Source: Winogradskya humida (lineage in GTDB: Bacteria; Actinomycetota; Actinomycetes; Mycobacteriales; Micromonosporaceae). From it: a stretch of DNA of 64,000 nucleotides. Location of the stretch: the NCBI RefSeq assembly GCF_016862215.1, contig NZ_BOMN01000125.1:1-64000 (forward strand), read 5' to 3'. The translations under genes were made by a program, and so were the position numbers. The notes beneath the pieces were generated by a model. That model was not told the DNA's origin. It saw only the letters and a list, made by a program, of their open reading frames with translations, and ran no database searches. Positions 1 through 64,000 of this stretch are shown one piece after another. Within the stretch, counting starts at the first letter, position 1; each line of letters begins with the position of its first letter.

Positions 1-72
1 CCCACGCCCACGCCCACGCCCACGCCCACGCCCACGCCCACGCCCACGCCCACGCCCACGCCCACGCCCACG
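1..72 (+). repeat. CCCACG hexanucleotide tandem repeat (Pro-Thr linker)
   Basis: Twelve copies of CCCACG run from the window edge and encode alternating Pro and Thr in frame with the pectate lyase. The repeat may continue upstream, so copy number is a minimum. Such a repeat can change length by slippage in steps of two residues without breaking the frame. Confidence 0.95.
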
Positions 73-969
73 AAGAGCAGCACAGGGAAGTTCGAGTCGA
101 GCCCGATCGGGTTCGGCGCGGGCACCACCGGCGGCGCGGGCGGCACTACCGTGCAGATCACGTCGCTGTCGCAGCTGAAGACCGAGGCCGCCTCGGACGG
201 CAAGAAGGTTCTGCAGCTCTCGACCGTGCTGAAGGGCTCCGGCACGGACGAGGTCGTGGTCTCCTCCGACAAGACGATCGTCGGTGTCGGCGCTGACGCG
301 GGGCTGACGGGCGGCGGGTTCTTCGTCAAGAAAGCCAGCAACGTCATCATCCGCAACTTGAAGATCTCGTTCGCGCAGGCGCCGGTCGACCTGATCGCCG
401 CGCAGAAGTCGGACCACCTCTGGTTCGACCACAACGAGCTGTTCAACGACACCAGCCACGACAAGGACTTCTACGACGGGCTGCTCGACCTGACCCACGC
501 GACGGACTTCGTGACGGTCTCGTGGAACCACCTGCACGACCACGCGAAGGGCTCGCTCATCGGGCACAGTGACAGCAACGCCGCCGAGGACACCGGTCAC
601 CTGCGGATCACGTACAGCCACAACTGGTTCGACAACGTGGCGTCGCGGCTGCCGCGGGTCCGCTTCGGCACCGTGCACCTCTACGACAACCTGTTCACCG
701 ACGCCAAGACCAGCGGCATCCACTGCCTGATGAACGCGCAGTGCCTGGTGCAGAACAACGTCTTCGTGAACGTGAAGCTCCCGGTCTGGACGACCGAGGA
801 CTCGGACCTGGACGGGTTCGCGGTCGCCACGGGCAACGACTTCGGCGGCGAGGAGCCGGTCATCACCCAGGCCGGCTCGTTCAAGGCCGCGCCGTACTCC
901 GTCACCCTCGAACCCGCGTCGGCGGTGTCCGCTCTGGTCGAGGGCGGCGCCGGAACGGGCAAGATCTAA
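1..969 (+). CDS. Secreted pectate lyase (PL1), 5' end missing
   Basis: The reading frame is open from base 1, so the N-terminus lies outside the window. The first 24 codons are a Pro-Thr repeat, a typical linker joining a catalytic module to an upstream module such as a carbohydrate-binding domain. A PL1 right-handed beta-helix domain follows. Its hallmarks are LWFDHNELF, an Asp-rich stretch ending in YDGLLDLTHATDFVTVSWN, the HAKGSLIGHSD motif and SRLPRVRFG (about 640-669), which carries the catalytic Arg and precedes VHLYDNLF. The family cleaves polygalacturonate by calcium-dependent beta-elimination outside the cell. The GTG at 151 only marks the first start-like codon in the visible part and should not be taken as the start. 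The family call is firm; the upstream module is unknown. Confidence 0.9.
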   Translation, partial: PTPTPTPTPTPTPTPTPTPTPTPTKSSTGKFESSPIGFGAGTTGGAGGTTVQITSLSQLKTEAASDGKKVLQLSTVLKGSGTDEVVVSSDKTIVGVGADAGLTGGGFFVKKASNVIIRNLKISFAQAPVDLIAAQKSDHLWFDHNELFNDTSHDKDFYDGLLDLTHATDFVTVSWNHLHDHAKGSLIGHSDSNAAEDTGHLRITYSHNWFDNVASRLPRVRFGTVHLYDNLFTDAKTSGIHCLMNAQCLVQNNVFVNVKLPVWTTEDSDLDGFAVATGNDFGGEEPVITQAGSFKAAPYSVTLEPASAVSALVEGGAGTGKI

Positions 970-1005
970 GTCCCCGGGCACGGCGTCCTCGCCTGGTGTA
1001 CAACA

Positions 1006-1020
1006 ATCAACCGAGTTGAT
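1006..1020. promoter_or_regulatory. Palindrome upstream of the acyl-CoA synthetase
   Basis: A perfect inverted repeat, ATCAAC-CGA-GTTGAT, lies 22 bp before the chosen start codon of the acyl-CoA synthetase and just downstream of a TACAAC (999-1004) that could act as a -10 box. The position suits a repressor operator, for example one of the TetR-type fatty-acid regulators. The regulator is not in the window, so this is inference from symmetry and position. Confidence 0.4.
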
Positions 1021-1042
1021 CAACGCCAGGCGAGGACCCCGA

Positions 1043-2857
1043 GTGAACACAGACGATTACGCGCCGTACGCCTCGATCCCGGAGATGCTGTTCCACCGCG
1101 TGCGTGCCACGCCCGGCTCGCGCGCGTTCGCCGTGCCGACCCCGGACGACACCGGCCTGAGCTGGCTCACCTGGGCGCAGACCGGTGAGCGGGCAACGCG
1201 GATCGCCGCCGGGCTGCGCGGGATCGGCGTCACGACCGGTGACCGGGTCGCGCTGCTGTCGGGCACCCGCCTGGAGTGGGTGCTCGCCGACCTGGGCGTG
1301 AACTGCGCGGGCGCGGCCACCACCACGGTCTATCCGACGACCGCGCCGGACGATGCCGCGTACATCGTGGCGGATTCGGGCTCGAAGGTCTTCATCGCCG
1401 AGAATGCCTCGCACGCTGCCAAGATCTCCGGCGCGCAGACCTCCGTGACGCATGTCGTGCTGATCGACGGTCCCGCCGACCCGGCCGCGCAGCCACCCCA
1501 GCTCACCCTCGCCGAGCTGGAGGACCGGGGTGCGGCGGCGCTGGCGGCCGAGCCAAGCCTGATCACGGACATCGTGGCGACGATCGGGCCGGACGACCTG
1601 GCGAGCCTGATCTACACGTCCGGGACGACGGGGCGCGCCCGCGGCGTCGAGCTGACCCACGGCGGCTGGGTCTGGCAGGCCGTCGCGCAGGACGGCGTCG
1701 GCGTCTTCGACCCGGCCGGCCTGCAGTACCTGTGGCTGCCGCTGTCCCACTCGTTCGGCAAGTCGCTGCTCTGCGGCGTCATCCATGTCGGCGTGCCGAC
1801 CTACGTGGACGGGCGGGTCGACAGGATCGTCGACATGCTCGCCGTGGTCCGCCCGACGGTGATGTGCGCCGCCCCACGCATCTTCGAGAAGGTCTACAAC
1901 AGGGCCGTCACCACGGCGATCGCCGGCGGCGGGCTCAAGGCGATGATCTTCCAGTGGGCCGTCACGACCGGCAAACGCAAGGTCGCCGCGGAACAGGCCG
2001 GCAAATCGGTGGGTACGCTCCTCAGGGCACGGTACGCCGTCGCGGAGAAGCTCGTGTTCAGCAAACTGCAGCGCCGCCTCGGCGGTAAGGGCATCGTCCT
2101 GGTCTCCGGCTCGGCCCCGCTCGGCCGCGACATTGCCGAGTTCTTCGCCGCGGCGGGCCTGCCCGTCCTCGAGGGCTACGGCCTGACCGAGTCGAGCGCG
2201 GTCAGCTTCGTGAACCGCCCGGGCGCGTTCCGCATCGGCACGGTCGGGCAGCCCCTCGGCAACCTCGAGGTGAAGACCGACACCGACGGCGAGATACTGC
2301 TGCGCGGCCGGTCGATCATGCGCGCCTACCACCACCTGCCCGAGGCCACGCGCGACACGTTCACCGACGACGGCTTCCTGCGCACCGGCGACATCGGCCA
2401 CGTCGACGCCGACGGCTACCTCACCATCACCGACCGCAAGAAAGACCTGGTCAAGACGTCGGGCGGCAAGTACATCGCCCCCAGCGCCATCGAAAACCAG
2501 TTCAAGGCCGTCTGCCCGTACGCCTCCCAGGTCCTGGTCATCGGCCAGTCCCGCAACTTCGTCACGATGCTCGTCACCCTCGACGAGGAGTCCATCGTCG
2601 CCTGGGCCGGCGGCAGACCGTACGCCGAGGTGGTCGCGGACCCCGGCACCGAGACGCTGATCGCGGGCTACGTCGTGCAGCTCAACACGAAGCTGAACCG
2701 CTGGGAGACCGTCAAGAAGTTCGCGATCCTCCCCCGCGACCTCACCATCGACGACGACGAGATCACCCCGTCGATGAAGGTCAAACGCAAGGTCGTGGAG
2801 ACCAACTTCGCCTCACAGATCGAGCATATGTACGCGGGAAGCGTCGCCCAGCTGTAG
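1043..2857 (+). CDS. Long-chain fatty-acid--CoA ligase (FadD15-like AMP-binding enzyme)
   Basis: This 604-residue ANL-superfamily enzyme should activate long-chain fatty acids to acyl-CoA through an acyl-adenylate, probably at the inner face of the membrane. Visible motifs are the phosphate loop YTSGTTGRARG (about 1613-1645), GYGLTESS (about 2176) and the hinge region TDRKKDLVKTSGGKYI (about 2430-2478). The late 'NQFKA' and 'NRWETVKKFAIL' stretches resemble actinobacterial FadD15-type ligases rather than acyl-ACP ligases. I chose GTG at 1043 because GAGGA sits 8 bp upstream. An in-frame TTG at 1016 adds nine residues but falls inside a palindrome and has no ribosome binding site. Substrate chain length cannot be read from the sequence. 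Confidence 0.88.
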   Translation: MNTDDYAPYASIPEMLFHRVRATPGSRAFAVPTPDDTGLSWLTWAQTGERATRIAAGLRGIGVTTGDRVALLSGTRLEWVLADLGVNCAGAATTTVYPTTAPDDAAYIVADSGSKVFIAENASHAAKISGAQTSVTHVVLIDGPADPAAQPPQLTLAELEDRGAAALAAEPSLITDIVATIGPDDLASLIYTSGTTGRARGVELTHGGWVWQAVAQDGVGVFDPAGLQYLWLPLSHSFGKSLLCGVIHVGVPTYVDGRVDRIVDMLAVVRPTVMCAAPRIFEKVYNRAVTTAIAGGGLKAMIFQWAVTTGKRKVAAEQAGKSVGTLLRARYAVAEKLVFSKLQRRLGGKGIVLVSGSAPLGRDIAEFFAAAGLPVLEGYGLTESSAVSFVNRPGAFRIGTVGQPLGNLEVKTDTDGEILLRGRSIMRAYHHLPEATRDTFTDDGFLRTGDIGHVDADGYLTITDRKKDLVKTSGGKYIAPSAIENQFKAVCPYASQVLVIGQSRNFVTMLVTLDEESIVAWAGGRPYAEVVADPGTETLIAGYVVQLNTKLNRWETVKKFAILPRDLTIDDDEITPSMKVKRKVVETNFASQIEHMYAGSVAQL

Positions 2858-2903
2858 GCGTACTCTCCATTCATTGATGCTTGTCGATGATTAGGAGCGC
2901 GAC

Positions 2904-3737
2904 GTGACCACGATCCGAAGAATCCTGCTCACCCTGCTGGCAGCAGTCCTCCTGATCCCGGGCGGCGCGGGGGTGGCCCACGCCGCCCCCGCCACCTGGA
3001 GCCCACCCGCCGGCCTCGTCACCCCGCTGAACGAGGTCTGGCAGCACGTCGAGTCCACGTACAACAACGGCAACCTGTACGGGTTCCGCAACTACGGCTG
3101 GGACCAGGTCATGGCCAACGGCGGGTACATCAACTACTGCGTACGCTGGGATTCCTCGGCGACCGTCACCGCGGCGCAGCGTGACCAGATCCAGGCCACC
3201 CTCGCCCGCCAGCACAAGAAATGGATGGACGAGCTCGCCGGCCACAACGGCTGGCCCTACACCGACGTCCCCGTGCGGGTCGTCGGCTGGGCCGTCCGCG
3301 ACCGCGCCCAACTCCAGTGGACCGACACGTCGGTCGACATCTACGTCGGCAACATCAACGAGAACGCCCCGCAGTGCGCACCCCCGTGCGGCCGCTTCTT
3401 CAACCAGACCGGGCAGTACCCCACCTGCCCCGGCGGCATCACCCACCACTACGACCAGTCCCTCTGGCTGACCGACGGCTTCAACGGCGGCGCCGGCGGC
3501 GACTGGGGCCAGCGCATCGGCCGCGAGTACTACATGTCCAACCTCAGCACGGACAACATCCACATCCTCCTGCACGAAATGGGCCACACCTGGGGCCTCG
3601 ACGACTTCTACGACTGGACCCCCACCGGCGTCGGCGGCTTTCTCATGCAAGCAGGCTCCGCCACCCGCATCACCGAATTCGACGCCTGGATGTTCCGCGA
3701 CTGGTGGCGCCACCTCAAGAGCCGCTACGGCCTCTAG
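2904..3737 (+). CDS. Secreted metzincin-like zinc protease
   Basis: The 277-residue product starts with an Arg-rich n-region, a hydrophobic core and a GVAHA cleavage site near residue 27, so it should be exported by the Sec pathway. The C-terminal third carries LLHEMGHTWGLDD (about 3571-3605), which matches the HExxHxxGxxD zinc motif of metzincins. A likely Met-turn, FLMQAG, follows about 20 residues later. Four Cys residues between the signal peptide and the zinc motif could form disulfides. GTG at 2904 is preceded by TAGGAG. Substrate is unknown. The gene converges with the next gene, their stop codons lying in the two arms of one short palindrome. Confidence 0.75.
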   Translation: MTTIRRILLTLLAAVLLIPGGAGVAHAAPATWSPPAGLVTPLNEVWQHVESTYNNGNLYGFRNYGWDQVMANGGYINYCVRWDSSATVTAAQRDQIQATLARQHKKWMDELAGHNGWPYTDVPVRVVGWAVRDRAQLQWTDTSVDIYVGNINENAPQCAPPCGRFFNQTGQYPTCPGGITHHYDQSLWLTDGFNGGAGGDWGQRIGREYYMSNLSTDNIHILLHEMGHTWGLDDFYDWTPTGVGGFLMQAGSATRITEFDAWMFRDWWRHLKSRYGL

Positions 3738-3751
3738 CCCACACTGGGCTA
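3735..3751. terminator. Short dyad containing both convergent stop codons
   Basis: TAGCCCA-CAC-TGGGCTA is a perfect 7-bp inverted repeat with a 3-nt loop. The first TAG ends the protease on the plus strand and the reverse complement of the last CTA ends the Excalibur protein on the minus strand. It may act as a compact bidirectional terminator. No U-tract follows on either strand, so termination is inferred from position. Confidence 0.4.
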
Positions 3752-4345
3752 TTCGCAGGCCACGCCGTCGCCGTCCCGGTCGAGCTTGCGGGAGTAGCCG
3801 GGATCACCGGCGTAGATCGGGTCGGCACCGACCGCCCTGACCGCGGCGCAGTTCGCGTAGTAGACCTCGGCGGCCGGCTTCTTGGTCTTCGGCTTGGTGG
3901 TCGGCCTCTTCGTGGTCGGCTTTTGGGTGGTCGGCTTTTGGGTGGTCGGCTTTTGGGTGGTCGGCTTTTGGGTGGTCGGCTTTTGGGTGGTCGGGCGTGG
4001 CTGCGGGTTCGTGGTGGTCGGCTTCGGTTTCGGGCTGGCTGTCACCGCCGGCTTCGACGTCGTCGGCACCGGCTCCGACTCCGACTCCGGCGAGCTGGCC
4101 GTCGGCGACGCGGTCTCCGTTGGCACGGGGGTGTCCGCGCCGGCCGTTGCGCTGCTGGGCGCGACGATCAGCTTCGAATCCGCGGTGTCCTTCTTGGCGG
4201 GGTCGCCGGCAGCCAGGCCGATCGCGGTAACTCCACCGCAGCACAGCAGCACTCCCAGCACGGACGCACCGACAATGATCGGCCACTTCTTACGCTTGGC
4301 GGGCGGAGGGACAGGCAGCTGCCACGGTTGCGCCGGTGTGACCAT
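3749..4345 (-). CDS. Membrane-anchored Excalibur-domain protein
   Basis: The 198-residue product has a short Pro-rich cytoplasmic N-terminus, a basic KRKK stop and one membrane helix (about residues 24-45). A long Ser/Thr/Pro-rich region follows, with five PTTQK repeats, then a C-terminal Excalibur calcium-binding motif (NCAAVRAVGADPIY ... DRDGDGVACE). The domain should sit outside the cell, held off the membrane by the PT-rich stalk. I chose ATG at 4345 because the longer frame to 4489 runs through the CCGCA pentanucleotide repeat and encodes a low-complexity RCGAV string. No strong ribosome binding site is visible at 4345, so the start is uncertain. Excalibur domains are often found with extracellular nucleases and adhesion proteins; the role here is unknown. 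Confidence 0.7.
   Translation of the reverse strand: MVTPAQPWQLPVPPPAKRKKWPIIVGASVLGVLLCCGGVTAIGLAAGDPAKKDTADSKLIVAPSSATAGADTPVPTETASPTASSPESESEPVPTTSKPAVTASPKPKPTTTNPQPRPTTQKPTTQKPTTQKPTTQKPTTQKPTTKRPTTKPKTKKPAAEVYYANCAAVRAVGADPIYAGDPGYSRKLDRDGDGVACE
3914..3988 (-). repeat. 15-bp tandem repeat, five copies (PTTQK linker)
   Basis: Five identical copies of GGTCGGCTTTTGGGT (plus-strand sense) encode the PTTQK repeats of the Excalibur protein. Identity at third codon positions indicates recent expansion by slippage or unequal exchange. Confidence 0.95.
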
Positions 4346-4437
4346 CGAACCACTGTGGTCCACAACCCCAACCCTGTGGATCACCTGTCCGGCCAGCCCC
4401 CCAGCGACGATCGGGGCCCAATTCCGCATCCCAGCCA

Positions 4438-4496
4438 ACCGCACCGCACCGCACCGCACCGCACCGCACCGCACCGCACCGCACCGCACCGCACCG
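4438..4496. repeat. ACCGC pentanucleotide tandem repeat
   Basis: Almost twelve uninterrupted copies of ACCGC occupy 59 bases upstream of the Excalibur gene. Because the period is not a multiple of three, length changes would shift any frame through it. Its position near that gene's promoter region makes length-dependent expression possible but unproven. Confidence 0.95.
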
Positions 4497-4935
4497 TCGA
4501 GCCTTCACCGCGCGACTCGCACCCTGCGTGACCGTCAAGCGACGCAGCATCACGCCTCATAATGAATATGTGATGGGCGAAAGCACGATGTTGCGCGTTT
4601 GACAGCCGTCGCCACATAGCATTGCGCCGATCCAAAGCGAACCGCAGCATTCCGCCATCAACGACAACAGTTAACTTTCGCCAGCCTCACCCTGCGCTCC
4701 TCCAGGCTCACACGCGGTGGCGAGATCCAGATCGGTGCAGGCATACAGGACCGGTCCGTCGACTGTGCTTCCCTGACAAGCAACCACCGAGGACAGCCCG
4801 ACCCGATCCGCCGCCGTGCCACCATGCCCGCCGACCCCACGGCCCACCGCGCCGGCCTCGCGCCGCCAGCCCTGAGCCCCTGGACCCAGCCTGTGCAGCT
4901 GGTCAAGGGCAGCGGGCCAAGGACAGCACGCCAAG

Positions 4936-4968
4936 GAGAAGTCCCTCCCAGAGCGGAAGGGACCTCTC
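4936..4968 (-). terminator. Hairpin downstream of the GH2-like glycosidase
   Basis: GAGAaGTCCCT (4936-4946) pairs with AGGGACcTCTC (4958-4968), an 11-position stem with one A-C mismatch and an 11-nt loop. It lies 18 bp beyond the stop codon of the minus-strand glycosidase, as expected for an intrinsic terminator of high-GC actinomycetes, which often lack a U-tract. Confidence 0.6.
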
Positions 4969-4986
4969 GATGGTTGTGGGTGTCGG

Positions 4987-7900
4987 TCAGTGCTGGGCCT
5001 CAGCCGCGTACAGGGCGGCGACCTCGGTGTCGGTCAGTGCATGGTCGAATGCGTGGACCTGGTCGATCGAGCCGGACCAGTAATCCGTCTTGTTCCCCGC
5101 GTACTTCGCTCGACCGGCGGACAGCGGGCCTGTGCTGACGACGTCGGGGCCGGCTGTGGCGTTACCGGCGGGTCGGCCGTCGACGTAGAGCCTGACCTGG
5201 CCGGTGGTGTGGTCGCGGACGCCGACGAGGTGGTACCAGCGGTTGAGGTCGGGGGTGATGGCCAGGCGGGCGCGGTTGCCGCCGGGGGTGCTGAAGGCGA
5301 AGGCGCCCTGGCCGTACTGGAGGTAGAAGGGGCTTTCGGTTTTGCGGCCGTCCTGGCTGATGGCGGTGGCGTAGTTGCCCGGGATCTTGTCGAGGGTGAC
5401 CCAGGAGGCGATGGAATAGTCGCGGGTGGTGTCGACAACCGGGCCGGCGGTTTCGGCGGAGTCGCCGTCGCCGTCGAAGGCGAGGGCCGTGCCGGTCACG
5501 CCGGGGGCCCACTTCGCGTCGCCCTTCAGGGAGAGGGGGCTGCCGCCCGTGCTGCTGTCCGCTGCGGTGGTGCCGGTGCCTTCGTTCAGGGTCCAGTCAC
5601 CACGGCCCGGGAAGGTGGCGTCCTTGCCCGCGTCGGCGCCGGCCTGGATGACCATGCGGTTGATGGCTCGTACGGGGGCCGGGTCGACCTTGATCTCGCG
5701 GCGGTCGTACGTCCACAGGCCGTTGAGCTCGGTTTCGAGGTCGGTGATCTGGGTGTAGACCGAGCCGGACAGTTCGGCGCCCGCGGCCTCGAGGTAGTAC
5801 GTCTGGGTGTTGTCGACGTACTTCGCGGTCAGCGCCGCCTTGTCAGCCACACCGCTGTAGATGGCCGCGGGCGGGCCGGGCCACATGTGCCCGGGCGTAC
5901 GCAGGGTGAAGCCGCCGTGCTCGCCGTCCATGGCAACCCGGGTGGCGTCGGGGTACGGGGCCTCGCGGTTCAGGTAGTCGTGGTGGTCGATGACGTCGCC
6001 CTTGCCGGAGTCACCCTTGGAGTCGCAGCAGTTGACGCCGCTGTGCGCGTTCACGATTCGGCTCGGGTCGGCGGCCTTGACCTCTTCGGCGATGCGGCCG
6101 GTCGCGGTGCGGTCCCATTCGCCCCAGCCCTCGTTGAAGACGACCCAGCCGATCAGCGCCGGGGAGTTGTGCAGCTGCGCCATCTCCTGGTCGGCCTGGG
6201 TGCGCCAGGCCTGCTGACCCGCGGGCGTGCGGATGGCCGCGGAGACGAAGTCCTGCCAGACCAGCAGGCCCAGCTCGTCGGCGTGGCGGTACCAGCGGGC
6301 CGGTTCCACCTTGATGTGCTTGCGGATCGCGTTGAAGCCGAGCGCCTTGGTCGCCTTCAGGTCGAAGAGCATCGCCTCGTCGCTGGGCGCGGTGTAGAGC
6401 CCGTCGGGCCAGAAACCCTGGTCCAGTGTGGCGAGCGAGAAGATCGGCTTGCCGTTGAGGACGAGCTTCTGGAAACCGCCGACGTTCTGCACGGCGATGG
6501 ACCGCATGCCGAAGTAGCTGCGTACGGTGTCCTTCTTCAGCGTCACGTCGAGGTCGTAGAGGTACGGGTCGTCCGTACTCCACAGGTGTGGCTTCGCGAT
6601 CTTCAGCCGGAGCGCGGTGTTGACGGCGCCGGAAACCGTGCCGACCTTGTGGCCTTTCTTGTCCCGTGCGGTCGCGGTGACCTTGGTGCCGGCGGTCGCG
6701 GTGGCCGACTTGACCGTCACGGCCAGCGAGCTCGTCGCCAGGTCGGGGGTGGTGACGATGTCGTCGATCGAGACCGGCGCCACCGGCTCCAGCCAGACGG
6801 TCTGCCAGATGCCCGACGTCGGGGTGTAGACGATGCCGCCCGGGTTCGTGGACTGTTTGCCGATCGGCTGGTCCTGCCCGGTCGTGTCGGTGACGGCGAC
6901 GACGATCTCCTGCTTGCCCCGGCCCCGGACGGCGTCGGTGATGTCCGCGGTGAACGCCGTGTAGCCACCGGTGTGCTCGGCGACCAGGGTGCCGTTGACC
7001 CACACCTTCGCCTGGTAGTCGACCGCGCCGAAGTTCAGTTTCAGCCGCTTGCCCGACCAGTTCTGCGGGATCGACACGAGCTTGCGGTAGAACGAGTGGT
7101 CCTCGTGGCGCTCCACACCGGACAGCAGCGACTCCATCGGGAACGGCACGGTGATCCGCTCACCGAGCGCCCTGCCGAAGACCGGTTGCTGCGCCGCGCC
7201 CGCCCCGGCGAACTCCCACTGTCCGTTGAGGTTCAGCCAGTCCTTGCGTACCTGCTGGGGCCTGGGGTATTCCTGCAGTGGCCTGGCGGGGTTGACCTTG
7301 TCGCCCCACGTCGTGGTGAGGCGGTGGGTGGAGGCGTTCGTCGCGGTCCGGATGACCTGCGGCACGGCTGCGCCGCCGACGATCAGACCACCATTCCCGT
7401 CGTACGAGACCCGCACACGCTGGCCCTTCTGCACCGGCTCGCTCAGTGTGATGACGAGCTTGTCCCCGGCGACCCGCACGGACTTGATCGGCATCGGCGT
7501 GGTGTCCGCCTCGACAACCAGGTGCTGCGCCGCTTGTCCAACGTTGTCAATCGCGCCCTCGAAATCGGCGACGACCTTCGTCCCGGCCCGGTCGACGGAG
7601 AAGTCCACCGGGTACACCTGGAACCCGTCCGGCGGGGTGAACGCCGACTCCGGCACGAGCTGCCTGGCGATCCCGGCCCCGGCCCACCGCAGGAACAGGT
7701 TCGCGCCGCCGACATCCTGGAACATCTCTATGCGTACGTCATGAGCCTCACCGGCCACCAGATGCACCGGACTGCTGGTCTGCTCGACATCCCAGTCCCC
7801 GACCCAGTGATCGATCACCGCGGCATCGTCGATCAGGAACCGGAACCCGTTGTCCCCGACCATCGAGAACGTGTAGTCCCCGGTCGCCGGCGCGGTGATC

Positions 7901-8163
7901 TTCCCGGTCCAGCGCGCGGTCGTGTGCTCGGTGCGCCCGGTCAGCGACTCAAACGTGCCGGCCAGCCCGGGCAGGTCGATGTTCGGATCCAGCAGCACCC
8001 CGCCGAGCTCGGCGAAGTCCCGCGCCCCCGGCGCGGACATGCGGAAGTATTCGCCCTTCAGACCGTGCACAGTGGCCGCCCCCGCGGGGCTCGACGGCAC
8101 GGCGAGGACCGAGATGGCCAGCATGACAACCAGCAGAAGTGGCCTCAGAGATGATCGGCGCAT
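4987..8163 (-). CDS. Secreted multidomain glycosidase: PA14 + GH2-type + LamG
   Basis: A 1058-residue exported enzyme. A signal peptide (residues 1 to about 30) is followed by a PA14-like module (about 35-180, KGEYFRM start), then a GH2-type sugar-binding domain with WLNLNGQWEF and VWVNGTLVAEHTGGY (about 300-465). Next come an immunoglobulin-like domain and a TIM barrel. WVVFNEGWGEW (about residue 678) supplies the likely acid/base Glu, and MDGEHGG (about 748) a likely nucleophile. The last 200 residues form a LamG/concanavalin-like domain ending in IDQVHAFDHALT. PA14 and LamG modules suggest binding to polysaccharide. GH2 covers beta-galactosidase, mannosidase and glucuronidase activities, so the substrate is open. 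The alternative GTG at 8172 adds three residues; ATG at 8163 starts a standard signal peptide. Confidence 0.82.
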   Translation of the reverse strand: MRRSSLRPLLLVVMLAISVLAVPSSPAGAATVHGLKGEYFRMSAPGARDFAELGGVLLDPNIDLPGLAGTFESLTGRTEHTTARWTGKITAPATGDYTFSMVGDNGFRFLIDDAAVIDHWVGDWDVEQTSSPVHLVAGEAHDVRIEMFQDVGGANLFLRWAGAGIARQLVPESAFTPPDGFQVYPVDFSVDRAGTKVVADFEGAIDNVGQAAQHLVVEADTTPMPIKSVRVAGDKLVITLSEPVQKGQRVRVSYDGNGGLIVGGAAVPQVIRTATNASTHRLTTTWGDKVNPARPLQEYPRPQQVRKDWLNLNGQWEFAGAGAAQQPVFGRALGERITVPFPMESLLSGVERHEDHSFYRKLVSIPQNWSGKRLKLNFGAVDYQAKVWVNGTLVAEHTGGYTAFTADITDAVRGRGKQEIVVAVTDTTGQDQPIGKQSTNPGGIVYTPTSGIWQTVWLEPVAPVSIDDIVTTPDLATSSLAVTVKSATATAGTKVTATARDKKGHKVGTVSGAVNTALRLKIAKPHLWSTDDPYLYDLDVTLKKDTVRSYFGMRSIAVQNVGGFQKLVLNGKPIFSLATLDQGFWPDGLYTAPSDEAMLFDLKATKALGFNAIRKHIKVEPARWYRHADELGLLVWQDFVSAAIRTPAGQQAWRTQADQEMAQLHNSPALIGWVVFNEGWGEWDRTATGRIAEEVKAADPSRIVNAHSGVNCCDSKGDSGKGDVIDHHDYLNREAPYPDATRVAMDGEHGGFTLRTPGHMWPGPPAAIYSGVADKAALTAKYVDNTQTYYLEAAGAELSGSVYTQITDLETELNGLWTYDRREIKVDPAPVRAINRMVIQAGADAGKDATFPGRGDWTLNEGTGTTAADSSTGGSPLSLKGDAKWAPGVTGTALAFDGDGDSAETAGPVVDTTRDYSIASWVTLDKIPGNYATAISQDGRKTESPFYLQYGQGAFAFSTPGGNRARLAITPDLNRWYHLVGVRDHTTGQVRLYVDGRPAGNATAGPDVVSTGPLSAGRAKYAGNKTDYWSGSIDQVHAFDHALTDTEVAALYAAEAQH

Positions 8164-8170
8164 GCCACAC

Positions 8171-8186
8171 ACATTGACGCAAATGT
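8171..8186. promoter_or_regulatory. LacI-like palindrome at the glycosidase start
   Basis: ACATT-N6-AATGT with a central CG lies immediately upstream of the glycosidase start on the minus strand, downstream of a TTGACA at 8196-8201. Sugar-responsive LacI-family repressors use palindromes of this size with a central CG. No LacI gene is in the window, so the assignment is speculative. Confidence 0.3.
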
Positions 8187-8233
8187 ATGCGGCATGTCAA
8201 CAGAAGGTAACAGGAACGGACATTTGCTCCCGC

Positions 8234-8272
8234 CCGCAACTCGCAGCCGCAACTCGCAGCCGCAACTCGCAG
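8234..8272. repeat. 13-bp tandem repeat, three copies
   Basis: Three perfect copies of CCGCAACTCGCAG lie in the gap between the glycosidase start and the MATE gene stop. No open frame uses them. They look like simple tandem expansion. Confidence 0.9.
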
Positions 8273-8301
8273 CCGCAGCCCGCCGCCCGCGGAAGGGTTG
8301 G

Positions 8302-9618
8302 TCAGTGGGGGCGCTCCCGGCCGGGCCGCAGCCGGCGCAGGAGGACGACCGCGGCCAGTGCGGAGAGGATTTCGCCCAGGGCCAGGGCGATCCAGACGCC
8401 TGTTGCTCCGAGGTGAGCGAGCGAGATCACCAGGGGCGCCTTGATGACGACCAGTGTGCCGATGGAGATGGCGTAGGAGATCGCCGGCCGGCCGATCGCC
8501 TGGCTGTATGCCGATATCAGGGGTGTGACCCCGGCAGCGACGAACCCGGCGGCGATGATGCGCAGAGCCTGCTGAGTGGTCGTCGCGGCGTCGCCGCCGG
8601 GCAGGAACAGCGTCACGAGGGCGTCCGCGCCCACGATGACCGCGACTGCCGCGACTGCGCCGTAGCTGACGGTGGCACCCAGAGCCAGGGTCCTGGCGCG
8701 CGCCACCCGGTGGTGCAGGCCGCGCCCGGCGTTGTATCCGACGATGGGTTGCAGGCCCTGGCTGATGCCCAGTTGCGGCATCATGACGAACGTCTGGATC
8801 CGGGCGCAGACGGCGTAGGCGGCCAGCGCGGTGGCGCCGCCGGCGTGCGACAGGGTGTTGTTGACCAGTACGGCGACCAGGGTCGTACCGAAGCCGGCCA
8901 GGAAGGACGGGGCACCGACGCCGATCAGGGCGCGCAGGGTCGGGCCGTGGGGGCGCAGGTCGGCCCGGGCGATGCGGTAGGGCCGGTCGCGTTGCAGGAA
9001 GAAGAACCAGATGCTCATCGCCGCGGAGACCGCTTGACCGACGACGGTGCCGAGGGCCGCGCCACGAACGCCCCAGCCGAGTCCGAAGATCAGCAGCGGG
9101 TCGAGGGTGATCTGGACCAGGACCGGGACAACCCACAGCAGGGTGGAGAACCGCAGCCGGCCCTCGGCGCGGACCAGGCTGGAGAAGCCGGTCGAGACGA
9201 GGGCCCCGCAGAGCAGCACGATCGTGTAGTCGCGGGTGAGGCCGCGGGTCGCGGGATCGGCACCGAGCGCGGTGAGCAGCGGCTCGACGGCGAGCAGGCC
9301 GGTGACGGTGATCAGGGCGGCGGTCAGCCAGAAGACGACGAAGGCGTTGCCGGTGGCGCGGGCCGCGCCGGCCGGATCGCCGGCGCCGAGACGCCGGGAG
9401 ACCAGCGACGCGCCGCCGGCTCCGACGGTGGTGGAGACAGCGCCGAGGAGGAGCAGAACCGGGGCGGCGAGGTTGACGGCGGCCATGGCGTCGGTGCCGA
9501 CGCCGCGGGCGACGAACCACGCGTTGGTCAGGGCGTAGATGCCGTAGACGCCGACCGACAGCGTGGTCTGGGAGCAGGCGTGCCACAGCAGCCGCCCGAT
9601 CGGGCGGCTGCCGAGCAT
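8302..9618 (-). CDS. MATE-family multidrug efflux transporter
   Basis: The 438-residue protein is hydrophobic throughout, with about twelve membrane helices in two homologous halves, matching the MATE (NorM/DinF) family. These pumps export cationic or aromatic compounds in exchange for Na+ or H+. Family-like stretches are the first-helix region with NAWFVARGVGTDAMAAVNLA and the second-half repeat around PQLGISQGLQPIVGYNAGRG, a well-conserved MATE signature. It lies 38 bp downstream of the phosphotransferase gene on the same strand and may be cotranscribed with it. No substrate can be named. Confidence 0.85.
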   Translation of the reverse strand: MLGSRPIGRLLWHACSQTTLSVGVYGIYALTNAWFVARGVGTDAMAAVNLAAPVLLLLGAVSTTVGAGGASLVSRRLGAGDPAGAARATGNAFVVFWLTAALITVTGLLAVEPLLTALGADPATRGLTRDYTIVLLCGALVSTGFSSLVRAEGRLRFSTLLWVVPVLVQITLDPLLIFGLGWGVRGAALGTVVGQAVSAAMSIWFFFLQRDRPYRIARADLRPHGPTLRALIGVGAPSFLAGFGTTLVAVLVNNTLSHAGGATALAAYAVCARIQTFVMMPQLGISQGLQPIVGYNAGRGLHHRVARARTLALGATVSYGAVAAVAVIVGADALVTLFLPGGDAATTTQQALRIIAAGFVAAGVTPLISAYSQAIGRPAISYAISIGTLVVIKAPLVISLAHLGATGVWIALALGEILSALAAVVLLRRLRPGRERPH

Positions 9619-9656
9619 CGCCGTGGTCTCGGCCGGGGGCCGGCGGGTGGAGCGGC

Positions 9657-10643
9657 TCAGCGGGATTCCCGGCCGAACAGAGCCATGACCTCGTGCAGGC
9701 GTTCGCGGGCCCAGTCGTACTGCCCGGTGTCGGTGTGGCCGCGGTAGTCGGTCTCGATGATCATGATGAGGACCAGGTAGAGGGTGTAGAGCCTGCGGCG
9801 CTGCCGGTCACCGGTGGTGAGTCTTGCGTGGCCGTACCCGCGCAGGAACGCCGCGGGGTCGCCGAACGCGGGCAGATCGACAGCGGTGAAGCCGGCCTCC
9901 ATGAGCGGGTCGCCGTAGAACGCGCGTTCATGGTCGATGATCGCGATGATCTTCCCGTCGCGGATCATGACGTTGCTGTCCCACAGGTCCCACTCGACGA
10001 ACCGGGGCTCGGTCACCTCGTCCAGGCAGTCCTGGTTCCCGGCGATCACGTCGCGGATCAGCTCGTAGTCGTAGCCGATGCCGACGGACCGGCGTTGCCC
10101 GTCGGCGAGGACGTCGCCGATCATGCGGGTGAAGCACGCCCGCCAGGTCGGGTCGCCGGGCCCTGCGAGGGGGCCGAAAGCGCCGCCGCGGATGCTGTTG
10201 AGCTCGCGGTTCGCCGCGCCGAGCGCCTCGTTGTACGCGTCGAGCTCGGCGGCGGTCAGGCTGTCCTTGACGATGCCGAAGTTGTCCGCGTCGATATAGG
10301 GCATGAAGAACCAGTCGGCGTCGCAGAGTTCGTGGCTGCGGTCGGCGTAGTCGACGCGCGGGACCGGCACGCCGGTGCGTTCGGCGATGAGCCGCAGCGA
10401 TGCCAGCTCGATCCCCATCGCCCCGCGCTCGTACGTCATCACCTCGATATGCGGCGGCGGCGCGATCTTGAGCACCACCTCGGCGCCGTCCCGCAGCCGG
10501 ATCCGGTAGGCCACGTTGAACCAGCCGTGTCCCAGCTCCTGCACCCGGTCGCCGTCCTCGGGGACCTGGTCCGGGCCGTACGCCCTGTCGATCATGGCGC
10601 GCAGGGTGTCCAGGGACTGCCGGTTCTTGGTGATGCTTTCCAT
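9657..10643 (-). CDS. Aminoglycoside phosphotransferase-family kinase, atypical catalytic loop
   Basis: The 328-residue protein has the APH/choline-kinase fold. An N-lobe with ELGHGWFNVAYRI and VVLKI is followed by a catalytic loop and a metal loop, AIIDHERAFYGDPLME (about residue 232). In the family's catalytic loop, usually HGDLxxxN, the first two residues are replaced: here it reads VEWDLWDSNVMI (about 215-226), so the His-Gly pair is Glu-Trp while the catalytic Asp and the metal-binding Asn remain. Such kinases phosphorylate small molecules, including antibiotics and sugars, on a hydroxyl group. It may form a unit with the downstream MATE pump, which would be a modify-and-export pairing, but that is inference. 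Confidence 0.75.
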   Translation of the reverse strand: MESITKNRQSLDTLRAMIDRAYGPDQVPEDGDRVQELGHGWFNVAYRIRLRDGAEVVLKIAPPPHIEVMTYERGAMGIELASLRLIAERTGVPVPRVDYADRSHELCDADWFFMPYIDADNFGIVKDSLTAAELDAYNEALGAANRELNSIRGGAFGPLAGPGDPTWRACFTRMIGDVLADGQRRSVGIGYDYELIRDVIAGNQDCLDEVTEPRFVEWDLWDSNVMIRDGKIIAIIDHERAFYGDPLMEAGFTAVDLPAFGDPAAFLRGYGHARLTTGDRQRRRLYTLYLVLIMIIETDYRGHTDTGQYDWARERLHEVMALFGRESR

Positions 10644-10818
10644 CGGTGCCTCGACTCGTATGCGGGATGAGCCGTTCTACCTGGCCCAGGTCGTCGCACG
10701 GTACGGGCGGGACCGCTCTCACCACCAGCACCGCCGGAAGATGTCCCGGCGGGTCCCGGATCTGCTTCGCGTGTGAAGATCGATCAGCGGAATTGGCCGG
10801 CTGACGAGAGAGGGATCT
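10644..10818. promoter_or_regulatory. Divergent promoter region, kinase / crotonase
   Basis: These 175 bases separate divergently transcribed genes and must hold both promoters. I see the crotonase ribosome binding site (GAGAGGGA, about 10807-10814) but no clear -35/-10 pair or operator. Confidence 0.4.
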
Positions 10819-11592
10819 GTGGCGCACAGCGACGAGTTGGCGGTTTCGGTCGAGGCGGGTATGGCGCTGGTGGAGATCCGGCGGGCGCCGAACAACCATT
10901 TCGACGAGGGGCTCGTCGGTGGGCTTGTCGAGGTGATGGGCGGCCTCGGGGACGATCCGGGGTGCCGGGTCATCGTGCTGGCGTCGCAGGGTAGGCATTT
11001 CTGTGCCGGCGCCGACTTCGCCACGGCGGACTTCGCGGGCGATCCGGCGGCTGCGGCCGGGCGGTTGTACCGGCGGGCGGCGCCGTTGTTCGAAGTGCGG
11101 GTGCCGGTGATCGCGGCGGTGCAGGGTACGGCCGTCGGTGGCGGGCTGGGGCTGGCCTGTGCGGCGGATTTCCGGGTGGCGGAGGCGTCCACGCGGTTCG
11201 TCGCGAACTTCGCGCGGCTGGGGTTCCCGCAGGGGTTCGGGCTCAGTGTGACGCTGCCGCGGCTGGTGGGGCCGCAGCTGGCCGGGGACATGCTGTTCAC
11301 CGGACGGCGGGTCGGTGGGGAGGAAGCGGTCGCCGCGGGGCTCGCCGATCGGCTGGCTGCTCCGGGCACGGTTCGGGAGACCGCGATGGAGTGGGCGCGG
11401 TCGTTCGCGGCGGCGGCACCTCTGGCCGTACGGTCGATGCGGGAAAGCCTGCGGGGCGACCTGCCGCAGCGGGCCCGCGCAGCGATGGAGCACGAGCTGG
11501 CCGAGCAGGCGAAGCTGTGGCAGACCCGGGACAGCGCCGAGGGCATCGCCGCGAGCCTGCAACGCCGCGAGCCGATCTTCCGCGGAGAATGA
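10819..11592 (+). CDS. Crotonase-fold protein lacking both catalytic glutamates
   Basis: The 257-residue protein matches the enoyl-CoA hydratase/isomerase superfamily along its length: GADFATADFAG forms one oxyanion-hole region, AVQGTAVGGGLGLACAADFRVAEA the other, and TGRRVGGEEAVAAGLAD is the usual C-terminal element. Aligned by eye with mitochondrial enoyl-CoA hydratase, the Glu of GGGCEL is Gly (GGGLGL) and the Glu of the QPEI element is Phe (VANF). A hydratase mechanism is therefore unlikely; another crotonase reaction or a CoA-ester binding role is possible. GTG at 10819 has a good ribosome binding site. The next gene starts 13 bp downstream and is probably cotranscribed. Confidence 0.7.
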   Translation: MAHSDELAVSVEAGMALVEIRRAPNNHFDEGLVGGLVEVMGGLGDDPGCRVIVLASQGRHFCAGADFATADFAGDPAAAAGRLYRRAAPLFEVRVPVIAAVQGTAVGGGLGLACAADFRVAEASTRFVANFARLGFPQGFGLSVTLPRLVGPQLAGDMLFTGRRVGGEEAVAAGLADRLAAPGTVRETAMEWARSFAAAAPLAVRSMRESLRGDLPQRARAAMEHELAEQAKLWQTRDSAEGIAASLQRREPIFRGE

Positions 11593-11604
11593 AAAGGTGA
11601 GTGA

Positions 11605-12651
11605 GTGATCCGAATCCAGCTCGGCGAGTCGACGCTCGACCGCACCCGGATCGCGATCAGCCCGCTCAACGAGCTGGTCGCCGGGCTCGAGCTGGTGCAT
11701 CGCGAACGGGCGAACGAGCGGGCGCCCTGGCCGTACACGGAATGGGTCGATCGTGCCCGTAAGGTCCTGCGGGATGTCCCGGAGACCGCGCCGTTGCGGG
11801 TCTACGCCGAGCTCTACGGCGCCGAGCACGCCCGCAGGACGCCGGATCTCTTCACGCACGTGCCGATCGGGGCCCGCCCTGCGCTGGCCGAGCAGGTGGA
11901 GCAGCTCCGCGCCACCCCGCACGAGACCGTCGAGGAGCAGTTCACCACGCACTACCCCGAAGGGCTTCCGAGCTTTCTGGAGCCCTATATGTACGACGGG
12001 GAGCGCGCGTTCACCCTCCTCGCCGACGCCATGCTGGCGTTCTGGGCGGGGGCGCTCGCGCCGTACTGGCCGGTGATGCGGGCCGCGCTGGACGAGGAAG
12101 TGCTGCTCCGGGCGCGTACGCTCGCCGCGCACGGCCCCGAGGCGGTGCTGACCGGGCTGCGCTGGGTGGCGCGCTGGGACCGGCCGGTGCTGTCCCTGCC
12201 GAAGCGGCGCGAGTCGGTGCTGCCCGCGCACGACAAGCGGCTGCTGCTGGTGCCGCTGATCCTCGCGCAGGACCGGCCGAGCGTGTCCACGGATCATCCC
12301 GAGATCCTGATGGTGACCTATCAGGCCCGGGGCGCGGCGGTGCTGGCCCGCAAACCGGTGCGCCCCGCGCGGGACCGGCTGGCCCAGCTGATCGGGCCCG
12401 GGCGGGCCGGGGTGCTGCGGGCCCTGACCGAGCCGGCGACGACCACCGCGCTCGCCGCCACGCTGGGCCTGTCCCCCAGCACGGTCTCCGAGCAGCTCAG
12501 CTCGCTGCTGGAGACGGGGGCTGTCACGCGGTCGCGCACCGGCCGGCACGTGCTCTACGAGCTCGAGCCCGCGGGTGCCGCCCTGCTCGCCCAGTTCACG
12601 GACGATCCGGATCCGGCCGAAGCGTTGGAGGACCCGCCGCATCGTTCCTAG
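11605..12651 (+). CDS. ArsR-type winged-helix regulator (DUF5937-like)
   Basis: The 348-residue protein has a long N-terminal domain like that of actinobacterial DUF5937 regulators and a C-terminal ArsR winged helix (about residues 265-330, [25 protein letters not shown], with a VLYEL wing). These proteins usually act as repressors of neighbouring transport genes. No CxC metal-binding motif is visible in the recognition-helix region, so metal sensing is unlikely. GTG at 11605 follows AAAAGGTGAG. The downstream ABC exporter pair begins 12 bp after its stop, so this is probably its local regulator. The effector is unknown. Confidence 0.75.
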
Positions 12652-12662
12652 CGTCTGAGGGC

Positions 12663-14318
12663 ATGCGATCCCTCCTCACCGGCGTGCTGCGGCGCCGGGC
12701 CCGCCCGCTCGCCCTGGCCTGCGCGGCGTCGACCGGGCACCAGATCTGCGAGGCGCTGGTCCCCCTGGCCATCGGCCTGGCCGTCGACCGCGCGGTGAAC
12801 GGCGGGTCCGCCACCTCGATCCTGATCGCGGTCGGCGCGATCCTGGTGCTGTTCACCATCCTGGCGAGCGGCGGCGGCACCACCTTCTGGCAGCTCACCG
12901 CGGCTTCCGCCGCCGAGGCCCACGATCTGCGGGTACGCGCGACCGCCGCGATCCTCACCGATCCGCACCCGGGCGCGGGCCGCCGCTCCGGGGACCTCGC
13001 CAACGTCCTCGTCTCTGACGCCAAGGCCACCGCGGACGTCATGCGCGCGGTGGTGAACGTGGTCTCGGGAGCCGCCGCCGTGATCGTGACGGTGGTGGTG
13101 CTGCTGGGCGTCGACCCCTGGCTCGGGATCGGCATCGCCGTGGGCGTACCCGTGCTCACCATGGGGATCGACCGGATCAGTCCCCTGGTGGAACGCCGGA
13201 TCGCCGCCCGGCAGCAGAGCTCCGGGCTGGCCGCCGCGCTGGCTGCCGAGCTTGTGCACGGGTTGCGGCCGTTGCGGGGCTTCGGTGGTGTCCCGCAAGC
13301 GGTCCGGCGCTATCGCCGGGCGAGCAGGGAGTCGCTGGACGCCGCACTGCGGGGCGCCACGGCGACGGCCGCGGTGGAGGGTGCCGGGCAGGTCGCCACG
13401 GGAATCGTGCTGGTGGGAACCGCTGCCGCCGCGGGGGCGATGACGCTCTCCGGGCGGATCACGATCGGCGAGCTCATCACCGTGGTCGCCATGGCCTCCT
13501 TCGCCGGCGAACCGGTCCAGCGTCTCACCGCGGGCATCAAACTCGCCGCCATCGCCCGCGCCGGCGCCGCCCGGGTCGCCGCTCTGCTGGACCGCGCGGA
13601 CCCGGCGGAACAATCAGGCCCGGCGGAACGGTCAGGCCCGGCGGAACGGCCGGGTACAGCGGAACGGCCGGGTACAGCGGACACGGCGGATCCGGCGCCG
13701 GCGGGAGCTGGGGACGGTGCGGTGGGTGCGGGTCTGTGGCTTCGGGGTGGGGGGCTCGAGGTCGAGGTGCGGGTGGGTGAGTTGCTCGGTGTTGTCAGCG
13801 TGCGGCCGGAGGTCACGGACTCCGTGATCGAGTCGCTGCGGGGTCCGGGGGTGCTCGTGGAGCCGCACGCGGTGCACCTGTTCGGACGGAGCCTGGCGGA
13901 GGCGCTCGACACCGGCCGGGGTGGGGACCCTTCCCGGGCTCTCGCCGCGGCGCAGGCGGCGGAGGTGAGCACCGCGCTTCTCGACGGTGGCGTGAACCTC
14001 TCCGGTGGGCAGCGGCAACGGGTCGCGCTGGCCCGCGCACTCGCCGCCCGGCCGCCGGTGCTGGTGCTGCGCGACCCGCTCACCGCGGTGGACGCCGTCA
14101 CCGAGGACGCGGTGGCCGAGGGGCTGGCCGCACTGCGCCGGGACGAGGCCAATGCGGGTGCGGGTGGCGGTGGCACCACGGTTGTCGTCTGTTCCTCGCC
14201 GCCGTTGCTCGCCCGTTGCGACCGGGTGGTGTTCTTCCCCGGCGACGGGCCACCGGTGCTGGATACGCATGCACGGCTGGCCGGGGACGCCGGCTACGCC
14301 GGGGCGGCGCTGCGATGA
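12663..14318 (+). CDS. ABC exporter half with degenerate nucleotide-binding domain
   Basis: The 551-residue protein has about six membrane helices (residues 1-300) and an ABC-type domain without a P-loop: where GxxGxGKS/T should be, the sequence reads [13 protein letters not shown] (about 13770-13808). The signature LSGGQRQR is intact (about 14000-14023). Walker B reads [12 protein letters not shown], with Arg replacing the metal Asp, and the H-loop His is lost (VVCSSPPLL). An 18-bp repeat expands the linker between membrane and ABC domains. It overlaps the next gene by ATGA, and together they should form a heterodimeric exporter in which this subunit contributes only its signature motif to the single working ATP site. 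Confidence 0.82.
13601..13690 (+). repeat. 18-bp coding tandem repeat in the ABC linker
   Basis: Four copies plus a diverged fifth of an 18-bp unit (CCCGGCGGAACGGTCAGG type) encode six-residue Pro/Ala/Glu/Gly-rich repeats between the membrane domain and the degenerate ABC domain. Confidence 0.85.
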
Positions 14319-16057
14319 CGACCAGCATCCCCACGCTGCCCATCGCCACCGCGCGAGAAAGTTTTGCGGTGCTCGGGGAGACTGTTCGGGCTCATCCCGG
14401 GGCGGCCCGGCTCGCGTTCGGGTGGACCGGGCTCGGGGCCGCCGCCACCGTCGCCGTGCCGTTGGTGCTGGGGCGGTTGGTGGACGCGGTTCGGGGCGGG
14501 GGTGCGTACCCGTATGGATTGATCGTTGTTCTGGCCGCGGCGGTCCTGGCCGGGGCGGTCTGCACCGCGCTGGCCCTGCGCGGCAATGAGCGGCTCGGGT
14601 CACTGATCGCGGCGGACCTGCGCGAGAGGGTCGTGGAGCGCACGCTCGGGCTGCCACCGGCGCTGCTGGAGAACGTCGGTGGCGGCGAGGTGTCGTCCCG
14701 GGTGACCGAGGATCTGGAGGACTTCGTCGCCGCCGTTCCGGTGGTGGCGCAGGTCCTGAGCGCGGGTGTCACCGTGGTGCTGTCCGCGGTGGGGTTCCTC
14801 GCGCTGGACTGGCGGCTGGCGCTGGCTTTTGTCGTGGTGTTCCCGATCTACGGGTTCAGCCTGCGGGCCTACCTGCCCCGGGCGGCGCGGCTCTACGCCA
14901 CGGAGCGCGGGCTGGCCGCCGAACGGGGACGGGTCATGCTGGAGTCGTTGCACGGCAGGTCCACCGTCCACGCGTACGGAATGGCGGCGCTGCAGACGCG
15001 GCGGCTCGCGGCGGCCTCGCAGGACAACCTGACCGTGGCTCTGCGCGCGGCCCGCAGCTATCTCTGGTTCAGCAAGTCGATGAACGCGGCCGAGGCGGCC
15101 GGGCTGTCCGCGGTGCTGCTGACCGGGTGGTGGCTGGTCCGCACGGACGTCGTCACGGTCGGTGCGGTGACGGCTGCCGCGCTGTTGTTCCACCGGCTGT
15201 TCTCGCCGCTGGGTGAGCTGCTGCTCTCCTTCGACGACGTGCAGCGTGCGCAGGCTTCGCTGGCCCGGACCGCGGGGGTGCTTCTCGTGGCGCCGCCCGC
15301 GCCGGGGATCCGGGCCGCTCCCGGGCGATCCGTTGCGGTCGCGGTGAGCGGGGTGCGGCACGCGTACGGCGAGGGGCCGGTGGTGCTCCAGGGCATCGAC
15401 CTCGACGTGCCGGCGGGTACGTCGCTCGCGCTCGTCGGCGGCAGCGGGGCCGGGAAGACGACCCTGGCGAACCTGGTGGCCGGGACGTTCCCCGCGACGG
15501 CCGGCACGCTGACGCTGGACGGGACCGGCATTCAGGACCTCGACGCGGGAACGCTGCGTGACTGGGTCGGGGTCGTCTCGCAGGAGACGTATGTGTTCAC
15601 GGGGACGCTGCGCGACGATGTCACGTTCGCGGCGAAGGGGCCGTGCGGTGACGATCAGATATTCGCGGCGCTGCGGGCCGTACGCGCGGACACCTGGGTG
15701 AAGGCACTGCCGTCGGGCCTGGACACGCTGGTCGGGCCCGGCGAGCACCCGCTGACCGCCGCGCAGATCCAGCAGCTCGCCCTGGCCCGCCTCGCCCTGC
15801 GCGACCCACCCGTGATCATCCTCGACGAGGCCACCGCCGAGGCGGGCAGTGCGGGCGCCCGTGACCTCGAGGAAGCGGCGTCGGCCCTGATCGCCGGACG
15901 CACCGCGATCGTGGTGGCGCACCGGCTGACCCAGGCCCGTGCCTGCGACGCCATCGCGGTCCTGACCGACGGCAGGATCGCGGAGACGGGTACGCACGAC
16001 GAGCTGCTCGCGCGCGGGGGCCACTACGCAACGTTGTGGGCGGCGTGGTCCCGGTGA
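14315..16057 (+). CDS. ABC exporter half with catalytic nucleotide-binding domain
   Basis: The 580-residue partner of the preceding gene begins at ATG 14315, inside the stop codon of that gene. It has a six-helix type-IV exporter membrane domain, Walker [10 protein letters not shown] (about residue 376), Q-loop [17 protein letters not shown], Walker [11 protein letters not shown] with the catalytic Glu (about residue 502), and the H-loop His in VVAHRLT. Its signature is degenerate, LTAAQIQQ instead of LSGGQ. The heterodimer therefore has one complete ATP site (this Walker A with the partner's LSGGQ) and one dead site, the pattern known for asymmetric exporters. Substrate unknown; drug or lipid export is usual for the family. 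Confidence 0.87.
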
Positions 16058-16097
16058 CCCGTACTGATTGTGCGTGGTTACCGGCCGGCCCGGAATC

Positions 16098-16110
16098 TAC
16101 GTTCTGATCA
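16098..16110 (+). promoter_or_regulatory. Candidate -10 box for a leaderless esterase transcript
   Basis: TACGTT at 16098-16103 lies 6 nt before the ATG at 16110, and there is no ribosome binding site. This is the spacing seen for leaderless genes in actinobacteria, whose -10 element is TANNNT. No -35 match is apparent. Confidence 0.35.
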
Positions 16111-16949
16111 TGAACGAACAGAACCCGGTCATCCTGGTGCACGGCATGTGGCACGGAAGCTGGTGCTGGAGCCGGCTGACGGGACAGTTGGCGGCTTCGG
16201 GCGTACCCTCCATCGCTGTTGACCTTGATGGTCACGGCCTGAAGGCACGCTCGCCGCGCTCCCGATGGTCCCGGCCCTTCGACCCGGCGGCCTTCGCGAC
16301 CGAGCCCGCGCCGTCGGCCGGTGTGACCGCGTCGTCCGCGGCGGCCGACCTGGTCGCGCAGATCCGCCTGGCCGGCAACGGACGGCCGTGCGTCGTGGTC
16401 GCGCACAGCATGGGCGGGGTCGTCGCCACCGCCGCGGCGGAGCTGGCCCCCGAGCTCTTCGCCGAGCTGGTGTATCTCGCCGCGTTCGCGCCGGTCAGCG
16501 GGGTCCCGGCCGCCGACTACATCGCGAGCCCGGAGAACGAGGGCGAAAAGGTCGGCGCCCTGCTGCGCGCCGACCCGGCCGTGGTCGGGGCCCTGCGGCT
16601 GGACCCGGGTGACCCGGCCGGGCACGCCGCCGCCCGGGACGCTTTCTACCACGACGTCGACGAGCCGACGGCCGAGGCGGCGATCGCCCTGCTCACCCCG
16701 GACGGCCCCGCCGGCATCCCGGGCGAGACCTTCCCGATCACCCCCGCACGGTACGGATCCGTGCCGCACACCTACATCGTGTGCACCGGCGACCGCGCCG
16801 TCCCGGCCGCCCTGCAACGCCGCTTCGTCGAGGAGATCGACGCGGTGTCCGTCGCGCCCACGACGGTCGTCGAGCTGGCCACCTCGCACTCGCCGTTCCT
16901 GTCCGCGCCGGAGGAGCTCGCCGAGGTGATCGTTAAAGTAGGGCGATGA
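16110..16949 (+). CDS. Alpha/beta hydrolase, SABP2/HNL-like esterase
   Basis: The 279-residue enzyme resembles the plant salicylate-binding-protein/hydroxynitrile-lyase branch of alpha/beta hydrolases. It has an oxyanion loop VHGMWHGSWCW, the nucleophile elbow VAHSMGGVV (Ser about residue 100), the acid residue in CTGDRAVP and the catalytic His in TSHSPFLSAPEEL near the C-terminus. Members hydrolyse small esters. I start at ATG 16110; the longer frame to 16068 has no ribosome binding site and adds residues before the usual first strand. It overlaps the following XRE regulator by ATGA, so the two are coupled, and the regulator may respond to a substrate or product of the esterase. Confidence 0.83.
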   Translation: MNEQNPVILVHGMWHGSWCWSRLTGQLAASGVPSIAVDLDGHGLKARSPRSRWSRPFDPAAFATEPAPSAGVTASSAAADLVAQIRLAGNGRPCVVVAHSMGGVVATAAAELAPELFAELVYLAAFAPVSGVPAADYIASPENEGEKVGALLRADPAVVGALRLDPGDPAGHAAARDAFYHDVDEPTAEAAIALLTPDGPAGIPGETFPITPARYGSVPHTYIVCTGDRAVPAALQRRFVEEIDAVSVAPTTVVELATSHSPFLSAPEELAEVIVKVGR

Positions 16950-17779
16950 GCCTCGACCAGCTGGGGGATTTTCTCCGGCACCGCCGCGAATCACTGGCAC
17001 CCGCGGCGGCGGGCATCGCCGTCATCGGGCGGCGGCGCACCCCCGGCCTGCGCCGCGACGAGGTGGCGACCCTGGCGAGCATGTCCCCGGTCTACTACGA
17101 GCGCATCGAGCAGGGCCGCGGGCCGAAACCGTCGGCTGCCGTCCTCGGTGGCCTGTCCCGCGCCCTGCAACTGACCGGTGACCAGCGCGAACACCTCTAC
17201 CGCCTCGCCGGTCAGGCCGCGCCGCTGCAACCCGAACCCGACGGGTACGTCGACCCGGGCCTGCTCTGCGTCCTCGACGCGGTCGCCGCGACCACACCGG
17301 GGTTCATCTCCGACGAGCTCGGCACCGTGGTCGCCCAGAACACGCTCAACGTCGCCCTGTTCGGGCAGTTCGCCGGGCGGCCCGGCTTCGAGCCGAACCT
17401 GGTGTGGCGGTGGTTCACGTCACCGGCGTGGCGGCTCAAGCTGGAACCCGAGGAGCAGCACGAGCAGACCGGGCGGGCGTACGTCGCCGACCTGCGCACG
17501 ATCGTCGCCCGCCGCGACGGCGATCCCGCGACCGCCACCCTGGTCGCGGAGCTGAGCAAGGCCAGCGACGAGTTCGCGGCGATGTGGAGCGACCACGAGG
17601 TGTCGGTGCTGCACTGCGCGACGAAAGAGGTCCACGACGAGCGGGTCGGCCGCCTCGACCTGGACTGCGTCGTGATGCTCAGCCCGCTCTCCCGCCAGCG
17701 GATGCTGCTCCTGCGCCCCGCCGCCGCGGACACCGCCACCGCGCTCACCCGCCTGCACTCGATGATCACTCAGGCTTGA
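16946..17779 (+). CDS. XRE-family regulator with MmyB-like ligand domain
   Basis: The 277-residue protein has an N-terminal helix-turn-helix (residues 1-80, RRTPGLRRDEVATLASMSPVYYERIEQGRG), then a C-terminal domain typical of the MmyB/MLTR group, which binds fatty-acid-like ligands (PGFISDELGTVVAQN and VHDERVGRLDLDC are characteristic). Such genes usually sit beside the oxidoreductase or hydrolase they control, as here. Its last 14 bp overlap the 3' end of the convergent TetR gene. Confidence 0.85.
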   Translation: MSLDQLGDFLRHRRESLAPAAAGIAVIGRRRTPGLRRDEVATLASMSPVYYERIEQGRGPKPSAAVLGGLSRALQLTGDQREHLYRLAGQAAPLQPEPDGYVDPGLLCVLDAVAATTPGFISDELGTVVAQNTLNVALFGQFAGRPGFEPNLVWRWFTSPAWRLKLEPEEQHEQTGRAYVADLRTIVARRDGDPATATLVAELSKASDEFAAMWSDHEVSVLHCATKEVHDERVGRLDLDCVVMLSPLSRQRMLLLRPAAADTATALTRLHSMITQA

Positions 17780-18335
17780 CGCCCAGCAACGCCGACAGGG
17801 TGGTCGTGGCGAGTTCTTCCGGCTCGCCGCCCAGGCCGTAACGCTCGTGCGGGCGCTGCAGGTGGAGCACCGCGAGGCCGTGCAGCGTGGCCCAGATCGA
17901 GCGGGCGGTGAGCTCCGGCGACGCGTACGCGGGGATCGCGCCGCTCTCCTGCGCGGCGAGGACCGCACGTAGCAGCGTCCCGAACGCGGCCTCGCCCGCC
18001 GCGGAGGCCTCACCGCCCGGGCGGCTGCGGAACATCGTGACGAACAGCCCCGGATGCTCGTGCGCGAACCGCACGTAGGCACCGCCGAGACCCACGAGCC
18101 CGGTGGCCTTTTCGAGATCGACGGCGAGGGTCTGGTACCCCTCCTCGGCCACGGCGCTCAGCAGGTCGTCGCGGTTGGTGAAGTGCCGGTAGGGCGCGGC
18201 CGTGCTGACCCCGGCACGACGGGCGACCTCGTTGAGGCTGAACTGCTCGTGCCCGCTCTCGGCGAGGATCTCCTTCGCCCCGTCGATCAGCGCCTGCCGC
18301 AGCGCCCCGTGGTGATACGTCTTCCGCTCCGCCAT
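17766..18335 (-). CDS. TetR/AcrR-family repressor (WHG-type C-terminus)
   Basis: The 189-residue protein has a TetR helix-turn-helix (residues about 10-55, FSLNEVARRAGVSTAAPYRHFTNRDDLL) and a C-terminal domain with the IWATLHGLAVLHL stretch of the WHG/TetR_C_33 type. It is divergent from a quinone-oxidoreductase-like gene, and a perfect 7-bp-arm palindrome lies in the 64-bp gap, so it very likely represses that gene and itself. A TAGAGT hexamer seven bases before its ATG suggests a leaderless transcript. Confidence 0.87.
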   Translation of the reverse strand: MAERKTYHHGALRQALIDGAKEILAESGHEQFSLNEVARRAGVSTAAPYRHFTNRDDLLSAVAEEGYQTLAVDLEKATGLVGLGGAYVRFAHEHPGLFVTMFRSRPGGEASAAGEAAFGTLLRAVLAAQESGAIPAYASPELTARSIWATLHGLAVLHLQRPHERYGLGGEPEELATTTLSALLGVKPE

Positions 18336-18336
18336 G

Positions 18337-18364
18337 TTGACGACTCTAACATTGCTGCTATGTT
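18337..18364 (+). promoter_or_regulatory. Promoter of the oxidoreductase gene
   Basis: TTGACG at 18337-18342 and TATGTT at 18359-18364 are 16 bp apart, close to the sigma-70 consensus. The -10 box lies inside the right arm of the TetR palindrome. Confidence 0.55.
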
Positions 18365-18366
18365 AG
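18346..18366. promoter_or_regulatory. TetR operator between divergent genes
   Basis: CTAACAT-N7-ATGTTAG is a perfect inverted repeat in the TetR/oxidoreductase gap. It overlaps the -10 region of a good plus-strand promoter and the upstream region of the TetR gene, so one bound repressor could block both. Confidence 0.7.
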
Positions 18367-18399
18367 TGCCGTTCACATAACTACTTGAGGGCGGTTTTC

Positions 18400-19329
18400 A
18401 TGCAGCAGATGACGGCAGCACAGTTCCAGCGCTACGGCGGCCCGGAGGTCCTGGAGATGGCGTCGGTGCCGCGGCCCACGGCAGGCCCCGGCGAGGTGCT
18501 CGTGAAGATCGAGGCCTCGGCGGTCAACTGGCACGACGCGGTGGTCCGCAGCGGCACCCTGAAGATCGTGACCGGCCGCAAGTTCCCGCTCGGCGTCGGC
18601 CTCGACTTCGCCGGGACAGACCTTGCCACGGGTACGCCCGTCTGGGGCATGGTCTCCCCCAAGTCAGGCCACGTCACCGGAGCCGCCGCGGAATACGCCG
18701 TGGTGCCCGCGGACCGGATCGCCCCGATGCCGTCCACGCTGACCTGGACCGAAGCCGCCGCCCTGGTCACCTCGGGCACGACGGCGCTGACGGCCCTGCG
18801 CGACATGACCCACGTCCGCCCCGGCGAACGGGTGCTGATCCGGGGTGCGGCCGGCACTGTGGGGATGGTCGCCGTGCAGCTCGCGGTCGCGCTGGGCGCC
18901 CACGTGGTCGCTCTGGCCGGCAGCCGTGACCTCGATTTCGTGGCGGAACTGGGCGCGCACGAGGTCATCGACTACCGGACGGTGGTGCCGGCCGATCTCG
19001 AGCCCGCCGACGTCATCCTGGACACCGTCGGCGCGGACCTGCTCGCCTACCGCCGCCGCCTCAAGCGTGGCGGCCGCATGGTCACCGTCAACTTCGGCTC
19101 AGCGAAGGCCATGACCGCGATCGCCGCCTCGGCCATCTTCGGCGAGCAACGCGTCCGCACGTTCAGCAGCTACCCGGACGCCCGCCTCCTCGACGATCTC
19201 GCGGGATTCGTCGCCGCCGGCTCGGTCCGGCCCGTCGTGGACACGATCTTTCCGCTGCAGCGCATCGCCGACGCCCACCGCGCCCTCACCGAACCGGGCC
19301 ACCGCGGCAAACTCGTCCTGGTCCCCTGA
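18400..19329 (+). CDS. NADPH-dependent quinone-oxidoreductase-like enzyme (MDR family)
   Basis: The 309-residue protein is a zinc-free medium-chain reductase of the quinone oxidoreductase group. It has an N-terminal GroES-like domain with EVLVKIEASAVNWHDAVVRSG, a Rossmann fold with RGAAGTVGMVAVQLA (about residue 155) and VIDYR after it, and a C-terminal FPLQRIADAHRALTEPGHRGKLVL. Members reduce quinones or activated alkenes with NADPH, often as part of electrophile defence under a TetR repressor, which fits the neighbour. ATG 18400 is preferred: GAGGG sits 9 bp upstream, while the TTG at 18385 has none. Confidence 0.85.
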   Translation: MQQMTAAQFQRYGGPEVLEMASVPRPTAGPGEVLVKIEASAVNWHDAVVRSGTLKIVTGRKFPLGVGLDFAGTDLATGTPVWGMVSPKSGHVTGAAAEYAVVPADRIAPMPSTLTWTEAAALVTSGTTALTALRDMTHVRPGERVLIRGAAGTVGMVAVQLAVALGAHVVALAGSRDLDFVAELGAHEVIDYRTVVPADLEPADVILDTVGADLLAYRRRLKRGGRMVTVNFGSAKAMTAIAASAIFGEQRVRTFSSYPDARLLDDLAGFVAAGSVRPVVDTIFPLQRIADAHRALTEPGHRGKLVLVP

Positions 19330-19393
19330 CGCTCCGAGAAGATCAGTTGACGGCTGGGAGCGTGGCCGAGCGTGGGGCGCGTACGCTCCGGGT

Positions 19394-20029
19394 GTGGTTG
19401 AGGAGCAGATCGAGAAGCGGCAGGGGTCGTTCTGGCGGGAGCTGCCGATTCTTGTCGGGGTGGCGATTCTTGTTGCTGTCCTCATGCGAGCGTTCGTGCT
19501 GCAGACCTTCTTCATACCGTCGCCGTCGATGGAGCACACGCTCAATATTGACGACAAGGTGCTGGTGAACAAGCTCGTCTACGACTTCCGTGACCCTCGG
19601 CGCGGTGAGGTCATCGTGTTCAGGGCGCCGAAGCAGTGGCAGAGCGGCGACGAGGGCGAGGACTTCATCAAGCGGATCATCGGCGTCGGTGGCGACCGGG
19701 TGCAGTGCTGTGACGCCGAGCAGCGCATCACGGTCAACGGTCATGCGCTCGTGGAGCCGTACATCTACAAGGATGCCGATGGGGTGTCCAACGAGGCTGC
19801 CGGTGCGCCGTTCGACATCACCGTGCCCAGTGACCGGATCTGGGTGATGGGTGACCATCGCGAGGCCTCCGCCGATTCCCTGGAGCACTGGCGGACCAGC
19901 CAGAACATTCAGGAGGCGACGATCCCGGCGGATTCGGTCGTGGGCCGGGCTTTCACCGTCTTCTGGCCGGTCAGCCGGGCGACGTGGCTGACCGTGCCGA
20001 AGACGTTCGACAGCGTTCCCGCTTCCTGA
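19394..20029 (+). CDS. lepB: Signal peptidase I
   Basis: The 211-residue protein has one N-terminal membrane helix (about residues 18-37) followed by the S26 catalytic regions: IPSPSMEHTL with the nucleophile Ser, DFIKRIIGVGGDRV with the general-base Lys, and WVMGDHREASADS. It removes Sec and Tat signal peptides on the outer face of the membrane. Actinomycetes carry several copies. TACGCT at 19382-19387 lies 6 nt before the GTG, so translation may be leaderless. It is convergent with the NRPS operon's MFS gene, 16 bp away, and has no evident link to it. Confidence 0.9.
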   Translation: MVEEQIEKRQGSFWRELPILVGVAILVAVLMRAFVLQTFFIPSPSMEHTLNIDDKVLVNKLVYDFRDPRRGEVIVFRAPKQWQSGDEGEDFIKRIIGVGGDRVQCCDAEQRITVNGHALVEPYIYKDADGVSNEAAGAPFDITVPSDRIWVMGDHREASADSLEHWRTSQNIQEATIPADSVVGRAFTVFWPVSRATWLTVPKTFDSVPAS

Positions 20030-20045
20030 GCGCTACCCCACAGCG

Positions 20046-21260
20046 TTACGCCATCGATCTGATCCCGCGGCTGAACGTCGCGACCAGGGCGGACACGCCG
20101 ACGAGCAGGGGGAAGACCAGCATCGCCAGGTCCGGGGCGAAGTGCGCCATCAGCAGGCCCGCGAGGCCGGGAGCCAGCGCCGCCGCTGACGTGGCGGCCA
20201 GGAAGATCACGCTGACCACCCTGCCCTGCAGGCGGTCGGGGGTGATCGCCGCCTGGTATCCGAAGAGGACGGCGTTGCAGGTCGGGCCGAGGAAGACCGC
20301 GGCGGCGAGCGGGACGGCGGCGAGAATGCTGTCGGTCAGGCGGGTGCTGGCGACCATCAGGGCGACGGTGGCCCAGCACAGGACGATGACCAGGGTGGGC
20401 AGGCGGAACCAGCGCTGGATGGCGGGGGCGGCGAACGCGCCGAGGAAGCCGCCCAGGCCGAAGATGGTGCTGGCGAGGCCGACCAGCACCGACGGGGTGC
20501 CGTTGCGTTGCAGGGCGATGATCAGCGAGAAGATCATGCCGGTGAACGCCATGTTGAGCGGCGCGGCGATGATCAGCAGGGCGCGCAGGAACGGGTTGGC
20601 GAGCACGAAGCGGATGCCTTCGCGCGCTCCGGTGCCGGTGTCCTCGGTGGTGGGTTCGCGGTGCTCCTGCAGTGGTGAGCGGATGAGCAGGATCGTGACC
20701 AGCGACAGCACGTAGGTGATCGCGTTTCCCACGAACGGCAGGGAGCGGGACAGGCCGAAGAGCAGGCCGCCCAGGGGTGGGCCGGCGAGCGAGGTTCCGT
20801 ACGACCGTGCCTCGTTGCGGGCCACCGCGGTGCTGAGCTGTGCCGGTGGCACCAGGTTGCGGATCGCGGCGTGCTCGGCGGTGCTGAAAAGGGCGTTGGC
20901 GGCCGCGGCGATGACGGCGACCACGATGATGGCGAGCAGCGTCGCGGTGCCGGTCACGACCATGATGCCGAGCACGCCGAACGCCGCGATCCGGACGGCG
21001 TCGCAGATGACCATGAGCCGGCGGCGGTCGAGCCGGTCGGCGAGCACCCCGGCGGGCAGCCGGCAGGCGAGGGTGACGAGCAGCCCGGCCGTGCCGACGA
21101 GACCGGCCTGCGCGGGTGAGCCGGTCAGGGCGAGGACCAGCAGCGGCAGGGCCAGGTTTGCCACCGCGCTGCCCAGGTCGGACAGGACCTGGCTGGACCA
21201 GAGCAGGTTGAAGTCGCGGTTGCGCCAGAGGCTCGGCGGGCGCACGTCGGTGGCGGTCAT
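20046..21260 (-). CDS. MFS exporter, EntS-like, last gene of the NRPS operon
   Basis: The 404-residue transporter has about twelve helices with the MFS loop ADRLDRRRLMVICDAVR between helices 2 and 3, resembling the EntS/TetV (MFS_3) group that exports siderophores and antibiotics. ATG 21260 overlaps the stop codon of the KamA-family gene (ATGA), so the two are translated together. The longer open frame up to 21614 only shadows the KamA gene. As the only transporter in the operon, it probably exports the peptide and may give self-resistance. Confidence 0.85.
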   Translation of the reverse strand: MTATDVRPPSLWRNRDFNLLWSSQVLSDLGSAVANLALPLLVLALTGSPAQAGLVGTAGLLVTLACRLPAGVLADRLDRRRLMVICDAVRIAAFGVLGIMVVTGTATLLAIIVVAVIAAAANALFSTAEHAAIRNLVPPAQLSTAVARNEARSYGTSLAGPPLGGLLFGLSRSLPFVGNAITYVLSLVTILLIRSPLQEHREPTTEDTGTGAREGIRFVLANPFLRALLIIAAPLNMAFTGMIFSLIIALQRNGTPSVLVGLASTIFGLGGFLGAFAAPAIQRWFRLPTLVIVLCWATVALMVASTRLTDSILAAVPLAAAVFLGPTCNAVLFGYQAAITPDRLQGRVVSVIFLAATSAAALAPGLAGLLMAHFAPDLAMLVFPLLVGVSALVATFSRGIRSMA

Positions 21261-22522
21261 CGGGGCCACCACGAGCCGAGGGCGGGCCGCAGGTCGCTGA
21301 ACCATTCGGCGCCCGGGTCGAGGTGGGCGAGGAACTGCCGGCCGACCTGGGCGGGGTCGCGGGACTGAAGCATCCGCAGGGAGAACACGTCGGTGCCGGC
21401 GACGGTCATGGTGCCGTCGATCAGCACCTTGCCGGGGGCCGCGGACATGACAGGGCCGCGAGCGGTGCGGGCGAGACCGGACACCTGCCGGACGGCGTCG
21501 GTGTAGACCTGAAGAGCTTTGACGAGGGGTACGCCGAAGTAGCTCTGCGCCCCGGTGTCCCGCTCGACGAACATGTAGTAAGGGATGGCGCCGACCTCCA
21601 CCAGGCCCTGCCACAGGGTCGCCCAGTCCTCGGCGCGATCGTTGACGTGCGCGGTGACCGGGGCCTGCGCGCGGATCACGGCGCCCGTGGCCCGGATCCG
21701 CCGGATCGCCTCGCGGACCAGCGGCGTCTCCAGCTCGCGCGGATGCGTGAAGTGAGCCATCACAGCAACATGCTTACCAGCCGCGACGCAGCGTTCAAAG
21801 AGCCGCAGCAGGTCGTCGGCGTCGGCGTCCGTGGTGAAGCGGGCCGGCCAGTACGACAGTGCCTTGGTGCCGAACCGCAGGGTGCGGACGTGCTCCAGCT
21901 CGGGGGCCAGCGCCGGGGACACCCACCGGTCCAGCACCGCGGCGCTCATGATCATGGGGTCGCCGCCGGTGAAGAGCAGATCGGTGACGTTCGGGTCGGC
22001 GGCGACGTACGCCATCACCTCGGCGACGTCCGGCGCGGCCTGCTTGAGCTCGCTGTTGCCGACGAACTGGGCCCAGCGGAAGCAGTACCCGCAGTACGCG
22101 TGGCACGTCTGCCCCTGTGCGGGGAAGATCAGGACCGTCTCGGCGTACTTGTGCTGGACGCCTTCGAGACGCCGGCCGTGCCGGGTCGGGACGTTCGCCG
22201 ACACCTGGGCCCCGGGGTTCGGGTTGAGCTGCGCGTGCGCGTCCAGGGCCGCCTTGCGCAGGACGGCGGGCTCGGCGGAGCTCTGCATCAGCTGCGACAG
22301 GTGCTCGAAGATGGGTTCCGGGAGCATGTCGCGGTGCGGGAAGGTGAGCCGGAAGATCGGGTCGTCGGGGGCGGCGGACCAGTCGATGAGCTCGTTCACC
22401 ACGTAGTCGTTCACCTTGAACGGGAGCACGGACGAGACCACCCGCAGGTCGTGCAGGTACTCCTCGGACATGCCCCGTCCGGCCGCGAGCCGGGCCAGGC
22501 GTTCGTGCGAATAGACCTTCAT
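21257..22522 (-). CDS. KamA-family radical SAM enzyme (aminomutase-like), substrate unknown
   Basis: The 421-residue protein belongs to the lysine 2,3-aminomutase family. The [4Fe-4S] triad is CHAYCGYC (about residues 139-146), and the following FRW keeps the Arg that binds the substrate carboxylate in lysine 2,3-aminomutase. LLFTGGDP is the SAM-binding GGD motif, and the Lys in SAAPGKVL (about 364) matches the PLP lysine. The two Asp that hold the substrate's epsilon-amino group in the clostridial enzyme are absent: the first region reads YYMFVERDTG and the second VMSAAPGK. A 2,3-aminomutase acting on another amino acid, or on a carrier-bound residue, is possible. ATG 22522 has AAGGTGA upstream. 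Confidence 0.8.
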   Translation of the reverse strand: MKVYSHERLARLAAGRGMSEEYLHDLRVVSSVLPFKVNDYVVNELIDWSAAPDDPIFRLTFPHRDMLPEPIFEHLSQLMQSSAEPAVLRKAALDAHAQLNPNPGAQVSANVPTRHGRRLEGVQHKYAETVLIFPAQGQTCHAYCGYCFRWAQFVGNSELKQAAPDVAEVMAYVAADPNVTDLLFTGGDPMIMSAAVLDRWVSPALAPELEHVRTLRFGTKALSYWPARFTTDADADDLLRLFERCVAAGKHVAVMAHFTHPRELETPLVREAIRRIRATGAVIRAQAPVTAHVNDRAEDWATLWQGLVEVGAIPYYMFVERDTGAQSYFGVPLVKALQVYTDAVRQVSGLARTARGPVMSAAPGKVLIDGTMTVAGTDVFSLRMLQSRDPAQVGRQFLAHLDPGAEWFSDLRPALGSWWPR

Positions 22523-22591
22523 ACCGTCACCTTCGATCGTGGAGAGGGAGCGGTCCGGGCGTGGTGGCCGCCCGGACCGCACTCGCAGGGG

Positions 22592-22807
22592 TCAGTTGCC
22601 GGCCGCGGCCATCCGCTCGCGCAGGCTCAGCGGGCGCATGTCGGTCCACACCTCGTCGATGTGGGTCAGGCAGTCGGGCTTGGTGCCCTCGAAGCCCGTC
22701 GCGCGCCAGCCGGCCGGGATCTCGCGGTCGGCGAACCAGATCGAGTACTGCTCCTCGTGGTTGATCACGACGCGGTAGGTGCGGGTGTCCTCATCGGTGG
22801 TGGCCAT
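22592..22807 (-). CDS. MbtH-like protein
   Basis: The 71-residue protein matches the MbtH family throughout: [24 protein letters not shown], then [23 protein letters not shown] with the conserved Trp residues. MbtH proteins bind the A-domain N-terminal subdomain and are needed for solubility or activity of many NRPS adenylation domains, so it should serve the three NRPS proteins upstream. A clear ribosome binding site (AGAAGGAG) precedes ATG 22807. Confidence 0.96.
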
Positions 22808-22860
22808 TGCCGTACTCCTTCTGTCGTCACGGTTTCGGATCGGTGCGGGCCGGTCGGCGC

Positions 22861-24081
22861 TCAGAGCCGGACCGGGAGTTCCTCGAGGCTGCGGTTGAGC
22901 AGCGAGGGTTGCCAGCGCGGCGGGCCGCCGGCGAGCGCGATGCCGGGGGCGGCGGCGAGCAGGTCGGTGATCGCGGAGCCGGCGACGAGCCGGGCGAGCG
23001 GGGCGCCGAGGCAGAAGTGCGCGCCCTGACCGAACCCCACGTGCGGGTTCGGGCTGCGGGTGATGTCGAGGCGGTCCGGGTTCTCGAAGCGGGCCGGGTC
23101 GCGGTTGGCGGCGGCGTGCACGAGATACATCCGCTGGCCGGCGCGCAGGTGCTGCCCGGCGAGGTCGAAGTCGGTGCCGACCTGCCGGATGGACATCTTG
23201 GACGGGCCGTCGAAGCGCAGCAGCTCCTCGACCGCCGGGCCCGCGAGCGCCGGGTCGGCGCGCAGCCGGTCCAGCTCGGCGGGGTGGCGCAGCAGGTTCC
23301 ACATGCCGACCGCGATCAGGTTGCTGGTGGTCTCGCCACCGGCGAACGCGATGTGGGTCAGCATCGCGACGAACTCGTCGTCGCTGACGGAGTCGCCGAC
23401 CAGGCCACCGGCGAGAGCAGCGCTGATCAGGTCCTCGCGCGGGTCGGCGCGGCGTTCGGCGACGAGTCGCTTGAGATAGCCGAAGAGGTCGAGCAGTGCC
23501 TGCTGGGAGCGTTCGTCGTCCTCCGGCGACTGCACCGCGCCGAGGGCGAGGTCGCCGACCCGGATCGCCCAGCGCTGGAACATCGCGGTGTCCTCGACCG
23601 GCACGCCCATCCAGGCCGCCGCGACCGTGGCGGGCAGCGGGCGGGCGAAGTCGGCGACCAGGTCGGTCACCGTACGCCCGGCACCGGCCTGGGCCGTGAG
23701 CCGCGCGACGGCCGCCTCGACCATGGGCCGGTTCCGGCGGACCTGGCGGGGGCCGAACGCGCCCTTGAACACCGACCGCAGCCGGCGGTGCTCGGGCGGG
23801 TCGACGAACACCATCCAGCCCGCCATGATCTCGAACGCGCGCGCCGCCTCGGGGGTCAGGAGGTGCTTCGGGGTCAGCCGCATGACCGGGCTGATCCGGT
23901 CGGCGGAGACGGCGGGCTCGTGGAAGCACGCTGCCACCTGCTCGTACCCGGTGATCAGCCAGGCGCGGTGCACGGAGCTGAAGTGGACCGGTGCGGCGGC
24001 GCGCAGCTCGCCCAGGTAGGGGTACGGGTCGGCGACGAGCTCATCGTCCAGCAGGTAACGGTCGCGAATCCCGGTGATCAT
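22861..24081 (-). CDS. Cytochrome P450 tailoring enzyme
   Basis: The 406-residue soluble P450 has the I-helix oxygen-binding motif AFAGGETTS (about residue 249), the K-helix EELLR (about 285) and the haem loop [15 protein letters not shown] with the Cys ligand near residue 354. Its ATG overlaps the stop codon of the terminal NRPS (ATGA), so it is made with that protein and probably hydroxylates or cross-links the peptide or a carrier-bound residue. No ferredoxin or ferredoxin reductase gene is nearby, so redox partners must come from elsewhere. I see no P450-recruiting X domain in the NRPS proteins. The site of oxidation cannot be predicted. Confidence 0.92.
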
Positions 24082-27000
24082 GCGATTTCTCCGATCAGTT
24101 CGGCGACGGCGGCCACCTCGGGGGCGGTCATCATGCTGCGGTGGGTGCCGGGCAGGTGGTGCACGGTGAGGTCGCCGGGGAACATCCGCCGGCATTCCCG
24201 CTCGTACGTGGCGTATCCGGCGGGAGCCACCACGGACGGGCGCCCGGGTCCGGCGGTGAGCGCCTCCGCGGTGACCACGAGGTGCACCGGGCCGTGGTAC
24301 TCGACGGGACGGTAGGTCGCGGAGGCGCGCAGCAGCGCCGTCCACATGCCGACCGGCCAGTCAGCGCCGAGCTGCGCCTCGGCCTCGTTGACGCCGGCGG
24401 CGAGCAGGGTCGCCACGAGCTCCCGTTCCTGACTCAGCCGGGCCGGGGTGCCGGGGGCCAGCTCGCGGATCGCCGCCCGCATGGTGACCGCCCGGTCGAG
24501 CAGGTCGAGCGCCTCGGTGACGGTGAACATCCCGGCCTCGTCGGGGGCGGCCGGTTCGAGCAGCAGCAGCGGCGCCACCTCGGCCCCGGCGGCGGTCAGC
24601 TGGATCGCCATCTCCTGCGCGATCGTGCCGCCCATCGACCAGCCGGTCAGCGTGTACGGGCCTGAAGGCCGGTAGGCGCGGATCTGCCGGACATAGTCCG
24701 CGGCGAGCCCCGTCATGGTGTCCGCGTCGGTGCCGCCGTCCATGCCCCGGGCCTGGATGCCGATGACCGGCCGGCCCGTGGTGACGTGCTGCGCGAGCGG
24801 GAGGTACCAGGCGACGCTGCCCCCGCTGGGGTGCACGCAGAACAGGGGGTCTCCGGTGCCCTCGCGCAGCATCACGAGGCCGTCGCCGGCGCGGCGGGTG
24901 TGCTCCTGTCCCCCGCCGGTGCGCCGGTCGACCGCGGCGGCGAGCGAGGCGACGGTCGGGTTCTCGAGGATGTCCGCGACGCCGATCGCGATGCCCTGGT
25001 CGCAGGCCCGCGCGGCGAGCCGGACGACGGCGAGGGAGTGGCCGCCCAGGTCGAAGAAGTCGTCGTTGATGCCGACCCGGTCGAGCTTGAGCGCCTCGGT
25101 CCAGAGCTTGGCGAGGAGACGTTCGGTTTCGGTACGCGGTTCGGCGTACGGCCGGTCGTCATCGGCGTAGCTGTCCGGGGCGGGCAGCGCGTTCCGGTCG
25201 AGCTTCTGGTTAGCGGTCATCGGCAGTTCCCGCATCACGACGTACGCCGCCGGCACGAGGTAGGCGGGCAGCCGGTCGCGCAGGTAACGACGCAGTTCCG
25301 CGGCATCGGGCGGGGTGTCGCCGACCGGCACGACATAGGCGACCAGGCGGGCATCACCCGAGGTGTGGATGACCACGGCGGCCATCGCCACGTCCGGGCG
25401 GCCGGACAGCACCGCCTCGATCTCGCCCGGTTCGATGCGGCGGCCCCGGATCTTGACCTGGCCGTCGATCCGGCCGCCGAAGTCGAGCTCGCCGTCGGCG
25501 CGCCAGCGTCCCCGGTCGCCGGTGCGGTAGAGCCGCCGGCCACCACCGGCCGGGTCGGGGCGCAGCCGGTCCGCGGTCAGCGCGGGCAGCCCGACATAAC
25601 CACGGGCCGCGGCGTCGCCGCCGAGGTGGATCTCGCCGGTGACACCGACCGGGACGGGCCGCAGCTCGTCGTCGAGCACCAGCACGGCGGTCCGGGCGAG
25701 GGGGCGGCCGATCGGCACGCTGATCGCGTCCTGCGGCACGTCGTTCACCTCGTGGGCGGTGGCGAAGAACATCGTCTCGACCGGGCCGTACCCGTTGATG
25801 ATCGCCAGCTCCGGCCAGCGGGCCCGCAGGTCGCGCAGGTGGGTCGGGGAGGCCGCCTCGCCGCCGAGCAGGATCCGGCGCAGGCCGCCGAGGTCGTCGA
25901 GGCGTTCCTCGGTGACCAGGTTGAACAGCGTGGTGGTGAGGAACGCGGTGGTGACGTGGTGCCGGTCGATCGCGGCGACGATGCCGTCCGGGGTGATCGG
26001 CGCGTCCGGGTAGAGCGCGCAGGTGCCGCCGTGCAGCAGCGGCCCGAAGATCTCGAAGACCGCGGCGTCCCAGCTGAAACTGCTCAGGTGCAGCACGGTC
26101 TCGTCGCCGGACAGGCCGAGCACCTCCTGCTCGACCAGCGAGTCGGCCAGGGCGCGGTGGGCGAGCGCGGTGCCCTTGGGCCGGCCGGTGGAGCCGGAGG
26201 TGTAGAGCACGCAGGCCACCTGGTCGGCGTCCGGTGCGGGAAGCGTCCGGGCGGGTCCGTCGATGTTGTCGTCAAGCGCGACGATGTGGCCGGCCGTGAC
26301 CGCTGTGGTCCACTGCGGCTGGGCGAGCACGATGCGGGCGCCGGTGTCGGCGATCAGGGCGTCGAGGCGGCGGCTCGGGTCGCGCGGGTCCAGCGGCAGG
26401 TACGCCGCTCCCGCCTTGAGGATGCCGAGCACCCCGGCGATCAGCTCGACCGAGCGCTGGGCGCACAGGCCCACGACGTCCTCGGGGACGGTGCCCGCGG
26501 CGAGCAGGTAGCGGGCGATCCGGTCGGCACGCTCGCGGAGCTCGGCGTACGTGAGACAGCCCTCGTCGGTACGCAGTGCCACGCGGTCCGGCTGCGAAGC
26601 GGCGTACCCGTCGAAGATCTCCACCACGCTGCGGTCGTCGTGCCGGGAGGCGGGGCGGGCGGTGACCGGGTCGGCGTCGAGGGCGGGCACCGGGCGGCGG
26701 TCCGGGTGCCGGACCATGTCGGCGAGCAGCGTCACGAAGTCGTCGGCGAGGCTCTCCACCTGCGCCGCGGACATCCGGCCGGCGTCCGCCTCGAACGACA
26801 CCCCGCCGGGCCCGGTCGTCACCATCAGGCCGAAGTTGGTGCGGGCGATCTCCTCGATCTCCTGCTTGTGCTCGGTGTCCAGGCCGTGGAAGTGGACGTA
26901 GTTGAACGCCGTGTCGACCAGCACCTCCCCCGCCCAGCGGCCCTTCTGCAGCTCAGCCAGGGGGTAGCGGCGATGCGGCATCAGCTCCTGCTCGGCGGTG

Positions 27001-30000
27001 AAGACGTCGGCGAGCAGACCGGTCCAGCTCGGGGCGGACGACTCCACGCCGAACGGCACGATGTTGAGGAACAGCCCGCGCATGCCCTCCGATCCGGCGC
27101 GCTCCGGACGGCCGTTGGTGGACATCCCGGTCGAGTACGCCTCACCGCCGGCCAGCCGGCCCATCAGGACGTGGTACGCCGTGAACAGCACCGTCCTGCG
27201 CGGCACCCCGGCCCGCGTGGCGAGCTCCTCGATGCCGCTCAGCAGCTCGTCGCCGAACGCGCGCAGGGCCTCGGTGGTGGACTTGTCGCCGTCCCCGGCC
27301 ACCGAGCGCGGGATGCGTACCGGCGGGAACGTCTCGATGATGTGGTCCCAGTAGGAGCGTGCGGCCGGGTCGTCGAGCGCGGCCCGTTCCAGCGCCACGT
27401 ACTCGGCGAAGCGCGGCCCCGGCGCTCCGGTGGCGGGCTCGTCCGCGCCGGTGAGCAGCGCGCGGTGCCGTTCGACGATCTCGGCGATCAGCGAGGTGAG
27501 GCTCCAGCCGTCCAGCACGGCGTGGCAGTCGGTGATGGTGAGCCGGTACTCGCGGGCGTTGAGGCGGTGGGCGTGCAGCCGGATCAGCGGCGGGACCGAC
27601 AGCTCGAACCAGTGCACCGACTCGGCCCGCACGTAGTCGCGGACAACCGCGGTCTGCGCGTCGTCGTCGAGCCCGCCGAGGTCGTCGACGCCGACCGGCA
27701 GTGCGGCCTCGTGGTGCACGAGTTGCAGCGGTTCCTCGTAGGCACTCCAGTCGAAGCCGGTACGCAGGATCTCGTACCGCCGGACCACGGCGTCGACGGC
27801 CTCCTGCAGTGCCGCGGCGTCGAACCCGGCGGGCTCCTGCACCCGGAAACTGGTGACGTTGTGGTACGCGCCCTTGCCCGCGTCGGCGAGCAGCTCGTAC
27901 AGCATGCCCTGCTGCATCCGGGTCAGCGGGTACGCGTCGTCGAGCCCCGCCGGCAGCCGGTCCCGGTCGGCCGCGGTGACCATCGAGAACCGGTCCACCG
28001 GCCCGTCGTGCCGATCGCCGTGGTCCACCTCCTCGTCCACCGCGCGGGCCAGGTCGCCGAGCGCCTGGTGTGCGAAGACGTCCCGCAGGCTGACCCGCAG
28101 GCCACGGCGTTCCGCGAGCCCGACCACGCGCAGCGCCAGGATCGAGTCGCCGCCGAGGTCGAAGAAGCGGTCCAGGATGCCGACCTGGTCCGCGTCGAGG
28201 GCCTCGCACCAGACGTCGGCCAGGATCCGCTCGGTCGGGGTGGCCGGGGGGACGTGCCGCCGGGCGGTGTCGAGGGCGGCGACCCGGCCGGTGGGCAGCG
28301 CGGCCCGGTCGACCTTGCCGTTCGCGGTCAGCGGCAGGCGGTTCAGGACGTTGAAGGCGGCGGGCACCATCGGCTCGGGCAGCCAGCCGAGCAGCCAGGC
28401 TCGCAGTTCGTCGCGCGACGGGCCGGCGGCGGCGTCCAGCACCAGGTAGGCGTCGAGGCGGTACTCGCCGGAACGCTCGCCGCGGGCCACCACGGCGGCC
28501 TGGGCGACGCCGGGGTGCCGCAGCAGCGCCGCTTCGACCTCGCCGAGCTCGATGCGGTGACCACGGATCTTGACCTGGTCGTCGGCGCGGCCCCGGAATT
28601 CGAGGTCGCCGTCGGAGGTCCAGCGGGCGCGGTCACCGGTGCGGTACATGCGGGCGCCGGGGGCGTACGGATCGGGCACGAAGCGGTCGGCGGTCAGTCC
28701 GGGGCGGCCGAGGTAGCCGCGGGCCAGGCCGGCGCCGCCGACGTACATCTCGCCGGTGACACCGATCGGGACCGGGCGCTGGTTGCGGTCCAGGACACGC
28801 ACGGTGAGGTCGCCGAGCGGGCGCCCGATCGGGGAGGTCGCGTCGGCGGTCAGGTCGGCGGCGGTGACCAGGCGCTGCGTGACGTGCACGGTGGTCTCGG
28901 TGATGCCGTACATGTTGACGAGCAGTACGCCGTCGCCCGCAGGGGTGCCGAGCCAGCCGTCGAGCTCGGGGACGTCGAGCTTCTCACCGCCGAGCACGAC
29001 CGTGCGTACGCCCAGCCCGGTCAAGGGTCGCTCCCCCAGCGCCGCCCGCAGGTTGCGGAACGCGCCCGGGGTCTGGCTCAGCACCGAGACCTGCTCGGCT
29101 TCGAGCAGGGCCGCGAAACGGTACGGGTCCCGCGCGGTCTCCCGGTCCACCAGCACCACCCGGCCGCCCCGGGTCAGCGCACCCCACAGCTCCCACACCG
29201 AGAAGTCGAACGCGTACGAGTGGAACAGGCTCCACACCCCACCCGCGGGCAGGTCCAGGGCGTCGTCGCAGGAGTCGAGCAGCCGGATCACCTGGCGGTG
29301 CGCGACGCACACGCCCTTGGGCCGGCCCGTGGACCCGGACGTGTAGATGACGTACGCGAGCCCGTCCGCCCCGGTGAGCGCACCAGGATCGCCGTCCGGC
29401 GCCGCCGCGATCGCCGGATCGTCCAGGAGCAGCAGATCATCGGGGTCGAGCGGCACCCGGTCCCCGAAGCCTGACGACACCACGGCGAGCCGTACCCCCG
29501 CGTCCCCGACCATGTATTCGAGGCGTTCCCGCGGGTGCTCCGGGTCGAGCGGCAGGTACGCGCCACCCGCCTTGAGGATGCCGAGCACCCCGACGGCGAG
29601 GTCGACGTCCCGGCTGACACACAGGCCGACGATCGTTTCCGGTCCCACTCCGGCGAGACGCAGCCGGTACGCGAGCCGGTTGGCGCGGCGGTTCAGCTCT
29701 GCATAGGAAACCCGATCAGCGCCCGCGGTGACGGCGACAGCGTCGGGGTGGGCGGCGGCGTGGCGCTCGAAGCGCTGGTGCAGCATGTCCGCCGACGGGT
29801 AGGAACGCGGCACCTCGGTCCAGCCCGCGAGCTGCCGCTCCTCGGCGGCGGGCAGCTCCAGCATGGACAGTGGCGCGTCGGGCCGGGTGGCGACCTGCTC
29901 CAGCAGCAGCCGGTACTGCGCCACCCAGCGGGCGACGGTCTCCGGCCGCCACAGCCCCGCCTTGTGGAAGAACGCGCCTGCCAGCCCACCGGCGCGCCGC

Positions 30001-31229
30001 GCGACCTGCAGGATCAGGTCGAACTTGACGGCGTCCAGGTCCAGGTCGAACCGCTCGCCGAGCACGTCACCGAGGCGCACCGGGCGGTCGTCGGTGTCGT
30101 CGTCGAGGCTGAACATGGTCCGGAACGGCGGCTGCGACGGGTCACGGCCGGGGCGCAGGGCGTTGATGACCTGCTCGTACGGGACGTCCTGGTGCTCGTA
30201 GGCCCCGAGCGCGTCGTCGCGTACCCGGCCGAGCAGCTCACCGAACGACGGATCGCCAGACAGGTCCGCGCGCAGGACGAGGGTGTTGACGAAGAACCCG
30301 ATCAGGTTCTCCACCTCGGGCCGGTCGCGTCCCGCGACGGGGGTGCCGATGCCGAAGTCGTGCTGGCCGCTGAGCCGGGCCAGCAGCACCTGGTACGCGG
30401 CGGCCAGCGTCATGTAGAGCGTCGCGCCGTGCGCCCGGCCGACGCGTTCCAGCCCGGCGAGCAGCTCCGCGTCGAGGGTGAACTCCTGCGCCCCGCCGGC
30501 CCACGAGCTGCCGGGTGCCCCGGACCGGTCGGCGGGCAGATCGAGGGCCGGCACCCCGGTGAGCCGGTCCCGCCAGTAGCCGAGGTCCCCGGCGAGCCGG
30601 TCACCGGTCAGCTCCCGGCGCTGCCACGCGGCGAAGTCGGCGTAGCGCACCGGCAGCTCCGCGAGCTCCTCGCCGGCGTAGAGGGCCTCGATCTCGCGGA
30701 CCAGAACGCCCATCGACCAGCCGTCCGCGACGATGTGGTGGACGCTGACCTGCACAACGTGCTCGCCGGCGCCGAGCCGCCAGACCACGACCCGGAACAG
30801 CGGGCCTGCGGACAGGTCGAACGGGAGCCGGGCCTGCGCCGCGGCGAGCTCGCCGACGGTGTCCGGGCGGTCCGACAGGTCGGCGACGGTGATGCCGTAC
30901 CAGCCGGGGTCGATGTCCTGGCGCACCTCGCCGTCCTCCAGGGAGAACCGGGTCCGCAGTACGTCGTGCCGGGCGACCAGGGTGTCGAACGCGGCGGACA
31001 GCCGGTCGAGGTCCAGCGCGCCGGTGAGCCGCCACGCGACCGGGACGGTGTACGCGGGCCCGGAACCCTCGAGGCGGTCGAGGAACATCAGCCGGGCCTG
31101 GCCGAACGAGACGGGAAGCCCGCGGGTGGCCGTGCCCCGGGTCATCGGCTGCGCGGGTGACTGCGGCTCGATGCGTCCGGCCAGCCGCCTGCTGAGCAGC
31201 TCGCGTTGCGCGGTGGTGAGGACGGTCAT
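24078..31229 (-). CDS. NRPS3: C-A-T-C-A-T-TE, terminal synthetase
   Basis: 2383 residues. Module 6: LCL-like C domain (HHIVADGWS about 168), A domain ([11 protein letters not shown] about 631; by-eye code DFWSVGMVHK, close to the Thr code), carrier with GGDSI (about 1026). Module 7: an atypical C domain starting [13 protein letters not shown], with CHAVLDGWS (about 1236) in place of HHxxxDG but keeping the catalytic second His; A domain (YTSGSTG about 1676; code DAFFLGGFFK, aliphatic-like); carrier GGHSL (about 2061); thioesterase with GWSMGG (about 2196) and a C-terminal His in GTHRSMM. The thioesterase releases or cyclises the product. ATG 31229 overlaps the NRPS2 stop and its own stop overlaps the P450 start. 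No epimerase or methyltransferase is present. Confidence 0.92.
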
Positions 31230-34200
31230 GCGATTTCCTCCAGCTTCCGGGCGAGCCTGGCGATCGTGCGGGCCTCGAAGAAGGCGCGCAGCGTGAGGCG
31301 TACGCCGATGCGGTCGCGCAGCCGGGAGATGACCCGGAGCGCGGTGAGCGAGTGGCCGCCGAGCGCGAAGAAGTCGTCGTCGACGCCGAGGTCGCCCCGG
31401 TCGAGCAGGTCCTCCCACACCTCGGCGAGGACCTTCTCGGTCGTGGTGCGCGGCGCGACGTACTCGCGGGCCGGTGCCGCGGCGGCGATCTCGGGCAGCG
31501 CGGCCCGGTCGACCTTCCCGTTGCCCAGCAGCGGCAACTCGGGCGCCACGAGCAGGTCGGCGGGCACCATCGCGTGGGGCAGCCGCTCCTCGAGATGGGC
31601 GCGCAGGGCGGCGGTGGTGAGCCCGGGGCCGGCCTGGGCGTACCCGGCGAGTTTCCATCCACCGGCACCGTCGGGGCGGGCGAGCACCGCGGCGCCCCCG
31701 ACCCCGGGGCAGGCCGCGAGCGCCGCCTCCACCTCGGCGGGCTCGACGCGGACCCCGCGCACCTTGACCTGCCGGTCGAGCCGGCCCCGGAACTCCAGGG
31801 TGCCATCCGCAAGACAGCGGGCGGCGTCTCCGGTGCGGTAGAGGCGGGTGCCGTCCGGGGCGGGCACGAAGGACGCGGCGGTCGCCCCGGGACGGTTCTG
31901 GTAGCCGCGGGCGACCCCGGCACCGCCGATGAAGATCTCGCCGAACACGCCGGCCGGGACCGGCCGCATCCCCCGATCGAGGATCTGCACGGTCGTGCCG
32001 GGCATCGGGCGGCCGATCGGCACCCGGTCGTGCTCCGCCGCCGGGTCGAGGTCGTGGACCGTGGTCGTGATGGTGGCCTCGGTCGGGCCGTACTGGTTGA
32101 CGACCCGCCGCAGGCCCGGCAGCGCCCGGTGGAGCTTGGTGAGCAGGCCGGGCGTGCAGGCCTCGCCGCTCACCGTCAGCAGGCGCAGGCCGGGCAGCTG
32201 GCCGGCGGTGAGGTCGCCGCCGTCGAGCAGGTGGTGCAGCAGCGACGGCACGATGCTGAGGATCGCCGTCGGCGCGGGTCGCCCGGCGAGGTCGGTGCCG
32301 AGCGTGGACAGATCGGACTGCTCAGCCATCAGCACGGTGGCGCCGACGGTCAGCGGCCCGACGCAGTCCCGCAGGAACGCGTCGAACGACGGGGTGGCCC
32401 GTTGCAGGACGACGTCCGCGCCGCCGAGGCGGTAATGCTTCAGGATCGTCTCCAGGTACGCCGCCACGTTGCCGAAGTCGGTCAGCACTCCTTTCGGGCG
32501 ACCGGTCGAGCCGGAGGTGTACGTGACGTAGGCGAGGTGATCGGGGCGGATGTCCACGGTGGGGGCGCTCTGGGCGTACCCCTCAAGGCTTGTCATTGTT
32601 CGGGGGGTGACCAGGAGCTGGGCGTCGGAGTCCTCGCGCAGCTCGGCGATCCGCCGGGCCGGCAGGTCCGGGTCGAGGGCGACGAACGCCGCGCCGGCCT
32701 TCCAGATCCCCAGCACCGCGACCAGCGTGTCCGCGCCGCGGGGCAGCCGCAGCCCGACCCGGCACTCCGGTCCTGCGCCGTGCGCGAGCAGGTAGTGCCC
32801 GAGCTGGTTGGCGCGTCCGTCGAGCTCGGCGTAGGTGAGGGTCGCGTCGGCGGCGATCACCGCGGTGGCGTGCGGGGTGAGCCGGACCTGCTCGGTGAGC
32901 GTGTCCAGGAGCAGGGTGGACTGTCGCGGGGGTGATGCCGTGACAGCGCTCGGGAACAGGTCACCCAGCCGGGTCGCGGGGTGGTCCACGATCACGGCGA
33001 GCAGCTGCCGGTAGGCGCCGGCCATCCGCTCGGCCGTCGCGGTGTCGAGGATGTCGGTGCTGTAGTCGAGGCTCCCGGCGAGCCCGTCCGGGCCGTGCAC
33101 CATTTCGAGGGTCAGGTCCAGCTTCGCGGCACGGCGGTCCAGCGGCACCGCCGGCCCGGTGGCGGATCCGAGATCCAGCTCGCCCAGGGTCCAGTCGTTG
33201 AACGTGAACATCGTCTGGAACAGCGGCGACCGGGCCAGGTCGCGGTCCGGGTGCAGGGCCTCGACCAGCTTCCCGAAGGGCACCGCCTGATGACGGTACG
33301 CGTCCAGCGCCCGGTCACGCACCCGGTCGAGCAGCTCCCCGAACGCGGGGTCGCCACCGAGATCGGCCCGCATCACCAGCGTGTCCAGGAAGAACCCGAC
33401 GACGTCGCGGATCTCCGCCCGGCCCCGGCCCGCGACCGGCGTGCCGACCCCGAAGTCGTCCTGCCCGGTCCAGCGCCCGAGCAGCGCCTGGAACCCCGCG
33501 AGCAGCGTCATGTAGAGCGTCGCGCCGTGCTCCCGGCCCAGCTTCTCCAGCCCGGCCGCCACCTCGGGGGCGACGGTGAACTCGCAGGTGCCACCCTCGC
33601 CGGTGCGGCGCGCGGGCCGCGGGTGGTCGGCGGGGAGCTCCAGGTCGGGCAGTGCGGCGAGCCGGTCGCGCCAGTAGTCCAGGTCCGCCGTCGCACGGTC
33701 CCCGGTCAGCTCGCCGGCCTGCCACGCGGCGTAGTCGGCGTAGCGGACGGGCGGGGCCGGGAGGTCCGCGCCGCCGTAGAGGGCCTGGAGGTCGTTGATG
33801 AGGACGCCGAGGGACCAGCCGTCGGCGACGCTGTGGTGCATCGCGAGGAGCAGGACGTGCTCGTCGTCGCGTACCTGCCAGAGGACGGCCCGGAAGAGGT
33901 TGCCCGCGGTCAGGTCGAACGGCGTCCTGGCAGCGTTCTCGGCTGCCTGCACTGCTTCGGCGAGGGTGGGCGCGGTGTGCCGGGTCAGGCCGGTCCAGCC
34001 GGGTTCGAGGTCCTGGCGCACCTCGCCGTCGGTGAGCGTGAAGCGGGTACGCAGCGCGTCGTGCCGGGCCACCAGGATGTCGAGCGCGGTGGCGAGGCGG
34101 GCAGGGTCGAGCGGGCCGGTGAGGTGCCAGGCCACCGGGATGATGTACGCCGCCCCGGCGTCCTCCAGGCGGTCCAGGAACACCAGCCGCGCCTGGCCCG

Positions 34201-37200
34201 AGGTGACCGGCAGCCCGGTCGTCGCGGTGCCGCGGACGATCTCACCGGTCACCGGGGATGCGTCGTCGAGGAGCCGGGCGAGCGCGGCGACCGTCCGGGT
34301 GGCGAAGAGGTCGCGGAACGAGATCTCCCGGCCGGTGCGGGCGGCGATGGCGCTGACCACGCGGATGGCGAGCAGCGAGTGGCCGCCGAGGTCGAAGAAG
34401 TCGTCGTCGGTGCCGGGTTCGGGGATGCCCAGGACGTCCGCCCAGACCTCGGCCACGGCGTGTTCCATCGGGGTTCCGGGGGCCCGGCGGTTCTTGGTCG
34501 GCGTGGGTGTGGGCTCGGGTAGTGCCGCGCGGTCGACCTTGCCGTTGGCGGTGATCGGGAGGGCGGCGAGGATCTGGACGGTGGCGGGCACCATGTACGC
34601 GGGGAGCTGCTGGGCCACGAAGCCGCGCAGGTCACCGGGCTCCTGGTCGGCTATGGCGTATGCGGCCAGGGAGAGGGTGCCGGCGCGGTCCGGGCGGGCC
34701 ACGACGACGGCGTCGCGGACGGCGGGGTGGCGGCGGATTGCCGCTTCGATCTCGCCGAGCTCCACGCGGAAGCCGCGGATCTTCACCTGGCCGTCGGCGC
34801 GGCCGATGAACTCGAGGGCTCCCGTCCTGTTCCAGCGGACCAGGTCGCCGGTGCGGTAGAGCCGGCCGCCGGGCTCGCCGAAGGGGTCGGGCACGAAGGA
34901 CGAAGCGGTGCGGGCCGCCGCGCCGAGGTAGCCGCGGGCCAGGCCGGGGCCGCCGAGCAGCAGCTCACCGGTCACGCCTTCAGGCACCAGTCGCAATTGA
35001 TCATCGACCACGTAGGCGGTCGTGTTGGCCAGCGGCCGCCCGATCGGCACCCGCGCCACGTGGTCGGTGACCGGCCGCTCGCTCGGCTCCTGCGCCGCGG
35101 GGTCGGTGACCGGCTGCTCGCTCGGCTCCTGCGCCGCGGGGTCGGTGACCGGCTGCCAGGTGGCGAACGTCGCTGCTTCGGAGGGGCCGTACATGTGCAG
35201 GAGGGCGCCGGCACGGGCGCGGTGGGCGATGGCGTTCACCGCGGTCGGGTCGGCGGCCTCGCCACCGAACAGGACGTGGCGCAGGCTGTCGAACGCGTCG
35301 GGGCGCTCCCGGACCACCTGGTTGAACAGGGCGGTGGTGAGGAACAGCGTGGTGATCCCGTGGCGGGCGAGGTGTGCGGTGAGCGCGGCGGGTGACAGCA
35401 CCACGTCGGGCGGGGTGACGACGACGGTGGCGCCGGCGACCAGGGGCGCCCACAGCTCGAACGCGGCGGCGTCGAAGACCGGGTTGGCGGCGAAGGCGAC
35501 CCGGTCGCCGGGGCCGAGGTCCGCGTATCCGCCCTCGCGCACGGTCCGGACCGCTGCCCGGTGGGTGATGCCGATGCCCTTGGGTCGGCCGGTCGAGCCG
35601 GAGGTGTAGACGATGTACGCGAGGTTGTCCGGGTGCACGCCTGCGTCGAACGCCGCCGCAGCGGGATATTCGGCCGTGGGGTCGACGATCCGGCAGCCGT
35701 CGGCGCGGCCTTCCACGGTGATGAGCAGGTCGGCGTTGCAGTCGGTCATCATGATCCGGGTACGCGCGGCCGGCTGCGCGGTGTCCAGCGGCAGGTACGC
35801 GCCACCGGCCTCGAGCACCGCGAGCTGCGCGACGACAAGCTCCGCCGAGCGCGGCAGGCTCACCGCGACCACCGTCTCCGGCCCGACGCCGAGGCCGCGA
35901 AGGTGCGCGGCGAGCCGGTGCGCCCGCTCGAGCATCCCGGCATACGACCAGACGCGCTCGCCGTCGACGATCGCCGGGCCGTCGCCTGTGACGAGCTGGT
36001 GCAGGCAGAGCTCGGGTAGCCGCGGCCGGTCCGCCGTGCCGAGGCTCAGCAAGCGGTCGCGGTCGCCGGCGCCGAGAGCTTCCTCTCCGTCGAGCAGGCG
36101 CCGGAAGCCGTCGGCGAGCCGCTCCACCGTGGAGTCGTCGAACAGGTCGGTGGCGTACTCGAAGAGGCCCGAGAGCGTGCCGTCCGGGCCGCGATCGATG
36201 AACAGCGTGAGATCACACTTCGCGGTGCGCCAGCCGACCGGCACCTCGGTCACAGTCGTCCCGGGCAGCCGCAGCGCGGTCTCCCCCGTGTCACGCAGGG
36301 CGAACATCGCCTGGAAGACAGGCGTACGGCTCGCATCGCGTACCGGCCGCAGATCCTCGACCACCCGCTCGAACGGCAGATCCTGGTGCTCCTGCGCGGT
36401 GAGCACAGCCTCGCGGACCCGGTCGATCAGCTCGCCGCGCGCCGGGTTACCCGTCAGGTCGGCCCGGATCGCGAGCGTGTTGACGAAGAAGCCGACGACG
36501 TCCTCGGTCTCGGGGCGCGACCGGCCCGCGGCGGGCGTACCGATGGCGAAGTCCTGCTGGCCGCTCCACCGGCCGAGCAGCACCTGGAACGCCGCGAGCA
36601 GCACGGTGTGGACGGTGGTGGCGTGTTCCTGGGCGATCCGGGTCAGCGCCGGGACCACGTCGGCGGGCAGCTCGAAGCGGTGGGTGGCGCCGGCGCTGCC
36701 GAGCACGGTGGGCCGCTGCCTGTCGGTGGGCAGTTCCAGCGCGGGTACGCCGCCCAGCACGCCACGCCAGTGCGCCAGCTCCCGCTCCTCGCGCTCCGGG
36801 GTGAGTTCGGCGCGCTGCCACGCCACGAAGTCCTGGTAGGAGGAGGCGGGAGCGGGGGTGAGCACGCCGGCGTAGAGGTTGCCGAGTTCCTGGGCGATCA
36901 GGCCGAGCGACCAGCCGTCCGCGACCACGTGATGCAGCACCAACAACAACACGTCGTGCTCCGGCAGACGGAACAGCACGGCTCGCCACAGCGGCCCGGC
37001 GGCCAGGGCGAACGGGCGGCGCAGCTCGTCAGTGGCCAGCTCGCCGGTCCACTCGTCGTGGTCGGCGCGGCGCAGGTCCACCGCGGGGGTCTCCTCGACG
37101 ACCGGCTCGACCTGCCCGGCGACGACCGGGAAGCGGGTGCGCAGCGCGTCATGCCGGGCGGCGAGCCGTTCCAGCGCGCGCCGCAGGCCGGTCTCGTCGA

Positions 37201-39058
37201 GCCGCCCCTCGATCCGCCAGGCCACCGGGATCACGTAGGCGGGGCTGTCCGGCTCGAGGTGCTGCAGAAACAGCAACCGATCCTGACCGGAGGAGGTACG
37301 CGGACCAGCGCCCTCCACCACCTCGGCGGCAGCGGCAACCGGCGCAGCCCTGGTAGCGAGCGTCTCCACGGTCAGGCCGTCGAACAGCTCGCGGACGGTG
37401 AGGTCGACGCCCACCTCCTCGCGCAGCCGGGCGATCAGGCGCACGGCGAGCAGCGAATGGCCACCCAGCTCGAAGAACGTGTCGTCGATCCCGACCGCGC
37501 CGATGCCGAGCACCGACGCGTACACCGCGGCGATCCGTTCCTGCGCCGGCGTCTGTGGTGCGCGGTAGGCGGTGGCGATCTCGGGGCGTTGCGGGGCGGG
37601 CAGCGCCTTACGGTCCAGTTTGCCGTTCGGGGTCAGCGGCAGCTCGTCCAGCGCCACGAACGTCGACGGGATCATGTAGGAGGGCAGCCGGTCGGCGAGG
37701 CGGTCCCGCAGCTCGTTCAGGTCGAGGCCCGCGCCGACGACGTACGCGATGAGGCGCACCTCGGCAGCGGACCCGGCCGCCACGACGACCGCGGCACGGA
37801 CCCCGGGCTGCTCGCCGAGAACGGCCTGGATCTCGCCGGGCTCGACCCGGTTGCCGCCGAGCTTGAGCTGCTCGTCGACGCGGCCCAGGCAGTCGACCAC
37901 CCCGGGGCTGTGCCAGGCGGACAGGTCGCCGGACGCGTACATCCGGGTGCCGGGCTCGCCGTAGGGGTCGGGCCGGAACCGGTCCGCGGTGAGCCCGGGC
38001 CGGCCGAGATAGCCACGGGCCAGCTGGACGCCCGCCAGGTACAGCTCGCCGGAGCGTTCGGCGGGCCGCAGCTCGTCGTCGAGGATGTGCAGCTGGGTGT
38101 TCGCGACGGCGGACCCGATCGGGACGCGCGGGCCGGTCCAGCCGGGCTCGCAGTGCCAGGCGCTGACCTCGATCGACGCCTCGGTCGGACCGTAGAGGTT
38201 GTGCAGGTCCACGTCGGGCAGCAGCCGCATCAGCCGCTCGGCCAGGTCGACCGGCAGGGCCTCGCCGCTGGTCATCACGCGGCGCAGGCTGTGGCACCGC
38301 TCGACGCCGGGCTCGCCGGTGAACATCGCCAGCATGGTCGGGATGAAGTGCACGGTGGTGATCTCGCGGGAGCGGATGAGGTCGAGGAGGTAGCGGCTGT
38401 CGCGGTGGCCACCGGGGCGGGCGATCACGAGCCGGGCGCCGGCGATGAGCGGCCAGAACAGTTCGTAGACCGAGACGTCGAACGCGTACGGCGTCTTCTG
38501 CACCACCCGTTCGTCGGGGGTCATGCCGTACTCGTTCTGACCCCAGCGCAGCCGGTTGACGACGCCGCGGTGCTCGACCACCACGCCCTTGGGCAGCCCG
38601 GTCGAGCCGGACGTGAACATGACGTACGCGGTGTTGCGGTCGCTCAGCACGGCCGGTTCCAGCACGTCCGGCTCGTCGGCCGTGTCCGCCGTGGTCAGCT
38701 CGGTGAGGCCGGGCAGGCCCAGGTCGCGGTCCATGCCGGGGCCGCGGAGCAGCGCCACCGCGCCGGCGGATTCCGTCATGTAGCTCAGCCGGTCGGTCGG
38801 CAGTTCGAGATCCAGCGGGAGGTACGCTGCCCCGCTCTTGAGGATGCCGATCAGCCCGACGACGAGGTCCAGGGAACGTTGCGCTGCGAACGCGACCACC
38901 GTCTCGGGACCGGCCCCACGGCGGCGCAGCGCGTTCGCCAGGCGGTTGGCGCGCAGGTCCATCTCCCGGTACGTCAGCTGCGTACCGTCGAATTCCAGGG
39001 CAATCGCGTCCGGGGTGCGCCTGGCCTGCGCCTCGATCAGCTCATGGATGGTCTTCAC
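31226..39058 (-). CDS. NRPS2: A-T-C-A-T-C-A-T, begins without a C domain
   Basis: 2610 residues. The protein starts directly with an adenylation domain ([11 protein letters not shown] about 151; by-eye code DVYHMSLIEK, Ser-like) and carrier (GGHSLL about 534). Module 4 has a C domain (HHVVADGWS about 713), an A domain (about 1153; code DAFFLGMTFK, aliphatic-like) with a 13-residue tandem duplication at about 1301-1332, and a carrier (about 1559). Module 5 has a C domain (HHSVADGWS about 1744), an A domain (about 2182) with the unusual [12 protein letters not shown] and code DARSTSQITK, and a carrier (about 2570). GTG 39058 overlaps the NRPS1 stop (GTGA). An A-T start is normally the mark of an initiation module, which conflicts with its middle place in the operon. 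Confidence 0.92.
35062..35155 (-). repeat. 39-bp tandem duplication inside the module 4 A domain
   Basis: Two near-identical 39-bp copies (35062-35100 and 35101-35139, one mismatch) and 16 bp of a third encode [12 protein letters not shown]-type repeats between the A5 (YGPSE) and A6 (PIGRP) regions. The frame is kept. The other A domains in the operon lack it. Confidence 0.9.
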
Positions 39059-42000
39059 GCCTGGCCCCCCATCGCGCGGGCGACGTCCTCGTCGGTCATG
39101 GCAGCGATCTCGCGCACGAGTTCCTCCTCGACCGCGGCGGCGAGCCGGGCCACGGTGGGTCGTTCGAACAGGGTCCGCAGGCCGACGTCGCAGCCGAAGG
39201 CCGCCCGCAGCCGTACGGTGACCCGGGTCGCGAGCAGCGAATGGCCACCCAGGTCGAAGAAGTTGTCGTGCACCCCGATCCGGTCGGTGCGCAGCACCTC
39301 GCGCCACACCGCGGCGACGGTCTCCTCGGCGGGCGTACGCGGCGGCTCGTAGGCGGCCAGGTCCGCGCGGTGGCCGTCCGGGCTGGGCAGGCGGGCCGGA
39401 TCGAGCTTCCCGCCGACCGTACGCGGCAGCTCGTCGACGAGGATCGTGACGGCGGGTACCAGGTACGCGGGCAGCCGTTCGGCGAGCCATTCGCGGGCCG
39501 GTGCGCGGCCGGCGACGTACGCGACGAGCCGGTCCTGCTCGGCAAGCACCGCGACGTCACGCACGTCCGGGTGTTCGCGCAGCCGGGCCTCGACCTCGTC
39601 CGGCTCGACCCGGAACCCGCGGATCTTCACCTGGTCGTCGCGGCGGCCCCGGAACTCCAGCTGTCCCGCGGTGTTCCAGCGCACCAGGTCCCCGCTGCGG
39701 TACATCCGTGCGCCGGGTTCGGCAGGGTCGGGGAGGAACCGGTCGGCGGTCAGGCCGGGGGCGCCGAGATAGCCGCGGGCGAGGAGGCTGCCACCGATGA
39801 ACAGCTCGCCGACCGTGCCGACGGGCACCGGCCTCAGGTTCTGGTCGAGGACCTTCAGGTCGCGGTCGCCGAGCGCGCGGCCGATCGGCACCACCGGGCC
39901 GGACACACCGGCGGGTACGTCGTAGGCGGTCGCGGAGATGGTGGCCTCGGTCGGCCCGTACGTGTTGACGACCGCCGCGCCGGGGTGCAGCTCGTTCCAG
40001 CGGGTCAGGTCGGCGGGCCGGACCGCGTCGCCGCCGAGCACCAGCAGCCGCAGTGTCGACAGGTCCCGCGCGGTGGAATCGGCGAGGAGCTCGGTCAGGT
40101 ACGCGGGGACCAGCTCCATCACGGTCACGCCGTGCCGGTCCACGTCGGCGACCAGCTCCGCCGGGTCGATGAGGCCGTGACCGGGCAGCACCAGGGAGCC
40201 GCCGCAGGTGAGGACGGGGAAGATCTGCTCGACGGACGCGTCGAACGCGAGCGCGGCGAACTGCAGCACCCGGTCGGCGGCGGTCAGCGCGAACCGGCGG
40301 CGCATCCGCTCGGCGTGCGCGCTCATCGCGCCCCGGGACACCCCGACGCCCTTGGGCCGGCCGGTGGATCCCGAGGTGTAGATGACGTACGCGAGCTGCT
40401 CCGGGTCGGATCCTTCTCTCAAAAAGCCTTGGGACGACGGCAGCGTGTCCTGCAACGTGAGGGTGAGCCCCGCGTCGGCGGTCACCAGGTCGACGCGCTC
40501 GGCGGGCCAGGACGGGTCGATGGGTACGTAGGCGGCGCCGGCCTTCAGCACACCGAGCACGGCGATCACCATGTCGATACCGCGCGGGAACCGGACGCCC
40601 ACTGTGGACTCGTTCCGCATGCCTTGCTTTTGCAGCCAGACCGCTACGCCATCGGAACGCGCGGCGAGGTCGGCGTAAGACACCGTCAGGTTTCCACTGC
40701 GCACCGCGACGGACTCAGGGGTGAGGGCGGCTTGACGGGTGAACGCCTCGACCACGTCGTTTGCGGTGGCGCTGTCCTCGCCTGCGCCGTAGTTGCTCAG
40801 GAGATCGTTTTCCCCGGCGGGCAGGTCGAGCTGTGACAAGCGGACCGACGGGTCGCGGACGACGTCGGTGAGGGTCCGGCGGCAGCGTTCGATGAGCGCC
40901 CGGACGGTCGTGGGGTCGAACAGGTCAGTGCGGAACTGCACGAAGCCGCCCGCCGCACCGGGGTCGGTGGTGAACGTGACCATCAGGTCGAACTTGGTCA
41001 CGTCGAACGGGATCTCGGCGGGCCGCAGCCGCGCGGCGCCGAGCCGGGGTGCGCCGACGGACCGGACCTCGAGGTCGAAGAGCACGTCGAACAGCGGGGT
41101 ACGCCCCGGCTCGCGCTCCGGCCGCAGCTCCTCCACGACCCGTTCGAACGGCACGTCCTGATGGGCGTACGCGTCCAGCGCGTGATCACGTACCCGGGTC
41201 AGCAGCTCGCCGAACGACGGGTCGCCGCCGAGCCCGGCCCGCATGACCAGCGTGTTGACGAAGAAGCCCACGACGTTCTCCACCTCGGGGCGGGTTCTCC
41301 CTGCCACCGGCACGCCGACGGCGAAGTCGTCCTGCCCGCTCCACCGGCCCAGCACCGCCTGGAAAGCGGCGAGCAGCGTCATGTACAGCGTCGCGCCGTG
41401 CTCCCTGCCGAGGCGTTCCAGCCCCGTGACGAGCTCCGGGTCGAGGGTGAACCCGCAGGTGTCACCGGACCAGGACGGCTGCTCGGGGCGCGGCCGGTCG
41501 ATGGGCAGCCGCAGCGCGGGCAGGTCGGCGAGGCGATCGCGCCAGTAGTCCAGGCCGCTGTCGGCTCCCGCCTCGCGGCGCTGCCAGCCCGCGTAGTCCG
41601 CGTACTGCACCGGCAGGTCGGCGAGGGTGTCGCCGTCGTAGAGCGCGCCGAGATCGCGGACGAGTACGCCCATCGACCAGCCGTCCGAGACGATGTGGTG
41701 CATGGCGAGAACGAGCAGGTGGTCGTCGTCGCCGGCCCGCCACACCAGCGCCCTGAACAGCGGGCCGCGGCTCAGGTCGAACGGCACGTGCAGTTCCTGC
41801 GCCGCGCGGCGGGCCGCGTCGTCCCGGTCGTCGGCCTCGCGCCAGTCGCTCGTGATCTCCGAGGTCGCCGAGACCCTTTGCACGGGCCGCGACTCCATGA
41901 CCGGGAACGTGGTGCGCAGGGACTCGTGCCGGTCGGCAAGGCGGCGCAGCGCCCGGTCGAGGCGGGCCTTGTCCAGGGGTCCGTCGACCCGCCAGGCCAG

Positions 42001-45000
42001 GGCCGCCATGTAGTCGGGCGACTCCGGGTCCATCCGGTTCAGGAACCACATGCGGTCCTGCGCGAACGACAGCGGGAAGTCACCCGTACGCACGAGCCGG
42101 TCGATCGTCGTCCGGGAGGCTGGTGCGTCGGCGGGCAGGGCCGCGGCGAGCTCGGCGATCGTGGGGTGCTCGAAGAATCCGCGTACGTCCACGGGCCGGT
42201 TCAGGGCCTTGGTCAGGCGCGCGGCGGCGATGGTGACGAGCAGCGAGTGCCCGCCGAGGTCGAAGAAGTTGTCGTGCACGCCGACCCGGTCGAGCTGCAG
42301 CACCTCGCACCACACCCGGGCGAACGCCTGCTCGGTGGCGTCGCGCGGGGCGACGAAACCGGTGGCCGGTTCGGGGCGGTGGCCGTCCGGGTCGGGCAGC
42401 CGCGCCGGGTCCAGCTTGCCGCCGACGGTCCGGGGCAGCTCGTCCATCGGCACGAACACGGCCGGGATCAGGTATTCCGGCAGCCGCCCGGCGAGCCAGT
42501 CCCGGTCCGGGCCGGAGCCCGCGAGGTACGCCACGAGCCGGTCGCGCCAAAGGATCACCGCGGCGTCGCGGACGCCGGGGTGTTCACGCAGCCGGGTCTC
42601 CACCTCGCCCAGCTCGACCCGGAAGCCGCGCACCTTGACCTGCCCGTCGCGGCGGCCCCGGAATTCCAGGGTGCCGTCGCCGCGCCAGCGCACGAGGTCG
42701 CCGGTGGCGTACAGGCGGGAACCGGGGGTCAACGGGTCGGGCACGAACCGGTCGGCTGTCAGCGCGGGACGGCCCAGGTAGCCGCGGGCCAGGTGGCCGC
42801 CGCCGATGAACAGCTCGCCGACCGACCCGGCCGGGACCGGGCGCAGGTCACCGTCGAGCACGTGCAGCCGGCGGTCGCCGATCGCGCGCCCGATCGGCAC
42901 CACCGGACCGGCACCGGCGGGGATCTCGTGGAGAGTGGCGGTGACGGTCGTCTCGGTCGGCCCGTACGCGTTGAGCAGCTCCACATCCGGGGCGAGCCCG
43001 GACCAGCGGGCGAGGTCGGCCGGGCGGACCGCCTCCCCGCCGAGGATCATCAGCCGCAGCGGGCCCGGCGTCCAGCTGGTGTCCTCCAGTGCACCCAGCA
43101 GCTCCCCGAAGTAGGCGGGCGGCAGGTTGGCCACGGTGACGCCGTGGCGGTCCAGCAACGCGCGCAGCACCGGCGGCGCGACCAGCCCGTGCTCCGGCAG
43201 CACCAGCGTCGCGCCGCAGGTCAGCGCCGGGAAGATCTGCTCGGCGGACTGGTCGAACGCGAGCGCCGCGAACTGCAGCACGCGGTCGGTGCGGCCCAGC
43301 GCGTACCGGCGCCGGATCCGCTGCACGTGCGCGCCGATCGAGCCGCGGGAGATGCCGACGCCCTTGGGCCGGCCGGTGGATCCGGAGGTGTAGATGACGT
43401 ACGCGAGCTGCTCCGGGTCGGCGACCGGGGTGACCACCGGCTCGGCGTCCTTCTCGGGCAGCGTCCCCTGCAGCATCAGCGAGACACCGGCGTCGGCGAT
43501 CACGAAGTCGACCCGTTCGCCGGGCCACGCGGGATCGACCGGCAGGTACGCCGCTCCGGCCTTGAGCACGCCCAGCACGGCGACGATCATGTCGGCGCCG
43601 CGCGGGAACCGTACGCCGACGATGGTCTCGGCTCCGGCGCCGTGGGCCCGCAGCCAGGACGCGACCCGGTCGGCGCGGGCGTCGAGGCCGGCGTACGACA
43701 GCGTGGTGTCCCCCGCGATCACCGCGACGGCGTCCGGGGTCCGCCGCGCCTGCCGTTCGACGGCCGTGACCAGGTCTCCCGGGGTGGCCGTGTCCCCCGC
43801 GCCGAAACCGCGCACCAGCGCCAGCTCGGCGGCGGGCAGCTCCAGGGTGCCCAGCCGGGTGGACGGGTCGGTGACCACGGCGGCGAGCAGGTCACGGAAC
43901 CGGCTGACCAGCCACTCGATCGTGGTGCGGTCGAACAGGTCGCTGCGGTAGACGACCGTGGCGGCAAGGTCGTCGGCGCGGGGCTCGACGAACAGCGACA
44001 CGTCGAACAGCGCCTTGGGCCGGTCCGCCTCGAAGTCGGTGAACCGCAGCGATCCGTGCTCCGCGCCGCCCGGCACGTTCTGCATCGCGAACCACGCGTG
44101 CACCAGCGGCGCGCCGGCGTCGTGCCGGTCCGGGCGCAGCTCGTGCACCACGCGCTCGTAGGGCACGTCCTGGTGGTCCAGCGCGTCCAGGGTGTTGTCG
44201 CGGACGGCGTCCAGCAGCCCCGCGAAGTCCGGGTCGCCCGCGAGGTCGGTGCGCAGGACCAGGGTGTTGACGAAGAATCCGATGAGGTTCTCGACCTCGG
44301 GGCGGCTGCGTCCCGCGACGGGGGTGCCGATGCCGAAGTCGGGGGCGCCGCTCCACCGGGCGAGCAGCATCTCGTACGCGGCCAGGAGGGTCATGTAGAG
44401 CGTGGCGCCGTGCTCCTGGCCGAGCTCGCGGAGCCCGGCGGTGAGCTCGGCGTCGATGGTGAACTCGCAGGTCGCGCCCGCCACCGAGGGCTGCTCGGGG
44501 CGCGGGTGGTCCACCGGCAGGTCGAGCGGGCCCAGGCCGGCGAGCCGGTCGCGCCAGTAGCCGGCCTCCGCGGGGTCGCCGTCGACCTCGTCGCGCTGCC
44601 AGGTGGCGAAGTCCGCGTACGTCATCGGCAGGTCCGGCGGGGTGCCGTCGTCGTAGAGGGTGCCCAGCTCGCGGATCATCACGCCCATCGACCAGCCGTC
44701 GGAGACGATGTGATGCGTCGCGGTGAGCAGGACGTGCTCGGTTTCGGACATCCGCCACACGATCACCCGCAGCAGCGGCCCGGTGGCCAGGTCGAACGGT
44801 TGCTGCGCGACGGCTTGTGCCTCGCGGGCCACCATGGCGGCGGAATCGGCGTCCCGCCACTCGATCGGCACGCCGGACTCGCCGGCGATCACGGCGACGG
44901 GGGCGCCGTCGCGGGCGGTGAAGGTGGTCCGCAGCGAGTCGTGCCGCCCGGCCAGCGTCGCGAACGCCCGCTCGAAGCGGGTGCGGTCCAGCGAGCCGTG

Positions 45001-45120
45001 GATGCGCCACATCGGGGTCGCCACGTAGGAGGTGCTGCTGCCACCCTCGAGGTCGTCCAGGAACCACAATCGGCGCTGGGCGAATGAGGGAGCGTATTCG
45101 ACAGTTTCCGTGTGACGCAT
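39055..45120 (-). CDS. NRPS1: C-A-T-C-A-T, first gene of the operon
   Basis: 2021 residues. Module 1: C domain of LCL appearance (SFAQRRLWFLDDLE start, HHIVSDGWS about 138), A domain ([11 protein letters not shown] about 577; by-eye code DQENIGAVTK), carrier GGHSLL (about 957). Module 2: C domain (HHIVSDGWS about 1143), A domain (about 1580; code DAEEVGTISK), carrier (about 1958). Glu at pocket position 239 in both A domains suggests basic or diamino-acid substrates. The two modules are close paralogues (AALAFDxSxEQIFPxLTCG, PRTVGGKLDPARLP). The N-terminal C domain has no upstream donor in cis and does not look like a lipid-starter C domain. The tail MTDEDVARAM may be a docking element. AAGGAG precedes ATG 45120. 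Confidence 0.92.
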   Translation of the reverse strand: MRHTETVEYAPSFAQRRLWFLDDLEGGSSTSYVATPMWRIHGSLDRTRFERAFATLAGRHDSLRTTFTARDGAPVAVIAGESGVPIEWRDADSAAMVAREAQAVAQQPFDLATGPLLRVIVWRMSETEHVLLTATHHIVSDGWSMGVMIRELGTLYDDGTPPDLPMTYADFATWQRDEVDGDPAEAGYWRDRLAGLGPLDLPVDHPRPEQPSVAGATCEFTIDAELTAGLRELGQEHGATLYMTLLAAYEMLLARWSGAPDFGIGTPVAGRSRPEVENLIGFFVNTLVLRTDLAGDPDFAGLLDAVRDNTLDALDHQDVPYERVVHELRPDRHDAGAPLVHAWFAMQNVPGGAEHGSLRFTDFEADRPKALFDVSLFVEPRADDLAATVVYRSDLFDRTTIEWLVSRFRDLLAAVVTDPSTRLGTLELPAAELALVRGFGAGDTATPGDLVTAVERQARRTPDAVAVIAGDTTLSYAGLDARADRVASWLRAHGAGAETIVGVRFPRGADMIVAVLGVLKAGAAYLPVDPAWPGERVDFVIADAGVSLMLQGTLPEKDAEPVVTPVADPEQLAYVIYTSGSTGRPKGVGISRGSIGAHVQRIRRRYALGRTDRVLQFAALAFDQSAEQIFPALTCGATLVLPEHGLVAPPVLRALLDRHGVTVANLPPAYFGELLGALEDTSWTPGPLRLMILGGEAVRPADLARWSGLAPDVELLNAYGPTETTVTATLHEIPAGAGPVVPIGRAIGDRRLHVLDGDLRPVPAGSVGELFIGGGHLARGYLGRPALTADRFVPDPLTPGSRLYATGDLVRWRGDGTLEFRGRRDGQVKVRGFRVELGEVETRLREHPGVRDAAVILWRDRLVAYLAGSGPDRDWLAGRLPEYLIPAVFVPMDELPRTVGGKLDPARLPDPDGHRPEPATGFVAPRDATEQAFARVWCEVLQLDRVGVHDNFFDLGGHSLLVTIAAARLTKALNRPVDVRGFFEHPTIAELAAALPADAPASRTTIDRLVRTGDFPLSFAQDRMWFLNRMDPESPDYMAALAWRVDGPLDKARLDRALRRLADRHESLRTTFPVMESRPVQRVSATSEITSDWREADDRDDAARRAAQELHVPFDLSRGPLFRALVWRAGDDDHLLVLAMHHIVSDGWSMGVLVRDLGALYDGDTLADLPVQYADYAGWQRREAGADSGLDYWRDRLADLPALRLPIDRPRPEQPSWSGDTCGFTLDPELVTGLERLGREHGATLYMTLLAAFQAVLGRWSGQDDFAVGVPVAGRTRPEVENVVGFFVNTLVMRAGLGGDPSFGELLTRVRDHALDAYAHQDVPFERVVEELRPEREPGRTPLFDVLFDLEVRSVGAPRLGAARLRPAEIPFDVTKFDLMVTFTTDPGAAGGFVQFRTDLFDPTTVRALIERCRRTLTDVVRDPSVRLSQLDLPAGENDLLSNYGAGEDSATANDVVEAFTRQAALTPESVAVRSGNLTVSYADLAARSDGVAVWLQKQGMRNESTVGVRFPRGIDMVIAVLGVLKAGAAYVPIDPSWPAERVDLVTADAGLTLTLQDTLPSSQGFLREGSDPEQLAYVIYTSGSTGRPKGVGVSRGAMSAHAERMRRRFALTAADRVLQFAALAFDASVEQIFPVLTCGGSLVLPGHGLIDPAELVADVDRHGVTVMELVPAYLTELLADSTARDLSTLRLLVLGGDAVRPADLTRWNELHPGAAVVNTYGPTEATISATAYDVPAGVSGPVVPIGRALGDRDLKVLDQNLRPVPVGTVGELFIGGSLLARGYLGAPGLTADRFLPDPAEPGARMYRSGDLVRWNTAGQLEFRGRRDDQVKIRGFRVEPDEVEARLREHPDVRDVAVLAEQDRLVAYVAGRAPAREWLAERLPAYLVPAVTILVDELPRTVGGKLDPARLPSPDGHRADLAAYEPPRTPAEETVAAVWREVLRTDRIGVHDNFFDLGGHSLLATRVTVRLRAAFGCDVGLRTLFERPTVARLAAAVEEELVREIAAMTDEDVARAMGGQA

Positions 45121-45169
45121 TCCGACTCCTTGAAACGATTGTCCTGTGCGAAGGGTTTACCGGCCTTTC

Positions 45170-45199
45170 CTACTGCCAGCCCATGTCCCGGTCCTGCAT
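45170..45199 (-). CDS. Nine-codon leader ORF before NRPS1
   Basis: ATG at 45199 opens a frame encoding MQDRDMGWQ and stops at TAG 45170, 49 bp before the NRPS1 start. It has one of the best ribosome binding sites in the area (AAGGAGG, nine bases upstream). It may be a leader peptide that tunes expression of the operon, or an accidental ORF. No strong attenuator hairpin is visible between it and NRPS1. Confidence 0.35.
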   Translation of the reverse strand: MQDRDMGWQ

Positions 45200-45301
45200 G
45201 GTGATCTGCCTCCTTGCCTCCAGTCCCCCGCCGGTCAACTACCAAAAGCGTCACGCATTCATGGCGGCGAATCCAGGGAATGCGACTGGACACAACCTGC
45301 A

Positions 45302-45332
45302 GTGGCCGGATCAGTCCACCGGTGGCCGGATC
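45302..45332. promoter_or_regulatory. Direct repeats with 20-bp spacing upstream of the NRPS operon
   Basis: GTGGCCGGATC occurs at 45302-45312 and again at 45322-45332. The 20-bp period puts both copies on the same face of the helix, as expected for a tandem activator site. They overlap the 3' end of the possible small ORF, so coding coincidence is not excluded. Confidence 0.4.
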
Positions 45333-45505
45333 GGGACAGCCGCGCAACGCACCAGCGTCGCGCCGCCCGCGGTGAGGCACCGCAGCACCATTCCCCGTAC
45401 GCCGAGTTCCGCGGCGACCACCGAACCGGCCACCACATATGCACCGAGTACGACATCGCGGTCGCTGTCCACGTGAATCGCCACGTGCCGGACACCGGCC
45501 ATCAT
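45311..45505 (-). CDS. Possible small protein of unknown function
   Basis: A 64-residue frame starts at the double ATG 45502-45505. GC is high at third positions (about 80 percent) and the composition looks protein-like, with a hydrophobic centre (DVVLGAYVVAGSVVAAELGVRG). There is no clear ribosome binding site and I do not recognise the sequence. It may be a small gene of the cluster or a chance frame in the control region. Confidence 0.3.
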   Translation of the reverse strand: MMAGVRHVAIHVDSDRDVVLGAYVVAGSVVAAELGVRGMVLRCLTAGGATLVRCAAVPIRPPVD

Positions 45506-45641
45506 GGACAGTCGATCATGCGGCGCGGTCCACCAAGATCCGTTTCCGGACGCGCCCGGCCGCCGTCGCAGGTGGACCTGGATGAGGTACATCGGTCTAA
45601 GGTCGCATCGGACATTTGATACGTCATGGGCGTTGATCTGG

Positions 45642-45661
45642 CCGGAACAGGACAGTTCCGG
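45642..45661. promoter_or_regulatory. 20-bp palindrome upstream of the pathway regulator
   Basis: CCGGAAC-N6-GTTCCGG is a perfect inverted repeat 72 bp before the regulator's GTG. Its dyad form suits binding of a dimeric LuxR-type protein, so it is a candidate autoregulatory site. Confidence 0.5.
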
Positions 45662-45733
45662 AAACGGCCAGAGCGCCGGATGCGAATCCTTGACGATGTG
45701 CAATCATGGACAGGGACAGGAAAAGGGAGAACC

Positions 45734-46753
45734 GTGGATCTCTTGACGCTGTACGCACTGGCCGACAAGGTTTACACGGAATTGCTGGTGAATCCGACGA
45801 CGAGCGTGGACGAGATGTCCGGCCGGCTCGTTATCGGCCCCGACGACGTCCGCGCCGCGCTCGATCTGCTCAGCGAGCTGGCCCTGGTGCAGCAGCACGA
45901 CCACGGCTCGGGTGAGCTGCACCCGGTCGACCCGCGGATCGGCTTCGACGTGCTGCACAGCCGTCAGCAGGCCGAGCTCGCCGCCGCCCAGTCCAAGGTG
46001 GAGGAGTCCCGCGCCGTCGCGGAGCAGATCATCTCGGAATACTCCAGCACCCAGCCCGACGCCGACCTGACCGGCGCCCGGCAGCTGGTCGGCGTCGACG
46101 AGGTCCGCACCCAGCTCGCGCTGCTCACCGACCGGGTGCACACCGAGGTGCTGACGTTCGCCCCCGGTTCCCCGCCGACCGAGGAGAACATGCGCGCGTC
46201 GCGCCCGCTGAACGCCCGGCTCCTCGGCCGCGGCGTCCGCATGCGCACGGTCTACCTGGACAGCATCAAGAACAGCAACGCCGCCCTCGACAACGCGAGG
46301 TGGCTCGTCGAACGCGGCGCCGAGGTGCGTACGCTCCCCGCTCTGCCCGCCCGCATGATCATCCTGGACCGCGCGACCGCCCTGGTCTCCGCCGACGAGC
46401 TCGACAGCTCCCTGGGCGCGACGATGCTGACCGGCAGCGGGGTGCTGAGCGCCCTGTGCGCCCTGTTCGACAACCTCTGGCGCACGGCCGGCCACCTCGG
46501 CGACCCGCCACCTCGCGAGGACGCCGGGCTCACCCCGCCCGAGGCCGCCGCCCTGAACATGCTCGCCGCCGGCATGACCGACGACGCGGTCGCGAAACGC
46601 CTCGGGGTCTCCACGCGCACCGCCCGCCGGATAGCATCCACGCTCATGGAGAATCTGGGCGCCCGCAGCCGTTTCCAGGCCGGCGCGCTGGCCGAACGTC
46701 TCGGCATGCTCGACGACATCGAGCAGTGGTCCGGAACGCACCCCGCCCAGTGA
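45734..46753 (+). CDS. TrmB/LuxR-type regulator, probable pathway regulator
   Basis: The 339-residue protein has a TrmB-like winged helix at the N-terminus (LTLYALADKVYTELLVNP ... DDVRAALDLLSELALV) and a central region like the effector part of TrmB proteins (RTQLALLTDRVHTEVLTFAPG ... RMRTVYLDS). It ends in a LuxR/GerE helix-turn-helix (about residues 270-330, LTPPEAAALNMLAAGMTDDAVAKRLGVS). This architecture is common in actinomycetes and frequent beside biosynthetic clusters. It is divergent from the NRPS operon. GTG 45734 follows AAAAGGGAGAACC; the longer frame to 45626 lacks a ribosome binding site. Its stop overlaps the next gene (GTGA). No TTA codon was seen in the parts checked. Confidence 0.85.
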   Translation: MDLLTLYALADKVYTELLVNPTTSVDEMSGRLVIGPDDVRAALDLLSELALVQQHDHGSGELHPVDPRIGFDVLHSRQQAELAAAQSKVEESRAVAEQIISEYSSTQPDADLTGARQLVGVDEVRTQLALLTDRVHTEVLTFAPGSPPTEENMRASRPLNARLLGRGVRMRTVYLDSIKNSNAALDNARWLVERGAEVRTLPALPARMIILDRATALVSADELDSSLGATMLTGSGVLSALCALFDNLWRTAGHLGDPPPREDAGLTPPEAAALNMLAAGMTDDAVAKRLGVSTRTARRIASTLMENLGARSRFQAGALAERLGMLDDIEQWSGTHPAQ

Positions 46754-46920
46754 AGACGACATACGTGGGTTCGCGCCGGCGCCTGACGCTCGCCACGATC
46801 ACCATCGGTCTCGTCGCGTCGGTCATCGGGTGTGCCGTCGGCTATCTGGTGCTGTCCGCGACCTTCGGGCGCTGGGTCTCCGAGCCGATCAGCAGCGGGA
46901 TCATTCACGTCGGGACGTGA
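46750..46920 (+). CDS. Small single-pass membrane protein coupled to the regulator
   Basis: GTG 46750 overlaps the regulator's TGA, opening a 56-residue frame: a basic N-terminus (VKTTYVGSRRR), one hydrophobic helix (about residues 14-38) and a short tail. The stop-start overlap and the clear membrane segment make it a likely real gene. It could anchor, sense for or modulate the regulator, or be a small export accessory protein. I do not recognise the family. Confidence 0.6.
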   Translation: MKTTYVGSRRRLTLATITIGLVASVIGCAVGYLVLSATFGRWVSEPISSGIIHVGT

Positions 46921-47183
46921 CGCGGTCCTGATCCCGCATACCGCGGTGGCGCGGACCCGGGTGTGGGCGAGGTGGCCCATCGCGGTGTTCGAGGTCTTCG
47001 TCGACGAGGCCGACGATGCGCAGGTGCTGCACCTCAACCGCCTCGGACGGCGGGCTCAGCGCAGGCGCAGGGCCGGTCAGGTGCGATATTCCATGCTGAT
47101 CAGCGGCCTGGACGCGTCAACGGACACCATCCGTTCGTGGGCAGGCCGTCCGGCCGCGGTCTCGCGGCCGGACGGTCCGTGAC
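46921..47183. other. Intergenic region, no gene supported
   Basis: Frames through this 263-bp stretch lack ribosome binding sites and recognisable domains. It ends in the strong hairpin at 47146-47175. Confidence 0.55.
47146..47175. terminator. Strong bidirectional terminator hairpin
   Basis: CCGTCCGGCCGCG (47146-47158) pairs perfectly with CGCGGCCGGACGG (47163-47175) around a 4-nt loop. It lies 8 bp beyond the stop of the minus-strand GH64 gene and also closes the plus-strand regulator unit. No U-tract follows. Confidence 0.75.
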
Positions 47184-48848
47184 TCAGCCCTTGTGCCACT
47201 TCTGGTTCTGCGTGCCGGCGCAGTCCCAGAGCTGAAGCTTCGCGTGGTCCGCGGAGTTCCAGTCCTTGATGTCGATGCACTTGTTCGCCTGCGGGTTCAC
47301 GAGATCACCGGCGGCCGAGAGCACCCACTGCTGCGCGGCGTTCCCGGAGCAGTTGGCGATCTGGATGGCGGAGCCGTTCGCGGTCGAGCCACCCGCCACG
47401 TCCAGGCACTTGGCGTTCTGGGTGCGCAGCGTGCCCCCGGTGGCGGTCCACTTCTGCGGGGTCAGGTTGTTGCACGGCCACATCTGCACCTGGACACCGT
47501 CGGCATAGTTCGCCGCCGGAACGTCGATGCACTTGCCGTTCCAGTCACTGATCAGCGACGTTCCTGAGGAAGCAGGCGGCGTTGTCGGAGCCTGCGTCGT
47601 GGGCTGCGTCGTGGGCTGCGTCGTGGGCTGCGTCGTCGGGGTGCTGCCGCCTCCACCGCCGGTGAACGGGTTCAGGGTGATGCCGGCCGAGGTGGGGGCG
47701 CCGTCGTGGACCAGGGACTCGAAGTTGCCGACGTCGTCGAACGCGAACGCGTACGCCTTGCCGTCTGCCATGTTCTGGTGGACCAGTTTGGCGTACTGAT
47801 TCGTCGGGTTGCTCTTGTAGAAGTCCGCCGCGTTGGTGCTCGGCTGGGTGTCGATCGTCCCCAGCGTGCCCCGGTTGAGCGCCGCGCACAGCGTCCGCGC
47901 GATCGGCCCGACGACCTGGTCGTTCGGCGCCCCGAGCGCGCCGTCACAGCCCCACACGTTCGCCGAGCTCGGCTTGCTGAACGACGCCACCTGCTGCCCC
48001 GACGAGTTCGTGAAGTTCATGACGTTCCCCGACGTACGCCCGGAGTACTTCAGGTTCGGCTGATCCCCGAACGGCACGACAGTCAAAGTCCTGCTCGTGT
48101 ACGCGTTCCACGCACTCGTGATGTACGAGTCCAGATACGTGGTGCTCAGCCCGCCGGTGTCGGCCGCCTTACCCGGTGCCAGCACGCGCAGCACCGTACC
48201 GTCCGACCGGGTGTAGACCGACCCGGACAGCCCCGCGGACTTCATCCCGTTGATCACGTTGGCCCGGCCGTTCGCGACGAGCGTGCCGGTCGAGTGGCTG
48301 CCCTCGGAGCCGTTGGTCGACACGGTGTGCGGCACCGCGAACATGTCGACCTGCGAGCTGTTGAGCCAGATCCCGGCATCGTTGTAGGTGAACTCGCTCC
48401 AGTCGAACAGGATGTCGCGGTTCGCGTCGCCACCCGCCCACGGCGCCGGCTGCACGAGGCCGTCCGGCGTCAGGAAGAACTTCAGCTTCTGCCCGAACGA
48501 GAAGTAGAGCCGTCCGGAGATACCCTTCGGCAGCTGCAACGTGCTGCTGCCACCGGTACCCGGCCCGCCGATCGCCACGTCGGGAGCCGCGGACGGCGGG
48601 TTCGCCCCGGCCGGCCAGTTCGCGAACGACCCGGCGGCGTTGACATAGCCGAGCTTGCCGGTGTTCAGGTTGGTCCCGATCACGTACAGATAGACGGCCT
48701 CACCGCGACCGGTCTGGTTACTGACGGAAACGGGCAGCAGCGCGGGCCCGGTGGCCGCCGACGCCTGCCCGATCGCGGCATAGGTGCCGCCGGCCACCAC
48801 CACGGCAAAAGCCGCGGCAATGCCGAGAATCTTCTTCTTTGTGCGCAC
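47184..48848 (-). CDS. Secreted GH64 beta-1,3-glucanase with ricin-type lectin domain
   Basis: The 554-residue protein has a signal peptide (residues 1 to about 32), then a GH64 catalytic domain (about 35-395). FDWSEFTYND (Glu about 154) and VDMFAVPH (Asp about 169) match the catalytic acid and base described for the laminaripentaose-producing enzyme of Streptomyces. A PTTQ-repeat linker (about residues 402-425) leads to a CBM13 beta-trefoil with three QxW-type repeats (CIDVPAANYADGVQVQMWPCN, QKW, QQW, QKW). It should cleave fungal or algal beta-1,3-glucan. GTG 48848 starts a basic signal-peptide n-region (MRTKKK). It is followed by a strong terminator. Confidence 0.92.
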   Translation of the reverse strand: MRTKKKILGIAAAFAVVVAGGTYAAIGQASAATGPALLPVSVSNQTGRGEAVYLYVIGTNLNTGKLGYVNAAGSFANWPAGANPPSAAPDVAIGGPGTGGSSTLQLPKGISGRLYFSFGQKLKFFLTPDGLVQPAPWAGGDANRDILFDWSEFTYNDAGIWLNSSQVDMFAVPHTVSTNGSEGSHSTGTLVANGRANVINGMKSAGLSGSVYTRSDGTVLRVLAPGKAADTGGLSTTYLDSYITSAWNAYTSRTLTVVPFGDQPNLKYSGRTSGNVMNFTNSSGQQVASFSKPSSANVWGCDGALGAPNDQVVGPIARTLCAALNRGTLGTIDTQPSTNAADFYKSNPTNQYAKLVHQNMADGKAYAFAFDDVGNFESLVHDGAPTSAGITLNPFTGGGGGSTPTTQPTTQPTTQPTTQAPTTPPASSGTSLISDWNGKCIDVPAANYADGVQVQMWPCNNLTPQKWTATGGTLRTQNAKCLDVAGGSTANGSAIQIANCSGNAAQQWVLSAAGDLVNPQANKCIDIKDWNSADHAKLQLWDCAGTQNQKWHKG

Positions 48849-49148
48849 GGGGATGAACCTCGGGGGGAGAGACGATAAACAAACCTAAGAGCATTACCAC
48901 CTTCCGGGTACGCGCGGAGCCGGTCAAGATTCGCCCCCGACCCCTGCCCCTTCGTCCGCCCCGTAACAGTTTTCCGCCAAGTATTTTCCGGCCGTCGCCC
49001 CGGCCGTACGCGCCTGCGACCGCGGGCCGGACCGCGCTGCGTCACCGGCGAATCCTCGACGGCGGCACCCTCGTTTCCCTCTTGCCGGATTCGTCCGGAG
49101 AGGGAGCTGCCGCGGGCCGGCGTGGTCCGACAGCGAGGGGACACAGCG
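48849..49148. other. Divergent intergenic region, GH64 / DMT transporter
   Basis: No gene is supported in these 300 bases. The GH64 promoter should lie in the AT-richer part near 48870-48900. I see no palindrome or clear promoter pair. The ribosome binding site of the DMT gene (GAGGGG, about 49134-49139) is at the right end. Confidence 0.5.
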
Positions 49149-50015
49149 GTGGACGGGGCGATGGCAGCGGCCGGGGCGGCGGGGCTGGCGTGGGGTGGGT
49201 CGGACTTTTTGGCGGGGGTCTGCGCACGGCGGCTGCCTGTGCGTGCGGTCCTGGTGGGCGCCAAGGTCATGGGGATGGTGATCGCCCTGCTCTACCTGGC
49301 CGACCGGACGCAGGCGCTGCCCGGTGGTGCCCGCGTCCTGATAGGGGCCGCCGTGGCCGGGATGATCGGGATCCCGGCGATGGGGCTGCTCTACCGGGCG
49401 ATGCGCGACCACTCACTCACGGTCGTCGCCCCGGTGGCGGCGGGTGCGGCGCTCATGCCGCTGGCGTGGGGTCTGGCGCACGGTGAGCACCTCGGCCTGC
49501 CCGAAGCGATGGGCACGGCCGCCGCCCTCGCCGCTGTCGTGCTGACGAGCCGCCCCTGCGAGCCGCAGGCCGACCGCGCCGCCACCCTCCGCTCGTCGCT
49601 CTCGGCGGCGGGCGCGGCTCTCGGCTTCGGCACCTATTTCGTGCTGCTCCACGAGGCCGCACCGGGTGATCCGTATGCCGCGACGGCCTACGCCCGGATC
49701 ACCGGCGGCGTCGTTGCCCTGCTGCTCGTGATGTGCCGTCCGGCGTGGTCCACGGCGTTCCGGGAGCGTCCGGGCTCTGCCGCGCCGAGCTGGTTCCTGC
49801 TCCCCGCGGCCGTGGGTGCACTGGACACGATCGGTGACGCCACGTTCGCCGTTTCCGCCGCGGCGGGTGCGCTCGGCGCGGCCGCGATGCTCGCCTCGAT
49901 GTACCCGGCGGTCACCGTCCTGCTCAACGTCGGTGTCCTCCGCGAGCCACTCCCCCGCGTCCACCTCGCCGGCGTCCTCAGCGCCCTGGTCGCCCTGGCC
50001 TGCTTCGCCGCCTGA
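49149..50015 (+). CDS. DMT-superfamily (EamA-like) membrane transporter
   Basis: The 288-residue protein has about ten membrane helices in two EamA-like halves, with WGGSDFLAG near the N-terminus and GALGAAAMLASMYPAVTVLLNVGVLREPLPR in the second half, a typical EamA signature. These transporters export amino acids, metabolites or drugs. I chose GTG 49149 because GAGGGG lies about nine bases upstream; GTG 49122 and ATG 49161 are alternatives. The convergent CopC gene lies beyond a 24-bp repeat array. Substrate unknown. Confidence 0.78.
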   Translation: MDGAMAAAGAAGLAWGGSDFLAGVCARRLPVRAVLVGAKVMGMVIALLYLADRTQALPGGARVLIGAAVAGMIGIPAMGLLYRAMRDHSLTVVAPVAAGAALMPLAWGLAHGEHLGLPEAMGTAAALAAVVLTSRPCEPQADRAATLRSSLSAAGAALGFGTYFVLLHEAAPGDPYAATAYARITGGVVALLLVMCRPAWSTAFRERPGSAAPSWFLLPAAVGALDTIGDATFAVSAAAGALGAAAMLASMYPAVTVLLNVGVLREPLPRVHLAGVLSALVALACFAA

Positions 50016-50049
50016 CGCTCGCCCGAGTCAGCTCTCCTCGCGCCGCCGG

Positions 50050-50193
50050 GGCCGTGCGGCGAGGCGTCGCGGGGGCTGCGCGGCGAGGCGTCGCGGGGGC
50101 TGCGCGGCGAGGCGTCGCGGGGGCTGCGCGGCGAGGCGTCGTTAGGGCCGTGCGGTGAGGCGTCGTCAGGGCCGTGCGGTGAGGCGTCGTGGG
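50050..50193. repeat. 24-bp tandem repeat, six copies
   Basis: Six contiguous 24-bp copies (GGCTGCGCGGCGAGGCGTCG core) fill the gap between the convergent DMT and CopC genes and reach into the last codons of CopC. Copies differ by a few substitutions, with the first four most alike and the last two sharing GGTGAGG. There are no unique spacers, so this is not a CRISPR array. Confidence 0.92.
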
Positions 50194-50855
50194 GGGCGGA
50201 CGGTGAGGTAGAGGAGGACGGCGGCGGTGAGCAGGAGGACGGGGACCAGCCAGGCCCAGACGCTGGTGGCGTTCGGGGGCTTGGCAGCGGCCTGCGGGGG
50301 TGCTGACGGGCCGGCGGCGGCGAGGAGTTCCGGTTTGGGCTGGTCGGCCGGCGCTTGCCAGCTCGGCGGGGCGGGGGTCGGGCTTCCGGCGTACACAAAT
50401 CGGAGTTGGCCTTTGACCTGGTCGCCGTCGGAAGCGACGGTGTGGTAGCCGACGACGTAGGTGCCGGGCACCGGCCAGTGACTCACGGTGACCCGGACGG
50501 GGAAGCCGGTGCGGTAGGCCTGCGGCTGCCAGACGCCCTCGGTGAGCTGGTATTCGGTGACCGGGGTGGTGAGCGGGACCGGTTCGGCGTTCGACCAGCC
50601 GCTGTCGACCCGGGCTCCCGTGGGGGCCGTGACCGTGAAGTAGGCGAACGGCGCGGGCTTCTCGGTGAAGGTGAGCGTGACCGCGTCGGCCGGGGCGCTG
50701 AGCTGCTGACCTTCGGCGGGAGTGGTCACGACGAGGCCGCCGTGTGCCAGCGCGGGTCCGTATGCCAGCGCGGGTCCGGGCGCCAGCAACAGGGAGACGA
50801 GCAGCAACGGGGAGACGAGCAGACCGGCAACGATGACGGCGAACCAGCGTCCCAT
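50166..50855 (-). CDS. CopC-domain copper-binding protein, membrane-anchored
   Basis: The 229-residue protein has a signal peptide (about 1-35), a CopC beta-barrel starting at the conserved His of AHGGLVVTTPAEG and containing PADAVTLTFTEKP and YVVGYHTVASDGDQVKGQLRFVYA, a Pro/Ala-rich stalk and a C-terminal membrane helix (about 203-221). The family binds copper outside the membrane. The usual DGH near the second half of the site is DGD here, so affinity may be altered. CopD is not fused and not adjacent. The stop codon lies inside a 24-bp repeat, so the C-terminus has probably been remodelled by repeat growth. Confidence 0.85.
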   Translation of the reverse strand: MGRWFAVIVAGLLVSPLLLVSLLLAPGPALAYGPALAHGGLVVTTPAEGQQLSAPADAVTLTFTEKPAPFAYFTVTAPTGARVDSGWSNAEPVPLTTPVTEYQLTEGVWQPQAYRTGFPVRVTVSHWPVPGTYVVGYHTVASDGDQVKGQLRFVYAGSPTPAPPSWQAPADQPKPELLAAAGPSAPPQAAAKPPNATSVWAWLVPVLLLTAAVLLYLTVRPPRRLTARP

Positions 50856-50871
50856 CGAAGGAGCTTAGCCG

Positions 50872-51894
50872 TCACACCGCCCGAAGTGGAGCCCCCACCT
50901 CATGGAGATAGCTCAATGCCTGACGGTACGACTCGACGAGGCTCGTCGATTCGTACGCGACCCCCATCCCCTCGCAGTAAGCCCGGACGATCGGCTGTGC
51001 CTTGCGCAGGTTCGGGGTCGGCATCGCGGGGAACAGGTGGTGCTCGATCTGGTAGTTCAGGCCGCCGAGCGCGGCGTCGGTCAGGAACCCGCCGTTGACG
51101 TTGCGCGAGGTCAGGACCTGTTTGCGCAGGTAGTCCTCGTCGCCGTCCGGGTGCGGCATGCCCTTGTGATTCGGGGCGAACGTCATGCCCAGGTAGACCC
51201 CGAACACCGCGTGGTGCAGCAGGAAGAACGCGAGCGCCTGCAGCGGCGACAGCACGACGAGCAGCGCGGTGACATACGCGACGAGGTGCAGCGCCATCAA
51301 CCCGGCTTCCAGGCCGCGCTTCTTCATGCCGGGCCGGGCCAGCGCCTTGATGCTGGACACCCGCAGGTCGATGCTGAGCAGCGTGAGCAGCGGGAAGAAC
51401 AGGCCCGCCTGGTGCCGGGTGATGAACGCCGCCAGGCCACGGCGGCCGAGCGCGGACTCGGTGGCCCAGATCAGGACCTCGGGCTGGACGTCCGGGTCGA
51501 GGTCGTCGTGGTTGGGGTTGTTGTGGTGGCGGGTGTGCTTATCCATCCACCAGCCGTAACTCATTCCGACGGCGACGTTCGCGGCGATCCGTCCCGCCCG
51601 CTCGCTGGGCGCCTTCGTGCGGAACACCTGGCGGTGCGCGAGGTCATGGGCGATCAGCGCGACCTGCGAGAACACGACCCCCAGGAAAGCCGCGACCGCG
51701 AGCGTCCACCAGGACGAGCCGATCAGGAAGAACGCGGCCCAGCCGCCGACGAGCATGGCGGCCACCACACTGATGCGTACGGCGTAGTAGGCCGGTCGCC
51801 GTTCGAGCAGTCCCGCTTCGGCGATGGTCCTGTTCAGGGCGGCGAAATCGCTGGCCGCCGGCCTGCTCGGTCGATGCACAGCTGTCGTCGTCAT
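50872..51894 (-). CDS. Membrane fatty-acid desaturase
   Basis: The 340-residue protein has the three His boxes of membrane di-iron desaturases: HDLAH (about residue 84), HTRHHNNPNH (about 120-129) and QIEHH (about 282), with four or more membrane helices between them. The H-D-X-X-H / HxxHH / QxEHH pattern matches acyl-lipid or acyl-CoA front-end-type desaturases of actinomycetes (DesA3-like). It would introduce a double bond into membrane lipids. ATG 51894 has GAGGGT just upstream. Regiospecificity and redox partner are unknown. Confidence 0.88.
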   Translation of the reverse strand: MTTTAVHRPSRPAASDFAALNRTIAEAGLLERRPAYYAVRISVVAAMLVGGWAAFFLIGSSWWTLAVAAFLGVVFSQVALIAHDLAHRQVFRTKAPSERAGRIAANVAVGMSYGWWMDKHTRHHNNPNHDDLDPDVQPEVLIWATESALGRRGLAAFITRHQAGLFFPLLTLLSIDLRVSSIKALARPGMKKRGLEAGLMALHLVAYVTALLVVLSPLQALAFFLLHHAVFGVYLGMTFAPNHKGMPHPDGDEDYLRKQVLTSRNVNGGFLTDAALGGLNYQIEHHLFPAMPTPNLRKAQPIVRAYCEGMGVAYESTSLVESYRQALSYLHEVGAPLRAV

Positions 51895-51933
51895 ACCCTC
51901 AAGGATCTCGTGGCCGCCCGGGGCAGGTCAGGA

Positions 51934-51943
51934 GTGCTAGCAC
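51934..51943. promoter_or_regulatory. 10-bp palindrome between desaturase and sigma factor genes
   Basis: GTGCTAGCAC is a perfect palindrome 40 bp upstream of the desaturase start. It could be an operator, but it is short and no cognate regulator is visible. Confidence 0.25.
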
Positions 51944-51967
51944 CCCCCGCAGCTGTGAAGTCGCTGC

Positions 51968-51993
51968 GAACCTTTCCGCCGCCCCGCGCGTCC
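51968..51993 (+). promoter_or_regulatory. Candidate ECF-type promoter of the sigma factor gene
   Basis: GAACCT (51968-51973) and CGTCC (51989-51993) are separated by 15 bp, the layout of ECF sigma promoters (AAC -35 motif, CGTC -10 motif), 30 bp before the sigma gene. This would allow autoregulation. Confidence 0.45.
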
Positions 51994-52022
51994 AGAAGAC
52001 ATGACGAGAACGAGGACAGCCC

Positions 52023-52538
52023 ATGGCGCGCGGTGACGCTGAGTTCGCCGAGTTCGCGGGGGCGAGCTTCCAGCGCCTGCGCCGCGCCGCGTACCTGCTG
52101 ACCGGCAACAGCCAGCAGGCCGAGGACGCCGCGCAGACCGCGCTCGTGAAGACGTACGCGGCCTGGCGGCGGGTGCAGCGGCAGGATCCGTACGCGTACA
52201 CCCGCCGGATCATGGTCAACCACCTGAAGGACCAGTGGCGCCGCCCGATCCGGGAGGACGCCCACGAGCCGGAGCGCCTCCCCGACCGGGCGTCGGAGCA
52301 GGACCTCGCCGGCGACATCACCGAGCAGCGCTGGCTGCTGGCCGCGCTGGCGAAACTCGCGGACCGCGAACGCGCCGTGGTCGTGCTCCGGCACTACTTC
52401 GACCTCAGCGAACGCGACGTCGCGGCGGAGCTCGACATCGCCGTCGGCACCGTGAAGAGCCTCAACGCCCGCGCGCTGGCCAAGCTGCGGATCAGCCTCG
52501 ACACCGGGGAACCGATAATGAACGGAGTGACGTCATGA
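52023..52538 (+). CDS. ECF sigma factor, SigE family
   Basis: The 171-residue protein has sigma region 2 (residues about 12-75, RLRRAAYLLTGNSQQAEDAAQTALVKTYAAW) and region 4 (about 105-160, ALAKLADRERAVVVLRHYFDLSERDVAAELDIAVGTVKSLNARALAKL). It matches the actinobacterial SigE-type ECF subfamily, which is very numerous in Streptomyces and Actinoplanes relatives. GAGGAC lies upstream of ATG 52023. The last codons overlap the downstream membrane-protein gene (ATGA), so the pair should form a sigma/anti-sigma-like unit. Target genes cannot be told. Confidence 0.92.
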   Translation: MARGDAEFAEFAGASFQRLRRAAYLLTGNSQQAEDAAQTALVKTYAAWRRVQRQDPYAYTRRIMVNHLKDQWRRPIREDAHEPERLPDRASEQDLAGDITEQRWLLAALAKLADRERAVVVLRHYFDLSERDVAAELDIAVGTVKSLNARALAKLRISLDTGEPIMNGVTS

Positions 52539-53308
52539 ACGATCTCGACACCTTCCGGACCGCCCTGCACGGCGACGAGGACGGCCTCCCGCCCGCGCTG
52601 GACGACATCATGAGCGCGGGCCGCAAGCTGCGCCTCAAGCGCCGCGCCGCGATCGCGACCGTCGCGGCGGCGGCCCTCGTGGTCACCGGCGGCGTGACCG
52701 CCACGACCTGGCAGGCCCAGGCACCCCCTGCCCGGACGGGAGCCCCGGCCGCGAGCGCCTGGCCCACGCCGACGGCCTCCGCCGCCCCGGACGGCTACTG
52801 GGGCCTGCCGGTCGACACCGGCATCCGCCAGCGCAACTCCAAGATCAAGATCAATGCGTTCCACAACGACAACCCGGCATACCCGGACATCGAGTTCGGC
52901 ATCCGCGTCTGCGCCGCCACCCCCACCGACCCGCAGGCCTTCTGCGACAACACGTTCGACGAGGAGGCCCCGGACAACAGCCCCGGCTTCCACGCCATCG
53001 GCCTCCCGTCCGCCTCCGAGAACGTCAACCTCCCGATGTACGGCTACTACGTCGGCCCCGCCACCACGATCACCGTCAAGTCCCGCGGCAAGGTCCGCAC
53101 GGCGAAGACGGCGACCTGGAGCGAGGACCCGAACGTCGTCTTCTTCTGGTTCCCCCTCGACCAGGTCTACCTCCAGGCGGACAAGAACGACCCGATGTAC
53201 AAGCTCGGCAAGGTCACCAAGAACGAGCTCCCGGACACCAGCGACTGGACCGCCTACGACGCCGCCGGCACCAAGCTGCCCGTCGGCAAGCCCTTCGTCA
53301 TCGGCTGA
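52535..53308 (+). CDS. Membrane protein partner of the ECF sigma factor
   Basis: The 257-residue protein has a short cytoplasmic N-terminus (LDTFRTALHGDEDGLPPALDDIMSAGRKLRLKRR), one membrane helix (about residues 37-57) and a large extracytoplasmic domain of unknown fold. This layout, and the ATGA overlap with the sigma gene, suggest an anti-sigma-like or signal-receiving role. The N-terminus is shorter than a standard zinc anti-sigma domain and lacks its HxxxCxxC motif, so sequestration of the sigma factor is not proven. Confidence 0.6.
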   Translation: MNDLDTFRTALHGDEDGLPPALDDIMSAGRKLRLKRRAAIATVAAAALVVTGGVTATTWQAQAPPARTGAPAASAWPTPTASAAPDGYWGLPVDTGIRQRNSKIKINAFHNDNPAYPDIEFGIRVCAATPTDPQAFCDNTFDEEAPDNSPGFHAIGLPSASENVNLPMYGYYVGPATTITVKSRGKVRTAKTATWSEDPNVVFFWFPLDQVYLQADKNDPMYKLGKVTKNELPDTSDWTAYDAAGTKLPVGKPFVIG

Positions 53309-53317
53309 CACCGGGAT

Positions 53318-53355
53318 GCGCCGCGCCCCGCCGCTGGTCAGGCGGGGCGCGGCGC
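53318..53355. terminator. Strong GC hairpin after the sigma/membrane-protein pair
   Basis: GCGCCGCGCCCCGCC (53318-53332) pairs perfectly with GGCGGGGCGCGGCGC (53341-53355) around an 8-nt loop, 9 bp after the stop codon. The stem is 15 bp and all G-C pairs. Confidence 0.8.
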
Positions 53356-53509
53356 CGCACCCAGGTCGATCACGAAGCGGCACTTCACGTCCTCGACTGC
53401 GGCCCCGGCCGGCATCTGGGCACCTCGATGGCCGTCAAGTTGATCGGCTTGAATGGCAGGGCTAGCGTGGCGCGGAGCATCGATACGTTCATCGAACGAG
53501 GAGACAGCT

Positions 53510-54289
53510 TTGCGTCGCAGAAAAGTAGGGTTACTCGCCGGCGCGGCCACTGTGGTGGTCGCGGCGGGGATTGCGATGTTCGGCATCGGGCCGGCCAATG
53601 CGATCGCCAACGGTGAGGCCGTGCAGGACGGCAAGTACCGGTTCTCGGTCAAGCTGACGATGACCGGGATTCCCGTGCTCGGGGGCGGCACGCGCAACAG
53701 CGCCTGTTCCGGTGCCCTGATCGCGCCGGACTGGGTGGTCACGGCCGGGCACTGCTTCCGGGACGAGAACAGTGTGCGGGTCGAGCGGCCGGTTGCGGCG
53801 TCGACCGTGGCGACGGTCGGGCGCACCGACCTGACGACCGGGACCGGCGGTTACGACCTCGAAATCGTCGCGGTCCGGCAGTCGGCGACCGCCGATGTGG
53901 CGCTCGCGCAGCTGGCGTCGCCGATCACGGACATCAAGCCGCTCAAGGTCTCCAAGCGGGCCCCGGAGGCCGGCGACGTGCTGCGCCTCACCGGGTACGG
54001 CTCGCTGACCAGCACCAACCCGGTCCCGGCCACACATCTGCAGACCGGGCAGCTCGAGGTGGAGTCGCTGCAGGAGTCGACCCTGGGCGTGCGGGGGCTG
54101 GCTCCGCAGGCCGACACGACGCCCTGCCCGTACGACTCGGGTGGCCCGTTCTTCCGCGAGCCGCGCTGGCGGGGCCCGGAGCTGGTCGCGGTCGTGAGCA
54201 ACGGGCCGAGCTGCCCGCACACCGAGATCGAGAGCCCGGCCCGGACGGACAACATCGCCGGCTGGATCCTGGACATCGTCAACGCCTGA
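53510..54289 (+). CDS. Secreted trypsin-like serine protease, TTG start
   Basis: The 259-residue chymotrypsin-fold protein has a signal peptide (RRRK, hydrophobic core, GPANA about residue 28). The triad is His in TAGHCF (about 82), Asp in ADVALAQL (about 129) and Ser in CPYDSGGPFF (about 211). The residue before the Asp-Ser pair, normally Gly193 whose amide forms the oxyanion hole, is Tyr, and the residue at the trypsin specificity position 189 is Thr, so trypsin-like specificity is unlikely. I chose TTG 53510 because AGGAGA lies about six bases upstream and it begins a standard signal peptide; the ATG at 53453 adds a non-signal-like leader. Confidence 0.82.
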   Translation: MRRRKVGLLAGAATVVVAAGIAMFGIGPANAIANGEAVQDGKYRFSVKLTMTGIPVLGGGTRNSACSGALIAPDWVVTAGHCFRDENSVRVERPVAASTVATVGRTDLTTGTGGYDLEIVAVRQSATADVALAQLASPITDIKPLKVSKRAPEAGDVLRLTGYGSLTSTNPVPATHLQTGQLEVESLQESTLGVRGLAPQADTTPCPYDSGGPFFREPRWRGPELVAVVSNGPSCPHTEIESPARTDNIAGWILDIVNA

Positions 54290-54337
54290 TCCCCGGTGGT
54301 CGCCGCCACGTCGTGGGGCGGCGACCACCGCCGGGAA

Positions 54338-55522
54338 TCACGGCTTCAGTACGACCTTGACGCAGCCGTCCGTCTTGTTCTTGAACATCTCGTACGCGTC
54401 CGGCGCGCCTTCGAGGGGCACCCGATGCGTGACCAGGTCGTCCACGCCGAGCGGGTCGTCGTCGCCGGTGAGCAGCGGCAGGACGTCATCGACCCAGCGC
54501 TTCACGTGGGCCTGGCCCATGCGCAGCGTCACGCCCTTGTCGAAGAGATCCATCATCGGGAACGGGTCGGCGTTGCCACCGTACACGCCGATGATCGAGA
54601 TCGTGCCGGCCCGGCGGACCGCGTCGAACGCCGTCCGCAGGGCACCCATCCGGTCGACGCCGAACGCCTCGGTGGCCTTGCGGGCGAGCGCGTCGGGCAG
54701 CATCCCCGCCGCTTTCATCGCCGCCGACTGGAACGGCGTGCCGTGGGCCTCCATGCCGACCGCCTCGATGACGCTGTCCGCGCCACGTCCCGCGGTCTGG
54801 TCGCGGATCGCCGCCGGGATGTCGTCGACCTCGTCGAAGTTCAGCACCTCGATGCCGTGACGCTGGGCCATCGCGAGCCGCTCCGGGACGTTGTCGATCG
54901 CGATCACCCGGCCGGCGCCGAGGTGGCGGGCGATCCGGGCGCTCATCTGGCCGATCGGCCCGAGACCGGTGACGGCCACCGTGTCACCGGGCGCGATGTC
55001 CGCGAACTTCGCCGCCTGCCATGAGGTGGTCAGCACGTCGGACAGGAACAGGTAGCGCTCGTCGGGGTGGCCGTCCGGCACCTTGATCGGGCCGAACTGG
55101 GCCTGCGGGACGCGCAGGAACTCGGCCTGGCCGCCCGGCACCTGGCCGTAGAGCTTGGAGAAGCCGAAGAGCGAGGCGCCCGTACCCTGCGATCGGGTCT
55201 GGGTGGTCTCGCATTGGGCGAACAGCCCGCGGGTGCACATCCAGCAGTGGCCGCAGGAGATGTTGAACGGGATCACCACCCGGTCGCCGGCCCTGATGTG
55301 GGTGACCCCGGGGCCGACCTCCTCGACGATGCCCATCGGCTCGTGCCCGAGGACGTCACCGGCGTCGAGGTACATGCCGAGGACGTCGTACAGGTGCAGG
55401 TCGGAGCCGCAGATCGCGGTGGACGTCATCCGCACGATCGCGTCCGTCGGTTCTTCGATTACCGGGTCCGGCACGGCTTCCACGGACACCTTGCCGGTTC
55501 CTTGCCACGTCAGAGCTCGCAT
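54338..55522 (-). CDS. Zinc-dependent alcohol/formaldehyde dehydrogenase
   Basis: The 394-residue medium-chain dehydrogenase has catalytic zinc ligands in ICGSDLHLY and GHEPMGIVEEVG, a structural zinc site CGHCWMCTRGLFAQC (about residues 98-112) and an NAD-binding loop VTGLGPIGQMSARIARHLGA. The long insertion with QTRSQGTGASLFGFSKLYGQVPGGQAEFLRVP marks the glutathione-independent formaldehyde dehydrogenase-like group. Substrate is likely an aldehyde or alcohol. ATG 55522 matches the usual MRAL start; ATG 55558 would add twelve residues. It is divergent from catalase, 108 bp apart, so both may respond to oxidative or aldehyde stress. Confidence 0.85.
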   Translation of the reverse strand: MRALTWQGTGKVSVEAVPDPVIEEPTDAIVRMTSTAICGSDLHLYDVLGMYLDAGDVLGHEPMGIVEEVGPGVTHIRAGDRVVIPFNISCGHCWMCTRGLFAQCETTQTRSQGTGASLFGFSKLYGQVPGGQAEFLRVPQAQFGPIKVPDGHPDERYLFLSDVLTTSWQAAKFADIAPGDTVAVTGLGPIGQMSARIARHLGAGRVIAIDNVPERLAMAQRHGIEVLNFDEVDDIPAAIRDQTAGRGADSVIEAVGMEAHGTPFQSAAMKAAGMLPDALARKATEAFGVDRMGALRTAFDAVRRAGTISIIGVYGGNADPFPMMDLFDKGVTLRMGQAHVKRWVDDVLPLLTGDDDPLGVDDLVTHRVPLEGAPDAYEMFKNKTDGCVKVVLKP

Positions 55523-55630
55523 TGTCACGGGATGCCCCGGCGCCCCCGGATTATTCATCGATGTTTCAGCCGCTTCACCACGGGCACCCGACCATCGTTC
55601 ATGGTTTCCATTATGTGATCGAGGTTGTGC

Positions 55631-57745
55631 ATGGCTGCGAAGAAGAAAACCCCGGCTCCGTCCCCCGCCGCTCTCGATCCTGCGGAAACCAGCCCCGTGA
55701 GCAAGGCCCTTGCCCCGGAGCAAGGACTGCAGAACGGCGCCTTTCTGACCACCGCCGAGGGACTGCGGTTGCCGGACACGGATCATTCCCTGAAAGCCGG
55801 GCCGCGGGGGCCTTCGCTGCTGGAGGATTTCCACCTGCGGGAGAAGATCACCCATTTTGATCACGAGCGCATTCCGGAGCGGGTCGTGCACGCCCGCGGT
55901 GCCGCCGCGCACGGAGTTTTCCGAGCGTACGGCAGTGCCGGCTCGGTGACGAAGGCGCCTTTCCTGGCCGAACAGGGCCGCGAGACACCGGTATTCGTGC
56001 GGTTCTCCACGGTGCTCGGATCACGCGGGTCGGCGGATACCGTACGCGACGTCCGCGGCTTTGCCGTGAAGTTCTACACGGCCGAGGGAAACGTCGACCT
56101 GGTCGGCAACAACATGCCCGTCTTCTTCATTCAGGACGGCATCAAGTTCCCGGACATCATCCACGCCGGAAAACCGCACCCGGATCGCGAGATCCCGCAG
56201 GCACAGAGCGCGCACGACAGTTTCTGGGATTTCGTCTCCCTGCACACCGAGGCCACCCATCATGTCATGTGGGCGATGTCCGACCGGGGCATTCCGCGTT
56301 CCTACCGGACGATGGAGGGCTTCGGCGTCCACACTTTCCGGCTGGTCGACGCCGACGGTGCCACGAGTCTGGTGAAATTCCACTGGAAGCCCGTGGCCGG
56401 GGTGCATTCCCTGGTCTGGGAGGAGGCCCAGCTGGCGGCGGGCACCGACCCGGACTTCCACCGCCGGGACATGGCCGACGCGATCGACGCGGGCGCGTTC
56501 CTCGAGTACGAGCTCGGCATCCAGGTGATGCCGGACAGCGACGAGGAGACGTTCGAGGGCATCGACCTGCTGGACCCCACGAAGATCGTCCCCGAGGAGC
56601 TGGCACCGGTCCAGCCGATCGGCAAGCTGACCCTGAACCGCAACCCGGACAACTACTTCGCCGAGACGGAGCAGGTCGCCTTTCACACCGGCCACCTGGT
56701 CCCCGGCATCGAGATCACGAACGACCCGCTGATGCAGGCGCGGATGTTCTCGTACCTCGACACCCAGCTCACCCGGCTCGGTGGCCCCAACTTCGCCCAG
56801 CTGCCGATCAACCGGTCGCACGCCCCGGTCAACGACAACCTGCGCGACGGCATGCACCAGAGCGTCATCCACCGCGGCGTCGCGCCGTACCTGCCCAACA
56901 GCCTGGCCGGCGACGAGGGCCCCGAGCCCGCCACCGAACCGCAGGGCGGCTACGTCCAGGTCCCGCGGCTCGTCCACGGCGAGAAGGTACGCGCCAACCC
57001 GGTCTCGTTCGACGACCACTTCTCGCAGGCCACGCTCTTCTACGCGAGCATGAGCCCGGTGGAGAAACTGCACATCGTCGAGGCCTTCACGTTCGAGCTC
57101 GGCAAGGTCTACGAGCAGCCGATCCGGGAACGCGCCCTGGGCGTCCTCGCCAACGTCGACGCCGACCTGTGCGAGCAGATCGCCGCGGGTCTCGGCATGC
57201 CGGCACCGGTCGGCAAGCCGGCTGACAACGTGCAACCGTCCCCGGCCCTGTCGCAGATCTCCCCCGTCCCCGGCCCGATCGCCGGCCGCGTCATCGGCAT
57301 CGTCGCCGCCCCGGGCGCCGACCTCGCGGGCATCGGCAAGGTCCGCAAGGCCTTCGAGGCCAAGGGCGCCTTCGTCCGCGTCATCGCCCCGGCCGGCGGC
57401 ACCCTCGGCAAGGGCGCCCGCACCGAGATCATCGAACGGACCCTGCTCACCACCCGCTCGGTGGAGTACGACGCTGTCCTCATCGCGGGCGGCGCCGGCG
57501 CGCTGGCCGACATCAAGCTGACGGTGCTGCTGCAGGAGGCCTTCCGGCACGCCAAGGCCATCGGTGCCTGGGGCGACGGCGAGCAGGCCCTGATCACGGC
57601 GGGCATCGACACGACCGCGCCGGGCATCCTGCTCAGCGACGGGGTGTCCAGCGCGTACACCAAGGATCTGATCAATGCCGTCGGTCTCCACCGGGCCTGG
57701 GACCGCGCCGCCCTGGTGATGTCCTCCGCCGGCCCGGCGGCTTAA
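55631..57745 (+). CDS. katE: Large-subunit (clade 2) haem catalase with DJ-1/PfpI-like domain
   Basis: The 704-residue protein has the catalase core: distal His in RVVHARGAAAHG, distal Asn in DLVGNNMPVFFIQDG and the haem-ligand Tyr in RMFSYLDTQLTRLGGPNF. A C-terminal flavodoxin/DJ-1-like domain (about residues 535-700, GRVIGIVAAPGADLAGI ... AVLIAGGAGAL) is typical of HPII-type catalases, which are about 700-750 residues. It breaks down hydrogen peroxide in the cytoplasm. ATG 55631 has GAGG seven bases upstream. It ends at a bidirectional terminator shared with the convergent TetR gene. Confidence 0.95.
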   Translation: MAAKKKTPAPSPAALDPAETSPVSKALAPEQGLQNGAFLTTAEGLRLPDTDHSLKAGPRGPSLLEDFHLREKITHFDHERIPERVVHARGAAAHGVFRAYGSAGSVTKAPFLAEQGRETPVFVRFSTVLGSRGSADTVRDVRGFAVKFYTAEGNVDLVGNNMPVFFIQDGIKFPDIIHAGKPHPDREIPQAQSAHDSFWDFVSLHTEATHHVMWAMSDRGIPRSYRTMEGFGVHTFRLVDADGATSLVKFHWKPVAGVHSLVWEEAQLAAGTDPDFHRRDMADAIDAGAFLEYELGIQVMPDSDEETFEGIDLLDPTKIVPEELAPVQPIGKLTLNRNPDNYFAETEQVAFHTGHLVPGIEITNDPLMQARMFSYLDTQLTRLGGPNFAQLPINRSHAPVNDNLRDGMHQSVIHRGVAPYLPNSLAGDEGPEPATEPQGGYVQVPRLVHGEKVRANPVSFDDHFSQATLFYASMSPVEKLHIVEAFTFELGKVYEQPIRERALGVLANVDADLCEQIAAGLGMPAPVGKPADNVQPSPALSQISPVPGPIAGRVIGIVAAPGADLAGIGKVRKAFEAKGAFVRVIAPAGGTLGKGARTEIIERTLLTTRSVEYDAVLIAGGAGALADIKLTVLLQEAFRHAKAIGAWGDGEQALITAGIDTTAPGILLSDGVSSAYTKDLINAVGLHRAWDRAALVMSSAGPAA

Positions 57746-57754
57746 GCAACTGCG

Positions 57755-57782
57755 GCGCGGGGGTCAGCTCTGGCCCCCACGC
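57755..57782. terminator. Bidirectional hairpin, catalase / TetR
   Basis: GGGGGTCA (57759-57766) pairs with TGGCCCCC (57771-57778) with one T-G wobble. After one mismatch, three more G-C pairs extend the stem to 57755-57782. It lies between convergent genes and includes the TetR stop codon. Confidence 0.6.
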
Positions 57783-58402
57783 CGGAACTCCAGGGCTGCG
57801 TAGAGGTCCCGCGGCGGTGGTGCTCCTGGCAGCGGCTTCGTATTGGACGCGGCACAGGCCTGGAGCAGGTAGCCGATCAGCCGGTCCTGCGCGGCGGCGA
57901 GAGCCGGGGTCTGAGTGCGCATCACTCCCCCGGTAGCCAGCAGGATCAGCGGCAGATCGTGCGGGGAGAAGTCGGCCCGCAACACCCCGGCGGCCTTGGC
58001 CCGGCGGACGAGCCGGATGAACTCCCGCAGCCCGCGCTGGCGTTGCGCCTCGAGCAGCTCGGCGCCGGTGAACATCGTGGTCAGGACCTGCGCGAAGCCG
58101 CGGTCGCGCTGCGGGATCCGGCACACGTACTCGATGAACCCGCAGAACGCCGCCCACGGATCGGGATCCGCCGCTGCCCTGGTGGCCGTGTCCGCGTAGT
58201 CCGTCATCGCCGCCCCGAACGTCGCCTCGACGAGGTCGGCGCGGGCTGGGAAGTTGCGGATCAGCGTGGCGATCCCGACGCCGGCGCGACGTGCGACCTC
58301 GCTCATCGGCACGTCGATGCCGGACTCGCCGAACACCTCGGCCGCCGCGGCGAGGACCCGCTCCCGGTTGCGCACCGCGTCTGCCCGAGGCTGCCGTGAC
58401 AT
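57764..58402 (-). CDS. TetR-family regulator
   Basis: The 212-residue protein has a TetR helix-turn-helix (about residues 12-58, DVPMSEVARRAGVGIATLIRNFPARADLVEATF) and a C-terminal domain of the type found with SbtR-like actinobacterial repressors. It is divergent from an LLM-class oxidoreductase, and two tandem palindromes lie in the gap, so it should repress that gene. ATG 58402 follows AAGGGGTG; the GTG at 58411 is less likely. Confidence 0.88.
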   Translation of the reverse strand: MSRQPRADAVRNRERVLAAAAEVFGESGIDVPMSEVARRAGVGIATLIRNFPARADLVEATFGAAMTDYADTATRAAADPDPWAAFCGFIEYVCRIPQRDRGFAQVLTTMFTGAELLEAQRQRGLREFIRLVRRAKAAGVLRADFSPHDLPLILLATGGVMRTQTPALAAAQDRLIGYLLQACAASNTKPLPGAPPPRDLYAALEFRRGGQS

Positions 58403-58420
58403 CACCCACACCCCTTAAAT

Positions 58421-58460
58421 GGAAGTCCTCTTCCGGATACTGTTGCGGAAGACCCCTTCC
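58421..58460. promoter_or_regulatory. Tandem TetR operators
   Basis: GGAAGTCCTCTTCC (58421-58434) and GGAAGACCCCTTCC (58447-58460) are both perfect GGAAG-N4-CTTCC dyads, 26 bp apart start to start, in the gap between the divergent TetR and LLM genes. Two sites on similar faces of the helix suggest cooperative binding of two dimers. Confidence 0.75.
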
Positions 58461-58475
58461 ACTTTAGGACCGATC

Positions 58476-59531
58476 ATGTCAGTGGTAGAAATCGGCGTCG
58501 CCAGCCTGGCCGACCGGCAGCCGCGTACGGTCGACGGCACCACCGTCACCGAAGCCGCACGCACGGCCCAGATCATCGAGCTGGGCGTCCAGGCGGACGA
58601 GCTCGGCCTCGACGTCTTCGGGCTCGGCGAGCACCACAGCCGGGACTTCGTCGTCTCGTCGCCCGTGCCCGTGCTGGCCGCCGTCGCTGCGCGCACCACC
58701 CGGATCCGGCTGACCAGCGGCGTGACCGTGCTGAGCGCGCTCGACCCCGTCCGCGTGCACCAGGACTTCGCCACCCTCGACCTCATCAGCGGCGGCCGGG
58801 CGGAGATCACCGTGGGCCGCAGCGCGTACCCGGAGCCGTTCGCGCTGTTCGGGGTCGACATCAACGACTACGACGAGGTGTTCACCGAGAAGCTGGACCT
58901 GCTGCTGCGCCTGCGCGACGAACCGGAGATCAGCTGGAGCGGCACCCACCGCCCGCCGCTGACCCGGGCCGCCGTGGTGCCGCGTGGCGTGCAGGCCGCA
59001 CTACCCGTATGGATCGGCGCCGGTGGGACCCCGGCCAGCGCCGCCCGCGCCGGGCTGCTGGGCCTGCCGCTGATCCTCGGCTACCTCGGCGGCTCCCCGG
59101 AGCACCTCCGCGGGCTGGTGGACCTCTACCGCGCGGCCGGCGCCCGGGCCGGGCACGCCGATCGGCTGCGGGTGGGCGTCGCGGCGCACTACTTCGGCGC
59201 GGAAACGCAGGCGGAGGCCGCGTCGACGTACCCGTACTATCACGACTTTCTGCGGCCCAAGCACCCCGGAGGCGGCGGTTTCGTCGTCACCCCGCAGGCC
59301 TTCACCGACGGCACCAGCCCCGACCGGCCCCTGATGATCGGTACGCCCGGCCACGTCATCGACAAGCTCGTCCACCTGCACAAGGTCCTCGGCTACGACC
59401 GCCTGCAACTCCTCGCCGACTGGGGCGGTCTCCCGGCCCCGCTGGTCGAGGCCTCCGTGCACCGCCTGGGCACGGAGATAGCCCCCGCCCTGCGAGAAAC
59501 GCTCAGTCGAGTTTCGCGCGGAATTCCTTGA
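58476..59531 (+). CDS. LLM-class flavin-dependent oxidoreductase
   Basis: The 351-residue luciferase-like monooxygenase has the family's N-terminal VFGLGEHH, the TTRIRLTSGVTVLSALDPVRVHQDFATLDLISGGRAEITVGR block and a late PVWIGAGGTPASAARAGLLGLPLILGYLGGSP. It would use reduced flavin (FMNH2 or F420-related) to oxidise a small molecule. ATG 58476 follows TTTAGGACC. It is probably repressed by the divergent TetR protein. Its last 29 bp overlap the convergent DUF2750-like gene. Substrate unknown. Confidence 0.88.
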   Translation: MSVVEIGVASLADRQPRTVDGTTVTEAARTAQIIELGVQADELGLDVFGLGEHHSRDFVVSSPVPVLAAVAARTTRIRLTSGVTVLSALDPVRVHQDFATLDLISGGRAEITVGRSAYPEPFALFGVDINDYDEVFTEKLDLLLRLRDEPEISWSGTHRPPLTRAAVVPRGVQAALPVWIGAGGTPASAARAGLLGLPLILGYLGGSPEHLRGLVDLYRAAGARAGHADRLRVGVAAHYFGAETQAEAASTYPYYHDFLRPKHPGGGGFVVTPQAFTDGTSPDRPLMIGTPGHVIDKLVHLHKVLGYDRLQLLADWGGLPAPLVEASVHRLGTEIAPALRETLSRVSRGIP

Positions 59532-59883
59532 GCGTGAGCTGGCCGGCGTTGTGCCCGTCGACGGGGAAGATGGCGATGTCCGCGTCATCCTCCTTGAGCT
59601 GCGGCAGCCACTCCTTCAGGAACTCGTCCACGGGAATCGCGATCGGGTGCTCCCCCGGCTCGGCGTCCTCCTCGTTCTCCAGCTGGGCCACCGTCGCGTA
59701 CGGCCAGATCGGCAGCAGGGTCGTGCGCCGCGCGTCCTCGGTGAACAGGGTGTCGAACTCGTCCCCCCACACCCACAGCACGCCCTTGCCGGCGAGCACG
59801 TCGAACGTCGCGGCCACCCGGTCGTCCCCGCCCAGCGCGCGCAGCCGGTCCGCTTCGCCCCGCGAGATGTCATCCCGTGCCAC
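59503..59883 (-). CDS. DUF2750-like hypothetical protein
   Basis: The 126-residue acidic protein has features of DUF2750: VLWVWGDEFDTLFTED, then LLPIWPYATVAQLE and a tail VDEFLKEWLPQLKEDDADIAIFPVDG. No function is known for the family. GTG 59883 has GGAGG four to five bases upstream; the alternative start at 59943 has none. It is 90 bp downstream of the M24 peptidase on the same strand and may be cotranscribed. Confidence 0.65.
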   Translation of the reverse strand: MARDDISRGEADRLRALGGDDRVAATFDVLAGKGVLWVWGDEFDTLFTEDARRTTLLPIWPYATVAQLENEEDAEPGEHPIAIPVDEFLKEWLPQLKEDDADIAIFPVDGHNAGQLTLKEFRAKLD

Positions 59884-59973
59884 TTGACCTCCGAAAACCC
59901 GCCCACCGATGTACGGCTGCGATCGTATCGGCCCGGCCACCACGAACGGCAGGCGGCGCTCCCCCTGCCGTGG

Positions 59974-61335
59974 TCAGCGGGCGGCCCATTTCTCCAGGCC
60001 GGCGGCGTCGATCGGCAGGGCTCCGGAGAGAACCTCATGCCCGGTCGCGGTGACCAGGAGATCATCCTCGATGCGTACGCCGATGCCGCGCAGCTCCGGC
60101 GGCAGCGTCTCGTCGTGGGCGTGGAAGTACAGTCCGGGCTCGACGGTCAGCACCATGCCGGGCGCAAGCGGCGCGCCCTGGTACTGGTCGTAGTTCGACG
60201 AGCCGCAATCGTGCACGTCGAGGCCGAGGTGGTGACCGATGCCGCAGACGATGTAGCGGCGGTGCTCCTGGCCCCGCGGTGCGAGTGCCTCGTCCACCGA
60301 GACCGGCAGCAGGCCCCAGTCGTGCAGGCCGCGGGCGAGGACCTCCAGGGAGGCGAAGTGGAAGTCGGAGAACAGACCGCCGGGGCGCACCTGGTCCATA
60401 CCCGCCCGGTGGGAGGCCTCGACCAGATCGTGCACCTGCCGCTGGACGGGTGAGAAGGCGCCGCCCACCGGGATCGTCCGGGTCACGTCGGCGGTGTAGA
60501 GCGACCTCGCCTCCACTCCCATGTCGAGCAGCAACGTCTCACCGGGCCGGACCGGGCCGTCGCAGCGGACCCAGTGCAGGATCGGGGCGTGGTCACCGGA
60601 ACCGACGATCGTGCTGTAGCCGGGGCCGTTGCCGAACGTCCGCGCGTACCTGTCGAAGGTGCCCTGCAGCCAGCGCTCCCCCAGCCCGTCGGCGACCGCG
60701 CGCGGCACCTCATCGGCCACGGCCGCGAACCCCGCGACGGTGTGGTCGATCGCCTCGCGCAGCTGGGCGATCTCCCATTCGTCCTTGATCATGCGGAGAT
60801 CGGCGACGACCCGCTGCAGATCGGCGTCGGGCGAGGGGTCGGGCATCTTGAGCGCCGAGCGGGGCCGCACCGGCAGATCCAGGGCCGCCGACCACGCGCC
60901 GAGCCCCGCGGACGGCCCCACCCACAGCTCGCCGTGTGCCGCACTCGCGTAGAAGTCACGCTCACCGGGCCCGGCCGGTGCGGGCAGGTAGAGCACCGCG
61001 TCGTGGCCGCCCGGTGCCGGTGTCATGACCAGCACCGACCCCTCGACCTGACACGAGGTCGCCCATACGAAGTCGCTGTCCGCGCGGAACGGGTGGTCCG
61101 CGTCACCGTTGCGGGGCCGGGCCTGCCCGGCTGCCAGGACCAGGGTCTGGCCGGGCAGTGCGGCGCTGAGCCGGGCCCGGTGCGCGACAGCAGCCCGCGC
61201 CGCGGCCGGATCGACCGGGGCGGGGACGTCGCGTTCGGCCCAGCCCTGGCCGATGCGGGCCAGGAAGCCGGGGCTGTCGTCGGCCAGCCACGGAGGCTTC
61301 GTCCCGGCCCACGGCGGGGTGCTCAACTCGGTCAT
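59974..61335 (-). CDS. pepP: Xaa-Pro aminopeptidase (M24B)
   Basis: The 453-residue protein has an aminopeptidase P N-terminal domain and a pita-bread catalytic domain. The two-metal ligands are visible: two Asp in LLLDMGVEARSLYTADVTR, His in GIGHHLGLDVHD, and Glu in LTVEPGLYF and GVRIEDDLLVT. It removes the first residue from peptides with proline in second position, in the cytoplasm. GGAGG lies six bases before ATG 61335. It follows the M1 peptidase gene by 78 bp, forming a peptidase pair downstream of the Pls/PosA-like gene. Confidence 0.92.
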   Translation of the reverse strand: MTELSTPPWAGTKPPWLADDSPGFLARIGQGWAERDVPAPVDPAAARAAVAHRARLSAALPGQTLVLAAGQARPRNGDADHPFRADSDFVWATSCQVEGSVLVMTPAPGGHDAVLYLPAPAGPGERDFYASAAHGELWVGPSAGLGAWSAALDLPVRPRSALKMPDPSPDADLQRVVADLRMIKDEWEIAQLREAIDHTVAGFAAVADEVPRAVADGLGERWLQGTFDRYARTFGNGPGYSTIVGSGDHAPILHWVRCDGPVRPGETLLLDMGVEARSLYTADVTRTIPVGGAFSPVQRQVHDLVEASHRAGMDQVRPGGLFSDFHFASLEVLARGLHDWGLLPVSVDEALAPRGQEHRRYIVCGIGHHLGLDVHDCGSSNYDQYQGAPLAPGMVLTVEPGLYFHAHDETLPPELRGIGVRIEDDLLVTATGHEVLSGALPIDAAGLEKWAAR

Positions 61336-61413
61336 CGCTTCGCCTCCAGGAGCTCGACGCGTTCCATCAGAACACGGGCGGCGACGCGGGTGCCACCGGG
61401 AATCGGCCGTCCC

Positions 61414-62757
61414 TCACCGGGGCAGCGGGGGCAGTGCCGGCGTGTCGAGCCACTCCTTGAACAGCCCGTCCAGGGGTTCGCGGGAGAAGCGCTGCGCGTG
61501 CGCCCGGAAGTCCTCGCTCGTCACCGTCGCGTGCTGGTGCCCGGCCACCCAGGCGCGGACCATCGGGAAGAACGAGCCGGCGCCGACCTTCTTGCGCAGG
61601 GCGTGCAGAGTGAGCGCGCCGCGCTTGTAGACGGCCGGGTCGAACATCGCGTCCACCCCCGGGTCGGCCACCCGGATGCCGGCCGCGCTGACCGCGAGGT
61701 AGCCGTGCCACTGGGCCGCGAGGGTGTCGGCCGGGAGACCGCCGCTGACCTCGGACCACAGCCATTCCGCGTACGTCGCGAAGCCCTCGTTGAGCCAGAT
61801 GTGGCGCCAGTCCGCGACCGTGAGGCTGTTGCCGAACCACTGATGCGCCAGCTCGTGCACGACCAGCCGCTCGTGGGTGCGCTTGCCGTCGATGTGGTTG
61901 GCGCCGAAGATGGCCATCCCCTGCGCCTCGATCGGGTCGTCGAGCTCGTCGTCGGCGACCACGAGCACGTACTCCTTGAACGGGTACGGCCCGAAGTACC
62001 GCTGCAGCGTCGCCATGATCTCGCCGTGCCGGCCGAGGTCGTGGGTGGCGCCGGCGCGCAACCGCGGCGGGATGGCGGCGCGCTGCCTGATCGGGCCGGG
62101 CGCGGCGAGCTCCATCATCTCGTAACGTCCGATCTGGACGCTCATCAGATAGGGCGACGTGGGTTCGCGACGCTCGAAGACCCAGCTGGTCGCGCCCGCA
62201 CCACGCCACTTCGAGACAAGATCACCGGTCACCAGCACGGCGTACGCGGAAGCGACCGTCAACGCCACCCGATACGTCGCCTTGGCCGCCGGCTGGTCGT
62301 CGCACGGGAACCACGACGGCGCCCCGTTCGGCTGGCTCGCGACGAGCACGCCGTCGGTCAGCTCGTCCCACCCGATGTCGCCCCAGCGCCCGGAGATCGG
62401 CAGCGGCGTCCCCGAATACCGGATGTCGACCCGGAACGTGTCGCCGTCGTCGATCGGGCGCTGCGGCTTGATGAAAAGCTTGTGACCGCGCTGGAGGTGC
62501 TTCGCCGGCCACCCGTCGACCCGGACGTCCTGCACCCGGAAACGCCCGAGGTCGAGCGAGAACCGGGACAGCGCCTGACCGGCCACGGCGGTGATGGTGG
62601 CCTTGCCGCCGAGCCGGTTGGACGTGATCCGGTATTCCAGGTCCAGGTCGTAGTGCTCCACCCGGTACCCGCCGTTGCCGTGCTCCGGCAGGTACGAGTC
62701 CTGCGAGTGGTCCGCCCCCGGCTTGGCACCCCGCGGACCAGGTAACTTAGGCGTCAT
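61414..62757 (-). CDS. M1-family zinc metallopeptidase, short form
   Basis: The 447-residue protein has an N-terminal beta-domain (about 1-200) and a gluzincin catalytic domain with HELAHQWFG (about residue 297) and the third zinc ligand in NEGFATYAEW (about 320). The exopeptidase GxMEN-type motif appears altered (QGMAIFGAN). It stops soon after the catalytic domain and lacks the C-terminal HEAT domain of aminopeptidase N, as many actinobacterial homologues do. No signal peptide is seen. AAGGTGA precedes ATG 62757. Its start overlaps a 30-codon ORF that itself overlaps the Pls/PosA-like gene. Confidence 0.88.
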   Translation of the reverse strand: MTPKLPGPRGAKPGADHSQDSYLPEHGNGGYRVEHYDLDLEYRITSNRLGGKATITAVAGQALSRFSLDLGRFRVQDVRVDGWPAKHLQRGHKLFIKPQRPIDDGDTFRVDIRYSGTPLPISGRWGDIGWDELTDGVLVASQPNGAPSWFPCDDQPAAKATYRVALTVASAYAVLVTGDLVSKWRGAGATSWVFERREPTSPYLMSVQIGRYEMMELAAPGPIRQRAAIPPRLRAGATHDLGRHGEIMATLQRYFGPYPFKEYVLVVADDELDDPIEAQGMAIFGANHIDGKRTHERLVVHELAHQWFGNSLTVADWRHIWLNEGFATYAEWLWSEVSGGLPADTLAAQWHGYLAVSAAGIRVADPGVDAMFDPAVYKRGALTLHALRKKVGAGSFFPMVRAWVAGHQHATVTSEDFRAHAQRFSREPLDGLFKEWLDTPALPPLPR

Positions 62758-62846
62758 GCCGAGTCACCTTCGGCATGCCCTTCTGGCCCTCGCCGCTGCG
62801 GGCCGTCGCCGGCCGCCGGCAGGCGTGGCTCGGTGCAGTCGGTCAT
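62754..62846 (-). CDS. Thirty-codon ORF bridging two genes by double overlap
   Basis: ATG 62846 overlaps the TGA of the Pls/PosA-like gene, and the ORF's own TGA overlaps the ATG of the M1 peptidase (ATGA on both sides). The product begins MTDCTEPRLPAAG and is hydrophilic and Gly/Pro-rich, with no known motif. It may be a coupling ORF that carries ribosomes across the 85-bp gap, or a small protein. Chance cannot be excluded. Confidence 0.35.
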   Translation of the reverse strand: MTDCTEPRLPAAGDGPQRRGPEGHAEGDSA

Positions 62847-64000
62847 GCCTGACCGGTCGGGGGCGACCAGGTCGCGATCGGGTTTCCCAGCCAGCGGCTG
62901 TCCTGGGGGACCGCGTCACCGCGGGTGACCAGGGAACCGGGGCCTACGGTGGTGCGTGCGCCGATGCTCGCGCCGGGCAGCACGATGCTGTGCGGGCCGA
63001 GGGCGGCACCGGCGCCCAGGGTCACCTCGTCCATGCTCATGACACGATCATGGAACAAGTGGGTCTGAATCACACAACCGCGGTTCACCGTTGCCCCGTC
63101 GCCCAGGCTGACAAGATCATATTCGGGCAGCCAGTACGTCTCCAGCCAGACGCCCCGGCCGATCTTCGCGCCGAGCGTGCGCAGCCAGGCGGGAAGCAGC
63201 GGCGTGCCGGTCGCGAAACGGACCAGCCACGGCACCCCGAGCACCTCGACGAACGTGTCGGCGAGCTCGTTGCGCCACACGAACGAGGTCCAGAGCGCGT
63301 GGTCGACGACCCGGAACCGCCCGATCAGCAGCCACTTGGCGGCCGTCGAGACAGCGCCGGCGACGATCGCGGCGGCGAACATCACCGGGCCGGCGGCGAG
63401 CGCGGCAGCCCACCCACCGGCGCTGTGCCACACGACGTCGAGCGTGGCGAGGACGAGCACGGCGAGGGCCGCGGCGAGCATCACCGGGACGATCCGGCAC
63501 AGCTCGATCGCCGCGCGGGCCAGCTTCAGCCGCAGCGGCGGGTCGAACGTCCGGCTGGTGTCGGCGGCCTCGACCGTGCGGCGCAGCGGCATCGGCGGGG
63601 CACCGAGCCACGACGAGCCCTTCTTCGCCTTGCGCGGCGCCGACGAGAGCACCCCGACGAGGCTGCGCTTGGGCACCGAGCGGCCCGGCGCGGTCATGCC
63701 CGAGTTGCCGAGGAATGCCTGCTTGCCGATGCGGGCCGGCGCGACCCGCAGCCAGCCGTGGTTGAGCTCGTACGTGGCGACCATGGTGTCGTCGGCCAGG
63801 AACGCGCCGTCGGCGACCGTGGTCATGGCGGGCACCGCGAGCACGGTCGACGCCTCGACGCCACGACCGACCTTGGCGCCGAGCAGCCGCAGCCACACCG
63901 GCGTGAACAGGCTGGCGTAGAGCGGGAACAACCCGACGCGGGCCATGCCCATCAGCCGCTCGGTGGCCCACACCTGCCAGGCCACGCGGCCCTGGACGGG
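62843..64000 (-). CDS. Pls/PosA-like synthetase C-terminal region, 5' end outside window
   Basis: The frame is open to the window edge (385 residues seen), so the start lies beyond 64000; the GTG at 63985 is not taken as the start. The visible part has left-handed beta-helix hexapeptide repeats in two blocks (LGAKVGRGVEASTVLAVPAM near its N-end and LGDGATVNRGCVIQTHLF to the C-terminus). Between them lie two or three membrane helices (about residues 165-185 and 195-225) and a RFRVVDHALWTSFVWRNELADTF segment. This resembles the tandem membrane/soluble C-terminal domains of Pls/PosA-type NRPS, which make poly-lysine or poly-ornithine. Whether adenylation and carrier domains precede it cannot be seen. 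Confidence 0.7.
   Translation of the reverse strand, partial: PVQGRVAWQVWATERLMGMARVGLFPLYASLFTPVWLRLLGAKVGRGVEASTVLAVPAMTTVADGAFLADDTMVATYELNHGWLRVAPARIGKQAFLGNSGMTAPGRSVPKRSLVGVLSSAPRKAKKGSSWLGAPPMPLRRTVEAADTSRTFDPPLRLKLARAAIELCRIVPVMLAAALAVLVLATLDVVWHSAGGWAAALAAGPVMFAAAIVAGAVSTAAKWLLIGRFRVVDHALWTSFVWRNELADTFVEVLGVPWLVRFATGTPLLPAWLRTLGAKIGRGVWLETYWLPEYDLVSLGDGATVNRGCVIQTHLFHDRVMSMDEVTLGAGAALGPHSIVLPGASIGARTTVGPGSLVTRGDAVPQDSRWLGNPIATWSPPTGQA

What the first reader, a model, noticed from the sequence alone, without database searches (positions are those of the whole stretch)
21257..22522. KamA-family enzyme that should not use free lysine
Seen: the radical SAM Cys triad, the carboxylate Arg and the PLP Lys are present, but the two Asp that bind the substrate's distal amine in clostridial lysine 2,3-aminomutase (Asp293 and Asp330) are replaced in the regions YYMFVERDTG and VMSAAPGK, and three Gly of the PLP loop are missing. 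Known: glutamate 2,3-aminomutase also differs at these two positions. Inference: an aminomutase with another substrate, supplying a beta-amino acid to one NRPS module.
Basis: partly seen in the sequence, partly recalled or inferred. Interest (0 to 1): 0.65.

Follow-up and report, generated by a model that had tools for sequence, protein, structure and literature searches.

The report
Charge-reversed KamA-like enzyme in NRPS operon
The gene encodes a radical enzyme related to lysine 2,3-aminomutase whose lysine-binding acids are replaced, one by arginine, so it most likely makes beta-glutamate instead, probably as a building block for a peptide assembly line encoded beside it.

Summary
Confirmed, on the minus strand (22522-21257, 421 aa). 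Against lysine 2,3-aminomutase (2a5h) the stretch carrying both lysine-binding Asp aligns without gaps: Asp293 becomes Arg321, Asp330 becomes Val358, and three of four PLP-loop Gly are replaced. The Cys triad, carboxylate Arg149 and PLP Lys365 are kept. It belongs to a large subfamily in which Arg321, Arg352, Arg355 and Lys365 are invariant in 120 of 120 sequences. Ten other loci have a relative beside a PLP aminotransferase-fold gene, some in macrolactam-type cassettes whose printed counterparts (PlmK, IdnL4) are called glutamate 2,3-aminomutase; IdnL4 rests on gene disruption, and activity was not seen in vitro. Best reading: L-glutamate to beta-glutamate, for the NRPS of the same operon. 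Three same-family genomes keep the order NRPS, P450, MbtH-like, KamA, MFS. Which module takes the product is not shown: the third adenylation domain of NRPS2 (Arg239) is the best candidate, but that domain class also occurs without KamA. Substrate, product and peptide are inferred, not assayed.

The parts
21257..22522 (-). KamA-like radical SAM/PLP aminomutase, 421 aa (ATG; an in-frame GTG 20 codons upstream gives 441 aa)
   Evidence: AF2 model mean pLDDT 89.2, VIA Z 30.6 to 2a5h
22082..22105 (-). radical SAM motif, residues 140-147 CHAYCGYC
21560..21562 (-). codon of Arg321, at the place of KAM Asp293
   Evidence: alignment; 120 of 120
21449..21451 (-). codon of Val358, at the place of KAM Asp330 (Ser in 86, Val in 31, Ile in 3 of 120)
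20046..21272 (-). MFS exporter; predicted start overlaps the aminomutase end by 16 bases
22592..22807 (-). MbtH-like protein, 71 aa
   Evidence: called gene; family name recalled from its sequence, no family search made; same place in three relatives
22861..24081 (-). cytochrome P450
   Evidence: PF00067
24078..31229 (-). NRPS3: C-A-T-C-A-T-TE; codes DFWSVGMVHK and DAFFLGGFFK
31226..39058 (-). NRPS2: A-T-C-A-T-C-A-T (starts with A, no C); codes DVYHMSLIEK, DAFFLGMTFK, DARSTSQITK
31378..32911 (-). third A-T unit of NRPS2, approximate limits; Arg at position 239; best candidate for the beta-amino acid
   Evidence: against:
39055..45069 (-). NRPS1: C-A-T-C-A-T; codes DQENIGAVTK and DAEEVGTISK (start may lie upstream, to 45120)

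Best explanation
A radical SAM, PLP-dependent 2,3-aminomutase working like IdnL4/PlmK. Shown by sequence and model: KamA fold, cluster motif, PLP lysine and carboxylate arginine kept, both lysine-binding Asp lost, one reversed in charge to an invariant Arg. Inferred: the pocket (Arg321, with Arg352 and Arg355 near the old Asp330) binds the distal carboxylate of L-glutamate; the 5'-deoxyadenosyl radical takes a C3 hydrogen, the PLP-bound nitrogen migrates from C2 to C3, and beta-glutamate (3-aminopentanedioate) is released. No relative of the aminotransferase-fold gene (the IdnL3-like candidate) was clustered in the window, so beta-glutamate itself is probably activated by the NRPS, most likely in the third module of NRPS2, and the peptide exported by the MFS protein.
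For: Gapless alignment D293->R321, D330->V358. R321/R352/R355/K365 in 120 of 120. The window set and the macrolactam-type set have the same letters at KAM positions 293, 324 and 327, and Val (7 of 8; one Ile) at 330, in the 8 rows present of 10 named. An aminotransferase-fold gene lies directly beside KamA in 10 of 36 loci of the first set, a VinK-like gene in 5 (one of each tested). Loci L060 and L075 match the printed pretilactam order, where PlmK is called glutamate 2,3-aminomutase (PMC6631532, passages). IdnL4: feeding shows glutamate -> beta-glutamate, and idnL4 disruption confirms its role (PMC11284099, passages). NRPS-P450-MbtH-like-KamA-MFS in 3 of 3 genomes with 78-79% identity. Aspartate would be futile, since moving its amino group gives aspartate again (own knowledge).
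Against: I know of no member with a measured activity, and IdnL4 showed none in vitro. Isotope feeding did not always agree with the clusters of this kind (PMC9230918, passages). The window enzyme lies in another branch than the macrolactam-type set. It scores 87 of 650 bits with the glutamate equivalog. The aminotransferase-fold neighbours tested matched aminotransferase-type models, below their cut-offs, and no decarboxylase model. The Arg239 A-domain class occurs in 10 of 29 other NQYGPTE loci with no KamA known nearby.
Confidence: 0.6

Rival explanations
1. Same chemistry, another acidic or polar substrate such as 2-aminoadipate or glutamine, giving a different beta-amino acid for the NRPS.
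For: The window branch (3 rows, SH-aLRT 100) is nearest to Nocardia and then Rhodococcus-type enzymes from other kinds of clusters; KAM positions 209, 212, 297 and 326 differ from the macrolactam-type set.
Against: The charged residues near both Asp positions are the same as in the macrolactam-type set.
Confidence: 0.2
2. The enzyme makes a beta-amino acid that is not built into the peptide (for example a solute), and the NRPS neighbourhood is incidental.
For: None of the 80 best named relatives has an NRPS-type A domain in the fetched DNA (25 of the 80 loci are under 15 kb).
Against: Predicted overlap of 16 bases with the MFS gene (13 in three relatives) and the same order in 3 of 3 close relatives.
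Confidence: 0.12
3. The enzyme acts on a carrier-bound amino acid on the NRPS.
For: The NRPS is in the same operon; carrier-bound asparagine is isomerised in cystobactamid biosynthesis, by a different, apparently non-radical domain (PMC7966384, passages).
Against: The carboxylate-binding Arg149 is kept, as for a free amino acid.
Confidence: 0.05
4. It is a lysine 2,3-aminomutase after all.
For: 13 of the 19 plasmid-borne relatives with 48% identity or more are annotated 'lysine 2,3-aminomutase'.
Against: Both Asp replaced without alignment gaps; lysine equivalog 100 of 525 bits; the genome's other KamA-like protein keeps both Asp beside lysine 5,6-aminomutase-type genes.
Confidence: 0.03

Closest known systems
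IdnL4 (incednine) and PlmK (pretilactam), glutamate 2,3-aminomutases by genetics and annotation
   Same: Enzymes from look-alike cassettes share Arg at the Asp293 place, Val at Asp330 (one Ile) and the PLP loop
   Different: The window enzyme lies in another branch and an NRPS operon, with none of the cassette's clustered aminotransferase-fold, VinK-like or PKS-like genes; IdnL4 and PlmK sequences not compared directly
Lysine 2,3-aminomutase KamA (2a5h)
   Same: Fold (Z 30.6, rmsd 3.8, 324 aligned), Cys triad, Arg134, Lys337
   Different: Both substrate Asp and three loop Gly lost, no Cys after residue 245, 20% identity
Clostridial glutamate 2,3-aminomutase (TIGR04368)
   Same: Cation in place of Asp293 (Lys in that enzyme: recalled; the paper was not held)
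   Different: 87 of 650 bits; Asn at Asp330 recalled, Val/Ser here
Arginine 2,3-aminomutase (BlsG, TIGR04468) and EpmB (TIGR03821)
   Same: KamA-type enzymes
   Different: 85 of 600 and 94.5 of 369.3 bits
Beta-lysine supply to NRPS products such as viomycin (recalled)
   Same: A KamA-type enzyme feeding a beta-amino acid to an NRPS
   Different: There lysine is the substrate; not examined here

Membership tests
Radical SAM superfamily | CxxxCxxC cluster motif | tested here: met
   C140, C144, C147; PF04055 E 0.00059, 20.5 bits, under its cut-off of 29.5
KamA-type PLP aminomutases | PLP lysine and carboxylate arginine | tested here: met
   K365 and R149
KamA-type PLP aminomutases | fold of 2a5h | tested here: met
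   Foldseek E 3.4e-18; VIA Z 30.6, rmsd 3.8, 324 aligned, next entry Z 13.4
KamA-type PLP aminomutases | NCBIfam TIGR00238 cut-off 199.2 bits | tested here: not met
   131.7 bits; all 8 proteins (6 of this subfamily, 2 more distant) are also below it
Lysine 2,3-aminomutase | Asp293 and Asp330 | tested here: not met
   R321 and V358
Lysine 2,3-aminomutase | zinc-binding Cys at 268 and in the C-terminus (recalled) | tested here: not met
   only Cys 140, 144, 147, 245 in the protein
Glutamate 2,3-aminomutase, clostridial equivalog TIGR04368 | score over 650 bits | tested here: not met
   87.2 bits
IdnL4/PlmK-type glutamate 2,3-aminomutase | shared active-site letters | tested here: met
   compared with 8 macrolactam-type rows (10 named, 8 present); IdnL4 and PlmK themselves not available
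IdnL4/PlmK-type glutamate 2,3-aminomutase | same branch as the macrolactam-type enzymes | tested here: not met
   window in a set of 11 rows (SH-aLRT 99), 8 of 9 macrolactam-type rows in another of 11 (100)
IdnL4/PlmK-type glutamate 2,3-aminomutase | conversion of L-glutamate to beta-glutamate | not testable with these tools
   needs an anaerobic assay

The most novel reading that the evidence does not exclude
The whole subfamily is a bacterial beta-glutamate synthase of aerobes: standalone copies make beta-glutamate as a compatible solute in salt-loving bacteria (Marinobacter, Nocardiopsis, Ectothiorhodospira), and the gene was recruited several times into secondary metabolism: PKS starters, NRPS operons such as this one, and hydrazine-type clusters.
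Probability: 0.3. Interest if true: 0.68.

Novelty: new variant of a known kind. Interest (0 to 1): 0.45.

Why it matters
Many genes now carried as 'lysine 2,3-aminomutase' (13 of 19 plasmid-borne relatives) probably have another substrate, and the reassignment is testable with one enzyme. It would give NRPS chemistry a route to beta-glutamate and could name a source of the beta-glutamate reported in Nocardiopsis halophila (PMC1224877, passages). IdnL4 has resisted assay; the window enzyme or a halophile copy is an alternative protein to try.

Tried and rejected
A-domain evidence. In the control set 1 of 63 A-domain rows (58 loci, some rows duplicated) has Lys or Arg at 239, and it is the window's; such a domain is present in 4 of 7 sets of loci with KamA and NRPS or NRPS-like genes (window and relatives; L059/L173; L172/L178; L056/L179, a free-standing A domain; not L064, L176 or L073/L076). 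I first took this as a sign of beta-glutamate, but 10 of the 29 other loci with the NQYGPTE motif carry the class. In one search seven of these ten genomes have no KamA match, two have it 1.7 and 2.1 Mb away, and one on another contig. So it is only suggestive. Genus loci are the best-scoring ones, so that control leans to common codes. Codes depend on alignment by one residue at position 278 (S, L). Code-to-amino-acid readings are recalled.

Other limits. The structure searches show fold only; no residue distances were available. Early NMR work ruled out a glutamate aminomutase as the source of beta-glutamate in methanogens (PMC1224877, passages), which speaks against carrying the solute idea over to them. 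My gene caller is simple: in L050 it called two large plus-strand genes where the NQYGPTE site shows a minus-strand NRPS, so NRPS1 and NRPS2 of that relative were not read. 'Macrolactam-type' is my label for the ten loci; L073 and L076 hold large NRPS genes (codes), and neither PKS-like nor VinK-like genes were clustered at L058. The hits of the A-domain profile in the 80 named loci both fall on one protein, in L148, with a code unlike an NRPS's.

Papers. One search (glutamate aminomutase, beta-glutamic acid, NRPS, Streptomyces) gave 0; in the listings of 25, 36, (20 of 26; 15 of 30; 15 of 704; 12 of 16) I saw no report of this subfamily in an NRPS. The library holds open-licence papers only, so absence from print is not shown. 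No product of the Mycetohabitans NRPS was found in the listing.

Rows dropped. One search kept 45 of 62 sequences after removing near copies, and 20 loci gave no usable called gene there; L071_8, with a broken Cys motif, was left out; one search found the gene in 79 of 80 loci; one search used 87 thinned rows with SH-aLRT support only, the three outgroup rows having very long branches. The output was cut, so part of L067 to L071 was not seen.

Full report
Observation. The finding's coordinates hold a gene on the minus strand, 22522 to 21257, 421 residues from an ATG (an in-frame GTG gives 441). The protein has CHAYCGYC at 140-147, Arg149 and Lys365. Its best NCBIfam match is TIGR00238 (KamA family) with 131.7 bits, under the cut-off of 199.2; the lysine, glutamate, arginine and EpmB equivalogs score 100, 87, 85 and 94.5 bits against cut-offs of 525, 650, 600 and 369. 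The only solved relative found by sequence at E up to 1 is clostridial lysine 2,3-aminomutase 2a5h (E 2.2e-15).

Alignment. From KAM Y287 to K337 the window needs no gap in MAFFT (the single gap column counted is empty in both rows). HMMER agrees up to KAM 315 and HHalign with a 32-sequence profile up to KAM 323; the rest, with Asp330, rests on MAFFT and on equal spacing to the PLP lysine. Asp293 pairs with Arg321, Asp330 with Val358, Gly333-336 with Ala-Ala-Pro-Gly. Arg352 and Arg355 stand at KAM Val324 and Phe327. The genome's second KamA-like protein has an Asp opposite both Asp in the HMMER pairing with 2a5h (in one search its second Asp is one column off) and lies beside genes with the alpha-subunit domain of lysine 5,6-aminomutase (PF09043, 814 bits) and a B12-binding partner.

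Structure. AlphaFold2 gave mean pLDDT 89.2, pTM 0.90. The best PDB match is 2a5h: Foldseek E 3.4e-18, VIA Z 30.6, rmsd 3.8, 324 residues aligned, 20% identity, against Z 13.4 for the next entry. Fold shows kinship, not substrate.

Family. At E 1e-30, 17 of 396 genomes drawn from the phylum match, 11 of them (own included) at 51% identity or more, and 59 of 300 of the family, all but one at 50% or more. In 120 of 120 subfamily sequences (near copies included; 66 when thinned at 80% identity) Arg321, Arg352, Arg355 and Lys365 are invariant; position 358 is Ser in 86, Val in 31, Ile in 3. The Cys motif is invariant too, but 79 of the sequences were fetched by patterns on it. Window and macrolactam-type enzymes have Val at 358 (one Ile), 9 of 10 chosen standalone ones Ser.

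Contexts. (A) Window type: NRPS, P450, MbtH-like, KamA, MFS, in the window and in three genomes of the same family with 78-79% identity; in two of these NRPS2 and NRPS3 were read in order, in the third only the end of the NRPS. (B) Ten of 36 loci of the first set hold a PLP aminotransferase-fold gene directly beside KamA; five of the ten hold a VinK-like gene, and the one tested matches VinK_C. A named example is the plasmid of Streptomyces sp. NBC_00334, with PKS, proline iminopeptidase, KamA, aminotransferase and AMP ligase by its own annotation. The published pretilactam cluster lists P450 (395 aa), glutamate 2,3-aminomutase (450), aminotransferase (419), malonyltransferase-like (308) and two AMP ligases (507, 529) in one run (PMC6631532, passages); L060 and L075 have the same order with sizes within 16 residues. 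A review states that IdnL3 decarboxylates beta-glutamate, that disruption of idnL4 confirmed its role, and that IdnL4 activity was not observed in vitro (PMC11284099, passages); another names glutamate aminomutase and decarboxylase genes in producers of salinilactam, micromonolactam, lobosamide and pretilactam among others, and adds that feeding results did not always agree (PMC9230918, passages). The aminotransferase-fold proteins of L060 and L174 match aminotransferase-type models below their cut-offs and no decarboxylase model. The length of the genome contig of L075, 5,183,331 bases, is the length I recall for Salinispora tropica CNB-440. (C) Standalone: in the 80 named loci (up to 10 kb each side; 25 under 15 kb) the A-domain profile hit only one protein, in L148, with a code unlike an NRPS's; 23 of the 80 are Marinobacter and 8 Nocardiopsis. 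Beta-glutamate has been detected in Nocardiopsis halophila; in methanogens early NMR work ruled out an aminomutase as its source (PMC1224877, passages).

Tree. With 87 thinned rows (quick method, SH-aLRT only), the window and two close relatives form one branch (100), joined by two Nocardia enzymes (96), in a set of 11 rows (99) that also holds Rhodococcus and same-family enzymes of other clusters; 8 of 9 macrolactam-type rows lie in another set of 11 (100). So this enzyme is a cousin of the macrolactam-type enzymes, not one of them.

NRPS. Seven A domains have codes DQENIGAVTK, DAEEVGTISK (NRPS1); DVYHMSLIEK, DAFFLGMTFK, DARSTSQITK (NRPS2); DFWSVGMVHK, DAFFLGGFFK (NRPS3). NRPS2 starts with A and NRPS3 ends with a thioesterase, so a line NRPS2-NRPS1-NRPS3 making a heptapeptide is plausible (inference). 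The third A domain of NRPS2 has Arg at 239; in codes that I recall, this position is Lys for Glu and Gln for Gln. A Mycetohabitans rhizoxinica NRPS 3.7 kb from a KamA relative has DARSLSQMTK. In 58 control loci only the window's domain has Lys/Arg239, but 10 of 29 other NQYGPTE loci have it with no KamA known nearby. I hold the module assignment at about 0.4.

Mechanism. Shown: cofactor motifs, fold, loss of lysine-binding acids, conservation, gene order. Inferred: substrate glutamate, radical 2,3-shift, beta-glutamate, its use by the NRPS. An acidic substrate points to glutamate or longer, because the shift on aspartate returns aspartate. Aminomutation of a carrier-bound residue on an NRPS is known from cystobactamid, by a domain thought not to be a radical enzyme (PMC7966384, passages), so the carrier-bound rival is kept at low odds.

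Verdict. The wider idea, that the subfamily makes beta-glutamate as a solute in halophiles, is open and testable; the list of 80 was ranked by likeness to the window and is not an unbiased census.

Noticed in passing
window 61414-64000 (minus), continuing to 66646 of contig C125 (L048:1-2646): Peptidase M1 gene next to an A-T-hexapeptide-repeat NRPS-like gene with code DAESIGTVVK, resembling a poly-lysine synthetase (Pls) locus; resemblance recalled.
   Followed up: partly
L068 (own genome C13:164000-183999): A second KamA-like gene with both Asp, beside lysine 5,6-aminomutase-type genes: an apparent lysine degradation locus.
   Followed up: partly
L056; L179 (Rhodococcus sp. DK176 plasmid pDK3) 8001-14795: KamA relative with cupin, Lys/Orn N-hydroxylase, methionyl-tRNA-synthetase-like and saccharopine dehydrogenase-like genes (in L179), like clusters that make N-N bonds (recalled).
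   Followed up: partly
L090:7723-11272, L170:11432-16275: Nocardia KamA relatives (69% and 65% identity) in a set with a FemAB/GNAT-like gene and an MFS gene, without NRPS in the stretch.
   Followed up: partly
L171 (Amycolatopsis sp. AA4 plasmid): KamA relative beside a PLP aminotransferase and CoA ester lyase, MaoC and CoA transferase genes, which looks catabolic.
   Followed up: no
L071:10443-11489: A KamA homologue with a broken Cys motif (TLAYSRNC) directly beside an intact one.
   Followed up: no
L090-L169: Standalone relatives are frequent in Marinobacter and Nocardiopsis (23 and 8 of the 80 best named loci) and occur in other groups that I recall as salt-loving.
   Followed up: partly
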